Shown: piece after piece, positions 1 to 64,000 of the stretch | How positions within the stretch are numbered: position 1 is the first letter of the stretch | Layout of the letters: every line of letters begins with the position of its first letter | From: Cudoniella acicularis | Lineage: Eukaryota > Ascomycota > Leotiomycetes > Helotiales > Helotiaceae | Assembly (NCBI GenBank): GCA_013054445.1 | Contig: JAAMPI010000074.1 | Location: 1 to 64,000 of the forward strand | Reading direction: 5' to 3' | Length of the DNA: 64,000 bases | Made by a program: the position numbers and the translations under genes | Notes under the pieces: model-generated | Seen by the model: only the letters and a program-made list of their open reading frames with translations | Database searches by the model: none | What the model was told of the DNA's origin: nothing

Positions 1-137
1 ACTTTTTAGAATAGAATAATAGCTGTTATTCTATTTATTTTACACACTGATCACACTTTAAAGAATGAACATATTGAGATTGTGAAATTTATTATAAAGA
101 AGAGTACGTAAATTGAATTCTTCTATTCCACTCGTAA

Positions 138-340
138 TGTCACAGACCTAGTTCGACGCGTCCCCCTGCCCCCTTATCACGTGTCCTCGCTTAGCGGAAC
201 TCACCTCCTGTATATAAGGCCCCTTCAGGGCCAACTCTCTTCTTCTCTCCTTAGCTTAGTTTCTTCGTGAATACAGCACTTCTTGCAAATACGTCCCCAC
301 GTGACGTCAGGGCCCCTAGTGCCTTTGCAGAGCCGTAACA
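138..340 (+). mobile_element. Solo LTR of a retrotransposon with 5-bp target-site duplication
   Basis: A 203-bp block begins TGTCACAGACC and ends GCCGTAACA, so it has the TG...CA ends and short inverted termini of an LTR. It is flanked by identical 5-bp direct repeats CGTAA at 133-137 and 341-345, as left by integrase. Inside, a TATA-like box (TATATAAGG, about 212-220) fits an LTR promoter on the + strand. No second LTR or internal gag-pol region is next to it, so it is best read as a solo LTR left after LTR-LTR recombination. The Ty3/gypsy class is inferred from the resemblance of the ends to other fungal gypsy LTRs. Confidence 0.82.
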
Positions 341-345
341 CGTAA

Positions 346-910
346 CGTGTTTCTCCGAAAAGTGAGAAGTTATTTAAATACTTTAAAGTGTTTCATGGGA
401 GTACGCAACCTACCCATTTTGAATATGTGATCAAGTCGCTATTCTCAAGCTAATTCCGCGAAAGAAGAGAGAGTGGTGGCGAAGCCAAGAGAGAGATGGC
501 AATACGGAGCTTCTAAATAACCCGTAATGCTGTTTGCAATAATTTAAAGGGCAACAGATGTTTGACCCGTGGTCAAGAGACTTGACGAGACAATTGGACT
601 TGAAAACTGCAAAGCAGTCACTTGTTCCATCTAAAGAAATCAAGACAAGAACCTGCGAGTGAATTTGAAGTTTGCTCTTGCAAGATTGCATATCATGAGA
701 TGTTCGCATACTCCCAAAAGCTCTAACAAGTTTCAAACATCACAAGGCACGCCCATCTCGCACATGACCAACAGAAGACTTAGCTCGAGTTATCAAGTCT
801 ATTATAATCAAGCAGTAGAGGGGTATCAAATATCCTACCATAGTTACACACAAACCCGAGCCCGAGACCCAATGCTTCCCCATTTATCCTAACCCATTTT
901 CGACGCAATC
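346..910. other. Intergenic, no gene recognised
   Basis: The stretch between the solo LTR and the 3' end of the first gene. Two short overlapping open frames are present on opposite strands, but neither resembles a protein family or has splice support. Nothing else was seen. Confidence 0.5.
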
Positions 911-3900
911 CTACAACCAAAATAACCATCTCACGCTACCTACGATTCCCCTGCCAACCCCCATCACAATCCTCAGCAGTACCACCATGAACCATACGTA
1001 CCACATGACGCCCACAAGCGCCCATTCCACAATCACCCACCCACCACGTCTCAGCCATCTGAATCGTCTTCTGCGTCGTCGCATCATGACATCGATCTTG
1101 TCGGTCAATCTCTTTACTGTCAGAGTTTGACTCGTGACGATATCTTTGCTCACTTCATCTGCTTCATCGGCCGCTTTTCGCGTCATCGGCGTTAGATTAT
1201 TTGCTAATTTTGATTGGAAATTTTCAACATTAACAAGAAGATCGTTGATAATGGAGTTGACGAATGTGTTGGTGGAGTCTTGCCACAAGCGAGAGGAGAG
1301 CTGGATATCATTTGAAAGGATTCGAGCTGCAAGAACGTGCTGCTGGCTGTTTGGTACAGGAGGTATTGGATCTTGAGTAAGTTCTGCGATGTCCATATAT
1401 ATCCCCTCGTCTGCATCACGGAGATCTTTTGGTTCTGCTGCACGACGAGATATTTCTTTGGCTTTGATTCCAGAGCTTAGAAGGAGTGCTCGGATGCGGG
1501 CAATTTCACGTTTTGTCATTGGACCGCGGTGTAGAGAGACGTCTCTATCAGATATGCTCCACTGACGCCTGCTTTCCAAAGAAGGACGAATATTTGGTGT
1601 TGTTTCTAGATTTGTAAGCCCAGTCATAGGGAGAGCATTTCGACGTTGACCAGGCAGTCCAAGAATAGTATTGAGGCGTGCATCAGCATTTCGAACTCCA
1701 GGCTCGAAACTATTGCGGCGAGACTCAAGATCGGACACAGAGGAGTCACGTTGCCCGTGATTTGCGGAATGAGTATCTGGAGATGACGTTGGCGATGCGG
1801 TTTGGACATCTATCCTAGGGGGGGGCTCAAGTGCCTCAGATTTGATCTTGGAACGGCGCTCTTCTCGGTACTGCTCCTCTAGCCGCAACCTGACTTCATC
1901 GCTTCGAGCTCGAGTAGGTCTTCCACGACGCTCGAATGGGGATGTGAACGTTGGCATATCGCCAAGATACGATGGTTTAACTTTCAAAGAAGCCGACGCA
2001 TCATTGTCGTCTACTTCGTTTCCAGCAGAGCTCTCACGAGAACTATCCTTCTCTCGAGCCTGGGATACTCGAAAGTCTTCTAAATCTGACTCATCGGTGG
2101 AGAATCCTGAAGATGTGCCATGGGAGGAATCCTTAGGTGATTTCCACAGAAAGTCGCTAACTCTCGCAACAGGATTTCGGGTACCTTTGAAGAGACCTCG
2201 AATCCCAGAGTCTTCACCTTTATTCTTTCGGAGACTTCCCGTCTTCTTCAGAGGCTTCAAGCTCTCATCGGTTTTTCTAGAAGAAACCAGCTTGACGGGG
2301 CTCATCGATCGTCTCCGCACATCTGGCGAGTCCGGGCTTTCTGGTGCGTCTTCATTAGAGCGCACACGTCGAAAAGCCATGGCATCTCCTGTTGGAGTTT
2401 GTGCATGTCCTCGCTCACGACTGTGCTCACGGAAGGGTAAGATCTTTGACTTGGCTTTAAACAATGGCGACCTCGTTTGCGAGTTACTTCGACTCGGGGG
2501 CGGTGACAAATCCATAGCAATACTGGGGATAAACGCATTGGAAAGCCTTGATGCCTTTGCCTCGGGGGAATTTGGAGCTGTGCTGTCAAGTTCTTCAAGA
2601 GAACGCCTCCGGTTACCGCTAGGTACTTCCAAACTTGCTCTTCCCGATGAACCATTCCGGAGGGAATCCTTCTTTACTCTATTGACAACGGACCCAGACC
2701 TGCTGTGATTTGACGACCCATTGGGAGGAGTAACTAATGCTTCACTAGTAGCCTCGCGTTTGTTTTCGGGTGGTGGGGCAGTCCCTTTGCCTTCCACAAC
2801 AACAGACTTACTCCAATCATTTTCTTGTTCCTCTTTCGCAAGCATTTCCATCATTTGCTTCTCTAGAATGTCTGTACCGTGGTCATGACTATCTGTTGTA
2901 CCTCTTCTCCTCCGTCTCGGCTGTGGTGGGGAATCGCTGTCTGAAGAATCCGTTAAGGATCTACTACCTGAGCGCAGCAAGCGCGGTCGTTCGGGTGTTG
3001 CATTGTGATTATGATGAATACGAGTTGCATCCCGTACCTCTCGTAGTTTCTGGCGTGCTCTTGATGCGGCACTATCGGAATGTTTTTCAGAGTCTGATTT
3101 AATAGATTTGAACTCCGGCAATTTAGTTTCAATGCGAAGATCCACGGCTGAAGCATCTTTTCCGACGAGAGGGCTTGGGGGCTGGCGAAGCTCTGGTTCT
3201 TCGCCTTTTCGGGATATAGGTCTCCGCGATTCGGGCTTCTGTGGGAATATTCTTCTTCCTTGGCTATCCTCAATCAATTTCTTATTGTCATCCTGTTCCA
3301 GCCAGACAATGTCGGCGAGCATATCTGCTGGGTTTGTGACCCAATCTATTCTAGGTCGCTTGGCTTTCAACGCTCCTGGGCTTTTCCCTAGGCTAGATTG
3401 TGGGGAGTTTTTCGGCGAAGTAGCTGCGTCAGCAGCTCTAGAGAACCAAGGCATAAACGAGCGGTCAGGAACTTGCTGACTTTCATTCGATGCCTCTTTT
3501 GAGACTTGCTCAACCCACGACGAAACTTTATCAACGTCACCAAATCCCTGTGCTTCTCCGTCGATGGCCTTTGAATTTCGGGCTCGGACTTTGCGATTCC
3601 TGATATATTGTAGTGGGTTATACGGTCTCCCCAATGGATGTTGAGAAATCGACGCAGATGCAGAACGAGAGGCTGGAGATGAAATTGCAGATCCAGGGCT
3701 ACCAACGTCACTTGCCGTAGAGACCCGCTCTATTTGAGGTTTTAGAGGCGGAACATATTGCAGAAGACGACGATATTGTGCCATGAGTTCAATGGCGTTT
3801 TTGGCCTTCTCCACCCGAGCAAGAGTTGAGGCGGAGGGGCGGTATTGATACTGCCCCTCCAATTGTGGTTCAAACGCAGCTTGCAAAGGACTGTTTATCT

Positions 3901-4747
3901 TCGGGCCAGATGCAATCCTCCCTGATGCGGCCATTGCCCGCTCTCCTCGGTCTGGTTTAGGCGATACATTTCGGGAGACCCGCCGTTGCTGCTGCAGATG
4001 CTGTCGAAGACTGCCACCTGCGAGACTTTCCCCAAAACCCTGAGAGACTGGTGGAATTGGGCTTGATGCATTTCGCCTTGCTGCATTTCTTCTGCTCTCG
4101 CTGAGATTCAGCGCGAGGTTGACAATTTGTGCAGAGTCCACATCAAGCCCGGTAGCTGCATCCTTCGATGACCCGGGTACCTGTGTATCTCCTTTCTTGT
4201 CGTCGTTGATGTCATGTTCCCTTGAAGCATTTGTGACATTTGTAGCCAACGGACTGCCTCCCACCCCTGGTCCAGGATTCGATTGCTTCTTTGTGTGCTT
4301 CTTCTCGGGACTTCGTAGGACTGCCTTGCCTTTGGGGTCATGCACCGAGGTTCGTTGTCGTGGGTTATGCTCAGGCCCAGAAGCAGCTTTGGATATCGCA
4401 TTCCCGGATGGGTGGTCAAAGACCGCGTTTGATAGCAAAAATCCACCACTAGTTCTACTTCGGTGGCTCCTATGGCTGCCTCTGCCGTCCTTCAGTGTTG
4501 TTGGAACGTCAAGCTCTCCATTCTCGTCCACCTTCCCGTCGCCGTGTTCCTCGAACAGCCCGCCAACTGTGAAGCTGTTCCTATTGCTCACCGCCGTACT
4601 GGATTCGCCAGTCTCGCTGCTGCCGAAGCTGCGTCGTTGACGCGAGCTTGAGAACGTGCTCGATGTCGTGCGGCGATCAAGAGGTGAGGCGCTCGATGCA
4701 TCTCTACTCGAGGTGACGTCTGGCGCAGCATTGGGATGGGGTGTCAT
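911..4747 (-). CDS. Large Ser/Arg-rich protein with a C-terminal membrane anchor
   Basis: A single uninterrupted frame of 1278 codons with ATG at 4747. Function is not firmly recognised. Most of the protein is low complexity, rich in Ser, Arg, Glu and Pro, and probably disordered. A more ordered-looking block lies near residue 300 (LARVEKAKNAIELMAQY followed by LLQYVPPLKP). The extreme C-terminus has a run of six Arg and then a Trp-rich hydrophobic segment (VEWALVGVMWYVWFMVVLL) ending RWLFWL, which looks like a tail anchor. It weakly recalls filamentous-fungal Mtc4-type proteins, but that is a recollection and not a demonstrated match. The 441-bp gap to the next gene holds nothing recognisable. 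Several long open frames on the opposite strand are composition shadows. Confidence 0.8.
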   Translation of the reverse strand: MTPHPNAAPDVTSSRDASSASPLDRRTTSSTFSSSRQRRSFGSSETGESSTAVSNRNSFTVGGLFEEHGDGKVDENGELDVPTTLKDGRGSHRSHRSRTSGGFLLSNAVFDHPSGNAISKAASGPEHNPRQRTSVHDPKGKAVLRSPEKKHTKKQSNPGPGVGGSPLATNVTNASREHDINDDKKGDTQVPGSSKDAATGLDVDSAQIVNLALNLSESRRNAARRNASSPIPPVSQGFGESLAGGSLRQHLQQQRRVSRNVSPKPDRGERAMAASGRIASGPKINSPLQAAFEPQLEGQYQYRPSASTLARVEKAKNAIELMAQYRRLLQYVPPLKPQIERVSTASDVGSPGSAISSPASRSASASISQHPLGRPYNPLQYIRNRKVRARNSKAIDGEAQGFGDVDKVSSWVEQVSKEASNESQQVPDRSFMPWFSRAADAATSPKNSPQSSLGKSPGALKAKRPRIDWVTNPADMLADIVWLEQDDNKKLIEDSQGRRIFPQKPESRRPISRKGEEPELRQPPSPLVGKDASAVDLRIETKLPEFKSIKSDSEKHSDSAASRARQKLREVRDATRIHHNHNATPERPRLLRSGSRSLTDSSDSDSPPQPRRRRRGTTDSHDHGTDILEKQMMEMLAKEEQENDWSKSVVVEGKGTAPPPENKREATSEALVTPPNGSSNHSRSGSVVNRVKKDSLRNGSSGRASLEVPSGNRRRSLEELDSTAPNSPEAKASRLSNAFIPSIAMDLSPPPSRSNSQTRSPLFKAKSKILPFREHSRERGHAQTPTGDAMAFRRVRSNEDAPESPDSPDVRRRSMSPVKLVSSRKTDESLKPLKKTGSLRKNKGEDSGIRGLFKGTRNPVARVSDFLWKSPKDSSHGTSSGFSTDESDLEDFRVSQAREKDSSRESSAGNEVDDNDASASLKVKPSYLGDMPTFTSPFERRGRPTRARSDEVRLRLEEQYREERRSKIKSEALEPPPRIDVQTASPTSSPDTHSANHGQRDSSVSDLESRRNSFEPGVRNADARLNTILGLPGQRRNALPMTGLTNLETTPNIRPSLESRRQWSISDRDVSLHRGPMTKREIARIRALLLSSGIKAKEISRRAAEPKDLRDADEGIYMDIAELTQDPIPPVPNSQQHVLAARILSNDIQLSSRLWQDSTNTFVNSIINDLLVNVENFQSKLANNLTPMTRKAADEADEVSKDIVTSQTLTVKRLTDKIDVMMRRRRRRFRWLRRGGWVIVEWALVGVMWYVWFMVVLLRIVMGVGRGIVGSVRWLFWL

Positions 4748-5188
4748 TGTAGTCGCTCATTTGGCAGGCCCACATCGAGACCTTGGGGCTAGGATATGCT
4801 AAGTCATTGTCATGTTGAAAGAGAGGAAAGCAAACGTGGTCGGATTGCTGAAGATCGAATGCTGTGCTGTACTTGTACATTCACATGCATCAAACAGGGA
4901 AGATTTCCTCAATAACAATCCCAACCCCATGAAGCTTGGCACGTCCGGGGTACGTGGTCATGCCGCTAACCACATTAATTGCCGAAAAGGGGGCGAGAAA
5001 CAAAGACATTCACTGAACAATGCGAGACGCAAGCAAAATTTTACAATGTGATTGAGTCTGAATCTCAAGCCAAGAGTCACTGAGGAACGCCCAAGGTTAT
5101 CATAGAATAAGATTACAAAACTCCGTCTGCCAAATCGCCGTAACTCCGCACTTTTCGCATTCTAACATTCATGGATTACTCAAAACCT

Positions 5189-7249
5189 TCAGGCCCTAGG
5201 AGCAGCCTTCCCGGACTTCTCGATCTTTCTCCTCTTGGCCCTCAGGGTTTCTGCCTCTGCATCCTTCTTCTTATTGCTGTACACCATCTTCTCTAGGATT
5301 TTCCTCTTCTTCCTGCTCATCATCATTTTCGCTCTCTCTAGCTCCTCATCTTCTTCCTTCCGCTTCTTATCTGCTTTCTTCTTTGCATCAGTCTTAGCCT
5401 TAGCTTTAGGGTCAACCTCCTTCTCTTCCAGTGTTGTACCTGTCAACTCCGCCTCCAGTTCTCGCTGTCTTTGAAGTGCTGCTGACGTAGCCTCATCTTC
5501 TTCCTCGTCTTCCGCATCTGAAAATCCAGCGAACGAATCCTCGCCTTCAGATTGATTAGATTCGTCATCCTCAGAGTCAGCGATATCCATGCCTTCTGCC
5601 GTAGCATCGACGTCCATATAAGTAAGAATCTTTGGCTTCTGCACAGCTAAGGTATCTTCCTCTTCATCTGAAACATCAGCCTCCTCATCCATATCACTGT
5701 CGGCTTCCAATTCTTCATTCTCACGCTCCTGCTCGTTGAGTGGTGCACTAGGATCGTACTGGCCGCGGACCTTCTTGACGAAAGGACTTAGATGCGGAGG
5801 TAATTGTGCTCCCGGAGCGTAAAGATCTGGCCTTTTTAACTCTTCGTCGTTAACACTGTCCCAAATCCATTGCGGCTGAACATATATTCTTCCTGGAACT
5901 CGGGATCCGGGTCTGAATCGTTGTGCAGTTTGGTTGTCTTCGGTCTCAGGCTCCTCCTCCGGATCGATTTGAAGAGGTGGTCGATCAACAACTTGATGTG
6001 TGATGGATGGGTCAAGCTCATTGTGGGTGAATGCGCCATCACCGAGGACTGCATCCCAGCCTATTCGTTTGCATCCGAAGGATCGAAGGATAAATTCTAG
6101 TGGTTGACGCGGTGTTTCGCGAGATAGGAAAAATGTGAAGTTTGAGAATAGGGTGGATGGGTCGGTGGCAGAGTATGAGGGTTGCAATAAAATATCACCA
6201 CCAGGCACAGCCGGTTCAAACTTGTCGATTGTATCTGTAGCTTGCTCCTCTTCCTCATCTTCCTCGGCCAAAGTTTGGCTCGTGGCTGGTTCTTTTTCAG
6301 TATCTTTTTCTGGCTGATTTAATTGCGACATCAACCTGTCAATCTCGGCCTGGAGCTTTGGATCTGGCTTGGCATGCTCTCCGTTGGTGATTTGCTTAGG
6401 TTGCTCAATTGCGCCGACACCATTGCCTTCCAAGGAAAATGCGCCCAACTCTGCACCTTGGTCATCTTTGCTCTTGTCAAATTTTGGAGGATACACCAAT
6501 CCGACTGACGTGTAGAGACGGAAGTTGACAAAGCCTAGTAATGTTTGGTAGAATTCGACAAACGTTCCCATTATCCTGAAATCAACATCTCCTGTAACCC
6601 TCTGGTTGAACCTATATGGAACCAGCCACAAAATATCCTGTCCTTGAATCGTCGCTTGGTAATAAATTCCCTTTATGGATAGAAACGATTTTCTCAGGCT
6701 GTGAGATACGATCAAATAATGCTCGAATTCGAGACACAGGCGCTCGCATCTAGCAATCATTTTTGCTGGGACGGTGGGTGTAGCGGGGAGATTGGCGAAG
6801 AGGAACAGCATAGAAAGACAGTCATCAAGGTCCCGCAGAGCATCGATGAATGTAGGGTATCGTTCGCGAATGACATGGTCGAGTGTGTATTTTGTCTTTC
6901 CTGTTTTCTCCGGTCTCGACGCATTGCGCTCGAGTCGTTGAGCATCATGCGCATCTCCTCTGCCCAAAGCTTTTGAAATCTTCTTCTCGAGCGCCTTTTG
7001 TTCGCGGAACTTCTGAAGTAGGGGTTCGTGGAGGAGGTATTGAATGTCTTTGGTGTAGTAGAAAGTAGTCGAGGCGCTGGCCGATTTCGAAGCTTTCTTC
7101 TTATTTCGTGGTTCGCGAGGATATATTCCTTTCCAGATGCAGAGTTTTCGGAAATCGGGAAGGCTAATTTGAAGTTTTCGTACAGCCTGCGTTCTGGTGA
7201 TGAAGTTCTTGGCTTGACCAGTCACGCCCTTCTTCTTAATTCTTCCCAT
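5189..7249 (-). CDS. NOP7: Pescadillo homolog Nop7, 60S ribosome biogenesis
   Basis: Nop7/PES1 works in the nucleolus with Erb1 and Ytm1 (PeBoW complex) in 27S pre-rRNA processing and 60S assembly. The 686-residue product starts [11 protein letters not shown], the conserved pescadillo start. Residues about 5-265 carry the pescadillo N-domain ([54 protein letters not shown]). A BRCT domain spans about 365-470 ([14 protein letters not shown] to PQWIWDSVN). Acidic and then Lys-rich coiled-coil tails follow, as usual in the family. I chose ATG 7249 because its context (gcagccATGG) and residues match the family. An in-frame ATG at 7336 would add 29 residues. There is no intron. The about 640 bp upstream hold the promoter and no recognised gene. 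Confidence 0.95.
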
Positions 7250-7889
7250 GGCTGCGGTAGGATCTGATTGCTGCCGTGAAGATGTTTGTGATAAACGTGG
7301 GGCTGGTTTGCCAGGAAAAAAAAGTTTAGAGAACATCGATAGGATCGCGAAACGGCTGTGATTGGCTGAAGTGTCTCCACCTAGCGCACTCCAGTTTTTT
7401 CCCTCCTCAAATTTCTACAATCTCTGCGAACATTGCTTCAATTAAAATTTCTTTAGATCCCGAGCAAATTTACACTATTTTCGATACAAATCCTTCATTG
7501 CATAAGATTTGATTGCAATTAAACGTCACAATTTTACAATTCAGCTTGTGATAACAATTTCTTATCTCTTATCGCCACGTGCTCTATCTTCTACTGCCAG
7601 TTATCCACGACCTACAACACTTCAAAGAATAAAGCTTGTACCAGGCCAGAATGCACAGAAAATAGTTCTAGCAATTCAATTCCAATCCAAGCAAGCCTCA
7701 GAGCGTCTCTCGAAATCAACGCCAGCTTTTGGAAGCCGTGGCGGAGTAACAGAGGTGCTCAGCCCGGCCTTCTTTTCCTCCTGACGCATACTTGATAAAA
7801 GACAGGGCCTCACAAATTCCAATCCTTTCCCAAAAATTGCAAATATCCTCCAACAGTCTCGATCAAATGATAGAATATGAGGAACCTAC

Positions 7890-9630
7890 GACCTTTGTTT
7901 ATGTCGCGTGTGTGGAGGAATCATCGAACCGGAATTAGTAGACGCTGGAAGTTTGTTCACCTTGCCTTGCTCGTATCAGGAACACTACCTCTCATATAGT
8001 TCTTGCGAAATCGTAAAATTAAGAGCTCCGAACAGTCATCAAATACTGTTACTAGCTCCACACCTCAATCCAGTAGCTCCTTAGGAACACATAGTTGTTC
8101 AAATCCTTGGCTACCTAGTCTTACTGACTAGTTTTGGTGAAGCTGATCTAGCCGCATGGTATGGCGAAGCGCGAGAAAGGCCATTACCAAAAACTGCCGG
8201 TGACTCTGATGGAGACTTCTGGCTTGCGAAGCGGTGGCTAAATGATTGCATCTGCAATCATATAATCTGCTGGAAAACGTTCTTCAAGAAACGCGACTCC
8301 CAACAAGAGTCCTCGATATTGGCGCAGCAGACGGACTTGAAGAACTGTATCTACTCAAGACTAATGGAATACATGGCTATTATATCTCATTAAGTCACTG
8401 CTGGGGCGGCCGGGTCCCTTTGACTACAACATCTGGTACAATATCAGAACGAAAGCGATGCATCACTCTAGCGTCACTGCCGAAAACTTTTAATGATATA
8501 GTCATTATAACAAGGAAGTTGGGTGTCCGATACCTTTGGATCGACTCTTTGTGCATTATCCAGGACTCGACGTCAGACTAGGAGAAGGAATCAGCTATAA
8601 TGGGAGATGTTTATGGGAATAGCTGGCTCACTATTGCTGTGCGAGGAGCTACCAATGCAGAAATTGGATGTTTCATCTCCAGAAAAGAGGAGCCGCTCTC
8701 TTGTCTTCTGGAATATCGCAGTTCTGACGGTTCCATCCAGGGGCAGATGTACGTCCGCGACCCTACCTTCCAGACTGAGCAGACGACCAGTCTCCGCTTG
8801 ACCAGCGGGGATGGGTTTTTCAGGAGAGGATTTTATCACCTCGGATTCTATATTATGGATCTCAACAGCTGTACTGGGAATGCTCCAGTACTTCCATACG
8901 GCAAGATGGAAAGTTTCGTGACGTGCACATGGACGGGCTCCGGTCGCACGACGGGTTCAAACATACTTGGGATCCCGATGCCCCTAGTAGGCCCATATTC
9001 TAGAACGATGAAGACGAGAAGTTGTTAAACTTAGATGGAATACTAGCGGAACTCCTTGAGCTCACGTGTCGCTGGTATCTCATCATCGAGCAATACACCT
9101 GCCAAAAACTCACTTTTGCCTCCAACGGATTACCTGCAATAGCCTGCGTCGCAAAAGAATTCCACCAAAAAACAGGCCATTCGTACGTTGCCGGGCTGTG
9201 GAAGGGGGATTTGCTTGCAGGTCTTTTATGGCATAGAGTTGGTGCGAAGGATGCGCCGACTTCTTCAAAGCTACCAACATGGTCATGGGCACGCTTCAGC
9301 AGAAGAGTGGCGTTCTGGAACCCTTCGAACGGGCTTTTAAAGTTTCTGGATACCTCCTGTGAGTTAATCGACCTTTCTTACCACACCACCGATGGCCTCC
9401 ACAACTACGGCGAGATTTCGAACACCAGGATTCGAATTAAGGGTCGCGTTTTGCGTGTCATCCTTAAGGCAAAAAAGAGGGCTTTAGTGGTATGGCTCTC
9501 TCTACAAGCGGTGGAGCTGAAGTTGGTCGGCCAATTTTTGACATGCTGGATGCCTAGAAAGTTGGTTCTGAGTACTTTTTTCTTATTGTGCACCAAGAGT
9601 ATGGTTCTTCTGCAGGGCCGGTATTAGAGC
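7890..9630 (+). pseudogene. HET-domain (heterokaryon incompatibility) pseudogene
   Basis: HET proteins mediate allorecognition cell death in filamentous fungi. The order of motifs is complete but the frame is broken. From about 7890 there is an N-terminal LCxxC-type segment (CRVCGGIIEPEL), closed by a TAG near 8083. From 8246 comes the core: YYISLSHCWGG, then LGVRYLWIDSLCIIQDS. A TAG at 8579-8581 replaces an expected Trp, and the same frame continues EKESAIMGDVYGNSWLTIAV. Near 8808 a one-base loss moves the next family motif (RGWVFQERILSPRILYYGS) into another frame, which runs to a stop near 9001. The typical C-terminal block (YVAGLWKGDLLAGLLWH, LPTWSWARF) follows in a third frame to 9627. 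At least four lesions exclude a working gene. No start codon was found for the first segment. Confidence 0.88.
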
Positions 9631-10321
9631 AAGTTGAAGGGCAGACAACAGAGTACAAACAAATTGGATATGTTAACATCCATTCTAGCATTAACGAGGA
9701 CTTTCCGGATGAAAGAATTGCATTTTTAAATATTAACCCTCAAGTATTAATAATTATATAAACCAACTCTAGTAGTTGCTTATAACGGAGAGAAATTGAG
9801 TAATTACTAAAGAGAGTGAAGCTACAGACTCGCACATAAATACCCGTAACGTTGGACTTTGTTTTGATAGCTGATATTCTTCCTTACACTATATCCTGGC
9901 AAAAGCTTATGTAAAGAAGAGCTAGTTCTTCGCCGTTATCAGAGATTTATGCCACCGCTTCAAGCTTGCTTGAGAGAAGGTGTCCTGCGACCCACCACAC
10001 CTTCAGCAACCACCTGATTTGCGGGTGTTGTCACGTGACTTTAAAAAGGCCCAAAGGAAGATGAATCGCCTCCGCCAATATCGTCATACCCATACCACTG
10101 ACTCAGGGCTTAGCCTGGGTTAAAGCAGCAACTGCTCAGGTCCAAAGACGGAAATGGACTTTGATGAGGTCAGTTTTCGTACTAGACTTTAGAGGTAGGT
10201 ACCATGAGCGAAGTACAATTCTCTGAACAGAATACAGAGTGACAGGCATCTGGCTCACTTTAATCTTACAAACTGGGCTTGTCAACTAGATGTACCAAAG
10301 CCCTTCTGTGGAGTTCTTTCG
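9631..10321. other. Intergenic between HET pseudogene and Zn2Cys6 gene
   Basis: No open frame of note. An AT-rich patch lies at about 9700-9780 and a CACGTGAC palindromic motif near 10032. The latter could be a bHLH-type site, but nothing supports that beyond the hexamer. Confidence 0.45.
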
Positions 10322-12542
10322 TTAGTTGTTTAGCTGAAAGCCGCTATAATTATTCGGCCACATGGGAAATTGATCAATGTCCTCTGACATGAGACTATCT
10401 TGAAAGAAGTCTTCATAGTTATCCTCGATGGACCACGACAGAGGGTCCCACTGCCACTCTCCTTGTGACCGAGCGACAGATTCCAAGTGGCCATCAACAT
10501 TCGGAGGCGGATGCCCATATTCTTCAGAAGTAAGGCGCTCATTGAGTCTCCGTAAAGCCAAGTTTGACGGAATGGAGAAAGACGGCTGCTTGTTTTTTTT
10601 TGGCGTCTGAGATGTATAGCTATTGCGTCGAATATGAACTTTTCCAAGGAGTGGAATTTTCAACGTTAATTCTTGTACATTAGACACTTCGTCATCTTTC
10701 TGAAGCAGCCTAATTAGAGAACGAATTGTAGTGACTCCATGTTGTGCAATTTTAAAGCCAGCAAGGTCCTTGGCCTTCTCATCCATGAGTTTGATAGTTT
10801 GCGCAACTACGCTATCAACCTTAGTCTTAACAATCCCAAAGTTGGAACGATCTTTGTAAGACAGGATGTGAGATGTTAAGAGGAGGACAACCGTGGCGGT
10901 AAAGGCTTGTAGGTCCAAGGCCTGGGAAATAAAGATGCCTGTGGGGAGATCGCGCCGAATAAATTGATAGCGTTCTAACACAGATTCGCATGCTTCCATG
11001 CAAGCTAAGCGGCTGTATGTATATAACTCGCCTGGGTCTTGTCGCATCGCGAAGGATAAATGAACCCTCATACTGATACAATAATGCCAAAACTGGACGA
11101 CATGATCAGATTCCACATGTTGCACGTTTACAACCCACCAAGATTTCGGGGTCTCTGATGCAAGGACCTTGAGTTGTCTATCAAGTTCCAAGACGGACGC
11201 ATAAAGCTCAGCACTCGATCCTTGTGTCGTGGTCATATCATCCCGGTATTGAATTTTTGTGGTGACATCTGTCAACCTGCTAAGGTATACGCGGGGTTGA
11301 ACAACGCTATCGATAACTAATGCTTGAGTCTTTGTTTGTTGATATAGACTGGTGCAAGCTGGAAGATTAATCACCATCCCGGCAAGACCGTCCGCAGCAC
11401 ATAGCGATTGCCATAACTGGGCTTTCTGAAGTTGCATTTCATTGCCGGTTGGGCCATTAGACGCGTTGAGCTGAGCAGCTTGAAACGCCTTTGGCAGCCC
11501 CATGATTTCCGCAATTGCTATAAAATGTCGCAATCGAAGCCATGCCTTTTGGAAATTGCCTTGACTCATTTGGCTATGGTTGTATTCAGCCGCGTTCGGG
11601 GGTAAAATAGAAGAGATGCTCACAGTCTAAAGAAGTGCATGGCCAGCCCAATACCTTTGATTGTGCTTATCAATCTATCATGAGATATAATTGTGCGCTC
11701 CACGGTATCAAATACTGTTCGGTGGAAACTGACATACCACTGATAGCTTCTCAGTTGGAAAGCCGGACTGCCATTTCTTTCTGGAATTTGTTGGGCCGTA
11801 ATAGCTATAGTAAGTAGCCACGAAGCTAAACTTATAGCATCTACGTCTGGCTTGTGCATCTCATCATATTTTTCAAGCATTTCTTGCTGGGACGTGACCG
11901 CAAATGGCTGCGGAAGTAAATTATGTAGTAAGACAAGCCATCTGGATGCGGACTTAGCAATGCCTGAAACCTCGTCTTTTGATGGAATCAACTTCTGCAG
12001 CGTATCTCTCGCCATATCTAGTAACTGCGCAGAAGCCTTCGACTGACGATCATGAAGTTGCTTACTTTCCACGCTGACCCAGTCATTTTGAAAAAGTGAG
12101 CGTAGATGTGATGGTGGGTCGGTACTTATTAGGTCTGAAATGCTTGAACTATCATCGGATTCATCGGCACCAGGGGTTGATCCAGGATGATGAAGAGTTT
12201 GTTCCGAGGTTTCAGTAGACTGATACCCAAGTTTAGATTCAATATCACGGACGGCCTTGCTTAAACTGGCAACCTTTGATTCTAGTTGGGATATTCGATA
12301 TCTTGAAGGCAATCTTTGTGAGCGAGGTGTTTGGGAACTGTAGGTTTGTTCAAGACATTCCGAACCCCGTTCTTCACACCTGTTACAGGCTTGTGCATCA
12401 CCTCTCCGAATGCATCGAACTTTCCGCCGTCTGCCTGCTTCGTGCGTCAGCAAAGGGTGACCGGAATGGTTGTGTTATACCCACACTCAATGCAGCTTGT
12501 GGTTCCTTTCCGAGTTTTCTTCCGGTCCTCGTCCTCTAACAT
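10322..12542 (-). CDS. Zn2Cys6 transcription factor, three exons
   Basis: A fungal-specific nuclear DNA-binding regulator. The hand-built model is complement of 12542-12481, 12430-11624 and 11573-10322, with introns 12431-12480 (GTATAA...CTGAC...CAG) and 11574-11623 (GTGAGC...GCTGAAT...TAG), both 50 bp. Exon lengths 62+807+1252 give 707 codons, that is 706 residues. Splicing of intron 1 rebuilds the cluster Cys17-x2-Cys20-x6-Cys27-x8-Cys36-x2-Cys39-x6-Cys46; without it the first two Cys are lost. A coiled-coil linker (ISQLESKVASLSKAV) follows. The middle (SRWLVLLHNLLPQPF, then LAMHFFRLQMSQGNFQKAW across intron 2, IAIAEIMGLPKAFQ) fits the fungal_trans middle homology region. Target genes are unknown. 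It is probably functional since frame and splice sites agree throughout. Confidence 0.88.
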
Positions 12543-12938
12543 GGTCACAACCAGCTTTTCTGCCGTCAGATAACCGGATTTGATACAAATCGGCTAGCGA
12601 TAGCGATTGCGAGGACAAATCTCTGAGGTTGAGGGCGATTGTTGGCTTATGTTTTGGTGCGGTCGAGTTTCGGTTCCGTGGACGAAATATTCGTCCGCCA
12701 TCCGAGGTGGATCCGAGTCATTCGGAATCTAATTGGTCCTTCCCTTTGAATCAGACTTCAAAGCCACAATGTCTCGTCGATGTTGGGTATGTATAAAGCA
12801 GCGCGTTTCCCAAGGAAATGCGAGTGAATGGCCTGTCATTGGCACGATTATACCATCCCGGTGTCGTCAACGTTCAACAAGGTCAGAACGGCATCATTCA
12901 AGGGCCCTTGCTCCTAATACCCAGAACTCGCTACCACA

Positions 12939-13907
12939 ATGTCACAATTATCTCGGAGGTCAGGGGGTCCCTATTCTTCAGACAATGCTGGAATAGGTGG
13001 TCTGCCAAGCATCATCCCTGACATCCCAATTTGCGCCGTTTTCATAGCCATATATATCTGCTTCGCTGCAACGAATCAGTTGATCTTTCGAACCAATCAT
13101 CGAAGACATCATAAGTTTGTGCTATCATTGTTGTTGTTCGGCTTCTCTATGGCCAGGATAGTGACACTGGTTCTCCGGATCGCCTGGGCAAACAGACAGC
13201 ACAATATTCGACTCGCGATAGCCGCCCAAATTTTCCTGAATGCTGGAATCCTGATAATATATATCCTCAACCTCATCCTCGCACAACGCATACTACGAGC
13301 AATGCAGCCACAAATCGGATGGAATCCAGTATTGAGAACCACCTACAAGGTCTTGTACATCACAATCGGCCTGTCCCTAGCCATGGTTATAACCTCCGTT
13401 GTGCTCTCGCTCTACACGCTGGATACACACACCAGGTCTACCTGCCGAGACATTCAGCTAGCCGCTCTCACCTATCTTCTCATCTTTACCTGCCTTCCGC
13501 TCATCCACATTGCCGCAGCTATCTTGTCGTCAACACCAAAAAATGTGGAGACGTTCGGAGAAGGCACAATGAGTAGCAAACTCATCATTGTTTCGCTGTC
13601 GACATGCTTATGTATGCTTATCGCAGGATTTAAAGCTGGCATAACCTGGAGTGCTCCACAACCAGCCACCAGCCCACCGTGGTACGATTCAAAGGCATGC
13701 TTTTACCTCTTCAATTTTACGTGCGAGGTGCTCATTCTCAGCATTTTGACGTTCTCCCGAATTGATAAGAGATTCTTCGTTCCGGATGGATGCAAACAGG
13801 CCGGTGATTACACTCGACTTAGGGACCAGGATGCGGTTGAAGAGAAGAATGATCCATCCAAACTTTCTTTAGGTGATGACAGGATGACTAGACAACAAGC
13901 TGAGTAG
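12939..13907 (+). CDS. DUF3112-type seven-TM fungal membrane protein
   Basis: A 322-residue integral membrane protein of unknown function. It has about seven hydrophobic helices: residues near 28-46, 62-83, 95-118, 137-158, 170-195, 215-235 and 250-270. Family-like text includes NHRRHHKFVLSLLLFGFSMAR, ARIVTLVLRIAWA and RLAIAAQIFLNAGILI, which fit the DUF3112 family. The N-terminus (GGPYSSDNAGIGGLPSIIPD) is also typical and supports ATG 12939. The C-terminal tail is charged and cytosolic-looking. It is transcribed divergently from the Zn2Cys6 gene, and the about 400-bp gap probably holds both promoters. A 5' noncoding exon cannot be excluded. Confidence 0.78.
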   Translation: MSQLSRRSGGPYSSDNAGIGGLPSIIPDIPICAVFIAIYICFAATNQLIFRTNHRRHHKFVLSLLLFGFSMARIVTLVLRIAWANRQHNIRLAIAAQIFLNAGILIIYILNLILAQRILRAMQPQIGWNPVLRTTYKVLYITIGLSLAMVITSVVLSLYTLDTHTRSTCRDIQLAALTYLLIFTCLPLIHIAAAILSSTPKNVETFGEGTMSSKLIIVSLSTCLCMLIAGFKAGITWSAPQPATSPPWYDSKACFYLFNFTCEVLILSILTFSRIDKRFFVPDGCKQAGDYTRLRDQDAVEEKNDPSKLSLGDDRMTRQQAE

Positions 13908-14766
13908 GGGATAGTGGGAAACAATCATGGAGCCAATGGAATATCGGGTGTGGTTGGCGCCTTCATTGTGATGACTGAAACTTGGCTGGAGATGTACATA
14001 GCGGCCCCTTGATATAACTCTCTTTGATGAAATTCTGAACGGAGGAGGGTTTGCTGAGTTGCTAGGCAAGGCTAGGGAGCATCGGACAGAAGGGCTTGAC
14101 TGAGAGGGCAACTGTATTCGAGCTGATGAAATTGAGCCTCTATAAGTTAGCGTTAAGTGATTTTGAGAAGGACTAGGCTCATATCAAGATAAAGAGATGC
14201 AGATATGCTTCAACTAACGCACGATCGTGTAATTTTTTTCGCACTTTCTGAGCACCAGATATTTTTGTTTAATGCGGACTTAGTTAGGGTAGTCACATAT
14301 CGAAGTCAAATTTAAGCTCCGAAGACAGAGATAATCCACCATATAGATAGCAAAAATTGTTGATATCCCTTCTTTTGTGAGTGCCTCTGCTCGTTGATTA
14401 TATGAAACTTCATTGCAGGATGATTCCTCATGTAAGGTGAACTGGAAAAGCCGGGAAAGGAGTCCTTAAAAGGAAGCAATAGACTATTTCTCTTTCGATC
14501 TCGATGGTTCTCCTCGTAAGTCGGTGCGAATTTAAGTTTGGTATATTTTAGAAGAAAAAATAAATGTTTGAGACAGTGTTCATCGGAGATCGTGGAAGTG
14601 ACATGCGGATGAATGTTAAGCTAGATCATATCGAGACTAGTGCCGTATAATCCCGGCGTTCGGCTGTCTCGCCGCGTTTGCTCACGGAGGACAGCAAGAC
14701 TCCCGAAGCTAATTGACACGACAATTGTAGGTTGAGCTTCACTCCTTTGCTCATACCAAAATCAAA
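13908..14766. other. Intergenic, no gene recognised
   Basis: 859 bp between the DUF3112-type gene and GAB1, moderately AT-rich. No supported coding frame, RNA gene or repeat was seen. Confidence 0.45.
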
Positions 14767-16129
14767 ATGAGCCTTGACAGGAGGAAGGTCACCATATTCG
14801 GCGCTGCAGCTGCAGTCCGACTTCTCCTTTTCACTGCCTTTCCAGGTCTTCCAGACCTGCTAACAGCGCGCGTCGAAATATCAACTCCTGTTACAAGCTT
14901 CAAGAGATGTGAGTTCCGAGCAGCAAATATTTTGTGCAAAGCTAATTATACGCAGTACAAGAGGGTCTCTTCCTCTACAACCATAATGTCTCTCCTTATG
15001 ATGGCGGGGTTTATCACCAAGCCCCCATCCTACTACCCCTATTCTCCCTCCTCCCAAGCTCCGCGACATACCCCGCGTTCACATACTTGCTATACATACT
15101 GGTCGACCTGTTGAGTGCGAATGCGCTGATGAAAATTGCGGAGTCGGGTGAGGCTGGTTCTTCGAAACTTTATACATCCCCAAGAAAAGACAAGAAATGG
15201 ACTAGTCATGCGATTGCGGCAGCGTAAGCAAACCGATGATGGAAGAGATTCGCGAGCTGATTTTATTTCGCAGCTTTCTATTCAATCCATTTACTATTGC
15301 GACTTGTATCGGTCGACCGACTAGCGTATTTACAACCTGCGCCATACTCCATGCTATTTCGAAGGCCGTCGTCGGATCCTCCTTTACTTCGATGTTTGCT
15401 ATTTCAATTGCATCCTACCTCTCCATGTACCCAATCCTACTCTTCCCTCCGCTGGTTCTTCTCTGCTTTGACCGCAGACGGCGGAAGTCGCAGAACGAGA
15501 CAATCTACAGCTTCGTTATCGGCAATGTTATAGCCGTCGCCGGCTTTTTATATTCTCTGCTCCAAATGTCCTCGATAATCACAGGATCTTGGGAGTTTCT
15601 AGAATCAACGTATGGCGTTCAGTTGCTGCTCCCAGATCTAACCCCAAATGTCGGGCTGTGGTGGTATTTCTTCATCGAAATGTTCGACTCGTTCAGAAAC
15701 TTTTTCCTGGGCGTATTCTGGATTCATTTGTCATCTTATGTAGGTGGCTTGACTATTCGACTTCGGCCCCAGCCTCTGTTCGTCCTCACGATTCTCCTTG
15801 GAATTTTTGCAATATTCAAGCCATACCCATCGATTTCGGACACATCGCTGTTTCTAGCTATGCTGCTACTGTACCGTCATGTTTTCCCCCTGATGAGGTA
15901 CACATTTTTGGCTTTATCAACAATCCTCTACGCAACACTACTTGGACCCGCATTTTATTATCTCTGGATATATGCCGGAAGTGGGAATGCAAACTTTTTC
16001 TACGCCATCACATTAGTGTGGAGTCTGGGTCTGAGCATATTGGTAGCCGATGCTCTGTTTGCAGTCTTGCGGGATGAATGGGAGGTTGAACGACCCGAAA
16101 TGAGAGGGAAAGAAATTCGACAAATATAG
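14767..16129 (+). CDS. GAB1: GPI transamidase subunit PIG-U/Gab1, three exons
   Basis: An ER membrane subunit of the GPI transamidase complex, which attaches GPI anchors to proteins. Exons are 14767-14908, 14956-15223 and 15274-16129. Introns are 14909-14955 (GTGAGT...GCTAAT...CAG, 47 bp) and 15224-15273 (GTAAGC...GCTGAT...CAG, 50 bp). The total of 1266 bp gives 421 residues. Splicing yields the family motifs EGLFLYNHNVSPYDGGVYHQ, LLYILVDLLSANALM and AAFLFNPFTIATCIGRPTS. Later conserved pieces are SYLSMYPILLFPPL, WYFFIEMFDSFRNFFLGVFW and YLWIYAGSGNANFFYAITL. There are about eight or more hydrophobic helices and a signal-anchor-like N-terminus. It is single-copy housekeeping in type and looks intact. 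Confidence 0.95.
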
Positions 16130-16420
16130 TTAGGTTGGCAAGAAGAATTTAAAACGATTACAAGAACGCACAAAAGCCCGGTGATTGGAATTTCCTTGTA
16201 TTGAGATTTCACATTCTGTTCTGGTAAGATCCCTCTATTATATTCTATTTACATGTGTAATTTCCAGAACCCGACTTGAGTATCTCTACTATAATTGCGG
16301 ACATAATAAATGTCAACAAAGGCGCTATTTCCCTGAGTTTATACCTTTCCCAGATAAACTTTCGATGACTTTCTACATTTTCAGATTCATTCTCCTTCCT
16401 CACTCAAGGCCTCCGTCCTC

Positions 16421-16852
16421 TCAGGATGAACCCTTCACCAATGGCCATTGAACTGCGGATACCTGTTTCCAAATTATTTTCGCTGCCGATATGCCTTTGC
16501 ATTGCTCCCCTTTCTCCATCTTCTTATTCCGTCGCTGCAGCTTTCTCAACCGCCTCGCACTTTCTTTCATCTCTTCTCTGCACTGTTTCCATTTCTTCTT
16601 TGCAGAATCATTCCTTGCCTTTTCCTTCTGACGATGAATTTCGATTAGCCCTTTGTTCTGCGAATCAAGCTTCTTGACATAATCCGCACTTGCTCTGCGT
16701 CTGCTTCGAAGGTCCTCCTCGGCTTGACTCCTGTCCCTTTCCCCTTGAAATTTTCTCAGGGCGCTTCTAAAGCACGACAAAATACCGGACCTCTTGCTCT
16801 CATTCTTATAACCGCTTTCTGATCCGGATAGCGATTTATGTTCAGTGTTCAT
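16421..16852 (-). CDS. Small Lys/Arg-rich coiled-coil ORF, hypothetical
   Basis: A 143-codon frame with ATG at 16852. It is very basic and heptad-like (RSRRRASADYVKKLDSQNKG, EEMKESARRLRKLQRRNKK) with no family I recognise. A second open frame on the same strand (16842-17165, 107 codons) ends 11 bp inside this one. It may be an upstream exon or chance; I could not find a convincing splice. No signal peptide or membrane helix. The opposite strand is also open over much of this interval, which weakens the case. The stretch 17166-17752 upstream has no recognised gene. Confidence 0.35.
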   Translation of the reverse strand: MNTEHKSLSGSESGYKNESKRSGILSCFRSALRKFQGERDRSQAEEDLRSRRRASADYVKKLDSQNKGLIEIHRQKEKARNDSAKKKWKQCREEMKESARRLRKLQRRNKKMEKGEQCKGISAAKIIWKQVSAVQWPLVKGSS

Positions 16853-17752
16853 TTCCCCCCCCTTGCTTCAAGGAAGTAGTAGCCCCTGCAGGACAAAATG
16901 AGGATTGAAGGCTTCCGCGAGGGCTAATGATGTCAATTGCGGAGTCGGGGCGTGATGGAAAACTATATCGTCGCTTTTCACGGGGGACGAAAATTCGTAG
17001 GAGCTGACGAAGGGAATAGGGAGTTTTACTGTAACTTTCATTTGATTTGATGGGTGAATAGCAACCAAAGAGCGCTCTCTCTGGATGTCGCAGGTCGTTA
17101 TCCATGGCACTTCCTTGTGCAGAGTAGCAATTTCTCAATGTGGAGTTCCTTGATGCTGAGTGCAATGGCAGACGATCGGAGAGGCTTGTGGATATGACCG
17201 GCGCGGTGAGAAAAGGGCTGTTTTATCATAATTGTAAAGGATGCAGTTAAAATTACGTAATACACTTGTTATTTTCACGGAAAAGAATGAAGAGCACAGG
17301 GGAAAATTGATTTTTATGGGAGTTTGGGAATATGATGTCAGAAATCTTAGTTTTGGCGCACTGTTCTAGATAAAATAAGAGGACCCTTAGAGCCCATATA
17401 TCTGGGGTCTTTTTGTGTAGCTTGTGCGTTTCTGGTAGAGTTCCCGGCATCTAAAGTTTAAAATCCAAAATTGAAATATGCCAGATGTCGCCTCGAGACT
17501 TGTCGTCCTCTACTTTAAACTTGGGATTTTCGATGTCAATGCGTTCGTCGATATGCAATAATTGCTCTTTTTGGGGGACTTCTCAATCCCACAAGGTTTC
17601 AGGACGGATTATCGCATTGGTCATGGAGTTGTTGAAACGAATGTGGCTTAGTCTATAAAGGCGGTGTACAGTCATGAGAATTCTGCCGGAAAGTTCCCCC
17701 CTCGTCAACCACCAAGCAATGAACACAACCAAAATGTGAACTCCCCAGCATC

Positions 17753-19650
17753 ATGGAGGATAACTCCCCCGAACCTGGCTCCGAATACGCTCCATCCGAA
17801 GAACCAGAAACCTCACGTCCAAATCGTTGGACTGGCGCGCCTTCAACATGGCAATCGCTCACAGCGCAAGAACGCGGTCTTGCTGCTTCGTTGGATGAGC
17901 TGCGGAATAGAGATTTGAGCGTGCATTTATATAATGCTCATGCGTTGAAGAAACGGGCAGCAAGACTACAATCGAAAGCCTCACAAGGTATTAAGGTAGT
18001 TACGTTCCTAAAGTGTTTTTTTACTTATATTTATTTTTATTATAGTTGCTAATTCTAGAGATTAAGGTTGAGAATCCAATTGAAGAGGATGCAGACGAAC
18101 CGTTCGTTCCGCCGAAATCATGGACTGCTTGGCCGTTACCACTGGACGAAGTGCCCAGGGAAGGAGAGCCATTTGACGAAGACGAGCCTGAGGAAGGTTA
18201 CACATTTAAAAGGAGAGAGGTTGAAAGACCTAGTAGGGAACTGGAGGAAATATTGACGGGGCTTTCATTGAAGTTTGCTAAAGAGACATTTGAGGAGAGG
18301 GAATGGGCCAGTGGGGATGAGCAGGACATAGAAGATATGGAAGATGTCGAAGGGACTCAGATGGAGAACGGAAACAATGATGGAGAGGAAGAACTTGACG
18401 AGCGGGATGCCGAACTACCTAGGAAAGACCAGTCTGAGGTGCCGCTCATCAGAAATTTTCTAAAACCTGTCGTATCGGCCGATGATGAGAGAGCCCGAGA
18501 GCTCTTACAACCCACAGTTCGACATACAATCTCGAAGTTAGATGAAGTCCTTATGGCTTTGCATCACGCTCGAAAGACGTGCCGGAGATACTCGTCACTT
18601 TCAGAACCAGATACGGAAGATGAAAGACAGATAGTCTACCCAATCCAGGGATCTAGCGAAGCAGAGAATTCCCTTGCAGGAAACCCCCGGAGATTTGAGA
18701 ACTTGACCCATAGGGCGAAACCGAATGGGAACGAGGATGACGAAAATATAGATGAACAAGATATTTTACGCCCAAAGAAGCCTGGTCGTGGGCGGAAACC
18801 AAAACAGTACCTACGGTTTGATGGCGAGACGGAAAGAGACTACCATGTTCGAGTTGCTCGTCTACAAAAGAAACCCGCGCCTGCATTTGCATTTTCGGAA
18901 AAGTCTAAGTCCTTAGAGAAGCCAAGATCTCGTTCTAGAGCGACTCCCACCCCCCGACGGAATAGGGTACCGTCCGAAGAAGCTGCTGAATCCCATCAAA
19001 AAAGGCTTGGTCTTCGCGACTGGAGTGAAGTACTTGGCTCTGCTGCACTAGTCGGGTTTCCCCCGGATGTTATAGAGAGAGTCACTCAACGTTGTGCAAA
19101 TCTGTTTGGTGAGGGAATTTCAATGAGAACCATGGTTGAGGCGCCCTTCTCCAATGAAAATGCGGATGTCTTGAAAATTTATCAACCTGAAGAGATCCCT
19201 GATCTAGGACCAGAAAGCGATTCCTCTGCCTCTGCATCCAAGGACTCGGTGCAAGAATCCAGCAAAAAAGTCAAATGGATGAAACCTCTTGGCTATGCTC
19301 CGCAAAACGAAGTCTGCTTTTGCCCGGTCAAAGATTGTCCAAGACAACATCGGGGATTTAGTAATAGGCGTCGTTTGATTCTCCATTTGGAAAGAGCACA
19401 TAGATTAACGAAAAAGGAGATTGCGGAATTTGAGATCCCGAGCGACGAAGAGATGGATGGCGCAGTTCATGTTGATGGGTTCCTAAGGCCAGAAAAACGT
19501 CACTGGGGAGGAATTCAATCCGAGCAGGGCAAGAGAAGGAGGGTTGAGGATGAGGGCGGCCTGTCTGGTTTGGAATCTGAAAATTCTCGCGAATCAGGAG
19601 ACGACCATGAGCAAGATGAAACTCAATCCGAAGAAGCAGAAAACCCCTAG
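17753..19650 (+). CDS. RRN9: Rrn9-type RNA polymerase I initiation factor
   Basis: Rrn9 belongs to the upstream activating factor of yeast Pol I transcription in the nucleolus. Exon 1 (from ATG 17753) encodes the Rrn9 domain at residues about 22-65: RPNRWTGAPSTWQSLTAQER, LAASLDELRNRDLSVHLYNA, HALKKRA. Exon 2 continues with PPKSWTAWPLPLDEVPREGE, a long acidic region, a basic AT-hook-like patch (KKPGRGRKPKQYLRFDGE) and a Cys/His segment near the C-terminus (CFCPVKDCPRQHRGF...LHLERAH) like a single C2H2 finger. Two introns are possible: 17988-18058 (GTATTA...GCTAAT...TAG, 608 residues) or 17996-18045 (GTAGTT...TAG, 615 residues). Both keep the frame; I prefer the first for its branch site. It ends at TAG 19650. 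The long antisense frame at its 3' end is a shadow. Confidence 0.85.
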
Positions 19651-21270
19651 AAAGGAGGGCCAAATTTGAACAGCTTTGGCGAACTATCAAGATGGAGAAC
19701 CGCATTCGCTGTGGTAAGTAAGCACGGAAATCTTTATCCCCTAACCGTCCTGCGACATCCAAATAGAGTTCTCTATGAGAAATGTTCTCTAATTTCGCTA
19801 CGTGGGGATGGGTGCTTGAAAAAGGGTCTACAAATACATAAAATATTCGAAGTTTGCATTGACTATCTTTTGTCGCCAAAATCGACAGCAAATCTATTCT
19901 TGCCTTAAGGTTTTTGCCGGTGTTGCGGTTGATATCTCCTAGCTTGCCACTCAGCAAAAATACGCAAAAACGCAACCCTATTCTGATTTCCCATATCATA
20001 GCAATTTCCGCAGTGCTCATAGCCACAAGCTCTACAATTGGGGTTGCTGTCGACATTTATTGTAGGAAGTCCGCAACTCCAGTTACAATTGCACTGTAGA
20101 AATCAGCAAGTGCCCAGATAGGGTTTGCATTTCGAGAACATACACATGCCCAATGGCCTCGTGCTCTGCTTTTTAGGTACTCAATCTCCTTTTGAGAAGA
20201 ATGACGTTCTTTCTTCGATCGAACTTTTTGACGCACGGGAGCACGCTGCCCATGAGCTTGCCCCTAGCGAGCTTCGTTGATGGGTTGATGAAACTGGGCT
20301 TCGGGCGCAAGAACGGGCTGCTCAAGGCTCGGTTTGGCGAACGGCCATCGGAAAACTCCATTGGTAGCGATTTTTCGTAGGGTTTCCCAAATCTGGGTCA
20401 ATGAATCTTTTTCCTGTCAGCAATTGTTACTTTCTACCTAGAACAATATTCATTACTTCTGAGACTCATGATTTCTAGGAATGCTTCCTCGGCGATGGTG
20501 GTTAAAGTCTGTATGATGTGTGAAGTGGTGATTTTGAAGTTGCAATCAAGTTAGACTTGATGTATCTCAAAAGCGAACGATCGCCCATTCTTATATACAT
20601 AAGTATGTGTATTCCGGATCTGGAAACGAAACGAAGTTTATCTCTATACTTCAAAGGGCTGAAAGAACAGTGGAAGGCGATTCCAGCCAGATCGTGAAGG
20701 GCGAACAACACGGATCCGGATGGCCTACCTTTAAGTTTCCGGTGCTAGTGTGAGGGTTCATGCTATTGTGGTACTCTCTCCTTGTCTGTAGCACTTCAGA
20801 AGCTATAAAAGACTAACTCCATGTCACTTCGCAACATCGTGGAAAGAAATGGCTCTGAAACTCGTCTCTTCTTGTGCTTTCCTGGCCCTTCCTGTGAAAT
20901 AATTTAGTAGATATATGCGTGTCGGAATGTTAGGGGTAATAGCCGATTTTTCAAGATGTCTGAAGGGTACTGTGTTACAACCTGCGAATCGCAGTCACAG
21001 TCTGCGGTCAGTCTCTTTATCACTTCTGGAAGGAGCCAACCATAGGTATAATTTTCAGATATAGTGTTAAAATAGGCTTAGTAAATTTTCAAATTAAATA
21101 ACGGGAGCCTTTCATAGTGCTTGTTTTCCACGAGTCGCGGTAAATTCGGGGTACGCTTCGTCAGATTATCCTCGAGAAATTTTCACGGCAGCACAGCAGT
21201 ACAAAATACACGTCAGTGAATCCACCCTTCCATTCCTTCCTCGCTTTATTAACTAAGGTGATTTGAGTGG
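19651..21270. other. Gene-poor stretch
   Basis: No supported gene. Around 20170-20290 one + frame reads as plausible protein (EKNDVLSSIELFDAREHAA) but is short, lacks a start and stops near 20280. It may be a fragment of an old gene. The rest has no recognisable feature. Confidence 0.4.
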
Positions 21271-21274
21271 GTAT

Positions 21275-21690
21275 TATATCTCCTTATTAAAATTTGCATT
21301 CGCCGAAAGTCGCTTACGTGCCTCTAACCCCTTAAATTGAATTTCGGCCACCGACACCCATCGTACCTGCATACCAAGCCTCCAAGCCGGCGCATGAGAA
21401 TTCAGCCACAACTCCTTTTTAATTTTCAAATAGCCCCAAAGCCACTTCGGCAGCTGATCCCACGCCGGTAGTTCACCGAAATACGAAAATCCCACAAATA
21501 AATGGCGAGAATTGGAACTTTTGTTGCTCGTCGCGATTTTTGGCTCGGTCGCCGAAGATGCTGATTTCGGCGATGATATATGGTAAGATTAACATAAAGA
21601 AGTTGGCTTGAATACGAGTGGGGAGGTGAAGACCAACCAAATGAAGGTTTTGCGGCGATTGGAAGGGAAGCGCTATTTTGTTGCATTGCG
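21275..21690 (-). pseudogene. Possible gene fragment, unrecognised
   Basis: Two frames read like protein on the minus strand. One, at about 21550-21660, is hydrophobic (ANFFMLILPYIIAEISIFGD). The other, at about 21277-21560, has a Trp-rich tail (LPAWDQLPKWLWGYLKIKK, LWLNSHAPAWRLGMQVRW). They overlap in different frames, so if this was one gene it has a frameshift or an intron I could not define. No family recognised. It lies next to an AT-rich decayed block. Confidence 0.3.
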
Positions 21691-21799
21691 CGAGTTCGGT
21701 GAACGTGACCGCGAATTCGGGGAGCGGTGTAAGGTCTGTCTTAGGTAGTTTGAGCTAGCCTTTTTGAGGGATAGGAGACTGCGGAGAGGCTTGAGACTT

Positions 21800-22095
21800 A
21801 CTTAAACAGTTTATAAGAGAGCTGGATTTAGCACTTGTATTTTAGTTAGGAGTTATATTCTTAGGTTATATTTAAAAGAGAGCTAGAAATATATAATATT
21901 TAAAACTATTAATAATATTAGATTATTTAAATTATTAAATAAAATTCTATAACTATTATTTTAAATTATATATAAGTTAAAAAGCTAGTAAAAAAATAGC
22001 TAAATAATAATAATTTTTAAATAAAATAAAATAGTTTATATATATTTTAATTATATTAATTAAATAATAATAATGTTATTATTATTATTATTATT
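21800..22095. repeat. AT-rich, TpA-rich block ending in (TTA)n microsatellite
   Basis: Almost pure A/T with many TA steps, ending in a run of seven to eight TTA units at about 22075-22095. This fits RIP-mutated repeat DNA or a small AT isochore. No coding frame survives. Confidence 0.6.
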
Positions 22096-22440
22096 CTTAC
22101 ACCGATGCGGCCCAAGGGCCATGCGGGGTCTCTATTAAGTTACAATCCTTAGGAAACCGCCAGGGCCAGAGCCCCTACCGACAAAAACCTAAGCTCTATC
22201 TGTCGCCTTATGTCGATTTGGTTTCCTCGCAGCCTATCGTACCTTTTTCCCGTCTATAACGGTATCTTGCGTCCCCCCTTCTTGCCTCCGGACAGCCCCC
22301 GTATCCCTTCCGCAGCACTACCTCTGTCTCTACCTCGCACCCCTAGTAAACGTGCCTCTTGCCCTAAAAACGACTGTAGGTACTAACCCGGATTCCATGA
22401 GTTACCGGTGACTTCCAGGTCACTACTACAGGAGGGTAGA
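22083..22440 (-). mobile_element. Possible 5'-truncated LINE 3' end
   Basis: A GC-richer 350-bp segment sits abruptly inside AT-rich DNA. Read on the minus strand it ends GGGCCGCATCGGTGTAAG and runs straight into an (AAT)n tail. Fungal Tad-type LINEs end in GC-rich 3' UTRs with short trinucleotide tails, so this may be a dead-on-arrival LINE copy. No reverse-transcriptase frame is present and no target-site duplication was found. Confidence 0.35.
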
Positions 22441-22549
22441 CCTATAGATTTTATTATACAAGCTATAATCGCAATATAGAGAGATGTGGTTAATAAAACT
22501 GAGATTAATTAACGGGATATAAACAATTGAAAATAGCTTCGTTTTAGGT

Positions 22550-23065
22550 TTAATTGATTTACATTGTGCTACCTCCGATCGGGATGAGGCCGGCGAGTAG
22601 ATCGAGAAAAATAACAGGTAAGGCGATGCAAAAGCAATGCATTGATCCGACTAGCATAAAACGAAACCCCTCAGAAAACAGAGGTGAAGACCTCAAGTTT
22701 CCGCGGTGTTTCGTTCGGTGTCGATCAAGATATAAGCAGATCGCATCGATCCAGAAGACATCTTCGATTCTATGAGATTCCTTCCTGCTTTAGTACCAAA
22801 GAAAGCTATATAGATTTTCTATGAATTGAAATTCTTTGCTGTTCAATTGGATAGTGTAGCGGTGGTTGGAGTCGCCCCAAGTGTAAGACAAGGCTTTGTA
22901 GGCTCGTTGTTCCGAGAAGGGAACATTGACCAGTTCACAGACGATATTTTGAGACACTTCTGGGCGCGAAGGTACACCGCGGCTGAGTTTCAGAAGCCGA
23001 ATGCAGTGTTTGGGGTCCGGAAGATGGTCGTACTGAAATACGTTTTCAGGCGTTAGTTTTGCCAT
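22550..23065 (-). pseudogene. Truncated HET-domain pseudogene
   Basis: From about 23065 the minus strand reads a HET N-terminus: FQYDHLPDPKHCIRLLKL, then CELVNVPFSEQRAYKALSYT followed by WGDSN, the defining HET signature. The frame hits TAA at 22787. It then continues in the same frame with a second HET motif, EDVFWIDAIC, near 22730-22745. A one-base shift follows (ERN-type residues appear in the next frame) and homology fades by about 22690. The rest of the HET domain and the C-terminal region are missing. This is a different HET lineage from the 7.9 kb copy. Confidence 0.8.
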
Positions 23066-23291
23066 ATCTCGTTCGGTCAGCAGGCGGGTCTAGCTCGACC
23101 AGGACCCAAGAAAGTTTAGAGAAAACTAAGTGGAAGTTTTTGGATGCTTTTCCTCCAGAGCAACGTTTGTCGAATCTCTGAAGAGACAGTAAATTTAATA
23201 TTTCTTTTATGCTGTGGACCTCGTGGTAGCAATCTTCGCTTACTATATGGTTCTGCCTAACACATAGCCTTCCCTTGTGCAACCCCGCCAA

Positions 23292-23519
23292 CGGGAAAGA
23301 GGGCCGATCTGGGGCACGGGCCACACCCCCCATAAGGCACCCCCCAACACCTAGATTTGAATAGATCTTTCACTAGATAGATCTAAAGAAGATTCAAAAC
23401 ATATATATATACTATTATAAGAGGTTATGAGACTGTAGAGATAGAAAAGGGCAAATTCACCACAGATTTAGTAGATTTTTGTTGTTGTGGCCTGTGCCTC
23501 AGATCGGCCCCTTTTTCCG
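23292..23519. repeat. Element with 34-bp terminal inverted repeats (MITE-like)
   Basis: The arm at 23292-23325 (core GGGCCGATCTGGGGCACGGG) pairs with the inverse complement of 23486-23519, with about 29 of 34 positions identical. Most differences are A/G or C/T, as RIP would give. The 160-bp interior is AT-rich and noncoding. Size and structure fit a non-autonomous DNA transposon. No clear target duplication was seen. Confidence 0.6.
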
Positions 23520-24853
23520 TACCCGTACTCAGCCCATACTTCGCCTATATCGCCTCTGGTGACCGCGTCCAAAAACACTAAAAAATCACACGATCACTAC
23601 AAAGGCACTGCGCAGTGCCCTACTGTATATACTCGGGCTGCCGAGAACCTTTCAGATAGCTAATCGAAAGAGTTAATGCCTAGGTACCTAAGATTTCAGG
23701 AAAAAAGTTGTTTTTTTAATAGTAAATCGACTTACTTTTTTTTCTTACTAGTTCTTGGAGCAACTCTATCAAGCTTATTTCTCTAACCTACTTAATCTTA
23801 GTAGAATTCTCTTCCGAGTCTGTCTTTTAGAAACATGTTATCTCACATTGTGACTTGGGGACAATTCGAGTCACTTCTCTTGCAGCGTGCAGGTCGCCGT
23901 AATTTAGCAAATGACCACTAAATTAGAACGGGCTGGATGCTGTACCTAGGTAATTTAGTGATTAGTCGCTATCACACCACTAGAAAGAGACCTCCATGAA
24001 TTTGATGCCACGGTAGCAATTGATTTGCGATTATTTTGAAAATTGAGATACTAGTGATATGCGTTCGAGTTGATTTGAGCTGATATGATCATCGTGAATT
24101 TATTGTTCTCGTGGTGTAGTGCAATTGCGACGCCTGTAGGAAAGCGCTCAAAAACCGGATGCAGCGATTGCCTCTTATTTTTTCTAGGATCAATTCAAAG
24201 ACAACTCCAAGTGTGAATTGAAATTAATTAGAAGTGTCTAAGCACATAGTAAGTCGTTTGTAAAGAGTGGAGGGGCAAATTATTGAAGCAGGAGAGAGCA
24301 CCGTTGTGCGCTGAAGCACAGTGACCTCGGCGCTAAAATTTGGTGAGTGGCCGCTAAATTACAGCGTGCAGGGTCGTGTTTTCAAAAGTTAGGTAATCAA
24401 ATACCCCCGAAAACCAAAATGGGTCAATCAACTCTTTTACTCAAATTAAATATTGTTAGTGTATTTGATGCTACAAATGTGAGAATCTTTAGATTTTTAG
24501 GGAAATAAAATCTGTGATTATTTTGATATTTTGAAGTGTTCTCGAGAATCTCTCCCCTTTTCCGGAACCGAATCGTTAGTGCTAGAGGAAGGGTAAAAGA
24601 AATTCCCGATACATCCCTACCTGATTGCCGCATGCATCCAAAAGTTACCAGACCATATTCAAAAACAAAGGGAAATAAACATGCGCAAAAGGTGCTGGAG
24701 GATTTCTTTACTGATTTCCATACCCCTTTATCTATTATCTGGGCAATGAATACAAAGAAAGAATTCCAAGTATATTACCATCCCCAGAGAAAACGAATAT
24801 TCCGGGTTCAGGTTTTATATTCGTTTTAACAGACAACTAAGAAACTTCTCAAA
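23520..24853. other. Gene-poor stretch with scattered repeats
   Basis: No supported gene. It contains a perfect 16-bp palindrome GGCACTGCGCAGTGCC at 23604-23619. A near-identical direct repeat (CAGCGTGCAGGTCG at 23883, CAGCGTGCAGGGTCG at 24362) lies beside inverted TAATTTAG-type motifs and may bound an old element. Confidence 0.4.
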
Positions 24854-26251
24854 ATGAACTCGTCATCTGGATCTTCGTCAGATTCATCAGAATACCATAG
24901 TCACCCGAGAGGCAGGCATCTAATTCAATGCATCCTCAAAGCTTCTCAAGAACCAGGGCATACTGCGTATGATATTATGCGACTGCCCATGTATAAAACA
25001 TGGCAAGAACATATTGATAATCACGATGCAATTCAAGAAGAATTACATCCTAATGATTGCTCATGTGAAAACAGGGCCCAGGCTCTGACTCGTAAGCTTT
25101 CTCTTCATTATATATATATTAATTTATTAAATATCCACAGTAGTGAACAATGCTTGGGCAATCATTGGAACAGCCCCTGCTCCACAGACCTACAATGCGC
25201 TACTCCTCGCTCGACCCGTCCCAGCCATATTCATCCCAAGCTTTTTACCACCCCCAGACGTATACCCGCAAGACATTTTCATGGATCTCAACCGTCGGTG
25301 GGAGCTTGATATCGACCGTGTCCAAGACGGGCCTCTAACGCTTTTGTGGCGTTGCGATCGTGGAGAGACTGAGGCAAATGATACCTACAGACTCTTGTTC
25401 AGCGACAAGAAAAGTACTTTTTGGACCTCACTGGCCATTGGTCTTTACAATGACTGGCAATTTTGGGGCCACGTAAAGTGCAAGGTAGCTGAGTACTACC
25501 GGCGCGTGCGAACCGACCCTCAACACCCAAGAAATCAAGATTACGCTCTACTCAACATATCAGCTGTTGCCAAAGGCCACCGACCGTTTACTGCTCAGCT
25601 ACGCGCAGGTACCACGCAGAATGCGCAAACTGGACCGGTCCAGGTTAGTTCCGAACTCTGGCAGATTGTCGCAGACTGCTTCCACATCGAACTTCTCGTG
25701 ATATCTGGCGACACGAGAATGGGCGGGAAAAATGGACGAAGCCCCTACCTTCCCGTTGTTCCCCGTGGCAATCATAATAATCGCCAGGTTTTCTTGCGCA
25801 GGCTCCCGGATGATGAATATTTCTTCATCCGTCCCGACAAGCCGAATCCGCATGAGTTCCGCTACACCGGTCATATTCCCAGGGAAAAAATCAAGTTGCC
25901 TCCTAAAGCACAGGGGAGAACTGCACACAATATTGCGTGGCGAAGATCAAATGATAGGAGGAATCCATACATGTAAGAACCATTCTTGAACATTTCGTCC
26001 TCACACAATCCGAAATTTAACAGGGAAAATTCGCTAATATACCACCCAACAGAATCACCGACAACGACGGAGTCCCAGTAAACAACCAAAGAAATTACAT
26101 CGCGAATTATACCGGAACGGATCAACCTCCTTTTCATGTGGAGGATGCGCTCGAACCTGTTACCTTTACCACCTTGGCGGCTAGCCCACTAGTTATCGGT
26201 TTGACTGATGCTCAACTTAATCCTTATTACAATAACGGGCTTTGGCTATAG
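24854..26251 (+). CDS. Three-exon orphan protein, function unknown
   Basis: Exons are 24854-25091, 25141-25972 and 26053-26251. Introns are 25092-25140 (GTAAGC...CACAG) and 25973-26052 (GTAAGA...GCTAAT...AACAG). The total of 1269 bp gives 422 residues and all phases agree, so I take it as a real gene. The N-terminus is Ser-rich (MNSSSGSSSDSSEYHSHPRG). The middle is Trp- and Tyr-rich (RCDRGETEANDTYRLLFSD, WTSLAIGLYNDWQFWGHV). The segment SSELWQIVADCFHIELLVI faintly recalls OTU-like proteins, but no catalytic Asp-Gly-Asn-Cys motif is present, so I make no functional claim. No signal peptide or TM helix. It sits between repeat-rich stretches, which fits a lineage-specific gene. Confidence 0.7.
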
Positions 26252-26852
26252 TTAGCGAAATGACAGTATAGGTGCGGTGGCGCGGAAAAGGGGTTGGGTC
26301 ACTTGATCTCGCTTCCTCATATGTAGCTCTATAATCTGCAATTTCTATCTTGATTTATACGATTTATTCGGAATAAAGTAATACTTGTTCAAAGTTTTGA
26401 TCGGAATTTAACACTTTCTAAGAAACAATGAAGTAGTAGGAAATTAGGAATGGTACTCGTTTCAGCACTACCGATTTCACACACTGGGTGGAAGGAAGAC
26501 CCAGTCGCGTCACTTCCCAGCGCAATAAGTAGCAGCAAACAAATCCGACACCGTATTAAGATATTCAATTTCAAATTAAATCAAGTGAGTATATCGTTGT
26601 CATTAATACGAGTTGTAAAAGCCGTGTTCAAAAGAAATAAAGAATTCAAACCCGCATATTCTCGGAACTGACCTGAGATGAACTTTTCTTGGGGACCGCT
26701 TTGCGATTTATACGCGCTTCACCATGGCTGCGAAATACAGGTACCCACTCTCAAAAAATAGTCTGTCCAACTATGCTCAAATAAAAAAATGGCACCAAGC
26801 TTTTCTTTAGCATTGCCACACTACTATCAATTTCCTTGGATTAAGACAAGAA
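26252..26852. other. Intergenic, no gene recognised
   Basis: 601 bp between the 3' ends of two convergent genes. Short open frames occur on both strands without family resemblance. Confidence 0.45.
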
Positions 26853-27967
26853 CTATGAAACGTACGAGTAGCCTCCGCCGCCATTATTGCGACACCATCT
26901 CTTCTTCTCAAGCAATGCCAAAAAGCTAATAACAACCATCACCTCCCACAGCCTACCGAATTCATTCCTAGGGTCACGGCCGTCTCCCAGAAACTCCAAG
27001 TCCCATTTGTGCCTACTCCAGCTCGACATAATAGGAGTTGAGTACGCAGCAACTACCTCCCCTGTCCTTAGCCTGGTGAGCTCCATTCCATAACCAGAGC
27101 CTTGAGCCATCCAATCCCCAAGTCCTGCTAGGGAATGACTCCACTGCCATTGGAACGTCTCTTCCGCCCCACAACCAACAAGGGCGGTGAAAGAATAAGA
27201 GCGATTTATGAAGCCGTGTCCTTCCATGGTTTCTTCAAATTTTCGCCCTCCCACCCAGATGGTGAGATCAGACCAACCGCCGAGCCAAGGCAGTACAGCG
27301 GTAGCCATGATTTCTGAGTCTGGCGAGCTGTTTGGCCAGAGGATGACGTCTGGTTTGCTGCTGTATACAGAGTGAGTCTTGATATAAAACAACGGGTTCG
27401 TTTTGCGCTCCTCTTTCGACAATCCTATAACCCAGTCTCTGAATGGGCCATCAGGTGCTTCATATACTCCGAAAGAGACTGGGAAGATATGTTTCTTCGC
27501 TATGGTAACTGCAGAGCTCGTGGCTAGCTGCAATGGCGGGAAATTGCGGGGCTGAGGAGCTGGTATCGGGTGATCCAACTTGAAAGCTGGCCCTGAATGC
27601 CTTGGCGGTGGCAAACTACGATGATGGTGCGATCGTATCGGGTGTTTCGTCTTAGAAACTTTCGCCGGCACTGCTGCAGTGGCGGAAACCTCTGAGGATC
27701 CGAAGCTGGAGCCTGGTGTACTTTCTTACAGACCGAGGTTGGCAATGGTTGTTGAGCGGATGTAGAAGTGTGAGACGCAGCCGCTGAAGGAGGAGTTGGA
27801 AGATGCTGAGGATCAAAAAGTTCTTTGGAATGTGTTTTGTTGCAACAGGCTATGGGATGTTGATGTTTGCAATGCTTAGGTCGTTTTAGGAGACCACGTA
27901 GGTAGACATTGTGAGCTGGACAATAGTTAATATTCGCCTCGCTTCGAGTTATGTTTGCCGTTGACAT
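26853..27967 (-). CDS. Tubby C-terminal-like fungal protein with a frame break
   Basis: A hypothetical protein. From ATG 27967 (MSTANITRSEANINYCPAHN) an open frame runs through a Ser/Thr-rich stretch. A second frame on the same strand, open from about 27712, carries the domain to TGA near 26853: PLFYIKTHSVYSSKPDVILW, MATAVLPWLGGWSDLTIWVG, SYSFTALVGCGAEETFQWQW, WDLEFLGDGRDPRNEFGRLW. This layout (FYIKTHS..., TFQWQWSHS..., LWEVMVVISFLALLEKKRW) matches a widespread uncharacterised fungal family with a tubby C-terminal-like fold, as I recall it. The junction near 27715-27730 shows no clean GT-AG intron; a one-base frameshift fits better. So it is either slightly broken, missequenced, or spliced in a way I missed. 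Confidence 0.55.
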
Positions 27968-29767
27968 CTGCAAGGTTGAGCGGCGATAATCAAGTCGAAG
28001 AGAGTTGATGCTGAAAGTGCTCAGAAGGAAGACAAATCAAGCTGCGGGCACAACTCTGATGAGTGCTTCGTGATACAATTTGGAAGGTAAATGGGATAAT
28101 ACTGTAGGAAATAACCGAAAAGAGACAATCTACGTGTGCAATTATTCGGACATGCCATTTTTCAAGATCGAACAGACGACAACATTCAGATAAAGCGTGA
28201 AGAAGAGAACGAACTACAAAGGCAGTCACGCCCATGTTGGTTGCTGCTTCCAAAAATCTAAGCGTAGGTCAGTCGCGCCTGCAACTTTGGAAGTCAAATT
28301 CCTTCCAGGGGCTGAGAAAATTCTTCAGCAAACTGACCAAGAAAAGGCAAGAGCTACCAAGGAAATTCAGAACCCCACATTCTCTGAGTTTCCTCGTTCT
28401 CTTCGCAGAACATGAGGCAGAAAAAGTGGGTTGGTGAGGGGTGTTGGCTCATATGCGCAGACTGGAAGTTTCGAAGGCCGAATGATGAGAACGAAGACTC
28501 TCGAGTTAGGTGAGAATTCATAGACCTGTCCATTGAGAATTTAGGTTTTTGTCATCAAAGAATTGATACTCAGAACAGAGAGACCATGATGCTGAGAAGC
28601 CTCAAACTTGAAACCCGCTTTTAGTTCCTACTTCCCGACAGATCTTCCAATTAACATTCTTCACCCATGACACGTAACAGTCACCGAAGCCCTAGTATCA
28701 GGAACCGAGAGAATCCACTCTCTAGCTCGACGTGAAAATTGCAGACTGTATGTTCTTCACTTGGAAACGCACCAACGCAGAATTTGAACAGACAACCCAT
28801 GCAGGAACCAGGCACAAGTACATTGCCGCTGTCATCCATTCTCCATTTTCCATATTCACCGCCTTCTCAAGAAATCCAGTCACTACCAAAATTGAGACAT
28901 TTCAAGGTCAGATAAATGCCTCTTTAGGCGCCCCATGTTAAACTTTCGGAGAAATCGCCCGGTAACAGCGCGTTCTTTCAAAACAAAAAGCATAATATGT
29001 AATGCAAGGCATGAAAGACCCTTCCGAGCCGCTTCGGAATAAAGAAACAGAGATACATAGAAATTGGAGAAGAAGAACAAAAATAAAGGAAACCTGTCAT
29101 GAATGTGGCAGAGATTCATTGGGCAAGAAATTTGCCGTGGAGTTGCCGGAACGAAGGCAAAACGCCACGATTTTGGAAAGATCATCAAGAAAAAGCAAAA
29201 TAAAACGCCACAACGCCGGCACAATGCCCAAAGCACCAGCCTCTGAATCCTACTCGACACTTTGGCGAGCCCTGAACGGAGAGGTAAAGCAAAGCCTTAT
29301 GACAGGCTGTCAAATCTTTCTTTTCCTTCTCAAGATCCGCGGGGTTTCAAAGAAATTTGTCTCGTGCCAAATCTCTTCCCTAAAGCCTCCATTCTCATCA
29401 CACACCCTGTAGCATTTCTTCCCGTCCTGCATCCTCAGCTGCAGAACTTCTCCCATAATTGTCCCTCTAAGCCTACGGTCGTACAAGCCCCCACACGCAC
29501 ACTAGCGCCAAATTTAATACAAGGTACGTCCAGCCACAAGGGATTTATTCATGAGACTCTTTTCAATCCGGGAGTTCCCCGCATGGCTGACGGAAGACGC
29601 TGGCGGTTGGTTTGATGGATAGACATTCTAAAGTGGCGCGGCATCCGATTCCGGAAGACGTGGGCTGAATTGACTGGCTTGAACGATGTGACGAGGCTGC
29701 AAATCAGAAGGTCGACCCAAAATTGGGCAACATCTGAGTCAAATTCAACCCATGTTATACACCCCCT
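27968..29767. other. Gene-poor stretch
   Basis: 1.8 kb with only short overlapping open frames on both strands and no family resemblance or splice support. It leads into a foldback at 29768. Confidence 0.4.
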
Positions 29768-29870
29768 TCCCCCCCCCCCCCGCCTAAATAAAACGTAGCG
29801 TGACTAGGGTATTGTTTACGCCAGAACGTCCGTGCCAGCCTGGATACGCTACGTTTTATTTAGGGGGGGG
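29768..29870. repeat. Perfect 18-bp inverted repeat flanked by C-run and G-run
   Basis: Arms CTAAATAAAACGTAGCGT (29784-29801) and its exact inverse complement (29846-29863) are separated by 44 bp. Outside the left arm is a run of about 13 C (29769-29781) and outside the right arm a run of G, so the pairing extends to 25 bp or more. It could be a MITE-like foldback or a recent palindromic insertion. No coding content. Confidence 0.75.
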
Positions 29871-31032
29871 AGGGGGAGAGTACCGTTTAGAGCGGATTTC
29901 GAACACCTTAGCGGGGATGATCTGGATCACTGCCCGGGTTCTGAAGCTCGGTCAAAAGTGGAACGTGGGGGGAGACTCACTCCCCCAGGAAAAAACATAG
30001 GAAGCGATTTTTGTTTCAAGACCTATTGGTGGTTGTGTCAAAGGAGTGCTCTCTTGGCGTCTTCAAATCTTCCCTTAGTCCGATATGTTCGCCGGCTTAA
30101 TTGAAGCACTTTGCAGGATACGAAAAGCCGAGTGGATCTTCCTTATATCGCTGAACTCCAACAAGGCCTCTGCCTAGTGGTGATGGGTTAGAGGCTCACA
30201 CGAACCCCTCCGTCTTCGGCGTTGTGGTGATGATCGTGATTCGTGAGAACATGGAACTCTACCACCTCAATTGACCCTCATGACTAAAGTGCGAGGCACT
30301 GTGAGGGAAACAGCCGCTCACCAGCAGAATTAAAGGTCAAGTCCGAAAGAGTTTTATGTACTCGTTTTGAAATGTAGTACACAAGATGACTGCCTAGATT
30401 CAGCTATGATGAATACGAATTTCAAGGATTGATTCATCGGTAGGTAGACCAGATTAGAATCTCGAATGAGCAGAGACACCAGCTTTGGTAAAGGTTTGAA
30501 GACATTTTCCCAATCAAGCCCAAGATATCAACAAGGTGCGATTTTTGGAAGGAAAGTCCGGACCTGAATAGTATAGCCGCTGAAAAGACCCGCAGTTGGC
30601 GATATGTCCATTCGTAGTCTCCACCATAATTCGCCCAGGCTCTTGGTCCAGATGAAGTCACCGGGCAAAGGTTGCCGGTGGACCCACCACAGAAATGAAA
30701 GCGGTGAGAACGTTAAAAGCAGATCGATCTTGCCCATATGACCAAAGATTTTAGGAGAAGATCACCAGAAACATTCAGGTGATCCTTGAAATCGCCAGGG
30801 AATACATTCAAAAGACACGACTAAGATACTGTCACTCTACCTTCCTAGGAAATACTATCTGGGTGCAAAATGAGCTCGACGCGCAAGCCTTTGCTGGGAG
30901 CTGTCAGAAAATCAGATCGAGCCCGCATAGGGCAACTTCGAAGGAACGTGTTGGTTATTATGCGGGACGGACCGTGAAAATGCCAGCCTCATTTGCGTGA
31001 ATGATTGGTAGAACCAGACGTTATTTGCAAGA
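29871..31032. other. Intergenic, no gene recognised
   Basis: 1.16 kb without a supported gene. Short frames occur on both strands near 30434-30737 and are judged chance. Confidence 0.4.
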
Positions 31033-31442
31033 TTAGAGCGCCTTGAGCACCTCTCTTCGTAAAATCCCTGGATTTGGCTTGCTCACATAAGAACAAACAA
31101 CACTGATAAAAAACGCCATCATTTCCTTTGGCTCTTCAGAGTCATCCATGATTACCCTCTTCCGCAGCCATGTAAGGCTGCTTTCAAATTTCAAAGGGGT
31201 CAATGCCCTACGGATGTACCCGACGGTTTCTATCAAGCACAACCTAGTATCACTAGGCGCAGGGAAACACAGACCAGGTTCTCACATAATTCTGAGGTCA
31301 TGCCATTTAAGCGATCAAGAATAGATACAAAGAAGCCATGGAATTGACGTGAGTGACTTAACGCCCGAGCGTATTTCCCCGCTTCCCCTTGGGATAGTAG
31401 CACTTTCAGCGCTATATTCAAGAGTTCTCTGCAGTGTGCCAT
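31033..31442 (-). pseudogene. Possible gene fragment, unrecognised
   Basis: Two same-strand frames that overlap by 10 bp read like helical protein: HCRELLNIALKVLLSQGEAG with QFHGFFVSILDRLNGM (31233-31442), and LIETVGYIRRALTPLKFES with EEPKEMMAFFISVVCSYVS (31033-31242). They could be two exons or a frameshifted remnant of one gene. No family identified and no upstream exons found. Confidence 0.3.
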
Positions 31443-32329
31443 ATTGCGCGAGACTGTACAGGGGTCGTAGTCGAGGATGCGATTAAACTCTGTTCAGCCC
31501 TGAGTGATATATTTCGCTTACACAGAAGTAACGTATGATCCGAAATCGTTGCCGCCCCTACCGTAGACTAGTTGGCAGAGAAGCTTAATTCCGAGATGTT
31601 GCTAACTAGAGGGTAGAACAGGACCACTCATTGCTGCAGTTCGTTTATTCATTGGACTTGTGTTGACTCCTTCAACCGAGCTTAAAAAGCTTGGCTTACG
31701 AAGGTTCAGCCCATAAAGAAAGTAACAACAGACAAGGGTCTGAACGCCACACGCGATTTTAACACTTTATAACTTTTGCTACACACCATCAAAAAACTTG
31801 ATTTAAGCACTAGAATAGTCCTTAGGATGAGTACTATTCACCTATTATTTTTTATGTTTGGGCGATGCGCTGCGGTTGTGATGCCGGGGGGGGAGGGGTG
31901 GGGAGGCAAAAGTGAGACCCCTGCTAGCGCTATTACTTTCTTTATGGGCTGTACCTCCGTACACGGGCATCACATCCGCAGCCACCGCATACGTTTCCTG
32001 CTCCTCCAGATTGATGGGCACGCTTTTCCCCTGCATAAGTCTCGCCTCCAGCTGCACTCACTCAATGGTGAAATCCACACATGTATTAAACGCTGGTTCG
32101 CCATTGCCATCGACCCCACGAAGTACTTGGTCTGCGAGCATACGAAGGGTCTACATGCAGTACTTGATCTGTCTGGGACAACTCGTCCAATTCGGGATCT
32201 CATTTCTTCGCCGTACAGACTAAAAAGCGTGCTAGCGGCTGTCTCGTTCCTGTATAAAGGAAATTCCTCATATACCCAACGTGTTTCTTGATATCTTTTA
32301 GTTCAGCATCTGAAAGTGCTCAACCAACA
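31443..32329. other. Upstream region of the AflR-like gene
   Basis: 887 bp with several open frames that start without ATG or lack family resemblance. It probably contains the promoter of the gene beginning at 32330. No binding sites are claimed. Confidence 0.4.
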
Positions 32330-33721
32330 ATGGAACTTGTTGATCGAACCTCGCCTCCTATGAGTAAGAAAGCTCCTGCTGCGCAACAGCTACCTCAACA
32401 GAAACAAGGCGACCTGCACAAGGAAAAACGACAGTTCAGTTCTCAGAAGAAGAAACTCAGAGAGAGCTGCAACAGCTGTGCCACATCAAAAGTCAAGTGC
32501 AGTCGAGATCAGCCAATTTGCGCACGCTGCGAGGATCGAGAAATTATTTGCCAGTATAGCCCTTCGAAAAGAACTGGAAAGAAGCGAAAAGCCCGCGTTT
32601 CGGATGCATTCTCAGCAGACCTAAACAGGTCAAATACTGCCCCGAGGACGTTCAAATCGCCTTCGAATCTCAATTACCAAACTATCGGTTTGAACTATGC
32701 ACCGAAAAACGTCACGACCTGGGACTCGCCACGTAACCATTACCCGGGTGCGGTCTGGGGAACAGGAGTCGGTTCAGAGGCTCCTTTCGTGCGTGGCTCG
32801 CAAACCTCGACAACAAGCATAGAGACTCCTGGCTCATGGGAAGAGAAGACGTTCGATGTCAACGTTCACACCGGGCAGAGTGGGCCGATGCCATACTATA
32901 ACCCGGGATACAATGAACCCGGTTTTCTGGGTTCTTGTGACGACGCAAATCTAAACAATCCCAACATCGACACCCTTCTCCGTGGGTCGGACCGGAACGA
33001 TCCAGCCGCTGCTTTCGACTCCAGCACTCCAATATTGACGCCAGATTCGGACCGCCGAAGCTCCTCTGCAGATTCGAACGACTTCAGACCACAGCCGAGA
33101 TCTCATGACTGTATGTCTGTCGTTTTGGAAATCATACAAAGCCTACATGTAGCTCCTGTTTCATGCGCCTCGTTCGCAAGAGGAGGTCATCAGTCATCTC
33201 CTCAGACGCCAACTATCGATCGTGCCCTGGCAACAAACAAGGATATCATTGACTCTATCGGCACGATACTCGAGTGCTCCTGCTCCCTAGATCCACAACT
33301 TTATCTCATCCTGACTTTAGTCGCATCAAAGATCATCTCATGGTACAGCGCTATAGCTCGATGTGACGATCCAACCACAAATAATCGGGAGAACTCGGGC
33401 CCAAAGTCGAAACAAGTCTCTGAGCACGTTCGCTATCTTCCGATAACCGTGGGGATATATCATCTGGAAGGTGCAAATGAAGCAACGATGCGAGCACAAT
33501 TGGTCCTAAGCGAGTTGCATCGTGCTGTTGGGTTGGTGGGACAACTCGCGCAGCGATTCAACCAAGCAGAAGTTCCACAAGGATACGATGAACTCTTAGA
33601 TGGTAGTGCTCGGGATGAAAAGAGCGCTGCTCGATCTATGGGAGCGGAATTAGAAGCATTCTTGCTTTTCCGAATGCGGTCTATCACAACGCAGACAATG
33701 GAAGTACTGCGAAATGCGTAA
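32330..33721 (+). CDS. AflR-like Zn2Cys6 transcription factor
   Basis: A single-exon gene, 463 residues from ATG 32330 (context accaacaATGG; the frame is open about 40 bp upstream without another ATG). The zinc cluster is Cys47-x2-Cys50-x6-Cys57-x6-Cys64-x2-Cys67-x6-Cys74 (SCNSCATSKVKC), followed by a basic linker (SKRTGKKRKARV). After a Ser/Asn-rich middle, residues about 255-463 resemble the AflR C-terminal domain: CMSVVLEIIQSLHV, IDSIGTILECSCSLDPQLYL, SWYSAIARC, VGIYHLEGANEATMRAQLVL, LFRMRSITTQTMEVLRNA. AflR itself regulates aflatoxin/sterigmatocystin genes, but this domain is shared by many pathway regulators. No polyketide synthase, NRPS or tailoring enzyme is visible nearby, so its targets are unknown. 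It is convergent with another Zn2Cys6 gene 270 bp away. Confidence 0.88.
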   Translation: MELVDRTSPPMSKKAPAAQQLPQQKQGDLHKEKRQFSSQKKKLRESCNSCATSKVKCSRDQPICARCEDREIICQYSPSKRTGKKRKARVSDAFSADLNRSNTAPRTFKSPSNLNYQTIGLNYAPKNVTTWDSPRNHYPGAVWGTGVGSEAPFVRGSQTSTTSIETPGSWEEKTFDVNVHTGQSGPMPYYNPGYNEPGFLGSCDDANLNNPNIDTLLRGSDRNDPAAAFDSSTPILTPDSDRRSSSADSNDFRPQPRSHDCMSVVLEIIQSLHVAPVSCASFARGGHQSSPQTPTIDRALATNKDIIDSIGTILECSCSLDPQLYLILTLVASKIISWYSAIARCDDPTTNNRENSGPKSKQVSEHVRYLPITVGIYHLEGANEATMRAQLVLSELHRAVGLVGQLAQRFNQAEVPQGYDELLDGSARDEKSAARSMGAELEAFLLFRMRSITTQTMEVLRNA

Positions 33722-33991
33722 ATATAGATGGGGTTGCTTCCGGAGTTGTAAAATCGTCGAAAGTCACAAAGACGTCTCGTTAGTGTATATATGTATAGAT
33801 TGCTCGCGCAAGCTGGTTTACCGGAGGAGTCGAACAGAGCCAAACTTATAATTCGCCTTGGAACCTGAAGGCTTTTGTCCGTTTCTGTTTTGTGTGACGC
33901 ACTCAAATCATGTCCGGGATGGTTGTGTGTGGCTTTCGCCGGAGCTATGTGCTAGTTTCAATGCTTCGCACCGTGGAGAGCTCGCACCGAG

Positions 33992-36259
33992 TCATCCAAA
34001 AAATTGGCTGCTGTTTTCGCCAGATTGGAGGTCGCATTCTGTGAAGAGAGTATTCCAATATTCCCAATCGACAATATTCGTCTCGTTGGACAACTGATTG
34101 TCATCCAACTGCCAACCTGTGTTAAATCCAGAGTCCATCTGGACTGTCAAAGAATTATCGTGACCAATGGCTGTATTAGTCGTCACCCCCAAAGTTGCGG
34201 CACGTCCTCCTGAGCTTTCATACTTGGCTTTCAAACGAAAAGTTTCCAGATTTCGCGAACGTAAATCTGAGATAAATTCAGGTATTCCCATAAATTGTCC
34301 GGTCTGGCGAAGGGCGAGTTCCCGAGTATCCCAGACTTGCAGAGTCAATCTACCCACAGCCACCCGAATCTCACTCGCCCTATCTGCCAAAAGCTCGGGG
34401 TGGTTGATGTAAAGCTCTTGAATCAACTGCCAAGCGCGATCAACTTGAACTCCCAGAGGTCTATTTTTCAGCTCACTCAGGAGGGACACAAAGACATCAT
34501 ACTGAAAGTGGCCCCGAACATGCCACCCATACCTTCTCATACTCTTGGCTGTGTGAAATAAACAATCGTATCCCATGACTGTAAGGCTGTTCTCGAATAT
34601 CATTTCTCGTTCCTGTTCAGTTTTGTCGGAATTCTTCCGTGGGTGATGCGCGGATAGCCTTTTGTTCGCAATGATGGATTTTGCAACTGTTTCTGAGAGA
34701 AGATGTAGAGGTATCGAAGGATCATAGTATTTGAGGAATTTATTCCTTATTTGCTTTTCAAGCCCATCAAGCCATTTGTCCGTATCGGATGGTGAAAATG
34801 ATACTTTCTTTTGCCAGTCAAACTTTGCTACTGATTGCTGAAAATATTTGCAGAACTCGTAAATCATCTGGCAAAAAATCATTTCAGTCGGACCGGTGTG
34901 TTCCATGGGAAGCTCTCTCATATCGGGGTTAAGATCACCGTCGTTGAAATTGCCTGGAACTTTTGAGTCCCAGGTTTTGCCAAGCATTGACCATCCCACA
35001 CCGGCAGGCCCCGCGCTTCGATTGTCGAGTATCATTATTTGCCACCACAGCCTTCGTCGCATCTCACAATCGAAAACGGAAAGTTTTTGGCTTAAAAGCT
35101 CACCGTCGCGATGAATTCCCAACCGCTGGGCCAGCCTCACAGCAACCCCGCAGAGAATCCAGAAAGCATGGGGATTGTGACGAGATCGCACCGCAATCTA
35201 AAATGGACATCTGTTAAAAATGTGGAGGAAGAAAACATAGAGCCCCATACCAAGAAAAGCACCAAAGCTTGGAGCACAACAATATCCGACGACTGCAAAA
35301 ACCCTACCCGAACTAAAGATTGCTCTGCTGCTGCAGAGTACCTCGCAATAAGTGATTCCTTTGGTTCGCTCATCATATCCACACACTCTTCGTCGCTAAG
35401 GGAAACAACTGCACACATATATATTGAAAATAACAATGCCTCGAGATTTTTTGGCAGATTCTCAAGCTTCCCTGACGCATCCAGAATTTGAACTTGTAAA
35501 GTAGGAGTATGGACAATTTTCGAAAAAGGATTCACATTTTCCACGAAGATCTGCCAGAGCCTGATTATTTGCATGGGTTGAGGGTGTAAAGCCGCCAGTG
35601 GTGGAGGCTTAAAGCCGCTCGAAAGGAGTAGCCCGCTTCCACCGTCATCAGAATCGGCATTGGTGTCGAAATCCTCTTCTTCTCTGGAATATGTCTGTTG
35701 TAATATTTCTCGGGAATCTCTGAGCTAAAAGGTTCAATTAGAAGGGGAAACAGGGGTAAATGAACGGAGACAATGAACCTCAACTAGCAACGCAGTCCAT
35801 AAATTACTGCACGTGTTAGCATTTTTTAGAAACAGAGTGTGATCGCAATCCTGACTTATCAATGAATTTTGTCACACCAGGTTTCGACACTAACAGAGTG
35901 CCCTGGACCAGCTCCGAAGCCGGTGAAGTTGGCCCAGTTGGACTCGTTTGCATTTCTTCGTCATTATCATGATTTCCAGAAACCTGGTAATCAACGCTAG
36001 CCCCGTAATTTCTCAATAATTCTTCGCAACGTTTCAATCTTGCTTGTAGGTCAATATCGTTGGCTTTCTTCTTACGCCGCCTAGGAGGGGCCGGATTACT
36101 CGGAACACAATTACTTCCAGATTTGACGCAATTGGAGCACGGGTCTTGACGATTGCATTTGACTTTTCGTTGGCTGCAAAGTACACAAGAGTATCGGAGA
36201 GTCTTCGTGGTTGACGACATGCTATCAGATACCGAGGGGGTCACAGAGGCGACTTCCAT
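33992..36259 (-). CDS. Zn2Cys6 transcription factor, four exons with a 28-nt micro-exon
   Basis: Model: complement of 36259-35856, 35806-35779, 35724-35251 and 35197-33992. Introns are 35807-35855 (GTCAGG...GCTAAC...CAG), 35725-35778 (GTTCAT...TCTAAT...TAG) and 35198-35250 (GTATGG...TAG). Exon lengths 404+28+474+1206 give 704 codons, 703 residues. The zinc cluster is Cys25-x2-Cys28-x6-Cys35-x5-Cys41-x2-Cys44-x6-Cys51. Splicing gives the family text KFIDNNLWTALLVE, ELRDSREILQQTYS and LQALVLFLIAVRSRHNPHAF, followed by WILCGVAVRLAQRLGIHRDG, the core of the fungal_trans domain. The rest (FDCEMRRRLWWQIMILDNRS) is also typical. The donors GTCAGG and GTTCAT are weak, but phase and homology support them. 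It is convergent with the AflR-like gene; a functional link is only suggested by proximity. Confidence 0.87.
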
Positions 36260-36854
36260 TCATTCCGAGCAAGTTCTGGTAAGCTGCGCGTATTTTTGAA
36301 GAGACTTGGATGATTTTTGCTTTGGTGTTGATGTTTTCGATGGAAAAAGGCCGCGTCGTAGCGTTCGAGATGAAGCTGGCGAAGCCCGGGCCCCCGCTTG
36401 ATGCCTGATGACTAAGGCCAGAATAATTGTGCCGCGAAGACACGGGGTCTAGGTACTCTATACTCTACGATATCTTTTCTACTGGCGCAGAAGGCCCTTT
36501 TCAATATATAGGACATAAAATAACGAACAAATTAAAACTGGATTAAAGAAATAAAAGCACAGAACAATTAAAAAATATATTTTTATAAATATCATCTAAC
36601 CGAATGAAGTGTTTGATGTTGAGATGAAGAAATTAGAGTGCTAAAAATAATATCAATTAAAGGTATATATTCCTATAATTTATTCTTTTATTCTTAGTGG
36701 CATCCCTAGGGAGCAGAGATTTTTGGACACATTGCTTACCTGATTATCCTCTAGCAACGAGGACCCTCAAAACTCTTCGGAGTCACTTCCTCCTTCTCCT
36801 CTGTCCTTCAGCCGAAGATCCTGGGACTTTCCCGCTCCTGGGAGCCATAAGTTC
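36260..36854. other. Intergenic with AT-rich patch
   Basis: Contains the presumed promoter of the minus-strand Zn2Cys6 gene and an AT-rich patch at about 36500-36690. No gene recognised. Confidence 0.45.
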
Positions 36855-38098
36855 TTAGGAGCGGTGTTGTGGTACTGTGGGAATTGGAAAGTTTAACAAG
36901 ATCCTGCTTCCATTATCGTTTGTCATCACCGTAGGCTGCGCAGTTAGCAACCAGCCGCCGTTTTGGCCTTCCCACTTGGAGAAAGTTTCGACTACAATTC
37001 CTTGATCTGTAACTGATAATACTTGAGTCCAGTTATAGCCGAAATTGAGGTTGGTGGTGTTGTTTGAGCTTATTGACGGAGCATGAGCGGTAGCTATAGT
37101 TGCAGGCCTTGGGAAGGTGACATTCACGGCGGGACTGAAGATGTTGACGGCTATATCCCAACCAACTAAGCAAGACATTAGCATTCTAGTTACACCCAAG
37201 GTCTTCAATAACTCACTTTCATAAGTATCGGGGGCCCGTAGACTGTCACATTAAGTTCAGGTGTAAGGTCTTAGTAATATAGGTTAATCTGATCATATGA
37301 TTCATATGTCACATTTAATAACCCAGATACATTCGATTCGTTTACCGCCTGGAAAAATGACTGGATAGCAAAGGCAGTGCCTGCTAGTACAGCGAAACCG
37401 AAAGTAGCACTTTTACCACCATCCACCCACTTGAGGTCAAGTTCGCAACTTGCAAATTACCGTTGGCATCCTGGAAGGCGATTAGGGGAGTGTTTAAGCA
37501 ACCGATACATTCCAAGTACATCGTCGCAATGCCTGCGTTTGTGTCGGGAGTATACTTTTGGTGGGAAAGGCTTCCTTCCGCGTACTAACCTGTGGAGTTC
37601 CTCTGGACAATATCGTGGGGGATACCGATTGCGTCAATGTAGACCACCCTTTGCTCCTGTTAATTTGTCGGAAAACTGGTAGCTTGCTGCTTCGTTTACA
37701 ACGAGAGTGGAGATATACCATGGGAAAAGATAGTTCTGTCACTGCAGTCGCAATCGCTGCACCGCCACGTGCGGCGTGTCTGAGGGAGGCCGGACAGTTG
37801 GGCTGCTCGATTTCCAGTGAGATTTCGACATTGTAGGCTGTGAAATTGTGATGGGAATGGGTTACTTGTAAGTTAGACGCGCCAGCGAGTAAGGGTCAAG
37901 CAGCAAACTCTCATCTGACTCTGCGCCCCCATTGTTCGCGCTATATACTCGTAAATTTTGCGGCATAGCAATGGCGGTTGGCCAGATATTTTGGGCGCCA
38001 ACCCAAGGATTGAAGATCAGGCAGCCAGCAGTGCCTTTGCTCATGGTGACACCTTCGATTTCGGTTTTGAGCCTCTTCGACGCAAACAGACGGGACAA
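36855..38098 (-). pseudogene. Broken multi-exon gene of a putative membrane or secreted protein
   Basis: Coherent protein pieces on the minus strand lie in changing frames. In order: SLLLDPYSLARLTYK (near 37870), VEISLEIEQPNCPASLRHAA (about 37810), WYISTLVVNEAASYQFSDKL (about 37700), then after a one-base shift VYIDAIGIPHDIVQRNS (about 37620). After a likely intron (GTTAGT...GCAG) comes ATMYLECIGCLNTPLIAFQD (about 37490). A further one-base shift gives DLKWVDGGKSATFGFAVLAG (about 37400). The C-terminal exon from about 37170 includes GWDIAVNIFSPAVNVTF and WEGQNGGWLLTAQPTVM, ending at TGA near 36855. At least two frame breaks cannot be explained by introns. The family is not named; several potential N-glycosylation sites (NVTF, NNTT, NWTQ) suggest an extracellular face. 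Confidence 0.6.
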
Positions 38099-39250
38099 GA
38101 TGATGTTCGGCCTCGGTTATTCAGCCAATTACTTTCAGAGCTCGGACCCCCTCGAACTCTATCAAAATCTCCGAGTTCAACGTCAACTCATCGACTTCAT
38201 CCTCTCAGATCTCACAGTTTCAGTTCATCAGAAAACCCCTTGGCTCAGAAGACGCAAGTGTTCAAAAGGAGGTTTCCTCTTCAAGTATCCCTGCGGCATG
38301 TTTCCCAGATACAATTTAATTGTAAAATCAATTTCAAGCGAAAATTCTTGGTTCGCAGCTCGAAGCTTCAAGACGAAGCCGCCTTTTCAAATAATTGAGA
38401 ACTCTACTAGCCTTAACGACGACTGCTGCTCGTAGGAGTACCAGTACCAGTCTTCTGGACTTTATCCTCTTTCAATGCTTTGCGCTCCTCTGCATTGACT
38501 TTGATCCCCCACACATCCCATCTTCCCGGTGATATCTCAATACTGATATGTTGGATCAGGACCTCGAAGTGCATTTAGCAATCACATAAGATAGAGTTGA
38601 AACTGGTGTTCAAGTGGTTCTTTACTGTCATCTTTATTCATGTATCATCTCAAGACAATTTCGGTACTCTTTGGACACGTTGATGAAAGGTTGCAGTCAT
38701 AAAACTTTGGTTTTATACTGCTTAGAAGGTTCAAGAACACGTTACTGTGTTGAATTCTATGGTTTAATGTTTTTGAACACAAACGGGTTCATGGAATTCG
38801 TCGCAGTGCGAGACAATTGTTCCTGTTAAAGGGATATCAAATGTACCCGTTGCATGTCAACTCCAGCAATACCTCAAAGAATCTGCTATGCTAGAAACTT
38901 CTCGGCTGAGCTTGGGGTTCAGAATACATAGCCTCGCTTCCAGATTTTCTAAGACACATTGGTCGCATGAGAGAACTGGTCACGTGGAAGGCTAGTTTAG
39001 CGCGTACGAACCCGCTTCTGAAAGCATATAGACTCGGTCTCTTCCAAACCCCAAATCAATCCTTCTTGCCCCGAACATCTCTTGTTGATCGTACCTCTTC
39101 TCTTCGCCAGCACGCTACTTTTTCATCGGTTTCTTTACCCTGCGCGACCTCCCGGCCTTCGTACAACAACCCAAATCATTCCATTCCTACGCTCACTACT
39201 TACTACCTTTTCATCCATCGGGATGCGGAATTCGCGACGCCCTCTAAGGC
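38099..39250. other. Intergenic, upstream region of the E2 gene
   Basis: 1.15 kb with short open frames on both strands and no family resemblance. It probably holds the promoter and 5' UTR of the E2 gene. Confidence 0.4.
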
Positions 39251-42044
39251 ATGCTCTACCGGTAGTCCCAAGGGACAAAGGCGACACCGCGACTTCGCAT
39301 CCTATACCAGCTCAGCTTCAAGATTTTTTTTTCGACCCTCCATTTCAGCTGCCACAATGACGGCTGCGAAACAATCCTCCAATTGAAGGAAGCAGGCACA
39401 CATATCGAAGATGTGCTAGCTAGGTGCCAAATCATCCCACCTCTCTCCCAGCTGACTGGACTCGTATGCCCGACATGCGGAACGGAGACATGCATCGCCT
39501 GTGGGAAGAAGCCAAGCCTGAGCGCAGAAAACTTGTTCACACCCCTCGGCGTCATCAATCATTGCTGCCAGGAGAGCAGAGCGTTTGGGGTGTGGCTGCT
39601 GCTCTCAAGATTTGACGACGAAGAGCGGCGTGTGAGAGACAGAATCAAGGTCGCGAGCGCCTCAAATACCGTAAGTATAGTATGACTATTTCTTTGTCAC
39701 TCTACTCCAGAGAAATGCTTTTGCCGGATAATTAGCCCTCAAACACATAAATTAAGCATATGCTAACTCCCCGATCCTGTAGACTAGTGGGAAACCAGGT
39801 AATTCATCAAAATCGAATGGCGTTGGATACGCATCTGAGCTTGGATACCCATCTGATCCCTACACGGCTTACCATCAACATCAACACAGCGATTTATACC
39901 CGCACCACAAGGATAAAAGCCCCGAGATGTCCGACGAAATAATCACCAATACAGTGGTCCTCCTCACGGCTCTGTCTCCGGATCTTAGCGCAACTGCCCC
40001 AAACGAAACAAAATGCCTGGACGTGTCGGCACTTCGATTTAGCTTATTGCTTGATCGAATTTCTACACTGTTACGCAACGATTCCATCGAAAACATATGC
40101 GAGCGGAAGAGTTTATATGAACCTGTTATCTCTTTTCTGACAATTATATTTGACAACGACTCTCTGCAACCTCTACTATTCGAAAAGCGCTTGGACAAAA
40201 CACAATCTCCTGGTCTCAGGGTGCTCACCGAATTCAAAATGGAATCTCTCATCGCAAAGGAAGGGTTGTCTGCTTCTATTTTCGGTTCTATGGAATCTCT
40301 TTATCGTCAGGCGAAGCAGTTCCTTGAGGCGAATACGATCTCTATCGAGCCTCAAATAGACCACACCCTTGCGTCCAAAATCTGCAAATCGATAGTCCAG
40401 CTATATGAAAAGATGGCTCCGCTGAGCCCAGAACCTAATGGCGAGCTCGATTGGTCGACGTTTTGCAAGAACAACAGGGTTACGTTTTCGGAGGAAGTCC
40501 TAAGATTCCACAAATTCACTGTCAACTTCACCAAAGTTAAGAACGGCGCAGCAAATAGAGCAAATATTATTGGCAAGGAAATCTCAAATATGTTAACATC
40601 GCTGCCTGATGGTGTCTTCCTTAAGGTGGCTGAGACTAGAAGCGATGTTATGAAGGTTCTTATGGTTGGGCCTGGAGGCGGACCATACGCAGGAGGTCTT
40701 TTTGTGTGAGTATTCTCCCTATTTCTTTCTTCTCTCAGTCCAATCATGCCTTGTCTTCGCAATGCGATCTGTCCGAATAGCATATGCTGTCATAAAAGGA
40801 ATAATTTCGAACCTACGTTTTCCTTCGCTTCCCAAAGCACACGAAAGACGAATTCAAGGTTCGCTGACTATCAGATATTCTAGGTTCGACATGTTCCTAC
40901 CCACGGACTACCCAGCATCCCCACCACTCATGCATTTCGCACTACCCACCGCTGACCTTGATGGTGGCAATTTCAATCCTAACTTACATTATGGTGGCGG
41001 AGGTAAGCCTCCCTTGCCTCGTCTCTCTACCTCAAGCTAAAACATATCACAGTCTGTCTTTCCTTACTCAATACCTGGAGCGGGAGTCCCTCCGAAATGT
41101 GGCAGCCTCACAAGTCTACGATTCTGTCCGTCTTGGTTAGCGTACACTCCATGATCCTTGGAGCACCATATCCATGGTATAACGAGCCTGGGAGAGATAC
41201 CGGTAGTCAAAGCATATGTTCAGCCGCAAAATCATACAATAAACTCATACAGTGCAAGACTGTTAAGGGCGCGATGATATACTGGCTTGCCGAAGCCTTC
41301 AAAAAGCATACGACGTCGGTACACCTTTGGAAGGATATCTGTCAGACATATTGGGAGTACAACGGGAAAGCTGTTTTGGAGAGTGTGAAGACATGGGCTG
41401 CTGAAGGAAACAAGAGATTGATCTCATTCGAACCCTCAGCGACGTTAGCGAGACAGGCCATTCCTCAAAACCCTTTTCAGCAGAATAACTCAATGACCTC
41501 TTCTGCCGACGGAAAGGGAAAAGGGAAGGGAAAGGCGAAAATGACAGCAGAGACTCTCAATCTTGTGGAAAATCTAGCGGAAGCTCTTGGTCTCTCGTCT
41601 TCACCAACCGTTAAAAACGAACCTGGCGAGCCGGAAACCAGCAACAACAACTCATACAAGCGCAAAGCATCCACTCAACTCACGCCATCCACGCACTTTG
41701 AGCCACTATTTGCTGGCCCCAACCCCTCACTTACCCAAACTTGGGCTTCGGCAAACGCAAACATTGGAAACAACCAAGGCACGCTAGCCGATAATAAAAG
41801 CGCGGAAACGAAGGTCGCTGGTCATTTCAACGAAAATAAGAAGCCAGAGTATGTATGGAAATACACGGGGAAGATGGCAATCAAAGACTTGAGACTGGCC
41901 TGCAAGGACCTTGGCGTCAACGGCGCTTTGTCGATTGCGGAGACTCTTAGGAGGCTTGAAGCTTCCGTGAATGGCAATCTAGAAGAACTCGTTAATGAGG
42001 AACTAGAGCTCATCGATAAATGGGGTGAATTGCGGGATGGTTAG
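39251..42044 (+). CDS. E2 ubiquitin-conjugating enzyme with N-terminal Cys-rich zinc-binding region
   Basis: Catalyses ubiquitin transfer through a cysteine thioester. Well-supported exons are 39349-39670, 39783-40705, 40884-41002 and 41053-42044, with introns 39671-39782 (GTAAGT...GCTAAC...TAG), 40706-40883 (GTGAGT...TAG) and 41003-41052 (GTAAGC...CAG). The start is uncertain: an 11-nt exon from ATG 39251 joined by intron 39262-39348 keeps the frame (788 residues). The N-terminus has paired cysteines (CHNDGCE, CPTCGTETCIACGK). The UBC core is VGPGGGPYAGGLFVFDMFLP, TDYPASPPLMHF, NFNPNLHYGGG, then VCLSLLNTWSG with the catalytic Cys at 41055-41057, two bases after a splice junction. That arrangement fits the large UBE2O/BIRC6-type E2s. 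A Ser/Lys-rich linker and a helical C-terminal module (KMAIKDLRLACKDLGVNG) follow. It looks intact apart from the uncertain first exon. Confidence 0.85.
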
Positions 42045-43585
42045 GTGGTGGGTGGTGGCAAACTTGGAATTCGATGAATAATTAGATAGTGTTCCTTCTG
42101 ATAATACCTCACGAAAGAGAAAATTAATCAGTCTTTAGTCTACTATCGATGAATTCGTGTCATGTAGTCTACCCCACCCCTCCTCTCTCCATCTCACACA
42201 GTGATGAAGAGCAAATTACCTAGATGCCGCAAGTTTGAAAAGTGATGTCATGAAAAAAAAACACGTCAAAAGAATTCAACGACTCCTATTACTACCCTAA
42301 TCAATTTAACTAGAAAACTAGAAGATCCATTTTAAAAAAAGAAGAATTTCTCTTCCTCATTCCACCCCTTTGAAGTCATCATCTAACTTCCAAAGTATTT
42401 TCCAGTAAAAGTTTCACGTGACCAACGGCAGTTTTGCAATACACTTACAAAAGTCTCTGCTACCATGAAGCTAGTAAATATCAATAACAAAAGAGATTAC
42501 CTCAATCCAACCTATCGTGTAATTTCCCCTATCTAATATTCGACATCTTTATTTTTGGTGGTTATTTAATAAATTTTAAGTGCTTCCTTGTTTTATAATC
42601 TTGTACTGTACATGTTTTCCCACACCACTATTTGCCTCATTCCGTAACTGCTATAGATCTCTTTGCAAGACTCCCAAAATAATAGCCTCGTTCCTTACTA
42701 GCTGGTCTTTGTCATTCAATTTGTTAATTTTTTTATTGTCAACAAATAAACAAGCAAACGCTTAAACAGAGAGGGAGCGGGCGGGAAGCGGGTTGATGGC
42801 TCAGGAGTAGAGCGCAAACGCGAAACTAAAACTAAGGTATTCCTTTACGATAATTAAATATCTATCTGTCAAGACTTGAATCCTAAGCCCAAAGTTTAAA
42901 CCGTTGTCAATCCATAATTAAAATTTTAAAACTGTAAATGACTTTTTAAGGCCAAGATATCTCGGCTAACTCGTAAAGTCAGGCCCGACTCCCTCCCGGC
43001 AACCAGCTCCAAAATAGGAAGTCGAAAATCCCAAGAGAGACTATCAGGGCAGGTGAAGGATTCCGGAGACTTTCTAAAGACCGGGTTTGCCGAGGCTGTG
43101 AACCATGATGAGTTTCCTAACAATGGTGATGGTGCAGTATCGTGGGGTAGTCACAAGTTACAGTGAGGTACATAAGTAGTAGGTGCCGGCATGGCCGATA
43201 AGAGGCGGAAGGAGCGAGGAGACACAAGTGACAAGTACGGTTCGGCACTTAGAGATACAGCTCTGGAGATACCTTGGGACACAATGTGCGACCGACCAAT
43301 GGTTGCCGGTCGAGATCCAGATAGGTTGATGATTTTGGAAGGAGCTGAGGGGGGGGTCTCGGCTTTAATTGAACATTTGAGATTGTAGAAGTTGGTAGGT
43401 ATGGTGGTTAGTGGGGAAGGGATGGGCTTTGTGCCTGCTGTTTTGTGTACGATAGCTGAAGTACTTAAAAGCTGCTCTCCATGAAAGAGATCTCGAAATT
43501 TATCTGTGAATGCAATATTTCGTAGCAAACTTGCCGCAAAAGACGGCTAGATCTGTGTCGAAACGAGAGAAAAAACCGAAAAACA
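42045..43585. other. Intergenic, no gene recognised
   Basis: 1.54 kb between the E2 gene and the secreted-protein gene. Overlapping open frames on both strands near 43150-43530 are judged chance. No repeats of note. Confidence 0.4.
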
Positions 43586-44761
43586 ATGTCTTTCCTTCTC
43601 GAAACCCTGCTGGTATCCGCCCTCATCCCAACCATCACAGGATATGGAGTCTTCTTCGATCCAGGAGCAATAATCACCAAGGCATGTCCCCAAAATCGAT
43701 TCTCCACTAGTTTCAAATGCTCACTTAAAAATCTAGCTCGAAGTGACAATGATTATCCCTCAAGTTCCAGCTGCAGGGGGGCTTCATTATATCTGGCCTG
43801 GCTTGCAGCCATCGAGCGACAATTTTGTTTTTCAGGATGTTGGTGGTGATGCGCTTGGTTCTGGTGCTTGGACGTTTGCCGAGTGGACGGTTGATAGCCA
43901 GTGAGTTTTGTTGTGATGCTAAGTGGAGGGGATAGAAAGACGCTAATTTTGGATGTGAAAGGGATAATTATAATAAGACTGATGATGTGGCTGGTAAGTT
44001 GTGACTCGGAAAGATTGAGAGAAGCAAGCTCATGACGAATAGTCTATCCTGGAGACTCGATTGATATTCTGTTCAGTCTGGATGTGAATAGTGGAGAGTG
44101 GTTGGATCAATGTAAGCAATTCGGGGAGAGTAATCTTTCCATTTTCGGGAGGGCTGAGACCCCTTTTTGCCGGAATGTGTATTGTGTCAAGTCAAATAGA
44201 TTTCGGGTAGAGCGGTAAATTTTTGAGATTTTCACATGAAGCTAACTCCTTGCCGCGTACCAGGGACAACTACGCCCGGGTCTGACGGTACGGCGGCCGG
44301 TGAGCAGTTCACAGCTGCGAGTTTCATGGCCCCCGAGAGCCAGCTCGGTGAGTAAACAAATCAAAACTCTTCTCCGCCTTAACAGGGCTAATCAAAAACC
44401 ACAGCTGCATTTGGACCTTTGACTCAGGTAAGCCGACAAACACGAAAATACAAACCGATTTCATTCCGCTTGCTAACTCACTTCAGGCTCTCTTCATAAT
44501 TGAGCTTCAGGAAGGTGCCACTTGGAACTTCGGTCCATTGACATTCTCAGACATTACCATTCAAGCCCAAACAACTGGTACAGATTGGTGTTCGAGGTGA
44601 TATGCCATTATCTGAAGCAAGGCTGTATTGCGCTGACAAAAACATGCAGCCCAACTCAGGAGGACCAGTTTACGTTCTCGATGTTAACGCCTGTCAGCAC
44701 AGTGGATGGCAATACCGCCACGTGCACAATATCTAGCCTCGTTTTCATCGCACCATCTTGA
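43586..44761 (+). CDS. Small secreted protein, eight exons, probable GC-AG intron
   Basis: Exons: 43586-43681, 43737-43900, 43962-43993, 44043-44111, 44264-44347, 44405-44427, 44487-44596 and 44650-44761. The total of 690 bp gives 229 residues, with every junction in phase. Introns 2-7 are GT-AG (for example GTGAGT...GCTAAC...CAG). Intron 1 (43682-43736) begins GCATGT and ends CTAG; it is the junction that yields FDPGAIITKLEVTMIIPQVP and then AAGGLHYIWPGLQPSSDNF. The signal peptide is MSFLLETLLVSALIPTITG. Later pieces are GSGAWTFAEWTVDSQ, VAVYPGDSIDILFSLDVNSG, AFGPLTQALFIIELQEGATW, and a Cys pair (DWC and TATC). It resembles uncharacterised fungal secreted beta-sandwich-like proteins. No catalytic motif recognised, so role unknown; a cell-wall or extracellular role is inferred only from secretion. 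Confidence 0.8.
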
Positions 44762-47700
44762 TTGGCGAGTAGCGGGAGACGGAAGCCATCTATAGCCTAA
44801 CCGGATTTCGAAGATGATGGTCATATGGATGACGTGCTATTTCAAAATGAAACTTTGCTGAATATAGATCATGTAATTTTTGGCTCATAAAGGCACTTCT
44901 ACTAGGGAGTGGAGAATGGCTTTTAATCAAGTCAGACAACAGAATTCATAATCTCGTGCCTAATCATTGGAAGCAACCTGCTAGAAAAAAAAAAGCACTG
45001 ATTCTCCGGGAAAAGTAATGGAACTCCCAGCCATCAGCCTAGACTGCTCTCTTACTAAGAGAACAGTGAGCATGAAGTACGGACAGAGAGGAACGCACTA
45101 GCCTTGCTTTATACACGCGGAAATTGGGAACCTTCTGACGAAGTCAAGGATCAGAAGTCTTCTCTTTGAACTTTGAGAGTGCCATAAACAGTCTCATAAC
45201 TTCTCGAACAATGTCAACGAACTCGAACTTTCTCAGTGAGTCAGTTTTTGACAGCCGTGAATTTCAAATTGGGCGGGCCCGGATCACTTGATCTTTCCCG
45301 GGAGGGGTTTATCCCATACCGAGAATCGAAGGAGGAGTCATCGTACTCGGCATCGGAGATGTGAAGAATTCCAGGTCGGGAACAGCGGCTTCGAACCTTT
45401 GCCAAGAGGGAACTAATGGTTCCAGTGTCTGTGAAATTCATGCGAACGAGGCAGTGACACGAACTCAGATGCACAAGAAAGGAGGCCAAATTGTCAATAA
45501 TGTTGTGCACCCCAGGAAATCCTCGGTGAGATGGGGCGAACGGCATCTTGTATGCCAGGTGTGTTGTATGTGCATCCAAGAAACCAAGGCGCGAGATGGT
45601 CAGACAGGATTGGAGAGGGGGAGTCTCGAGGATGGTTGGAAGCAAGGTCTGGCTTCTCTTTGCTTTTGACTTTCTTGGGAAAAAGCTTCCCACGATCATA
45701 CCATGCTTGAGTAACGAGCAAAGGCGGGGAGACGCCAAAAGCAAAAGGGGCGTTGCACAATCTCATTTCTGCTGTGCACGGCGAAGGTTGGGATCGATCC
45801 GAGTTGGCGTAGGTTGAGGTAATTGAGGTTGTTGCTTGTGCTCGTGCTTGTGCTTGTGCTTGTGCTTGCAACAGGCTGTGTTCTGAAAAGTGCGCGAAGG
45901 CTGTGCCGTACAGCGCAAATGTGAGGACAAGCCACCGGCTCACCGCCTTCCCAAAAATCTCCAAGAGCTGGCTTCGAGCCTCGTCCTGCAACAGCTCTCC
46001 TTTGCACCACCTGAACATCAACCACCACACATGGCGGGGTCATCCAAAGGATCCAATTCGTTTGAAGCCGGCACTTCATCGGCCACGAGCAAATTGTACG
46101 GCAAACAGCGCCAAAAGGTGTGGGAAAATGCTGGCAACCAACATTGAGAAGGCCGTGGAAACTGCCGTTTGTAAGCTCATCCCGTGTGACGGACTGACGA
46201 ATTTACAGAAGTGCAGCTATCACCACTCTGGCCGAGGGCCACCAACCTGTCCCCCCCTTTGAGATGCATCCACAGCCCTCATGCGATCCGACGAACCGCA
46301 CTTTGGTGATACGAAGACATTCGACCAGCTCAATTGAATTCAGGCAACAGGCGGACGTACAATGGCAGGCCATAGACGCGGGGATCGAGGGACCTCAATT
46401 GGACAATGACCTACCAGTGACATGACGCGATGAACATTGCTGATGGAGTCCTGATGCACGTCGCTGTTGTCTCCTCGGCCTCTCTCCAATGGATTTCCAA
46501 GCCGGTCACACTCTCTAACTGCCCGCCTCGAAAAAGAAACGCCCTCGAAACTCTGCGTTCAGGTCAACCGTTCGATTGCATCAAGCTCGAGGCTGGGGGG
46601 TGGAAAGCATCATCAGCATGAGCCGCAGATGGATGAAAATCAACAAAGATCGTCAGGTTGTGCCTCGAATCAACAGGTCATCTGCTTCGGGATCGGAAAA
46701 GTTGGAAACATGCGGATCCCTCAACCGGCGGGTTTCAGGAGAAGAGCAAACTCAAAACATATGAGGCTATGTCCATGCTTTTGCCCATGATCCAAGAGAT
46801 GGCAGCGGTGGGGCGGGCCGCTGGGGTGTTCGCTGGAACACGGCTGCCAGTCCACGAATCATAGTTATCTATCCACTCTATGCGGCATTTTGTTTGACTT
46901 CGTTCCACGACTCCATCTAAGAGTCCTGCATCTCTGGCTGACAACACTGCAGCAGTGGGCGGTCGACGACGCAGCCCTCCACGCCGGCCATCCTGTCAAA
47001 GCTCATAGACGCAACTCTCGCGATCGCTGCTGCTCGATATTCCGTGGGTTTTGCCCTGAGCTCCTACTCGGCGACATTGAGTTGGCGGGGAGTCATGCAG
47101 TAAATCCTCCGGGCCAGCACCGCCAGCGTGAAGCTCGCCGTCTGCCCGCCCATGATTCGTGATTCGGCCTGCACATGCGCAACCGCATCACACTGTCGTT
47201 ATCGTTGCGGCGCGGCTTCCAATGAAATCCCCCTTGGACCCTTGGCCGGCCATCCTGCAGTGGGCCCGCTGTTCCTCTCTCGCTGATAAGCCGGTTAAAC
47301 TTAGCGAAAATGAGACAACGCATCAATGTCTCAGGGCCCTCAGCGACTCCATCCATCATAAGTGACCGAAATCCCCCCACACACCGACTTTTCAATCCAA
47401 TTCCTTTCCATATCATCTCAGACCTCCATGCATCTGCCCTCACAGCTCTACAAACTCTCTTACCCTCAACAGCTATTGTTTGCAATTACCCAGCCTAGGA
47501 TCTCACTCATAAACTCCGGCACTTTCTATTTGGCAGCAACCGCTGGCTCAACTAGAACAACAACTACATCAACAAAACAGCCAACCCAAGGAAGCGTTTC
47601 CAAATTTCTCCCCTGGATATTTGTATTCCAATGATTTGTGTCCAAACTCAGACCTGTGTGACCCATCAGCCGGACATCATGACAGGATTCGAACCAAAAC

Positions 47701-49010
47701 ACACCAGGGCGAAGGCTGCCGCCAGGTATATTATTTTTTTGCTTGTTTGCTGTTTTTTGCCTCGAAAATCATGTCGATCGAAAATATGTCATTTCCTTTA
47801 TTTTGCAACATCGGCCCAGCTTCGACAGTCAGCACTATATTCGATTCCGCGGTTTCTATCCCATGGGAAATTTCGGGAACCATGGATTACTTCGTGTTCC
47901 AGTCACGCTCAACATGGACCGTGTCTTTTCTTCCCCTGGAGTCTAGAAATTGTGGATAAGGAAAGTATCGCCCACTCCATTCGACATAATCCTGTTGTTC
48001 TCCGGATTCCCATGTATTTGTCGCGATCCGGGAAGCCTTCTTCCACTGAGAATCGTCCATTTCCGCTCCTTGGAGGACTATTCCCACTGTGATGGTACTT
48101 TGCTTCCTGTTCTCTACCTCTTCTGGATCACTTGTTTCGAGATGAAGATTGACAGGTCCCTGTCAATCAACCCCAGAGTATCGCCGAGATGTACTTTTTG
48201 ATCTGCCATACGGCTCTTCAGGAAGCATGTCTACACAGTCGAGGACCATGTCACATGACATGGTCTTTCTACAAAGCCTCAAATTAGGTTTTGTGCAGCC
48301 GCACTTGGACTCTCGCCAAAACAATCCACATGTTAAGACGATTACTGATGAAGGACCCTGTCCGAATTGATCCATGGATATGCCGGTGGACAAGTTCCGT
48401 ATACTCCTTGCCGGTTGTGGATTCCCAAGGCTGGCCGTTGACCGTTTCGCAAGATCAATGTTGCCAACCGGCAACGGATGAATCGTCAGGCATTAATTAT
48501 GCCCTTGAGTACGTACACCTGCTCAAAGCCGACACGATAGTCGGGCAAGCTATACCCCCTTCCGACCGATCATACACTAACCATACACTTTTCTTCTTTT
48601 CGAATAGAAACTCTCCAGGAATAATCCCCCTGCTTCTTGACCAAGGTTCATGGGTTCCCTCGGATGCAATATTCTCACTCCCGTGATTCTCTCAAACCAC
48701 CTGATGATCCCGGATCTCTTTCTTACCTATAACTTCCTGGACCCCTTTGTATCGCCTCCATGAGACATACCCTCGGACTCGGGCTCAATTTCATGTGCCT
48801 CTTGTTGGTCTGTCGACTCCCCTAACCCAAGATCCGATTGACGAGTAGCTGACATGTTCCCTCTAGATTAAGTGATTGATGTTGCGCCTCGTTCTTTTTT
48901 TTTCTTCTGTCTTGCGATTGTTTTGTGTTTTGTATAGTGGTTGCACAGCACACTAACAGAGATGGTGTAGCGGATTTAATCTTTCAAATGGTTCCAATGT
49001 TGTCCACGGA
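44762..49010. other. Unusually long gene-free interval upstream of the C2H2 gene
   Basis: 4.25 kb. Many short frames on both strands, none with family resemblance or supported splicing. A (TGCTTG)n hexanucleotide repeat of about six units lies at 45833-45869. The base composition is not AT-rich, unlike the decayed blocks. It may contain a long 5' leader and distal regulatory DNA for the regulator at 49011, or genes I cannot recognise. Confidence 0.4.
45833..45869. repeat. (TGCTTG)n hexanucleotide microsatellite
   Basis: About six units of TGCTTG with one variant unit. It produces an Ala-Gln repeat in a minus-strand open frame that I do not consider a gene. Confidence 0.85.
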
Positions 49011-50874
49011 ATGCCTTTTTCTTATCGTCAGACAGCACCTGTCCAGGGTCAAAACAGTGCAGCTTTCTGGAACGGATCTGGTGAAGGTTCACAGTACTCA
49101 CATCAAGATTTTTTGCCTGATGGAGATGCCCACAACGGATTTATTGATGCTTTCGACACATTCCCTGCTTCAAGGGAAAGCCAAACCGGCCAAATTGACA
49201 ACCGAAGTTCTATCTCAGGATCAAGTCAGAACCAGTGGAGTGGCGACCTTACCTCGACTCGGAATGAGTCGCAGGCTATGAGCCGCCTTTCATCACAGGA
49301 TTCCATAGGAGCACATTCCCAGAGAGGCACTCACTCTACAGCTAATATGTATGATCAAAGCCGATCGGCCAGGATGCATTCCAGTCTTTCCCAGGGTTCA
49401 TTTCATATGTCATCATCAAGGTCAGATGTTACAGGCAGGTCAATTAGTCCTGAGGATCCTGCATTGTGTACTCCCACACAACAAATGGATCTGCCAGAAC
49501 TTGAATATCCATTCCTAGGAGATGATTTAGCCGGTGTTCACCCCATGTACCACAGGAATTCCACATCCAGTACGGATCCCCACCCCAATCATGTTTCACT
49601 CTCAGGATCATCTTTCCCAACATATGCCACTGCCGAAGACGACTCGTATGGTCCTTTTACTGTAGGCTCAAATTCCCTGGTCAACCAAGGTCCAGTCTCG
49701 CAGGAGTCTATGATGTGCCATCCTGGCGCTGTTATGGACGCTGCGCTACTGTGGGACAATGGTGGCAATTATCTGGACTCCCAAAGGTCATCTCCCGCCG
49801 CACCTGATGATATCTGGGCCGTAGGTCTCTCTATGATGACTACCTCCTCAACAAACAGTCCTTTAGACTACTCACCTAGTCTTGAAGCCATATCCCCTAG
49901 GTATGTTCAGGATTTTCCAGATTTGGTGGAACTGCCCCCTTACACGACTGGTGACAGGGTGACGAGGAAGCCTATGGGACCTCGGCAATCCAAGGTTCAA
50001 AGCGATTTGGCGGCCAACTCCAGACAGCAGCGCCTCCTAGGGACCTCGGAGACTTCTGATGATTCCTTCAAATTAATGAACCGCTCCAGCCTTGAGATTG
50101 ATAACACTGCCCGGGATCATCCATTGTACCAAAATGTGTCCGCCCAGGCCGATGGGCTTTACCATTGCCCATGGGAAGGCCAAGCTTCTTGCCAGCACAA
50201 GCCCGAAAAGCTCAAGTGCAATTACGAGTAGGCATATTTTCCCAGCTCAAGGTCACAGTGCTAATCATGTTATCTATCTTAGCAAATTCGTGGATTCTCA
50301 CCTGAAGCCCTACCGATGCAAGGTTCTTGCTTGTGAAAACCTCCATTTCTCATCCACTGCCTGTTTGCTTCGCCATGAGCGTGAGGCCCATGCCATGCAT
50401 GGACATGGCGATAAGCCCTTTCTCTGCACCTATGACGGTTGCGAACGCGGCGTACCAGGTAATGGATTTCCTCGACACTGGAATCTCCGGGACCACATGA
50501 AGCGTGTGCACAATGACCCGGGACAAGCCAAGAGCAATGCCTCTGGATCGCCTCCCCCTTCCGGAAATGCTCGAGGAAAGAAGCGTAAGGCCGATGAGAA
50601 ACTAGAGGCTCAGACCACTGAGAAGATTTCTAAAAGGTTGAATTCCCCGCCAGTGGTAGTCCACCAGCCACAGGAGCCAAGCTTGAATGAGCGTTACCAA
50701 CAGGATTGGCAGAAGCTCTTGAACACTGTGGAACAGCTCCGTAATCCAAGGGATATTCACAATCTGAACTTGCTCCACAATATGCATGATACTATCAAGG
50801 TAATGGCCCAGACAAGCAAGCGAATTAGTGATGCCCCAGCCACTGGACAAAATTCCAACCAACAATCTGGCTGA
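49011..50874 (+). CDS. C2H2 zinc-finger transcription factor, two exons
   Basis: A nuclear DNA-binding regulator. Exons are 49011-50227 and 50283-50874, with intron 50228-50282 (GTAGGC...GCTAAT...TTAG, 55 bp), giving 602 residues. The N-terminal 380 residues are Ser-, Gln- and Asn-rich and look like a disordered activation region. The finger region starts at GLYHCPWEGQASCQHKPEKL. The intron interrupts the first finger, and splicing gives KCNYDKFVDSHLKPYRCK. Two further Cys/His units follow: CENLHFSSTACLLRHEREAH and CTYDGCERGVPGNGFPRHWN with LRDHMKRVH. A basic linker (GKKRKADEK) could be a nuclear localisation signal. The C-terminus is helical (RYQQDWQKLLNTVEQL). ATG 49011 is the first in frame. 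The long gene-free upstream interval suggests complex regulation, which is inference. Confidence 0.88.
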
Positions 50875-51787
50875 GTGGACGACAATTTCGTGCATTGTCA
50901 AATGAGCTTGTAAGTCGAGGAATCCCTAGCAAAGGTGTTGTTGTTGCTGTTTACTAACCAATGTGATTTTTGCACTAGATGACCAGACTATATCAATCCA
51001 TGACTACTTCGATCCTGGGACTTCGAACCAAAGGAATACACAGTACTGCGTTCCCAGTACGCATACCCGTATACAGGAAATCGACAGTCAAGTCATGTTA
51101 CCAGTCATGCAAACATAGAGCCAGGATATGTTCATAGGATATCCATTGGACATGCCGGACATGGAATCATTCCAAGGAAAGCCGTGGATCATGCCGTGAA
51201 GACTGTGCCGGGTATTTGAAGCTGGACTCAACGGAGCAGGTCATTCCGCTCTGCTATGAAGGAGGACGTGGAAGAAAGACAGAAAGACAGAAAGATTATC
51301 AAAATCGAGTTTGGAGAGGTTGCTTGCTTATTGCATTGCGATTTCGTTGGTGCGATATTCTATAGATTATTTTGCCTTTGATGCTTTGCTCTGTGCTAGG
51401 AAGGTGCGATGAAGTGACGGGATAAATAGTGAAGAGGTGGATCGTAATGCGTAAATTACCCTCCATAGGATATATAGAATGTGAATTTTGCTTTGTTGAA
51501 TATGCGGTCTAGCCGTGTATCTGCGAGACTGCGAGATTGTGACACTTCAACCCGCCATCTCCCTCGCTCCTTTTGTCCTTCTGCACCGCTGACATCTCCT
51601 GATCTGCTCGTCGCTATACCAGTATAAATACCAGCCCGTTCTCCTGCGTCCCCAGACCGTCTGCGATCTGAAATTGATTGTGAATCTTGTTGCGATTGTT
51701 ATCTCTTAATCTATGCCTTAGCAGCTCATTAACTGGGCCCCCCTTTTTCGTCCGGTGATTTGTAAAATGTGTGAATAACGTCTATCC
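50875..51787. other. 3' flank of the C2H2 gene and LTR-promoter-like segment
   Basis: Contains the 3' UTR region, then at about 51538-51730 a segment starting TGTGACAC with a TATA box (TATAAATACC near 51622). It resembles a retroelement promoter but has no matching end or duplication. No gene recognised. Confidence 0.35.
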
Positions 51788-51937
51788 CTACGTAGCGNAA
51801 AANCNNNNGTGCCGNAAAAAATTAATAGGTACTTTGACTTNAAGNATCTTAAAATCTGTNCACACCTNAATATCTCNTATATTTTCTNANAAGTTATATT
51901 CCGTNGCNACTCCTNGACANCCTAAACCCCTCNNACT
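51788..51937. other. Ambiguous bases in low-quality sequence
   Basis: About 20 scattered single or short-run N calls within 150 bp. This is not a scaffold gap but an unresolved consensus, as when divergent repeat copies are merged. Frames across it are unreliable. Confidence 0.95.
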
Positions 51938-53110
51938 AGAAAATCACGTTCGCATCGTCGCCCTCACACCTGATTTGCAAAGAGTGTCTTTCCATAGCGT
52001 AACAGACTTCCTCTACCACAACTCTATCCTCGAGCTCTTACTATCCCTAATACCTATCAAGGGGTCTTATCCGAGCTCTAAAGCCTCGCTACGATGCAGG
52101 GAATCGTCATCAGCCTTGTGGCTACTGTGGCGTGCAGATTCACACATGATCGCCATGCGGTTCGGTACCTCGGATCAAAGCGAGTGACAATTTTGGTTAG
52201 TGCGAAACAACCCCGCACGCCCTATAATATTTACGCTGTAATTCCAATTATGTAATCATTGGCTGACGTGAGGCTAAACTGCTCGCGTGACCTGTCAGCG
52301 AGCGAACACCAGATCAGCGCCAGCGTCTCATACTACTTGTACGGTACTACGGGTACACTACCAATTCGAAATCGGCTTCAATTCCGAACACTCAATGATT
52401 TTATTTCTGACCCGCATTTTGTGCGGCACGTGACGTGAGAACTTTTGCCTGAGGATGTATAACGTCGCCTGCGCGTCTACAAACGCCAACATGTATGCAC
52501 ACAGCCACCCTAGTTTCGCCTTCTGCACAGCCACCTGATCCGAGCGCCAGGCCAAACAGCAAGGCCGGCTGTGAGGCTGTCACGGCGGCAATCTTCTCTG
52601 TACCCACACGTCCACATGTCCACGTCCATATCCCTCAATAATTAGGCAATATTCCCCAAACTTCAATCGATCAAGCTCCTTTCTACGTCCTCTCAACATC
52701 TCCTGTTTGTCGTTTACGTGCTAGGAATATAGTCGCTTGGCGCCGTTTTCTCCTACCACTACCTCGCGAACGCTTTTCTTTCCCTCGATCGCCGAGCTGT
52801 GAGCTGGCAGCCGATCCCGAACTGTCACCCGACTCTCGCCCGTCAATGCTCCCCTACACTGCTGCCTTCTACCACCGCTCTTCCCGCCATCATGCAGCGG
52901 CAAGTCGGTAGGAACAGCATATAGTACCTTCGCCATAACCAATATCGACGACTGTTGAACTATGGCGTCAGATTACCAATTTCCCCCTAATACACACGTC
53001 ACACACTCGCTACCTAATATACGCCACCTGACACACGTCAGCTTTAGGCTCCAGCTTTACGCTACTATGTATATAATAGACGTATATCCCCCTCATTCAA
53101 GAGGGCAGGC
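51938..53110. other. Intergenic, repeat-derived appearance
   Basis: No supported gene. Short CACGTGAC and CGTGAC motifs recur at 52260-52440. The segment sits between ambiguous sequence and a frameshifted gene and probably belongs to collapsed repeat DNA. Confidence 0.35.
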
Positions 53111-53916
53111 TTGCAGACAAATAAACTCATAAACCTCGCACTTCAACAACGACCTCTTCGTCCTCGTAACTTTCTTCGCCGAGGCAACCACCAGCGCCAC
53201 CCTCTCCCCCTCAAGATCACCATCGGCCAATACCTCGGCTTCAAGATAATCGTAATTATTAATATGATCGGGTTCGCCGTCTCACTCGCCCTTCCCTCTG
53301 AACCGATTGGCTTCCTTAGTCTCTCACCTATATTGCTTGGAATATGGAAACTACTCGAGGTTGTCTTCCCGACCGAGGAGGAAGAGGAAGCGGAGAAATT
53401 GAGGATTGCGGTATGAAGAGTATATTCAAAGTCTCGGTGATCACCGTGATAAATGGGGGAGATAATATCGGGATATATATACCTCTCTTTTCGCAAGCGA
53501 AGGGCGTAGAGATAGCTATTTATGTGGTTGTCTACTACATCCTCGGCGTGTGGTGCTTCGCGGCATGGTTGTTGATGGGGCAGAAGCATGTTCTACGGCT
53601 AGTGGAGAAGTATATAAATTGGGTGATTCCGTTCCTCTACATGGGCCTCGGGATCGACATCACTATCAAGTCGAACTGCTACCCGTGGTCTATCGAACAT
53701 ATCGATAACCAGTTCTTGGCAAACCCGGGGAAGACTATCATGGCTGTTGTTTCTGCGGCGGTGCTTTTGGCGGCTATTGGAGCGATGCTCTGGTTGAAGT
53801 TGCGGAAGAGGACACAACAGCTGGCCCGGCAGCTCCATCAGCGCAACAAGGTCCGCCGCCGAGATATCCAGCTTTGTCGTGTACAGTACTCTTCGCATGT
53901 GCTCATTGTTGCTTAA
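53111..53916 (+). pseudogene. Cadmium-resistance transporter (Cad family), frameshifted
   Basis: Cad-family membrane proteins export or sequester Cd2+; the founding members are bacterial CadD. Three same-strand frames make up one protein. The first (about 53140-53205) reads FNNDLFVLVTFFAEATTSAT. After a one-base deficit in CTCTCCCCCTC it continues PLKITIGQYLGFKIIVIINM, then GFAVSLALPSEPIGFLSLSP and an EEEEE loop. At about 53412 (GCGGTATGAAG) another one-base deficit moves to MKSIFKVSVITVINGGDNIG, YIPLFSQAKGVEIAIYVVVY, FLYMGLGIDITIKSNCYPWS, IEHIDNQF. About five to six TM helices are evident. No start codon was found for the first segment. Ambiguous bases lie 1.2 kb away and one break is in a C run, so sequencing error is possible. 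The protein is otherwise well conserved. Confidence 0.8.
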
Positions 53917-54037
53917 GTGCGATATCATGGCATCGTTCGTGGAGGAGGCTTATGACCAGTCGATGGGTTTTCGTGGGAATCGAAAGTCGTGCTCTGTTGA
54001 TGGTGGTTCATGATGATGATGGTCGTGTTTTGAGCCC

Positions 54038-54349
54038 TTGTCCACCCTACACCCGAATACGTGGGGCGTCAATGGTCCCCCACGCTCTCCCAATGGTGCG
54101 TTCGGCAATGGTTCTGATCAGGAAACGGCCACAGCGGCTGCAAACCCCCACAACACCGTGGCACATTCCAAGGTACGGTCAGGGACATTGCAGGCGAAGA
54201 GAAAACGTGTCCCATGGACACTAGAAGAGAATGAGACGATACTCAAGATGAAGGAGGAGGGTTGCCCATGGGAAGAGATCCATGCTGCCCTCCCGCGCCG
54301 GACACCAGGGGCGATCCAGGTGCAGTACTCTACGAAACTCAAAAAGTAG
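54038..54349 (+). pseudogene. SANT/Myb-like domain fragment
   Basis: An open frame without an ATG ends at TAG 54349. Its C-terminal half is a SANT/Myb-like helix-turn-helix: KRKRVPWTLEENETILKMKE, then EGCPWEEIHAALPRRTPGAI and QVQYSTKLKK. The spaced Trp residues and final basic KLKK fit small fungal Myb-like proteins. Upstream the frame closes at TGA 54017, and no exon supplying a start was found, so I treat it as a fragment. It may be the C-terminal part of the family whose N-terminal part appears at 56486-57301. Confidence 0.6.
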
Positions 54350-54762
54350 AAATATAACCGCCTAGACCTCTCCCACACCTCTCTGACACCTCTTCCCTCC
54401 CTTTTCTTACGTCAAACTGCTTCCTTTGCCGTCGCCGTCTCATGCAGGCGGTATCAGCTGAGATTCCGCCAACCTGTGACCGTTTCCCTGAGATCCAAAC
54501 CACTCCTAGTGACTACTTCCTAAATCGACAGGCGCCTTCCTAGTCAGCCCTGCGAAAACACGAATTTGCCCCAAGTTTGCCATCCCTGCTTAGGATTCGT
54601 GCTCACACCACCCACCAGCTCCATGCACGTTGGCATTCTGCCAATGATGGGAGAGAAAGTTGACAGCGACCATGCCCTCTCCTAGCAACAGAGACATCAA
54701 ATTCAAACCCAGGTACTTGACGAGTCTCGGTCCTCCTAGTGCTGTGTAGACCACGCCTTTGG
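54350..54762. other. Intergenic, no feature recognised
   Basis: 413 bp between the SANT fragment and the convergent membrane-protein gene. Nothing supported. Confidence 0.45.
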
Positions 54763-56116
54763 TTAAGAGACATGTGGTAAATATTTCGACCAATCAATGT
54801 CTTCGTACAGCTCTGCTGGGGCTAGCCGCAAACACAAAAACAGCTGCACAATGATCACCACCCTCCCAATTGCATATAGCCCGATGAAGCATACCAATAA
54901 CGAATCAAAAATCTGATACACTCTCGTTTTTCCGGCTTCAAGCCGAACAAAAATAAACAGAATCAAACCGGCAATTGCACATGACACTGTTGTGCTAACG
55001 CTACAAACTCGCCAAATCAACTTTTCTACCGGCGTTGGGAAATCCCAATTCCACGCTGTTATATGTATAGAAGAGAATATGGTTCCTAAAGATGCACTCC
55101 ACCATAATGGCAAAGGAAGCTGAAGGAATTTCCGGGAATAGACTCCAATTGATGCAAACTTCAAATTGGAGATACGACGATCTTCGTTTTGTAATTTCCA
55201 TCCTAATGGGCCGTAATGTGTCTTCGTACTTTCTTCGAGGTAGTCCAGGATTCTCTGTGTATTGTTCGGTTCACCCTGGGCCCGAGCCGCCCTATTGATC
55301 TGTACCTCCAGGCCCTGATTCACATCAATGACCGTGGGATTATTAATACAGTAAGGTTTATCTAACCAAAACCAGTACATTGTTATGGCGCAAAGCACGA
55401 AAGCTGAGGTTGCGAGCTCTAATTGGGAGATTGGAAGACTTTGGACCCGGCGAACAATGGTTTGAACTATGTAGCTAGTCAGTCAAGTTCTAATTTCTCC
55501 ATAGATACGCAGCTAAAACCTCACCCACTAGCCAACCGGCCTGAACCACAGCAAGTCCTTTGACGAGTATATCGGCCTTACTTCTGTCTTTTATTTCCTC
55601 TAGAGGTACACGACCGGGTAGTAGGGCCGGCAAAATCTCATTGGGCCCCTCCTCTCGCAGATTCTGACCTGCTTCTCCAGAAAAATACCGCTGTCTAGGG
55701 GGTCGCCAAGCAGGGTTTCTTAACCTGGAAACCTGCCACGCATAGAGTGGGATTGGCTCGTCGAGTGGGCCGAGTCGAATGGCTATTCCCCCCATGCCAG
55801 CAAAAAACCCATGAGTCATAGTCCATCCTTCTTCACGCGTCGCCATATCCTCGTATGACTCCTTGGCATTCGCCCAATCTTCAATGGCAGTGGCTACCGC
55901 TATCTCGGGGGCAATCGCAACGATGAACATCCATTTTATTTGGCGTGCTGCTGGCGACATGGATTTTAGCCGTGGGAACCTAGCTCGCCTTTCTTCAGCA
56001 CTCGGAAGGTTCGGATGGACTGCAGTATATGTGCAAAGAAGCAGCACAGTCAGACAACTCCATAATATGTCAAAGGAGCTTCTAGTGCTTGATAACCTCC
56101 AGCCAACATCAGACAT
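54763..56116 (-). CDS. Multi-TM fungal membrane protein, two exons
   Basis: Exons are complement of 56116-55525 and 55466-54763, with intron 55467-55524 (GTGAGG...CTGACTAG...TAG, 58 bp). The total of 1296 bp gives 431 residues, phases agree. The junction joins VQAGWLV to VQTIVRRVQSLPISQLELAT, a typical sequence of a large uncharacterised fungal family. TM segments are visible near the N-terminus (ILWSCLTVLLLCTYTAVH), at IKWMFIVAIAPEIAVATAIE, at SAFVLCAITMYWFWLDKP, and three to four more toward the C-terminus (WWSASLGTIFSSIHI, SCAIAGLILFIFV, DSLLVCFIGLYAIGRVVIIV). There is no enzymatic motif. It looks intact, unlike its neighbours on both sides. Confidence 0.82.
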
Positions 56117-56485
56117 GGTGCTCTGCTATTGCGATATTCCAATCTTCGATATGAAAGTTTCAAGAAACGTTCGGGTTTCGACAGAAGACTTATACGTCTT
56201 ATGGAAGAAAGTAAGGATAGGAACGAAATTGTTGGAACTCAATATTGGAGGTTGACGACTAGATTTCTAAACTTGTGCGGGGCAAGCCCTATATATACAT
56301 CCAGTATATAAACTACAGTGTATCAGCGTACACCTAGTCCCAACAGATTGCCCCTCCTTATTTCCATTTGCGCTATCATCTGTATCTATAGTACATCCCA
56401 TTTCATATATCAAAAAAGAAAAGTATTTTACTATTTCCTTAGCTTGTTTATACGCATATTGATCTGACTCCGCAGCACCGATCCA
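56117..56485. other. Intergenic upstream of the membrane-protein gene
   Basis: 369 bp, probably the promoter of the minus-strand gene. Nothing else recognised. Confidence 0.4.
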
Positions 56486-57301
56486 GTGGAAGTAGAGAAC
56501 TTGAGGAACATGTCGCTAACGGAACATCAAGTAGCCTCTTCTCCCCCATCCTTGAGCCAAGCACAGTCTCAGGTCCATCTCAAGCATCCAGCGACTCCGA
56601 TCAACGAGGAGTACCGCCATACTTCACGAGCCTCTCGAAGTTCCAGTCCCTCTGCTCCATCCGACCTGGCACTGGGCGGCGAGCCTGAGTCGGGGAAACG
56701 GGGAGAGAAGCGGGGGCGTCAGGACACGCATACAGAGATCAGCAGCGAAACCCACCTTTCCGTAAACACCGATGACACCTGTGATACGGGCGACGAGAAC
56801 CCACGACCTGCAAAGCGACGAAAGCCACGCTCAGCGCCTGCCGTGACATTGACGACGCACAGCCCCAGGCTGATCACGGATGTCCCTTGACCTTTGTCGA
56901 TAATAGCCACCAATATGCCTCGCGCAGACGCGGCACCAGTCGCTGAGTATCAGGAATGGCCCTTCCAAGGTTTCCGCAAACGCACCAAGATCGGGGATGA
57001 TATAACGTACAATCTCCAAACATTCTCCGTTCCCCCCGCGCGGCAGGATTTACTAACGAAGGTCCCCACTCACAGCAGATGGCTCGACGATATCACGAAA
57101 TCGATAACGAAAACCTTTGAGACCTATGGGATGCGACGAGCGCGATCCGAGGTTCGGAATCTCTCCGGCAGCACCTCCACTTCCCCACTAATGCCGCCCA
57201 CGATAGGGGGCCGTGCTGTGTTAAAAGCTCCTCGAAAAGCCAATACCGGAACACTGCCAATTCCACCCACACAATGGCTCCTCGTTCCAACACAGTCTTA
57301 G
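56486..57301 (+). pseudogene. Relic of a Ser/Pro-rich protein, possible SANT-family N-terminus
   Basis: One frame is open from upstream of MSLTEHQVASSPPS (ATG near 56510) to TGA 56888-56890. It then continues in the same frame to TAG 57301: EYQEWPFQGFRKRTKIGDDI, then TYNLQTFSVPPARQDLL. The first part is Ser/Pro-rich with a basic patch (RPAKRRKPRSAP). The single in-frame stop and the drift after NLQTF suggest decay. I recall that fungal proteins with a WPFQGF-KRT motif often end in a Myb-like domain like that at 54038-54349; if so these are two partial copies of one family. That link is unverified. Confidence 0.5.
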
Positions 57302-57555
57302 CCCAGTAAGCAAGTGCCGATTTTGCCTTTGAATTTCTCATCATCTTCTTTAATTGGGTTTGCCACACCATTCGGCAAAGTGAACCTCTAGAGATATTAG
57401 CCGGTCTGGCCTGACACGTGGCTGCTATGGAAACTTCTAGAAGAACGCCACACTGCGCCACAACTTCACGTGACATTATAAAAATTCTTAATTAAATACG
57501 ACAAGCGTGGCTGTGAATACAGATATTAGGTAAGGGCGATAAAATCCTTCCTCGC

Positions 57556-57831
57556 TTATTGATGCGGCATTTTGTGTACCTCCCACTTTTGTCCGGACAA
57601 ATCCGGCAGGCAGGTTTCCTTGTACACTGTGTCTTCAAAGTTCAGAGTTATATTTGAACTTAATAGAAGCTCTATACCACGGCCCCGAGTTCCAGGGACA
57701 GGTTGATAGTCATAATAGAGCAAGGGGTAATAGCTATAGCAGCTTTTGACGCTCTCAATAAGACAATCGACAGAATAGCCAAACTGCAGTATTTTTTTCT
57801 GACTGCAAGTCGAGCCCTTGTAGAGAAGTAG
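57556..57831 (-). pseudogene. Cys-containing ORF, probable 3' exon without start
   Basis: A 91-codon frame with no early ATG, closed by TAA 57556-57558. Directly before it is TTTACTATTATTCTTTAG, a good 3' splice site, so it may be a terminal exon. Text: LYKGSTCSQKKILQFGYSV, then DCLIESVKSCYSYYPLLYYD, YQPVPGTRGRGIELLL, FEDTVYKETCLPDLSGQKW. Four Cys and no family recognised. Base composition is closer to normal coding DNA than its surroundings. It lies 160 bp downstream, on the same strand, of the secreted-protein relic at 57991-58386. I found no good donor linking them, so a separate gene with a lost first exon is equally possible. Confidence 0.5.
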
Positions 57832-57990
57832 CTAAAGAATAATAGTAAACAGATTATAGCTTTATATATTTATGTGGCGGAGATTTAAGACCCCTAAACT
57901 AGAAAGTTTTTTCGGTATACCGGTTTTTTCGGCACGCATGGATGGACGTTACTCTACAATTATCTCATTGCTCCAGATGCCTGTATTTTG

Positions 57991-58386
57991 TTAGGTCTTG
58001 AAGTTCGGCGCGGAAGCAACTGGACATCCAACTCCTTTCTTGCTATTAAAACTTTGTAAAACGATTATACAGGCAGTAGCTCGCTGTTTATTTGTAGCTA
58101 TAGACTGGTCACTAGCGTTATTGCTAAACGTGATTGGCTCTCCCTCGACATTGCCTGCTCTAAGAGCATCATTTAGCTCATTAATAAACTGGTTACGATC
58201 AGGCGGACAGGTGTAGGGAATTGGGACAAACTGCCCATTGAATCCAGTACAACTGCCTACTTGGAGAACATTAGGGTCAGTTCCTCTAATGACTCCGAAT
58301 TCTGGGACGAGTGTCCTATCAACCTCTCCTTAGTAAGGATAGGCATTTATAGAGATCAGAAGAGCGAAGACTATAACTAAATTCAT
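57991..58386 (-). pseudogene. Small secreted protein gene with one internal TAA
   Basis: From ATG 58386 the frame encodes a signal peptide, MNLVIVFALLISINAYPY, then TAA at 58332-58330. After that it runs without a break to TAA 57993-57991, 132 codons in all. The mature part reads GEVDRTLVPEFGVIRGTDPN, GSCTGFNGQFVPIPYTCPPD, RNQFINELNDALRAGNVEG, ITFSNNASDQSIATNKQRA, ACIIVLQSFNSKKGVGCPVA. Four Cys (two near residues 45 and 59, two near 104 and 118). It resembles a family of fungal secreted proteins I have seen without a function. A single CAA-to-TAA change would explain the stop and matches RIP. No intron removes it. The conserved remainder means recent loss or a stop that is read through or polymorphic. 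Confidence 0.72.
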
Positions 58387-59022
58387 AGTTGTAATATAAG
58401 TTGTTCTTTTATATATACGAGTAGCTTGAATTAGAATAATAGGAAGGAGATAAAGAAGTAGATATAAATTACTCTATAGCTTCTTAGATACTTTATACTT
58501 TTTAATAGAATTATTAGCTTTTAGGAGCCTTTTTAAGCCAGAACTAGGCTATGTTACGAGAAAAATCTGCCTTAAGAGATTAAAGGATTTATTTTTAGAG
58601 GGGTCCTATTTAAGCTCCCTAGAGAATTTATTCTGGCCCCCTCTATTTTTAGAATGTTATAATAAGCGTAATATACCTTATAGATTTTTATATCTTTATT
58701 TTTAAACCTATTCATTTAGTATAAAATAGCCCTTCCTTAGCTAAGTAATATAGATTGCGCTAAATAGAGAGCTAGGTACTAGGAAGCACTTGTAATCTAT
58801 ATTAGCAAATTCAATATTAAAGTCTAAGGTAAGTAGATAGAGACAAGTTAACTTAGGGTAATACTATATATTAAACTTAGAAAACTAGTACTTATAAAGT
58901 AATATTTGAAAAGCATTTCTTAAATTATACTAAAATATAAAAATAGAAACATAATAATTTGTTTAATAGAAGAGTCTATTAAGCAGACTCTATTAAACTA
59001 CTAGTTAGTTAAAAATATAAAG

Positions 59023-59600
59023 TTAATTAATAATAGGAACTAGTAGATGTTCGTTTAAAACCAAATCAGTATTTAGCTCTTCTATTAACGGTATGATCTT
59101 GTTTACAATTTCAGTATACTTATATATATCACTTTTGAAGCCACCTGCTATCACTACGCTCTTCTAGAAGTCCTGCTAGAGTATCTGATAAGTAGTCTTA
59201 AGCTGATTTAGTTCTTCCTCGGACTGTTGTCGAAGCCTAGATTCTTTAGTAGCTTCGTCCCTCTATTGCTTTAGCTCCTGTTCAAGCTTTACATTTTCTC
59301 CTCGCAATTCGTCTATTTTCGCGCTAAAGCTCGCTTGTATAGGCTACGCAAGGTGTTAACTAGGTTTAGAAACTCGAGCTGTTTATATACCTCTACTGAT
59401 ATAAGAACATCTTGGACATAGCCTTCTAAACCTGTCCTAGTAGTGTAATTTATAGGTATAGCCTCGAACGCAACACCAATTCCTTTACAAAGTTCCTTAT
59501 ATGCCCCGATTAAATGATCACTAATGTTTTTCAAGAAGAGGTGCTTTTTCTCTGGCAAGACTTTCTATATATAAGGATTATCGGCTCTAGTTATAAGACG
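59023..59600 (-). pseudogene. RIP-degraded coiled-coil protein relic
   Basis: The upstream part, open from about 59558, reads PEKKHLFLKNISDHLIGAYK and LCKGIGVAFEAIPINYTTRT. A neighbouring frame then takes over near 59345 and runs to TAA 59023-59025: AKIDELRGENVKLEQELKQ, RDEATKESRLRQQSEEELNQ, then VVIAGGFKSDIYKYTEIVNK. Four TAG codons sit at positions where Gln or Trp is expected in the heptad pattern. The protein was clearly a coiled coil; family unknown. Confidence 0.55.
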
Positions 59601-60661
59601 AACCTATGATAGTTCAATTTTGATTCTAATTCTACTATCTAAGGCTATATTAGTAAGAGCTAAAAGATATATACGATAACTTATAAATATGTTAAGATAA
59701 CTCTTCTCTATAGCTGTTTCTCTAGCGGCTACGGTCTAGATTACTTGATCTAATTAGAGTCATTTGATATATAATACTAAAGACTAAAAGCCAGTAGAAA
59801 AAGAAGGTGCTATAATAATAGTAGAGATAGGTATTAATATATAGTTTAAATTACTTAAAAAACGTAAGTAGAGCTGTTTTAGGTCCCTAAACAAATATAC
59901 TATTTTTAGAAGGTCTCTTTCTGGCTCTATTACTTTTCGGCATCACCGATTTCGTACTAGCAGAAAAAAATAGAAGCTGGCTTATATAATAAAGTCTATA
60001 GCTACTAAGCCTAGCCGAACAATTCCTATGCTCCTAATACTCCGAGCAGTACTATATCCTCTTTAGCGAGTATTTAACTTTTGTCGGCCATTTTGTTTCT
60101 ACTCTAAGAAGCCGGTGTCGTAACGAACTTTTAGCGAGTAATGTCCTTGTTATCACTATAATATCTTGCGTAACTTTAAGAAAATCTTATTATAGTCAGT
60201 AACTTATCATCATGCCTTTATATTAATATTAGTAGATGTTTATATATTCGGCATCAATAAGTCCTCCTAATCAACCCGCGCTATCTAATTCGTCTTTAGT
60301 TTAAAGAGGGCGTATTAATAGTCTAAAGGGAGCTAGAAGAAGATCTACTAAGAATAGATATCCTAGACCAGGTCTAAAAAAGGCGCTATATTATACGCTT
60401 TCAAACTAATTTATACTATAATACCTATCTTAAGAGTAAGTATTAAGTAGAGCTATTAAAACATAGTTATAGGTTTTTTTTTAAAATTCTTTCTTTACCT
60501 CTTACTAATAAAATAGAAATAAAAATAATTAACTAAAATAGATTATATAAATAAATATATATAAAAAGACTATAACTCTTTAGAGTTTCTCTAGTAAAAC
60601 TAATATATAAAAGAGACTCTTAGTAGATATTATAGAGGCATAAGAGAGACTAAACTTATCT

Positions 60662-60797
60662 CTTCTACTAGTAAGACATTGCCTAACTAGCGGCTATATA
60701 AATATAAGGAGGGTAATTAAAGGAATCTTATATTTATTTATTAAATTAGTGATAAATCAATACGGCTGCTAGTTAGGCAATGTCTTACTAGTGGAAG
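60662..60797. repeat. 136-bp foldback MITE-like element
   Basis: A 33-bp arm at 60662-60694 (core CTAGTAAGACATTGCCTAAC) pairs with the inverse complement of 60765-60797 at about 31 of 33 positions, around a 70-bp AT-rich centre. The arms are GC-richer than the surroundings and conserved, which suggests a late insertion or retained function in transposition. A TA lies left of the CTAG core; the right flank has TG. Confidence 0.75.
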
Positions 60798-61492
60798 GGA
60801 TAGTATTTATAAATATTTTGATAAAAACAAGAGAAGATTTAAAATAGACAAGCTAGAATTCATAGAAGTACTATCTAAAAGAGAAACGTCTTCTACAGTT
60901 ATAATTTGCCCTACTCCTATTTCAAGCCTAATCGCTATACCTTCTTCAATCCTAGGTAGTATAGAGACTTTATTTAGATAAAGTATATATCTACTAAGGA
61001 ACAGCAACCATATTATCTCTCTGTTATATATATCCTACTATATCATTACCCTGGTCGATTTATATATAATCGAGTTCCTTAGAGGTCTGAATAGCCTTAT
61101 AGCAACAGTAACAAAGCGATGTAAGGCAAGAGGTGTAACATGATTCGAGTTCTAGAATATCTATAATACTATATTAGTCTATGTTTAGATAATAGAAATA
61201 GAAGGTAGGTAATAAAAGAAGTTATATACTATTCTTCTGATTTATCTCTCGTCTATCGCGTAGTTGAAGGACCTATCCGAGGCCAAGGCAGTATGTGAGT
61301 ATACACCAGCCGTAACACCACCTACTTATCGTTTCTGGGTTAGGTCTAGTATTGTTATGAATCCGCTAGTGATTTTGACCGACGAGAATACAGGTACAGA
61401 ATATAGATTTTAAGCCTAGATAGTGTTGTTATTAGTCTTTTTGTTATATAAGAATATTTAGAAGATCTTATAGAGGCTATAGGGCGCGCAGT

Positions 61493-61653
61493 TCAAGAGA
61501 GAGTTGTGGTATGATCCAGACATTTTGATAGTATTGACTTTGTTAAGGGAACGTAAGAAGGAAGTATGATTGGACAAGGAAAGAGCGAGTTATGAGAGTT
61601 TGTTAGTCTGAGTATTTAGGAGAAGAAATAATCGAACTAAGGGAGGCATCTAA
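61493..61653 (+). pseudogene. RIP-degraded coding relic, unrecognised
   Basis: The frame reads GAQFKRELWYDPDILIVLTL, LRERKKEV, stop TGA, LDKERASYESLLV, stop TGA, VFRRRNNRTKGGI, then TAA. Both TGA codons fit former TGG (Trp). TAG codons in the same frame just upstream also fit Gln or Trp. No family recognised. Confidence 0.45.
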
Positions 61654-62216
61654 CTTTTATCCTCTTTTATAAGAGGACAGGGGCCTTGCTTAGTGTAGAA
61701 GATAGACCGATATCCGAGATAGCCAGCATACCTAGATTTGGCTAGGTACTCTGTATACCGGTTATAGATTTAGGATCAGTCCTCACAACGAAATTAATAT
61801 AAGGGATAGAATGTCTTTTCCTATAACTCTAAATAAGGCATTACTCGGTTCGGGTGAGTATATAAACCAGGTATAGAAACAGGATGTAGAAACGAATGGG
61901 TCGGCTCGATTCGATACCAGCTCGCCGTCATTAGATCGCTATACTTAGAAATAAGGAGTTCGTAGAGGATTCGTATATACTCGACTCCTTATAGAGCCGA
62001 AATATAGTTGCTAAAAAAGGTGCCTCTCTAGAGCCTGTTCTGGCTCTAGAAAGGGAGCCTATTCTGACTACTATAGAATTGATTATTATCTTATAGTACT
62101 TAAGTATTAAACCCGTTATATCTACTCTTATTATTATAACTACCTTATAATAAACTCTTAAATCAATCTAAAAAAAATTACGACTAGAAAAGACAGACAT
62201 TTTATCTCGCTTTAAA

Positions 62217-62474
62217 ATACATTTTCAGAATATTATCAACGCTGTTGTCATCCTCGCTACTATCGCTATAGCGCGGCCATAGACCCTAGGTCAAACCCGT
62301 CGATCCCCTAGTCTGGAAATTCGACAAGATGCCGGCCTATAACCTATAAAGTGCGACGAGTTTTTTACCTAGGAATGTACTCCGGGTAGTAAAGAGTTAT
62401 ACTGTCTAATAAGCAGTCTCTGTTTCCCAGACACCGACAAGCTATCAGGCCAAACTACTTTTAGGTGCTTCTAA
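62217..62474 (+). pseudogene. RIP-killed small Cys-rich secreted protein
   Basis: The frame starts at ATA 62217, where ATG is expected: HFQNIINAVVILATIAIARP is a clean signal peptide. Then TAG (62280), TLGQTRRSPSLEIRQDAGL, TAA (62340), PIKCDEFFT, TAG, ECTPGSKELYCLISSLCFPD, TDKLSGQTTFRCF, TAA 62472-62474. The first-codon ATG-to-ATA change and the three internal stops at positions suited to CAG, CAA or TGG are all G-to-A or C-to-T changes. Five Cys in the mature part. The frame could continue past the last TAA to about 62561 (TRAFSV, then SMYIEALKCRRNKRSL) if that stop is also secondary. It fits an effector-like secreted protein; family not known. Confidence 0.62.
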
Positions 62475-62861
62475 ACAAGAGCCTTTAGCGTCTAAGGATT
62501 TATGAGTATGTATATAGAGGCGCTGAAATGTAGGAGGAATAAGAGAAGCTTAGGTCGAATCTAATAGCTATAAATATATTATATAGAAAGTTAGAATTAA
62601 TTATATAGATAGTTTTGTTCTTGTTCTTGTTTCTAATTTAGCTGCCTTACTAGATAGGGATTGTCTAATTAGACATAAAATAAATCGATTATAAAATACC
62701 CTATCTTATTCCTAGTAGTCTACCTAAATCTAAATCTCCCCTTTATAGGAAATTAATATATTAATAACAGTATATCACGTGAATTTCTTAGAACAGGAAA
62801 GATTTACGCGATCTGCCAGGTATAATAAACGTTTCAGTCCTCTCTATAGCGTAGAGTATAA

Positions 62862-63078
62862 AGACAAGGTGTAGAGACAAGGTGTAGAGACAAGGAGTAG
62901 AGACAAGGTGTAGAGACTAGATATAGAGACTGGATATAGAAACAGGATATAGAAACAGGATATAGAAACAGGATACAGAAACAGGATACAGAAACAGGAT
63001 GTAGAAATAGGGTGCACAGGGTATAGAGACAGGATATAGAGACAGGGTATAGAAACAGGGTATAGAAACAAAGTGTAG
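62862..63078. repeat. 13-bp minisatellite, about 16-17 copies
   Basis: Tandem units of 13 bp, early units AGACAAGGTGTAG and later units AAACAGGATATAG with gradual drift and one irregular unit near 63013. Because 13 is not a multiple of 3, overlapping open frames arise on the minus strand (SISCFYILFLYPV repeated); these are products of the repeat, not genes. A related pair of units occurs near 61865-61890. Confidence 0.88.
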
Positions 63079-63272
63079 CGACCAGGGGCGTATAATCATT
63101 TCATCGCCCTTATAGGTCATAAAACTCAAACATCAGAGATCTAAACTATTATTACTAACTTATATAACTTTAGATTAAAAAAAGCTTAATTCTTTTTTAA
63201 TTTTTATAAATCGTTTTACTAAACAATAAATCTCTCGATATATAAGCTTCCCTTAGAAATCTTAATTAGTAT

Positions 63273-63566
63273 CTAATATTTTTTTAGCGATCTAATATGT
63301 TTCTTTTCGCCCCCTAAATCTTCCGCCGTAACAAATTTACCGTAGACAAAGTTAAAGATATCGCCTCTTTTCGCCCTAAACCGGTCGTATCCCCTAAAAA
63401 ACGATTTAGGGTTATTATCGCGTATTTTGTTTTCTATAATAATAATATTATAATTCGAAGTCACGAATTTAATAAAAATAAGGCTTAAGACACTCGTACT
63501 AGGTGTTCTAAGAGTACCTTTAGTAGTACATGTACTGATAGCTTTAATGGCTATAGCAGATTGATA
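63273..63566 (-). pseudogene. AT-rich ORF relic, unrecognised
   Basis: A 97-codon open frame without a clear start, ending at TAG 63275-63273. Text includes AIAIKAISTCTTKGTLRTP, SNYNIIIIENKIRDNNPKSF, FRGYDRFRAKRGDIFNFVYG and KFVTAEDLGGEKKHIRSLKK. The protein-like composition in AT-rich DNA suggests a decayed transposon or repeat ORF. No family assigned. Confidence 0.4.
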
Positions 63567-63767
63567 TTAGAGAGATAGAGTCATACGGAGAATTTAGGGC
63601 AGACGACGGCGAAAATTGCTAAAGGGATCAATTTTCAAAATATAATAGATAGGCTATATAAGAAATTGGTTTTAGTAATAAGAGTTTAACGATATATATC
63701 TGTTAGTATTTTTAAACCGCAAATTAAGAAACCTATTATACCGAGACGAATTTATTGTTTAGTAGTT

Positions 63768-63887
63768 TTAAATCTCTCCCTCGCGAGTATATAAGTTTAT
63801 GATTAGTATATAATTATTCTTTAGCTATTTCTCTATAAAGATTCGGTTTATACTATTAATTATCTTATCTATGTCGTCGAAAGCCAT
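63768..63887 (-). pseudogene. Short ORF relic with one internal TAG
   Basis: From ATG 63887: MAFDDIDKIINSINRIFIEK, TAG, LKNNYILIINLYTREGEI, TAA 63770-63768. The stop fits a former CAG or TGG. Probably part of a repeat-derived ORF; family unknown. Confidence 0.35.
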
Positions 63888-64000
63888 TTTAACAATTCTC
63901 TCCTACTTTATTATAAATATCGGCCTGTCTCTAGATTTCGGGGTTATAATATAAAGCTTTTATTAAGAAAGAATAGTGTCTTTAAGCTTTATAGACACGT

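What the first reader, a model, noticed from the sequence alone, without database searches (positions are those of the whole stretch)
57400..64000. RIP-like graveyard that contains secreted-protein genes
Reading through stops in this island recovers several coding regions whose lesions are nearly all C-to-T or G-to-A at Gln, Trp or Met codons. At least two encode signal peptides followed by Cys-containing small proteins. Effector genes near repeats can be mutated by RIP leakage or be RIPed as duplicates; here more than one appears to have died in 6.6 kb, which would make this a former effector-rich compartment.
Basis: partly seen in the sequence, partly recalled or inferred. Interest (0 to 1): 0.75.

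Follow-up and report, generated by a model that had tools for sequence, protein, structure and literature searches.

The report
Mutated graveyard of secreted-protein gene copies
A stretch of a fungal genome holds broken copies of small secreted-protein genes that were duplicated around the genome and then mutated by what looks like the fungus's own anti-repeat system; this is a clear new case of a known process rather than a proven lost pathogenicity region.

Summary
RIP is real, with corrected borders: 17 of 18 500-bp windows at 58001-67000 of the contig are RIP-positive, against 1 of 115 at 1-57500.

Relic 1 (57949-58386, minus) is a broken small secreted protein, 89% identical to an intact 145-aa public protein. 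The assembly holds 10 further close copies (three partial), all with stops: 49 of 50 stops fall on Gln or Trp, and 313 of 400 differences are reachable by C-to-T/G-to-A alone, against 43 by the reverse.

Relic 2 (62217-62474, plus) belongs to a second family. Nine broken copies carry 48 stops, 46 on Gln of an intact copy that survives on C1453. The window's own copy is divergent, with 1 of 3 stops on Gln.

Best reading: dispersed duplicates mutated by RIP, closer to the amplified Zymoseptoria DNA methyltransferase than to leakage into single-copy effectors. 'Former effector-rich compartment' is unsupported: copies lie on many contigs, no effector role was tested, and the nearest named relative is Halenospora varia. 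A TIR element ends exactly at relic 1's stop codon.

The parts
58251..64000 (.). Part inside the window of a RIP-affected AT-rich island (GC 0.26-0.40) that continues to about 67.0 kb of contig C1549
   Evidence: RIP indices in 500-bp windows; counts and shuffle control
57949..58386 (-). Relic 1: small secreted protein (145 aa in the closest intact homologue) with start codon and signal-peptide region present, broken by 2 in-frame stops; stop-free piece 57994-58329
59026..59564 (-). Relic 3: unidentified coding relic in pieces; its 83-aa piece has 14 further matches in the genome
58203..61845 (.). Stretch duplicated on contig C1433 (three pieces, 83-94% identical; 298 transitions to 40 transversions)
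60657..60802 (.). Short inverted repeat, MITE-like (50-nt arms, 84% complementary, 46 nt between)
62217..62474 (+). Relic 2: small Cys-containing protein with signal-peptide-like N-terminus; start codon lost and 3 stops before the natural terminator; an intact 83-aa relative lies on C1453
62857..63071 (.). 13-bp minisatellite, about 17 units; similar arrays lie in the fetched stretches of C821, C976, C1102 and C1316
63726..63998 (-). RIPed fragment related to 57629-57929, in inverted orientation (63% over 303 nt)
51776..57951 (.). Candidate 6.2-kb TIR element, not RIPed, carrying a Cad-type transporter gene and a Myb-like ORF; its right terminus (TIR 57907-57951) abuts the TA of relic 1's stop codon

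Best explanation
The island is a repeat graveyard made by RIP. Two small secreted-protein families (relic 1 and relic 2) exist in this helotialean fungus as dispersed copies; one lineage of relic 1 is also carried in a large repeated segment found on C821 (twice, inverted), C976, C1102 and, in part, C1075. Because the copies were repeats, RIP (C-to-T mainly at CpA, with CpT second) hit them. For relic 1 the search found no intact close copy; for relic 2 one intact, unRIPed copy survives on C1453. The window copy of relic 1 sits at the island's edge and has the fewest stops of the full-length copies: signal peptide and most of the body are readable, but two stops end translation. SHOWN: RIP composition, transition bias, direction and Gln/Trp bias of lesions across the copies, copy numbers, broken state of the close copies found, intact homologues elsewhere. 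INFERRED: that duplication came before and caused the mutation, that the proteins were secreted, that the C1277 protein is RID, that the window copy of relic 2 was itself killed by RIP, and how the copies were spread (segmental duplication for the large repeat; unknown for the others).
For: RIP indices and controls. C1549 against C1433: 298 transitions to 40 transversions in 3550 aligned columns; of 252 transitions with an agreed neighbour, CpA 135, CpT 86, CpC 21, CpG 10. Relic 1, 11 close copies: 49 of 50 stops on Gln/Trp; 313 of 400 mismatches to P0001 RIP-reachable against 43 reverse-reachable. Control: the distant intact paralogue on C233 has 8 against 5 of 60, and no stops. With RIP-reachable differences set aside, copies lie close to intact public proteins: C1433 0 of 61, C1023 2 of 58, C1571 3 of 144, C821b 2, C821a 3 and C976 3 of 145, C548 4 of 85, window copy 5 of 145, C1075 7 of 135, C1440 9 of 145, C1102 9 of 133. 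Relic 2, 9 broken copies against the intact C1453 copy: 46 of 48 stops on Gln; 167 of 312 mismatches RIP-reachable against 54 reverse-reachable. Dispersed copies. Large repeat: C821 copies 94% over 9.2 kb, C976 89-91% to them over 9 kb and 86% to C1102 over 10.2 kb. Three loci with C5 DNA methyltransferase domains.
Against: One assembly of 1836 contigs: an intact copy in a gap, or one split by introns, could be missed, and search counts are lower bounds. An intact relic-2 copy does survive. The window copy of relic 2 does not show the RIP pattern against it: 1 of 3 stops on Gln, 8 against 6 of 38 differences. The intact relic-1 homologues come from other records, mostly of unnamed strain. RIP was not shown by experiment. 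Copies share ancestry: the 50 relic-1 stops fall on 10 positions, so they are not 50 independent hits. The window copy of relic 1 is now 73-87% identical to the 10 others, above 80% to four; repeats over 80% are said to be RIP targets (PMC6710886 passage). CpT is a marked second context. Against C976, C1075 and C1440 the transitions run about equally both ways or even against the window copy (31 to 41 for C976), since both sides are mutated.
Confidence: 0.77

Rival explanations
1. RIP leakage: relic 1 in the window was effectively single-copy and was mutated because it lay beside a RIPed repeat, as described for AvrLm1/AvrLm6 in Leptosphaeria maculans.
For: The gene lies at the island's edge and damage falls off across it: the body 57994-58329 has GC 0.45 and indices 1.14/1.05, the flank upstream of the gene 0.29 and 1.45/0.61 (gradient). 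The leakage effect is published for L. maculans (PMC2973834; abstract and section list seen).
Against: Ten further close copies lie in the same assembly and all have stops, so the gene was a repeat in its own right.
Confidence: 0.15
2. The genes are passengers of a transposable element (transduplication), and the TIR elements that abut them are the vehicles.
For: A TIR terminus lies 0 bp, about 88 bp and about 320 bp beyond the 3' end of the gene in C1549, C1440 and C1571. Elements of the same TIR family carry gene-like cargo: HET on C639, Cad-type transporter and a Myb-like ORF (just under Pfam's cut-off) in the window.
Against: The gene lies outside the TIRs in those three cases; the distances and the end that faces the gene differ (left end in C1549, right end in C1440 and C1571); the 8 other close copies have no TIR terminus that close in the stretches read (stretches uneven, and RIPed TIRs could be missed). 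No transposase was identified.
Confidence: 0.15
3. General AT-biased drift or deamination in a neglected region, without RIP.
For: AT-rich decay is common in gene-poor regions (general knowledge). The window copy of relic 2 shows no clear RIP direction against its intact relative.
Against: The TpA excess and CpA/TpG deficit exceed every one of 300 composition-matched shuffles; transitions outnumber transversions 298 to 40 with CpA first; 114 of 115 windows in the 57.5 kb beside it are not RIP-positive.
Confidence: 0.03

Closest known systems
Amplified DNA methyltransferase gene of Zymoseptoria tritici, all copies inactivated by RIP (as told in PMC6710886)
   Same: A host gene amplified to many copies that were mutated by RIP, with no intact close copy found (relic 1)
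   Different: There the gene is for DNA methylation and exchange among telomeres was proposed; here it is a small secreted protein, in several contexts and in a large repeated segment, and the original locus is unknown
Histone H3 transduplicated by a hAT element in Pseudocercospora fijiensis (PMC6710886)
   Same: Dispersed RIPed copies of a host gene, with one intact copy left (like relic 2 and C1453)
   Different: There copies sit inside a defined hAT element with TIRs; here no vehicle is defined
RIP leakage into AvrLm1/AvrLm6 of Leptosphaeria maculans (PMC2973834)
   Same: Small secreted-protein gene damaged beside RIPed repeats, with a gradient
   Different: Those are described as single-copy sequences near repeats; relic 1 is multi-copy
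Large RIP-affected regions (LRARs, at least 4 kb; PMC7882544)
   Same: About 9 kb of RIP-positive sequence with low GC
   Different: None essential; the composite index is mostly 0.55-1.3 inside the window and 0.9-1.8 at 64-67 kb, against 1.3 on average for Fusarium circinatum LRARs

Membership tests
Large RIP-affected region (LRAR) | RIP-affected stretch of at least 4 kb (definition read in PMC7882544) | tested here: met
   17 of 18 windows of 500 bp positive over 58001-67000, by my cut-offs
Large RIP-affected region (LRAR) | Transitions dominate between repeat copies, CpA context first | tested here: met
   298 transitions to 40 transversions; CpA 135 of 252
Large RIP-affected region (LRAR) | Genome encodes a RID-type methyltransferase | tested here: inconclusive
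   PF00145 matches at three loci; the C1277 protein looks RID-like by a recalled motif; the PDB search gave only generic cytosine methyltransferases
Amplified host gene with all copies RIP-inactivated (Z. tritici DNMT type) | Many copies in one genome | tested here: met
   Relic 1: 12 matches including the window copy; 11 close, 1 distant
Amplified host gene with all copies RIP-inactivated (Z. tritici DNMT type) | Every copy including the original inactivated | tested here: inconclusive
   Relic 1: all 11 close copies found have stops, but the assembly is fragmented and the original locus is not known. Relic 2: not met, an intact copy lies on C1453
Single-copy effector damaged by RIP leakage (AvrLm type) | Gene is single copy in the genome | tested here: not met
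   10 further close copies of relic 1
Plant-pathogen effector | Secreted, expressed in the host and acting on it | not testable with these tools
   Signal-peptide-like start by inspection only; no convincing Pfam family for 23 relic-1 family members or for the intact relic-2 relative; no expression data
Tc1/mariner-type TIR element (51776-57951) | Terminal inverted repeats shared by a family | tested here: met
   45-bp TIRs on C639 (93%); 49 TIR sites in the genome, 0 in the reversed control. In the window only the right TIR matches within 3 mismatches; the left one is degenerate and holds Ns
Tc1/mariner-type TIR element (51776-57951) | TA target duplication at a recognisable empty site | tested here: inconclusive
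   TA is at both ends, but the left flank does not match what follows the gene in other copies
Tc1/mariner-type TIR element (51776-57951) | DDE transposase encoded | tested here: not met
   Ten ORF pieces (8 of the window, 2 of C639) gave Cad, Myb-like and HET matches, no transposase

The most novel reading that the evidence does not exclude
A family of TIR elements with TA at the ends and variable host-gene cargo (HET proteins, a cadmium-resistance-type transporter, a Myb-like protein) spreads genes in this fungus, and the spread of small secreted-protein genes in their company exposed them to RIP, which wiped out one whole family in this strain and left the other a single intact copy, while intact members persist in relatives. 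The genome defence would then be a filter that removes secreted-protein families as soon as they are amplified.
Probability: 0.1. Interest if true: 0.65.

Novelty: new member of a known kind. Interest (0 to 1): 0.4.

Why it matters
It is a well-supported case in Helotiales in which RIP appears to have broken every close copy found of a conserved small secreted-protein family, with near-identical intact proteins in other public sequences, beside a second family that kept one intact copy. It separates two processes that are easily confused, leakage and duplication, and gives families where the order of duplication and mutation can be tested across isolates. It is also a warning that 'dead effectors' in AT-rich islands may be dispersed repeats.

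Tried and rejected
Rfam: no match in the window at the gathering thresholds. Pfam on ten relic pieces: nothing convincing. NCBIfam on P0001, P0027 and P0030, and the PDB profile search: nothing convincing. AlphaFold of the intact homologue P0001 with 23 sequences: mean pLDDT 52, too poor to use, so no fold search was made. The pair 57629-57929/63726-63998 as ends of one element spanning the island: rejected, because the element whose terminus is at 57951 extends leftwards, away from the island, and the second fragment lacks the outer part of the TIR. Starship vehicle: 26 DUF3435 matches in the genome, 19 with stops; one on C1075 lies about 20 kb from a relic-1 copy, too weak to use. Simple insertion of the TIR element into the gene's 3' end: the far flank does not fit. 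Literature: searches gave 0 papers; some searches were seen as search listings; PMC7882544 as passages, PMC6710886 as abstract, outline and passages, PMC2973834 as abstract and outline. I make no claim that such a case is absent from print.

For that reason the confidence went from 0.80 to 0.77, the novel-case probability from 0.12 to 0.10, the observation verdict to 'partly confirmed' and the interest from 0.42 to 0.40. The repeat once called 14 kb is now given by its aligned lengths.
Full report
WHERE IT IS. The window is bases 1-64000 of contig C1549 (73367 bases) in a 53.2-Mb, 1836-contig assembly. A pescadillo protein in the window has its best match, among 120 listed, in Halenospora varia (91%), with other Helotiales behind it, so the organism is a leotiomycete near Halenospora. 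No Rfam family reaches its gathering score in the window.

THE RIP ISLAND. In non-overlapping 500-bp windows, 17 of 18 at 58001-67000 pass TpA/ApT >=1.1 and (CpA+TpG)/(ApC+GpT) <=0.75; 1 of 115 pass at 1-57500 and 0 of 12 at 67001-73367. The one that fails in the island is the first, 58001-58500. At 58251-64000 the indices are 1.40 and 0.59; 300 mononucleotide shuffles give 1.00 +- 0.03 (maximum 1.09) and 1.00 +- 0.04 (minimum 0.89).

COPIES OF THE ISLAND. 58203-61845 has a paralogous stretch on C1433 in three pieces of 83, 94 and 89% identity. Between them are 298 transitions and 40 transversions in 3550 columns; of 252 transitions whose next base (read on the C strand) agrees, 135 are CpA, 86 CpT, 21 CpC and 10 CpG. 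CpA-first is what RIP predicts; the CpT share is notable and unexplained.

RELIC 1. On the minus strand, 57994-58329 is an uninterrupted 112-aa piece. It matches 31 public proteins, the best at 90%; 10 of the 31 are exactly 145 aa long, and the two that bear an organism name come from Cadophora and Amylocarpus. The frame before it has a start codon and a hydrophobic stretch like that of the intact proteins, then a stop. No Pfam family fits. In the same assembly the piece has 12 matches: the window copy, 10 close copies and a distant paralogue on C233 that is open and not RIPed. Three of the close copies (C548, C1433, C1023) are partial. Against P0001 the 11 close copies carry 50 stops: 45 on Gln, 4 on Trp, 1 on Glu. 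Of 400 amino-acid differences, 313 can be reached by C-to-T/G-to-A changes alone and 43 by the reverse alone; for the C233 paralogue the numbers are 8 and 5 of 60, with no stop. The stops fall on only 10 positions, so many are shared or recurrent. With RIP-reachable differences set aside, the copies on C1549, C1440, C1571, C548, C1433 and (narrowly) C1023 lie closest to P0001, those on C976 and C821 to P0008; C1075 and C1102 are ambiguous. Remaining differences run from 0 of 61 (C1433) and 2 of 145 (C821b) to 9 of 133 (C1102). So near-identical intact proteins exist in public sequences, and I found no intact close copy here.

HOW THE COPIES ARE SPREAD. Most pairs of sites share only the gene-sized unit, from about 185 bases before to 380-470 bases after the start of the 112-aa piece. 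The exceptions are the stretch shared with C1433 and a larger repeat: the two C821 copies (inverted around about 36.0 kb, 94% over 9.2 kb), C976 (89-91% to them over 9 kb), C1102 (86% to C976 over 10.2 kb) and C1075 in part. Pieces in or beside it match an FSH1 hydrolase (C976) and, in the unRIPed end of C1549 that aligns with part of it, a ferritin-like protein.

RELIC 2. 62217-62474 (plus) has a signal-peptide-like start and six Cys. Its DNA has 10 matches in the genome including itself. The frame aligns in 10 places: 9 of those 10 (75 bases on C1804 gave no alignment) and one on C1316. All 10 stop at one shared column, which is the natural end, because the copy on C1453 is an intact 83-aa reading frame with normal composition (0.76 and 1.39). 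Against it the 9 other copies carry 48 stops, 46 on Gln; 167 of 312 differences are RIP-reachable against 54 reverse-reachable. The window's own copy is the odd one: 53% identical, 1 of 3 stops on Gln, 8 against 6 of 38 differences. Its composition (1.42 and 0.75) is RIP-like, but its lesions cannot be polarised with this reference. A cruder count made earlier, 43 of 64 stops in columns where another copy has Q, W or R, included the natural terminator and what follows it. No homologue was found in the protein database and no convincing Pfam family for the C1453 protein.

RELIC 3. 59026-59564 (minus): its 83-aa piece has 15 matches including itself, 12 of them with stops, and no family.

THE LEFT BORDER. 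57428-57951 matches one end of a 3.85-kb element on C639 with 45-bp inverted ends and a HET-type gene between them. The other end of that element matches window 51776-52263 in two pieces, so 51776-57951 is a candidate element of the same family, with a Cad-type transporter gene (its only match in this genome) and a Myb-like ORF inside. The terminal pattern occurs 49 times in the genome against 0 for the reversed control. Reading that list by eye, inverted pairs 3-7 kb apart lie on C639, C835, C1194, C347 and C1783. In the eight other relic-1 copies whose 3' end was read in register, the sequence runs through GAGTA or a close variant and on; in the window the TIR begins at that TA. The far flank does not resemble what follows the gene elsewhere, so either the junction was rearranged or the two termini belong to different elements.

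MACHINERY. PF00145 matches three loci. The C1277 protein, intact if one intron is allowed, reads as RID-like by a motif that I recall; no named hit confirmed it.

COMPARISON. Amplification of a host gene followed by RIP of all copies is known from the Z. tritici DNA methyltransferase, and with the original spared from histone H3 in P. fijiensis (PMC6710886). Leakage into effector genes is known from L. maculans (PMC2973834). Relic 1 works like the first, relic 2 like the second. It is a new member of that kind, not a new kind.

VERDICT. The RIP observation and most of the lesion claim are right, the borders and the window copy of relic 2 need qualification, and the effector-compartment conclusion goes beyond the evidence.

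Noticed in passing
51776-57951; elements on C639, C835, C1194, C347, C1783 and C1440: Family of TIR elements (TA at the ends, 45-bp TIRs) with different gene-like contents in the two read (window, C639); no transposase seen. Could be a gene-carrying, non-autonomous family.
   Followed up: partly
L046:1363-1614 (C1453), minus: Intact, unRIPed 83-aa relative of relic 2 with six Cys and a signal-peptide-like start.
   Followed up: partly
51798-51934: All 20 ambiguous bases (N) of the window lie here, inside the left end of the TIR element, as if repeat copies had been merged in assembly.
   Followed up: no
C821 about 26600-45400 (L028, L029): Large palindrome: two arms of at least 9.2 kb, about 94% identical, facing each other around about 36.0 kb, each with a broken relic-1 copy.
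   Followed up: partly
22001-22500: The only RIP-positive window in the first 57.5 kb; 21.8-22.1 kb resembles repeats beside relic-1 copies on C548 and C1023.
   Followed up: no
62857-63071 and arrays on C821, C976, C1102, C1316: 13-bp minisatellite that recurs in the large RIPed repeats.
   Followed up: no
138-338: About 200 bases 82% identical to sequence just past the relic-1 fragment on C1023.
   Followed up: no
Island, C1549 58203-61845 against C1433: CpT is a strong second context of the transitions (86 of 252), more than strict CpA-preferring RIP would give.
   Followed up: no
66294-66708 of contig C1549 (L006:2294-2708): About three tandem units of some 135 bases (85-91% alike) in the RIPed part beyond the window.
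   Followed up: no
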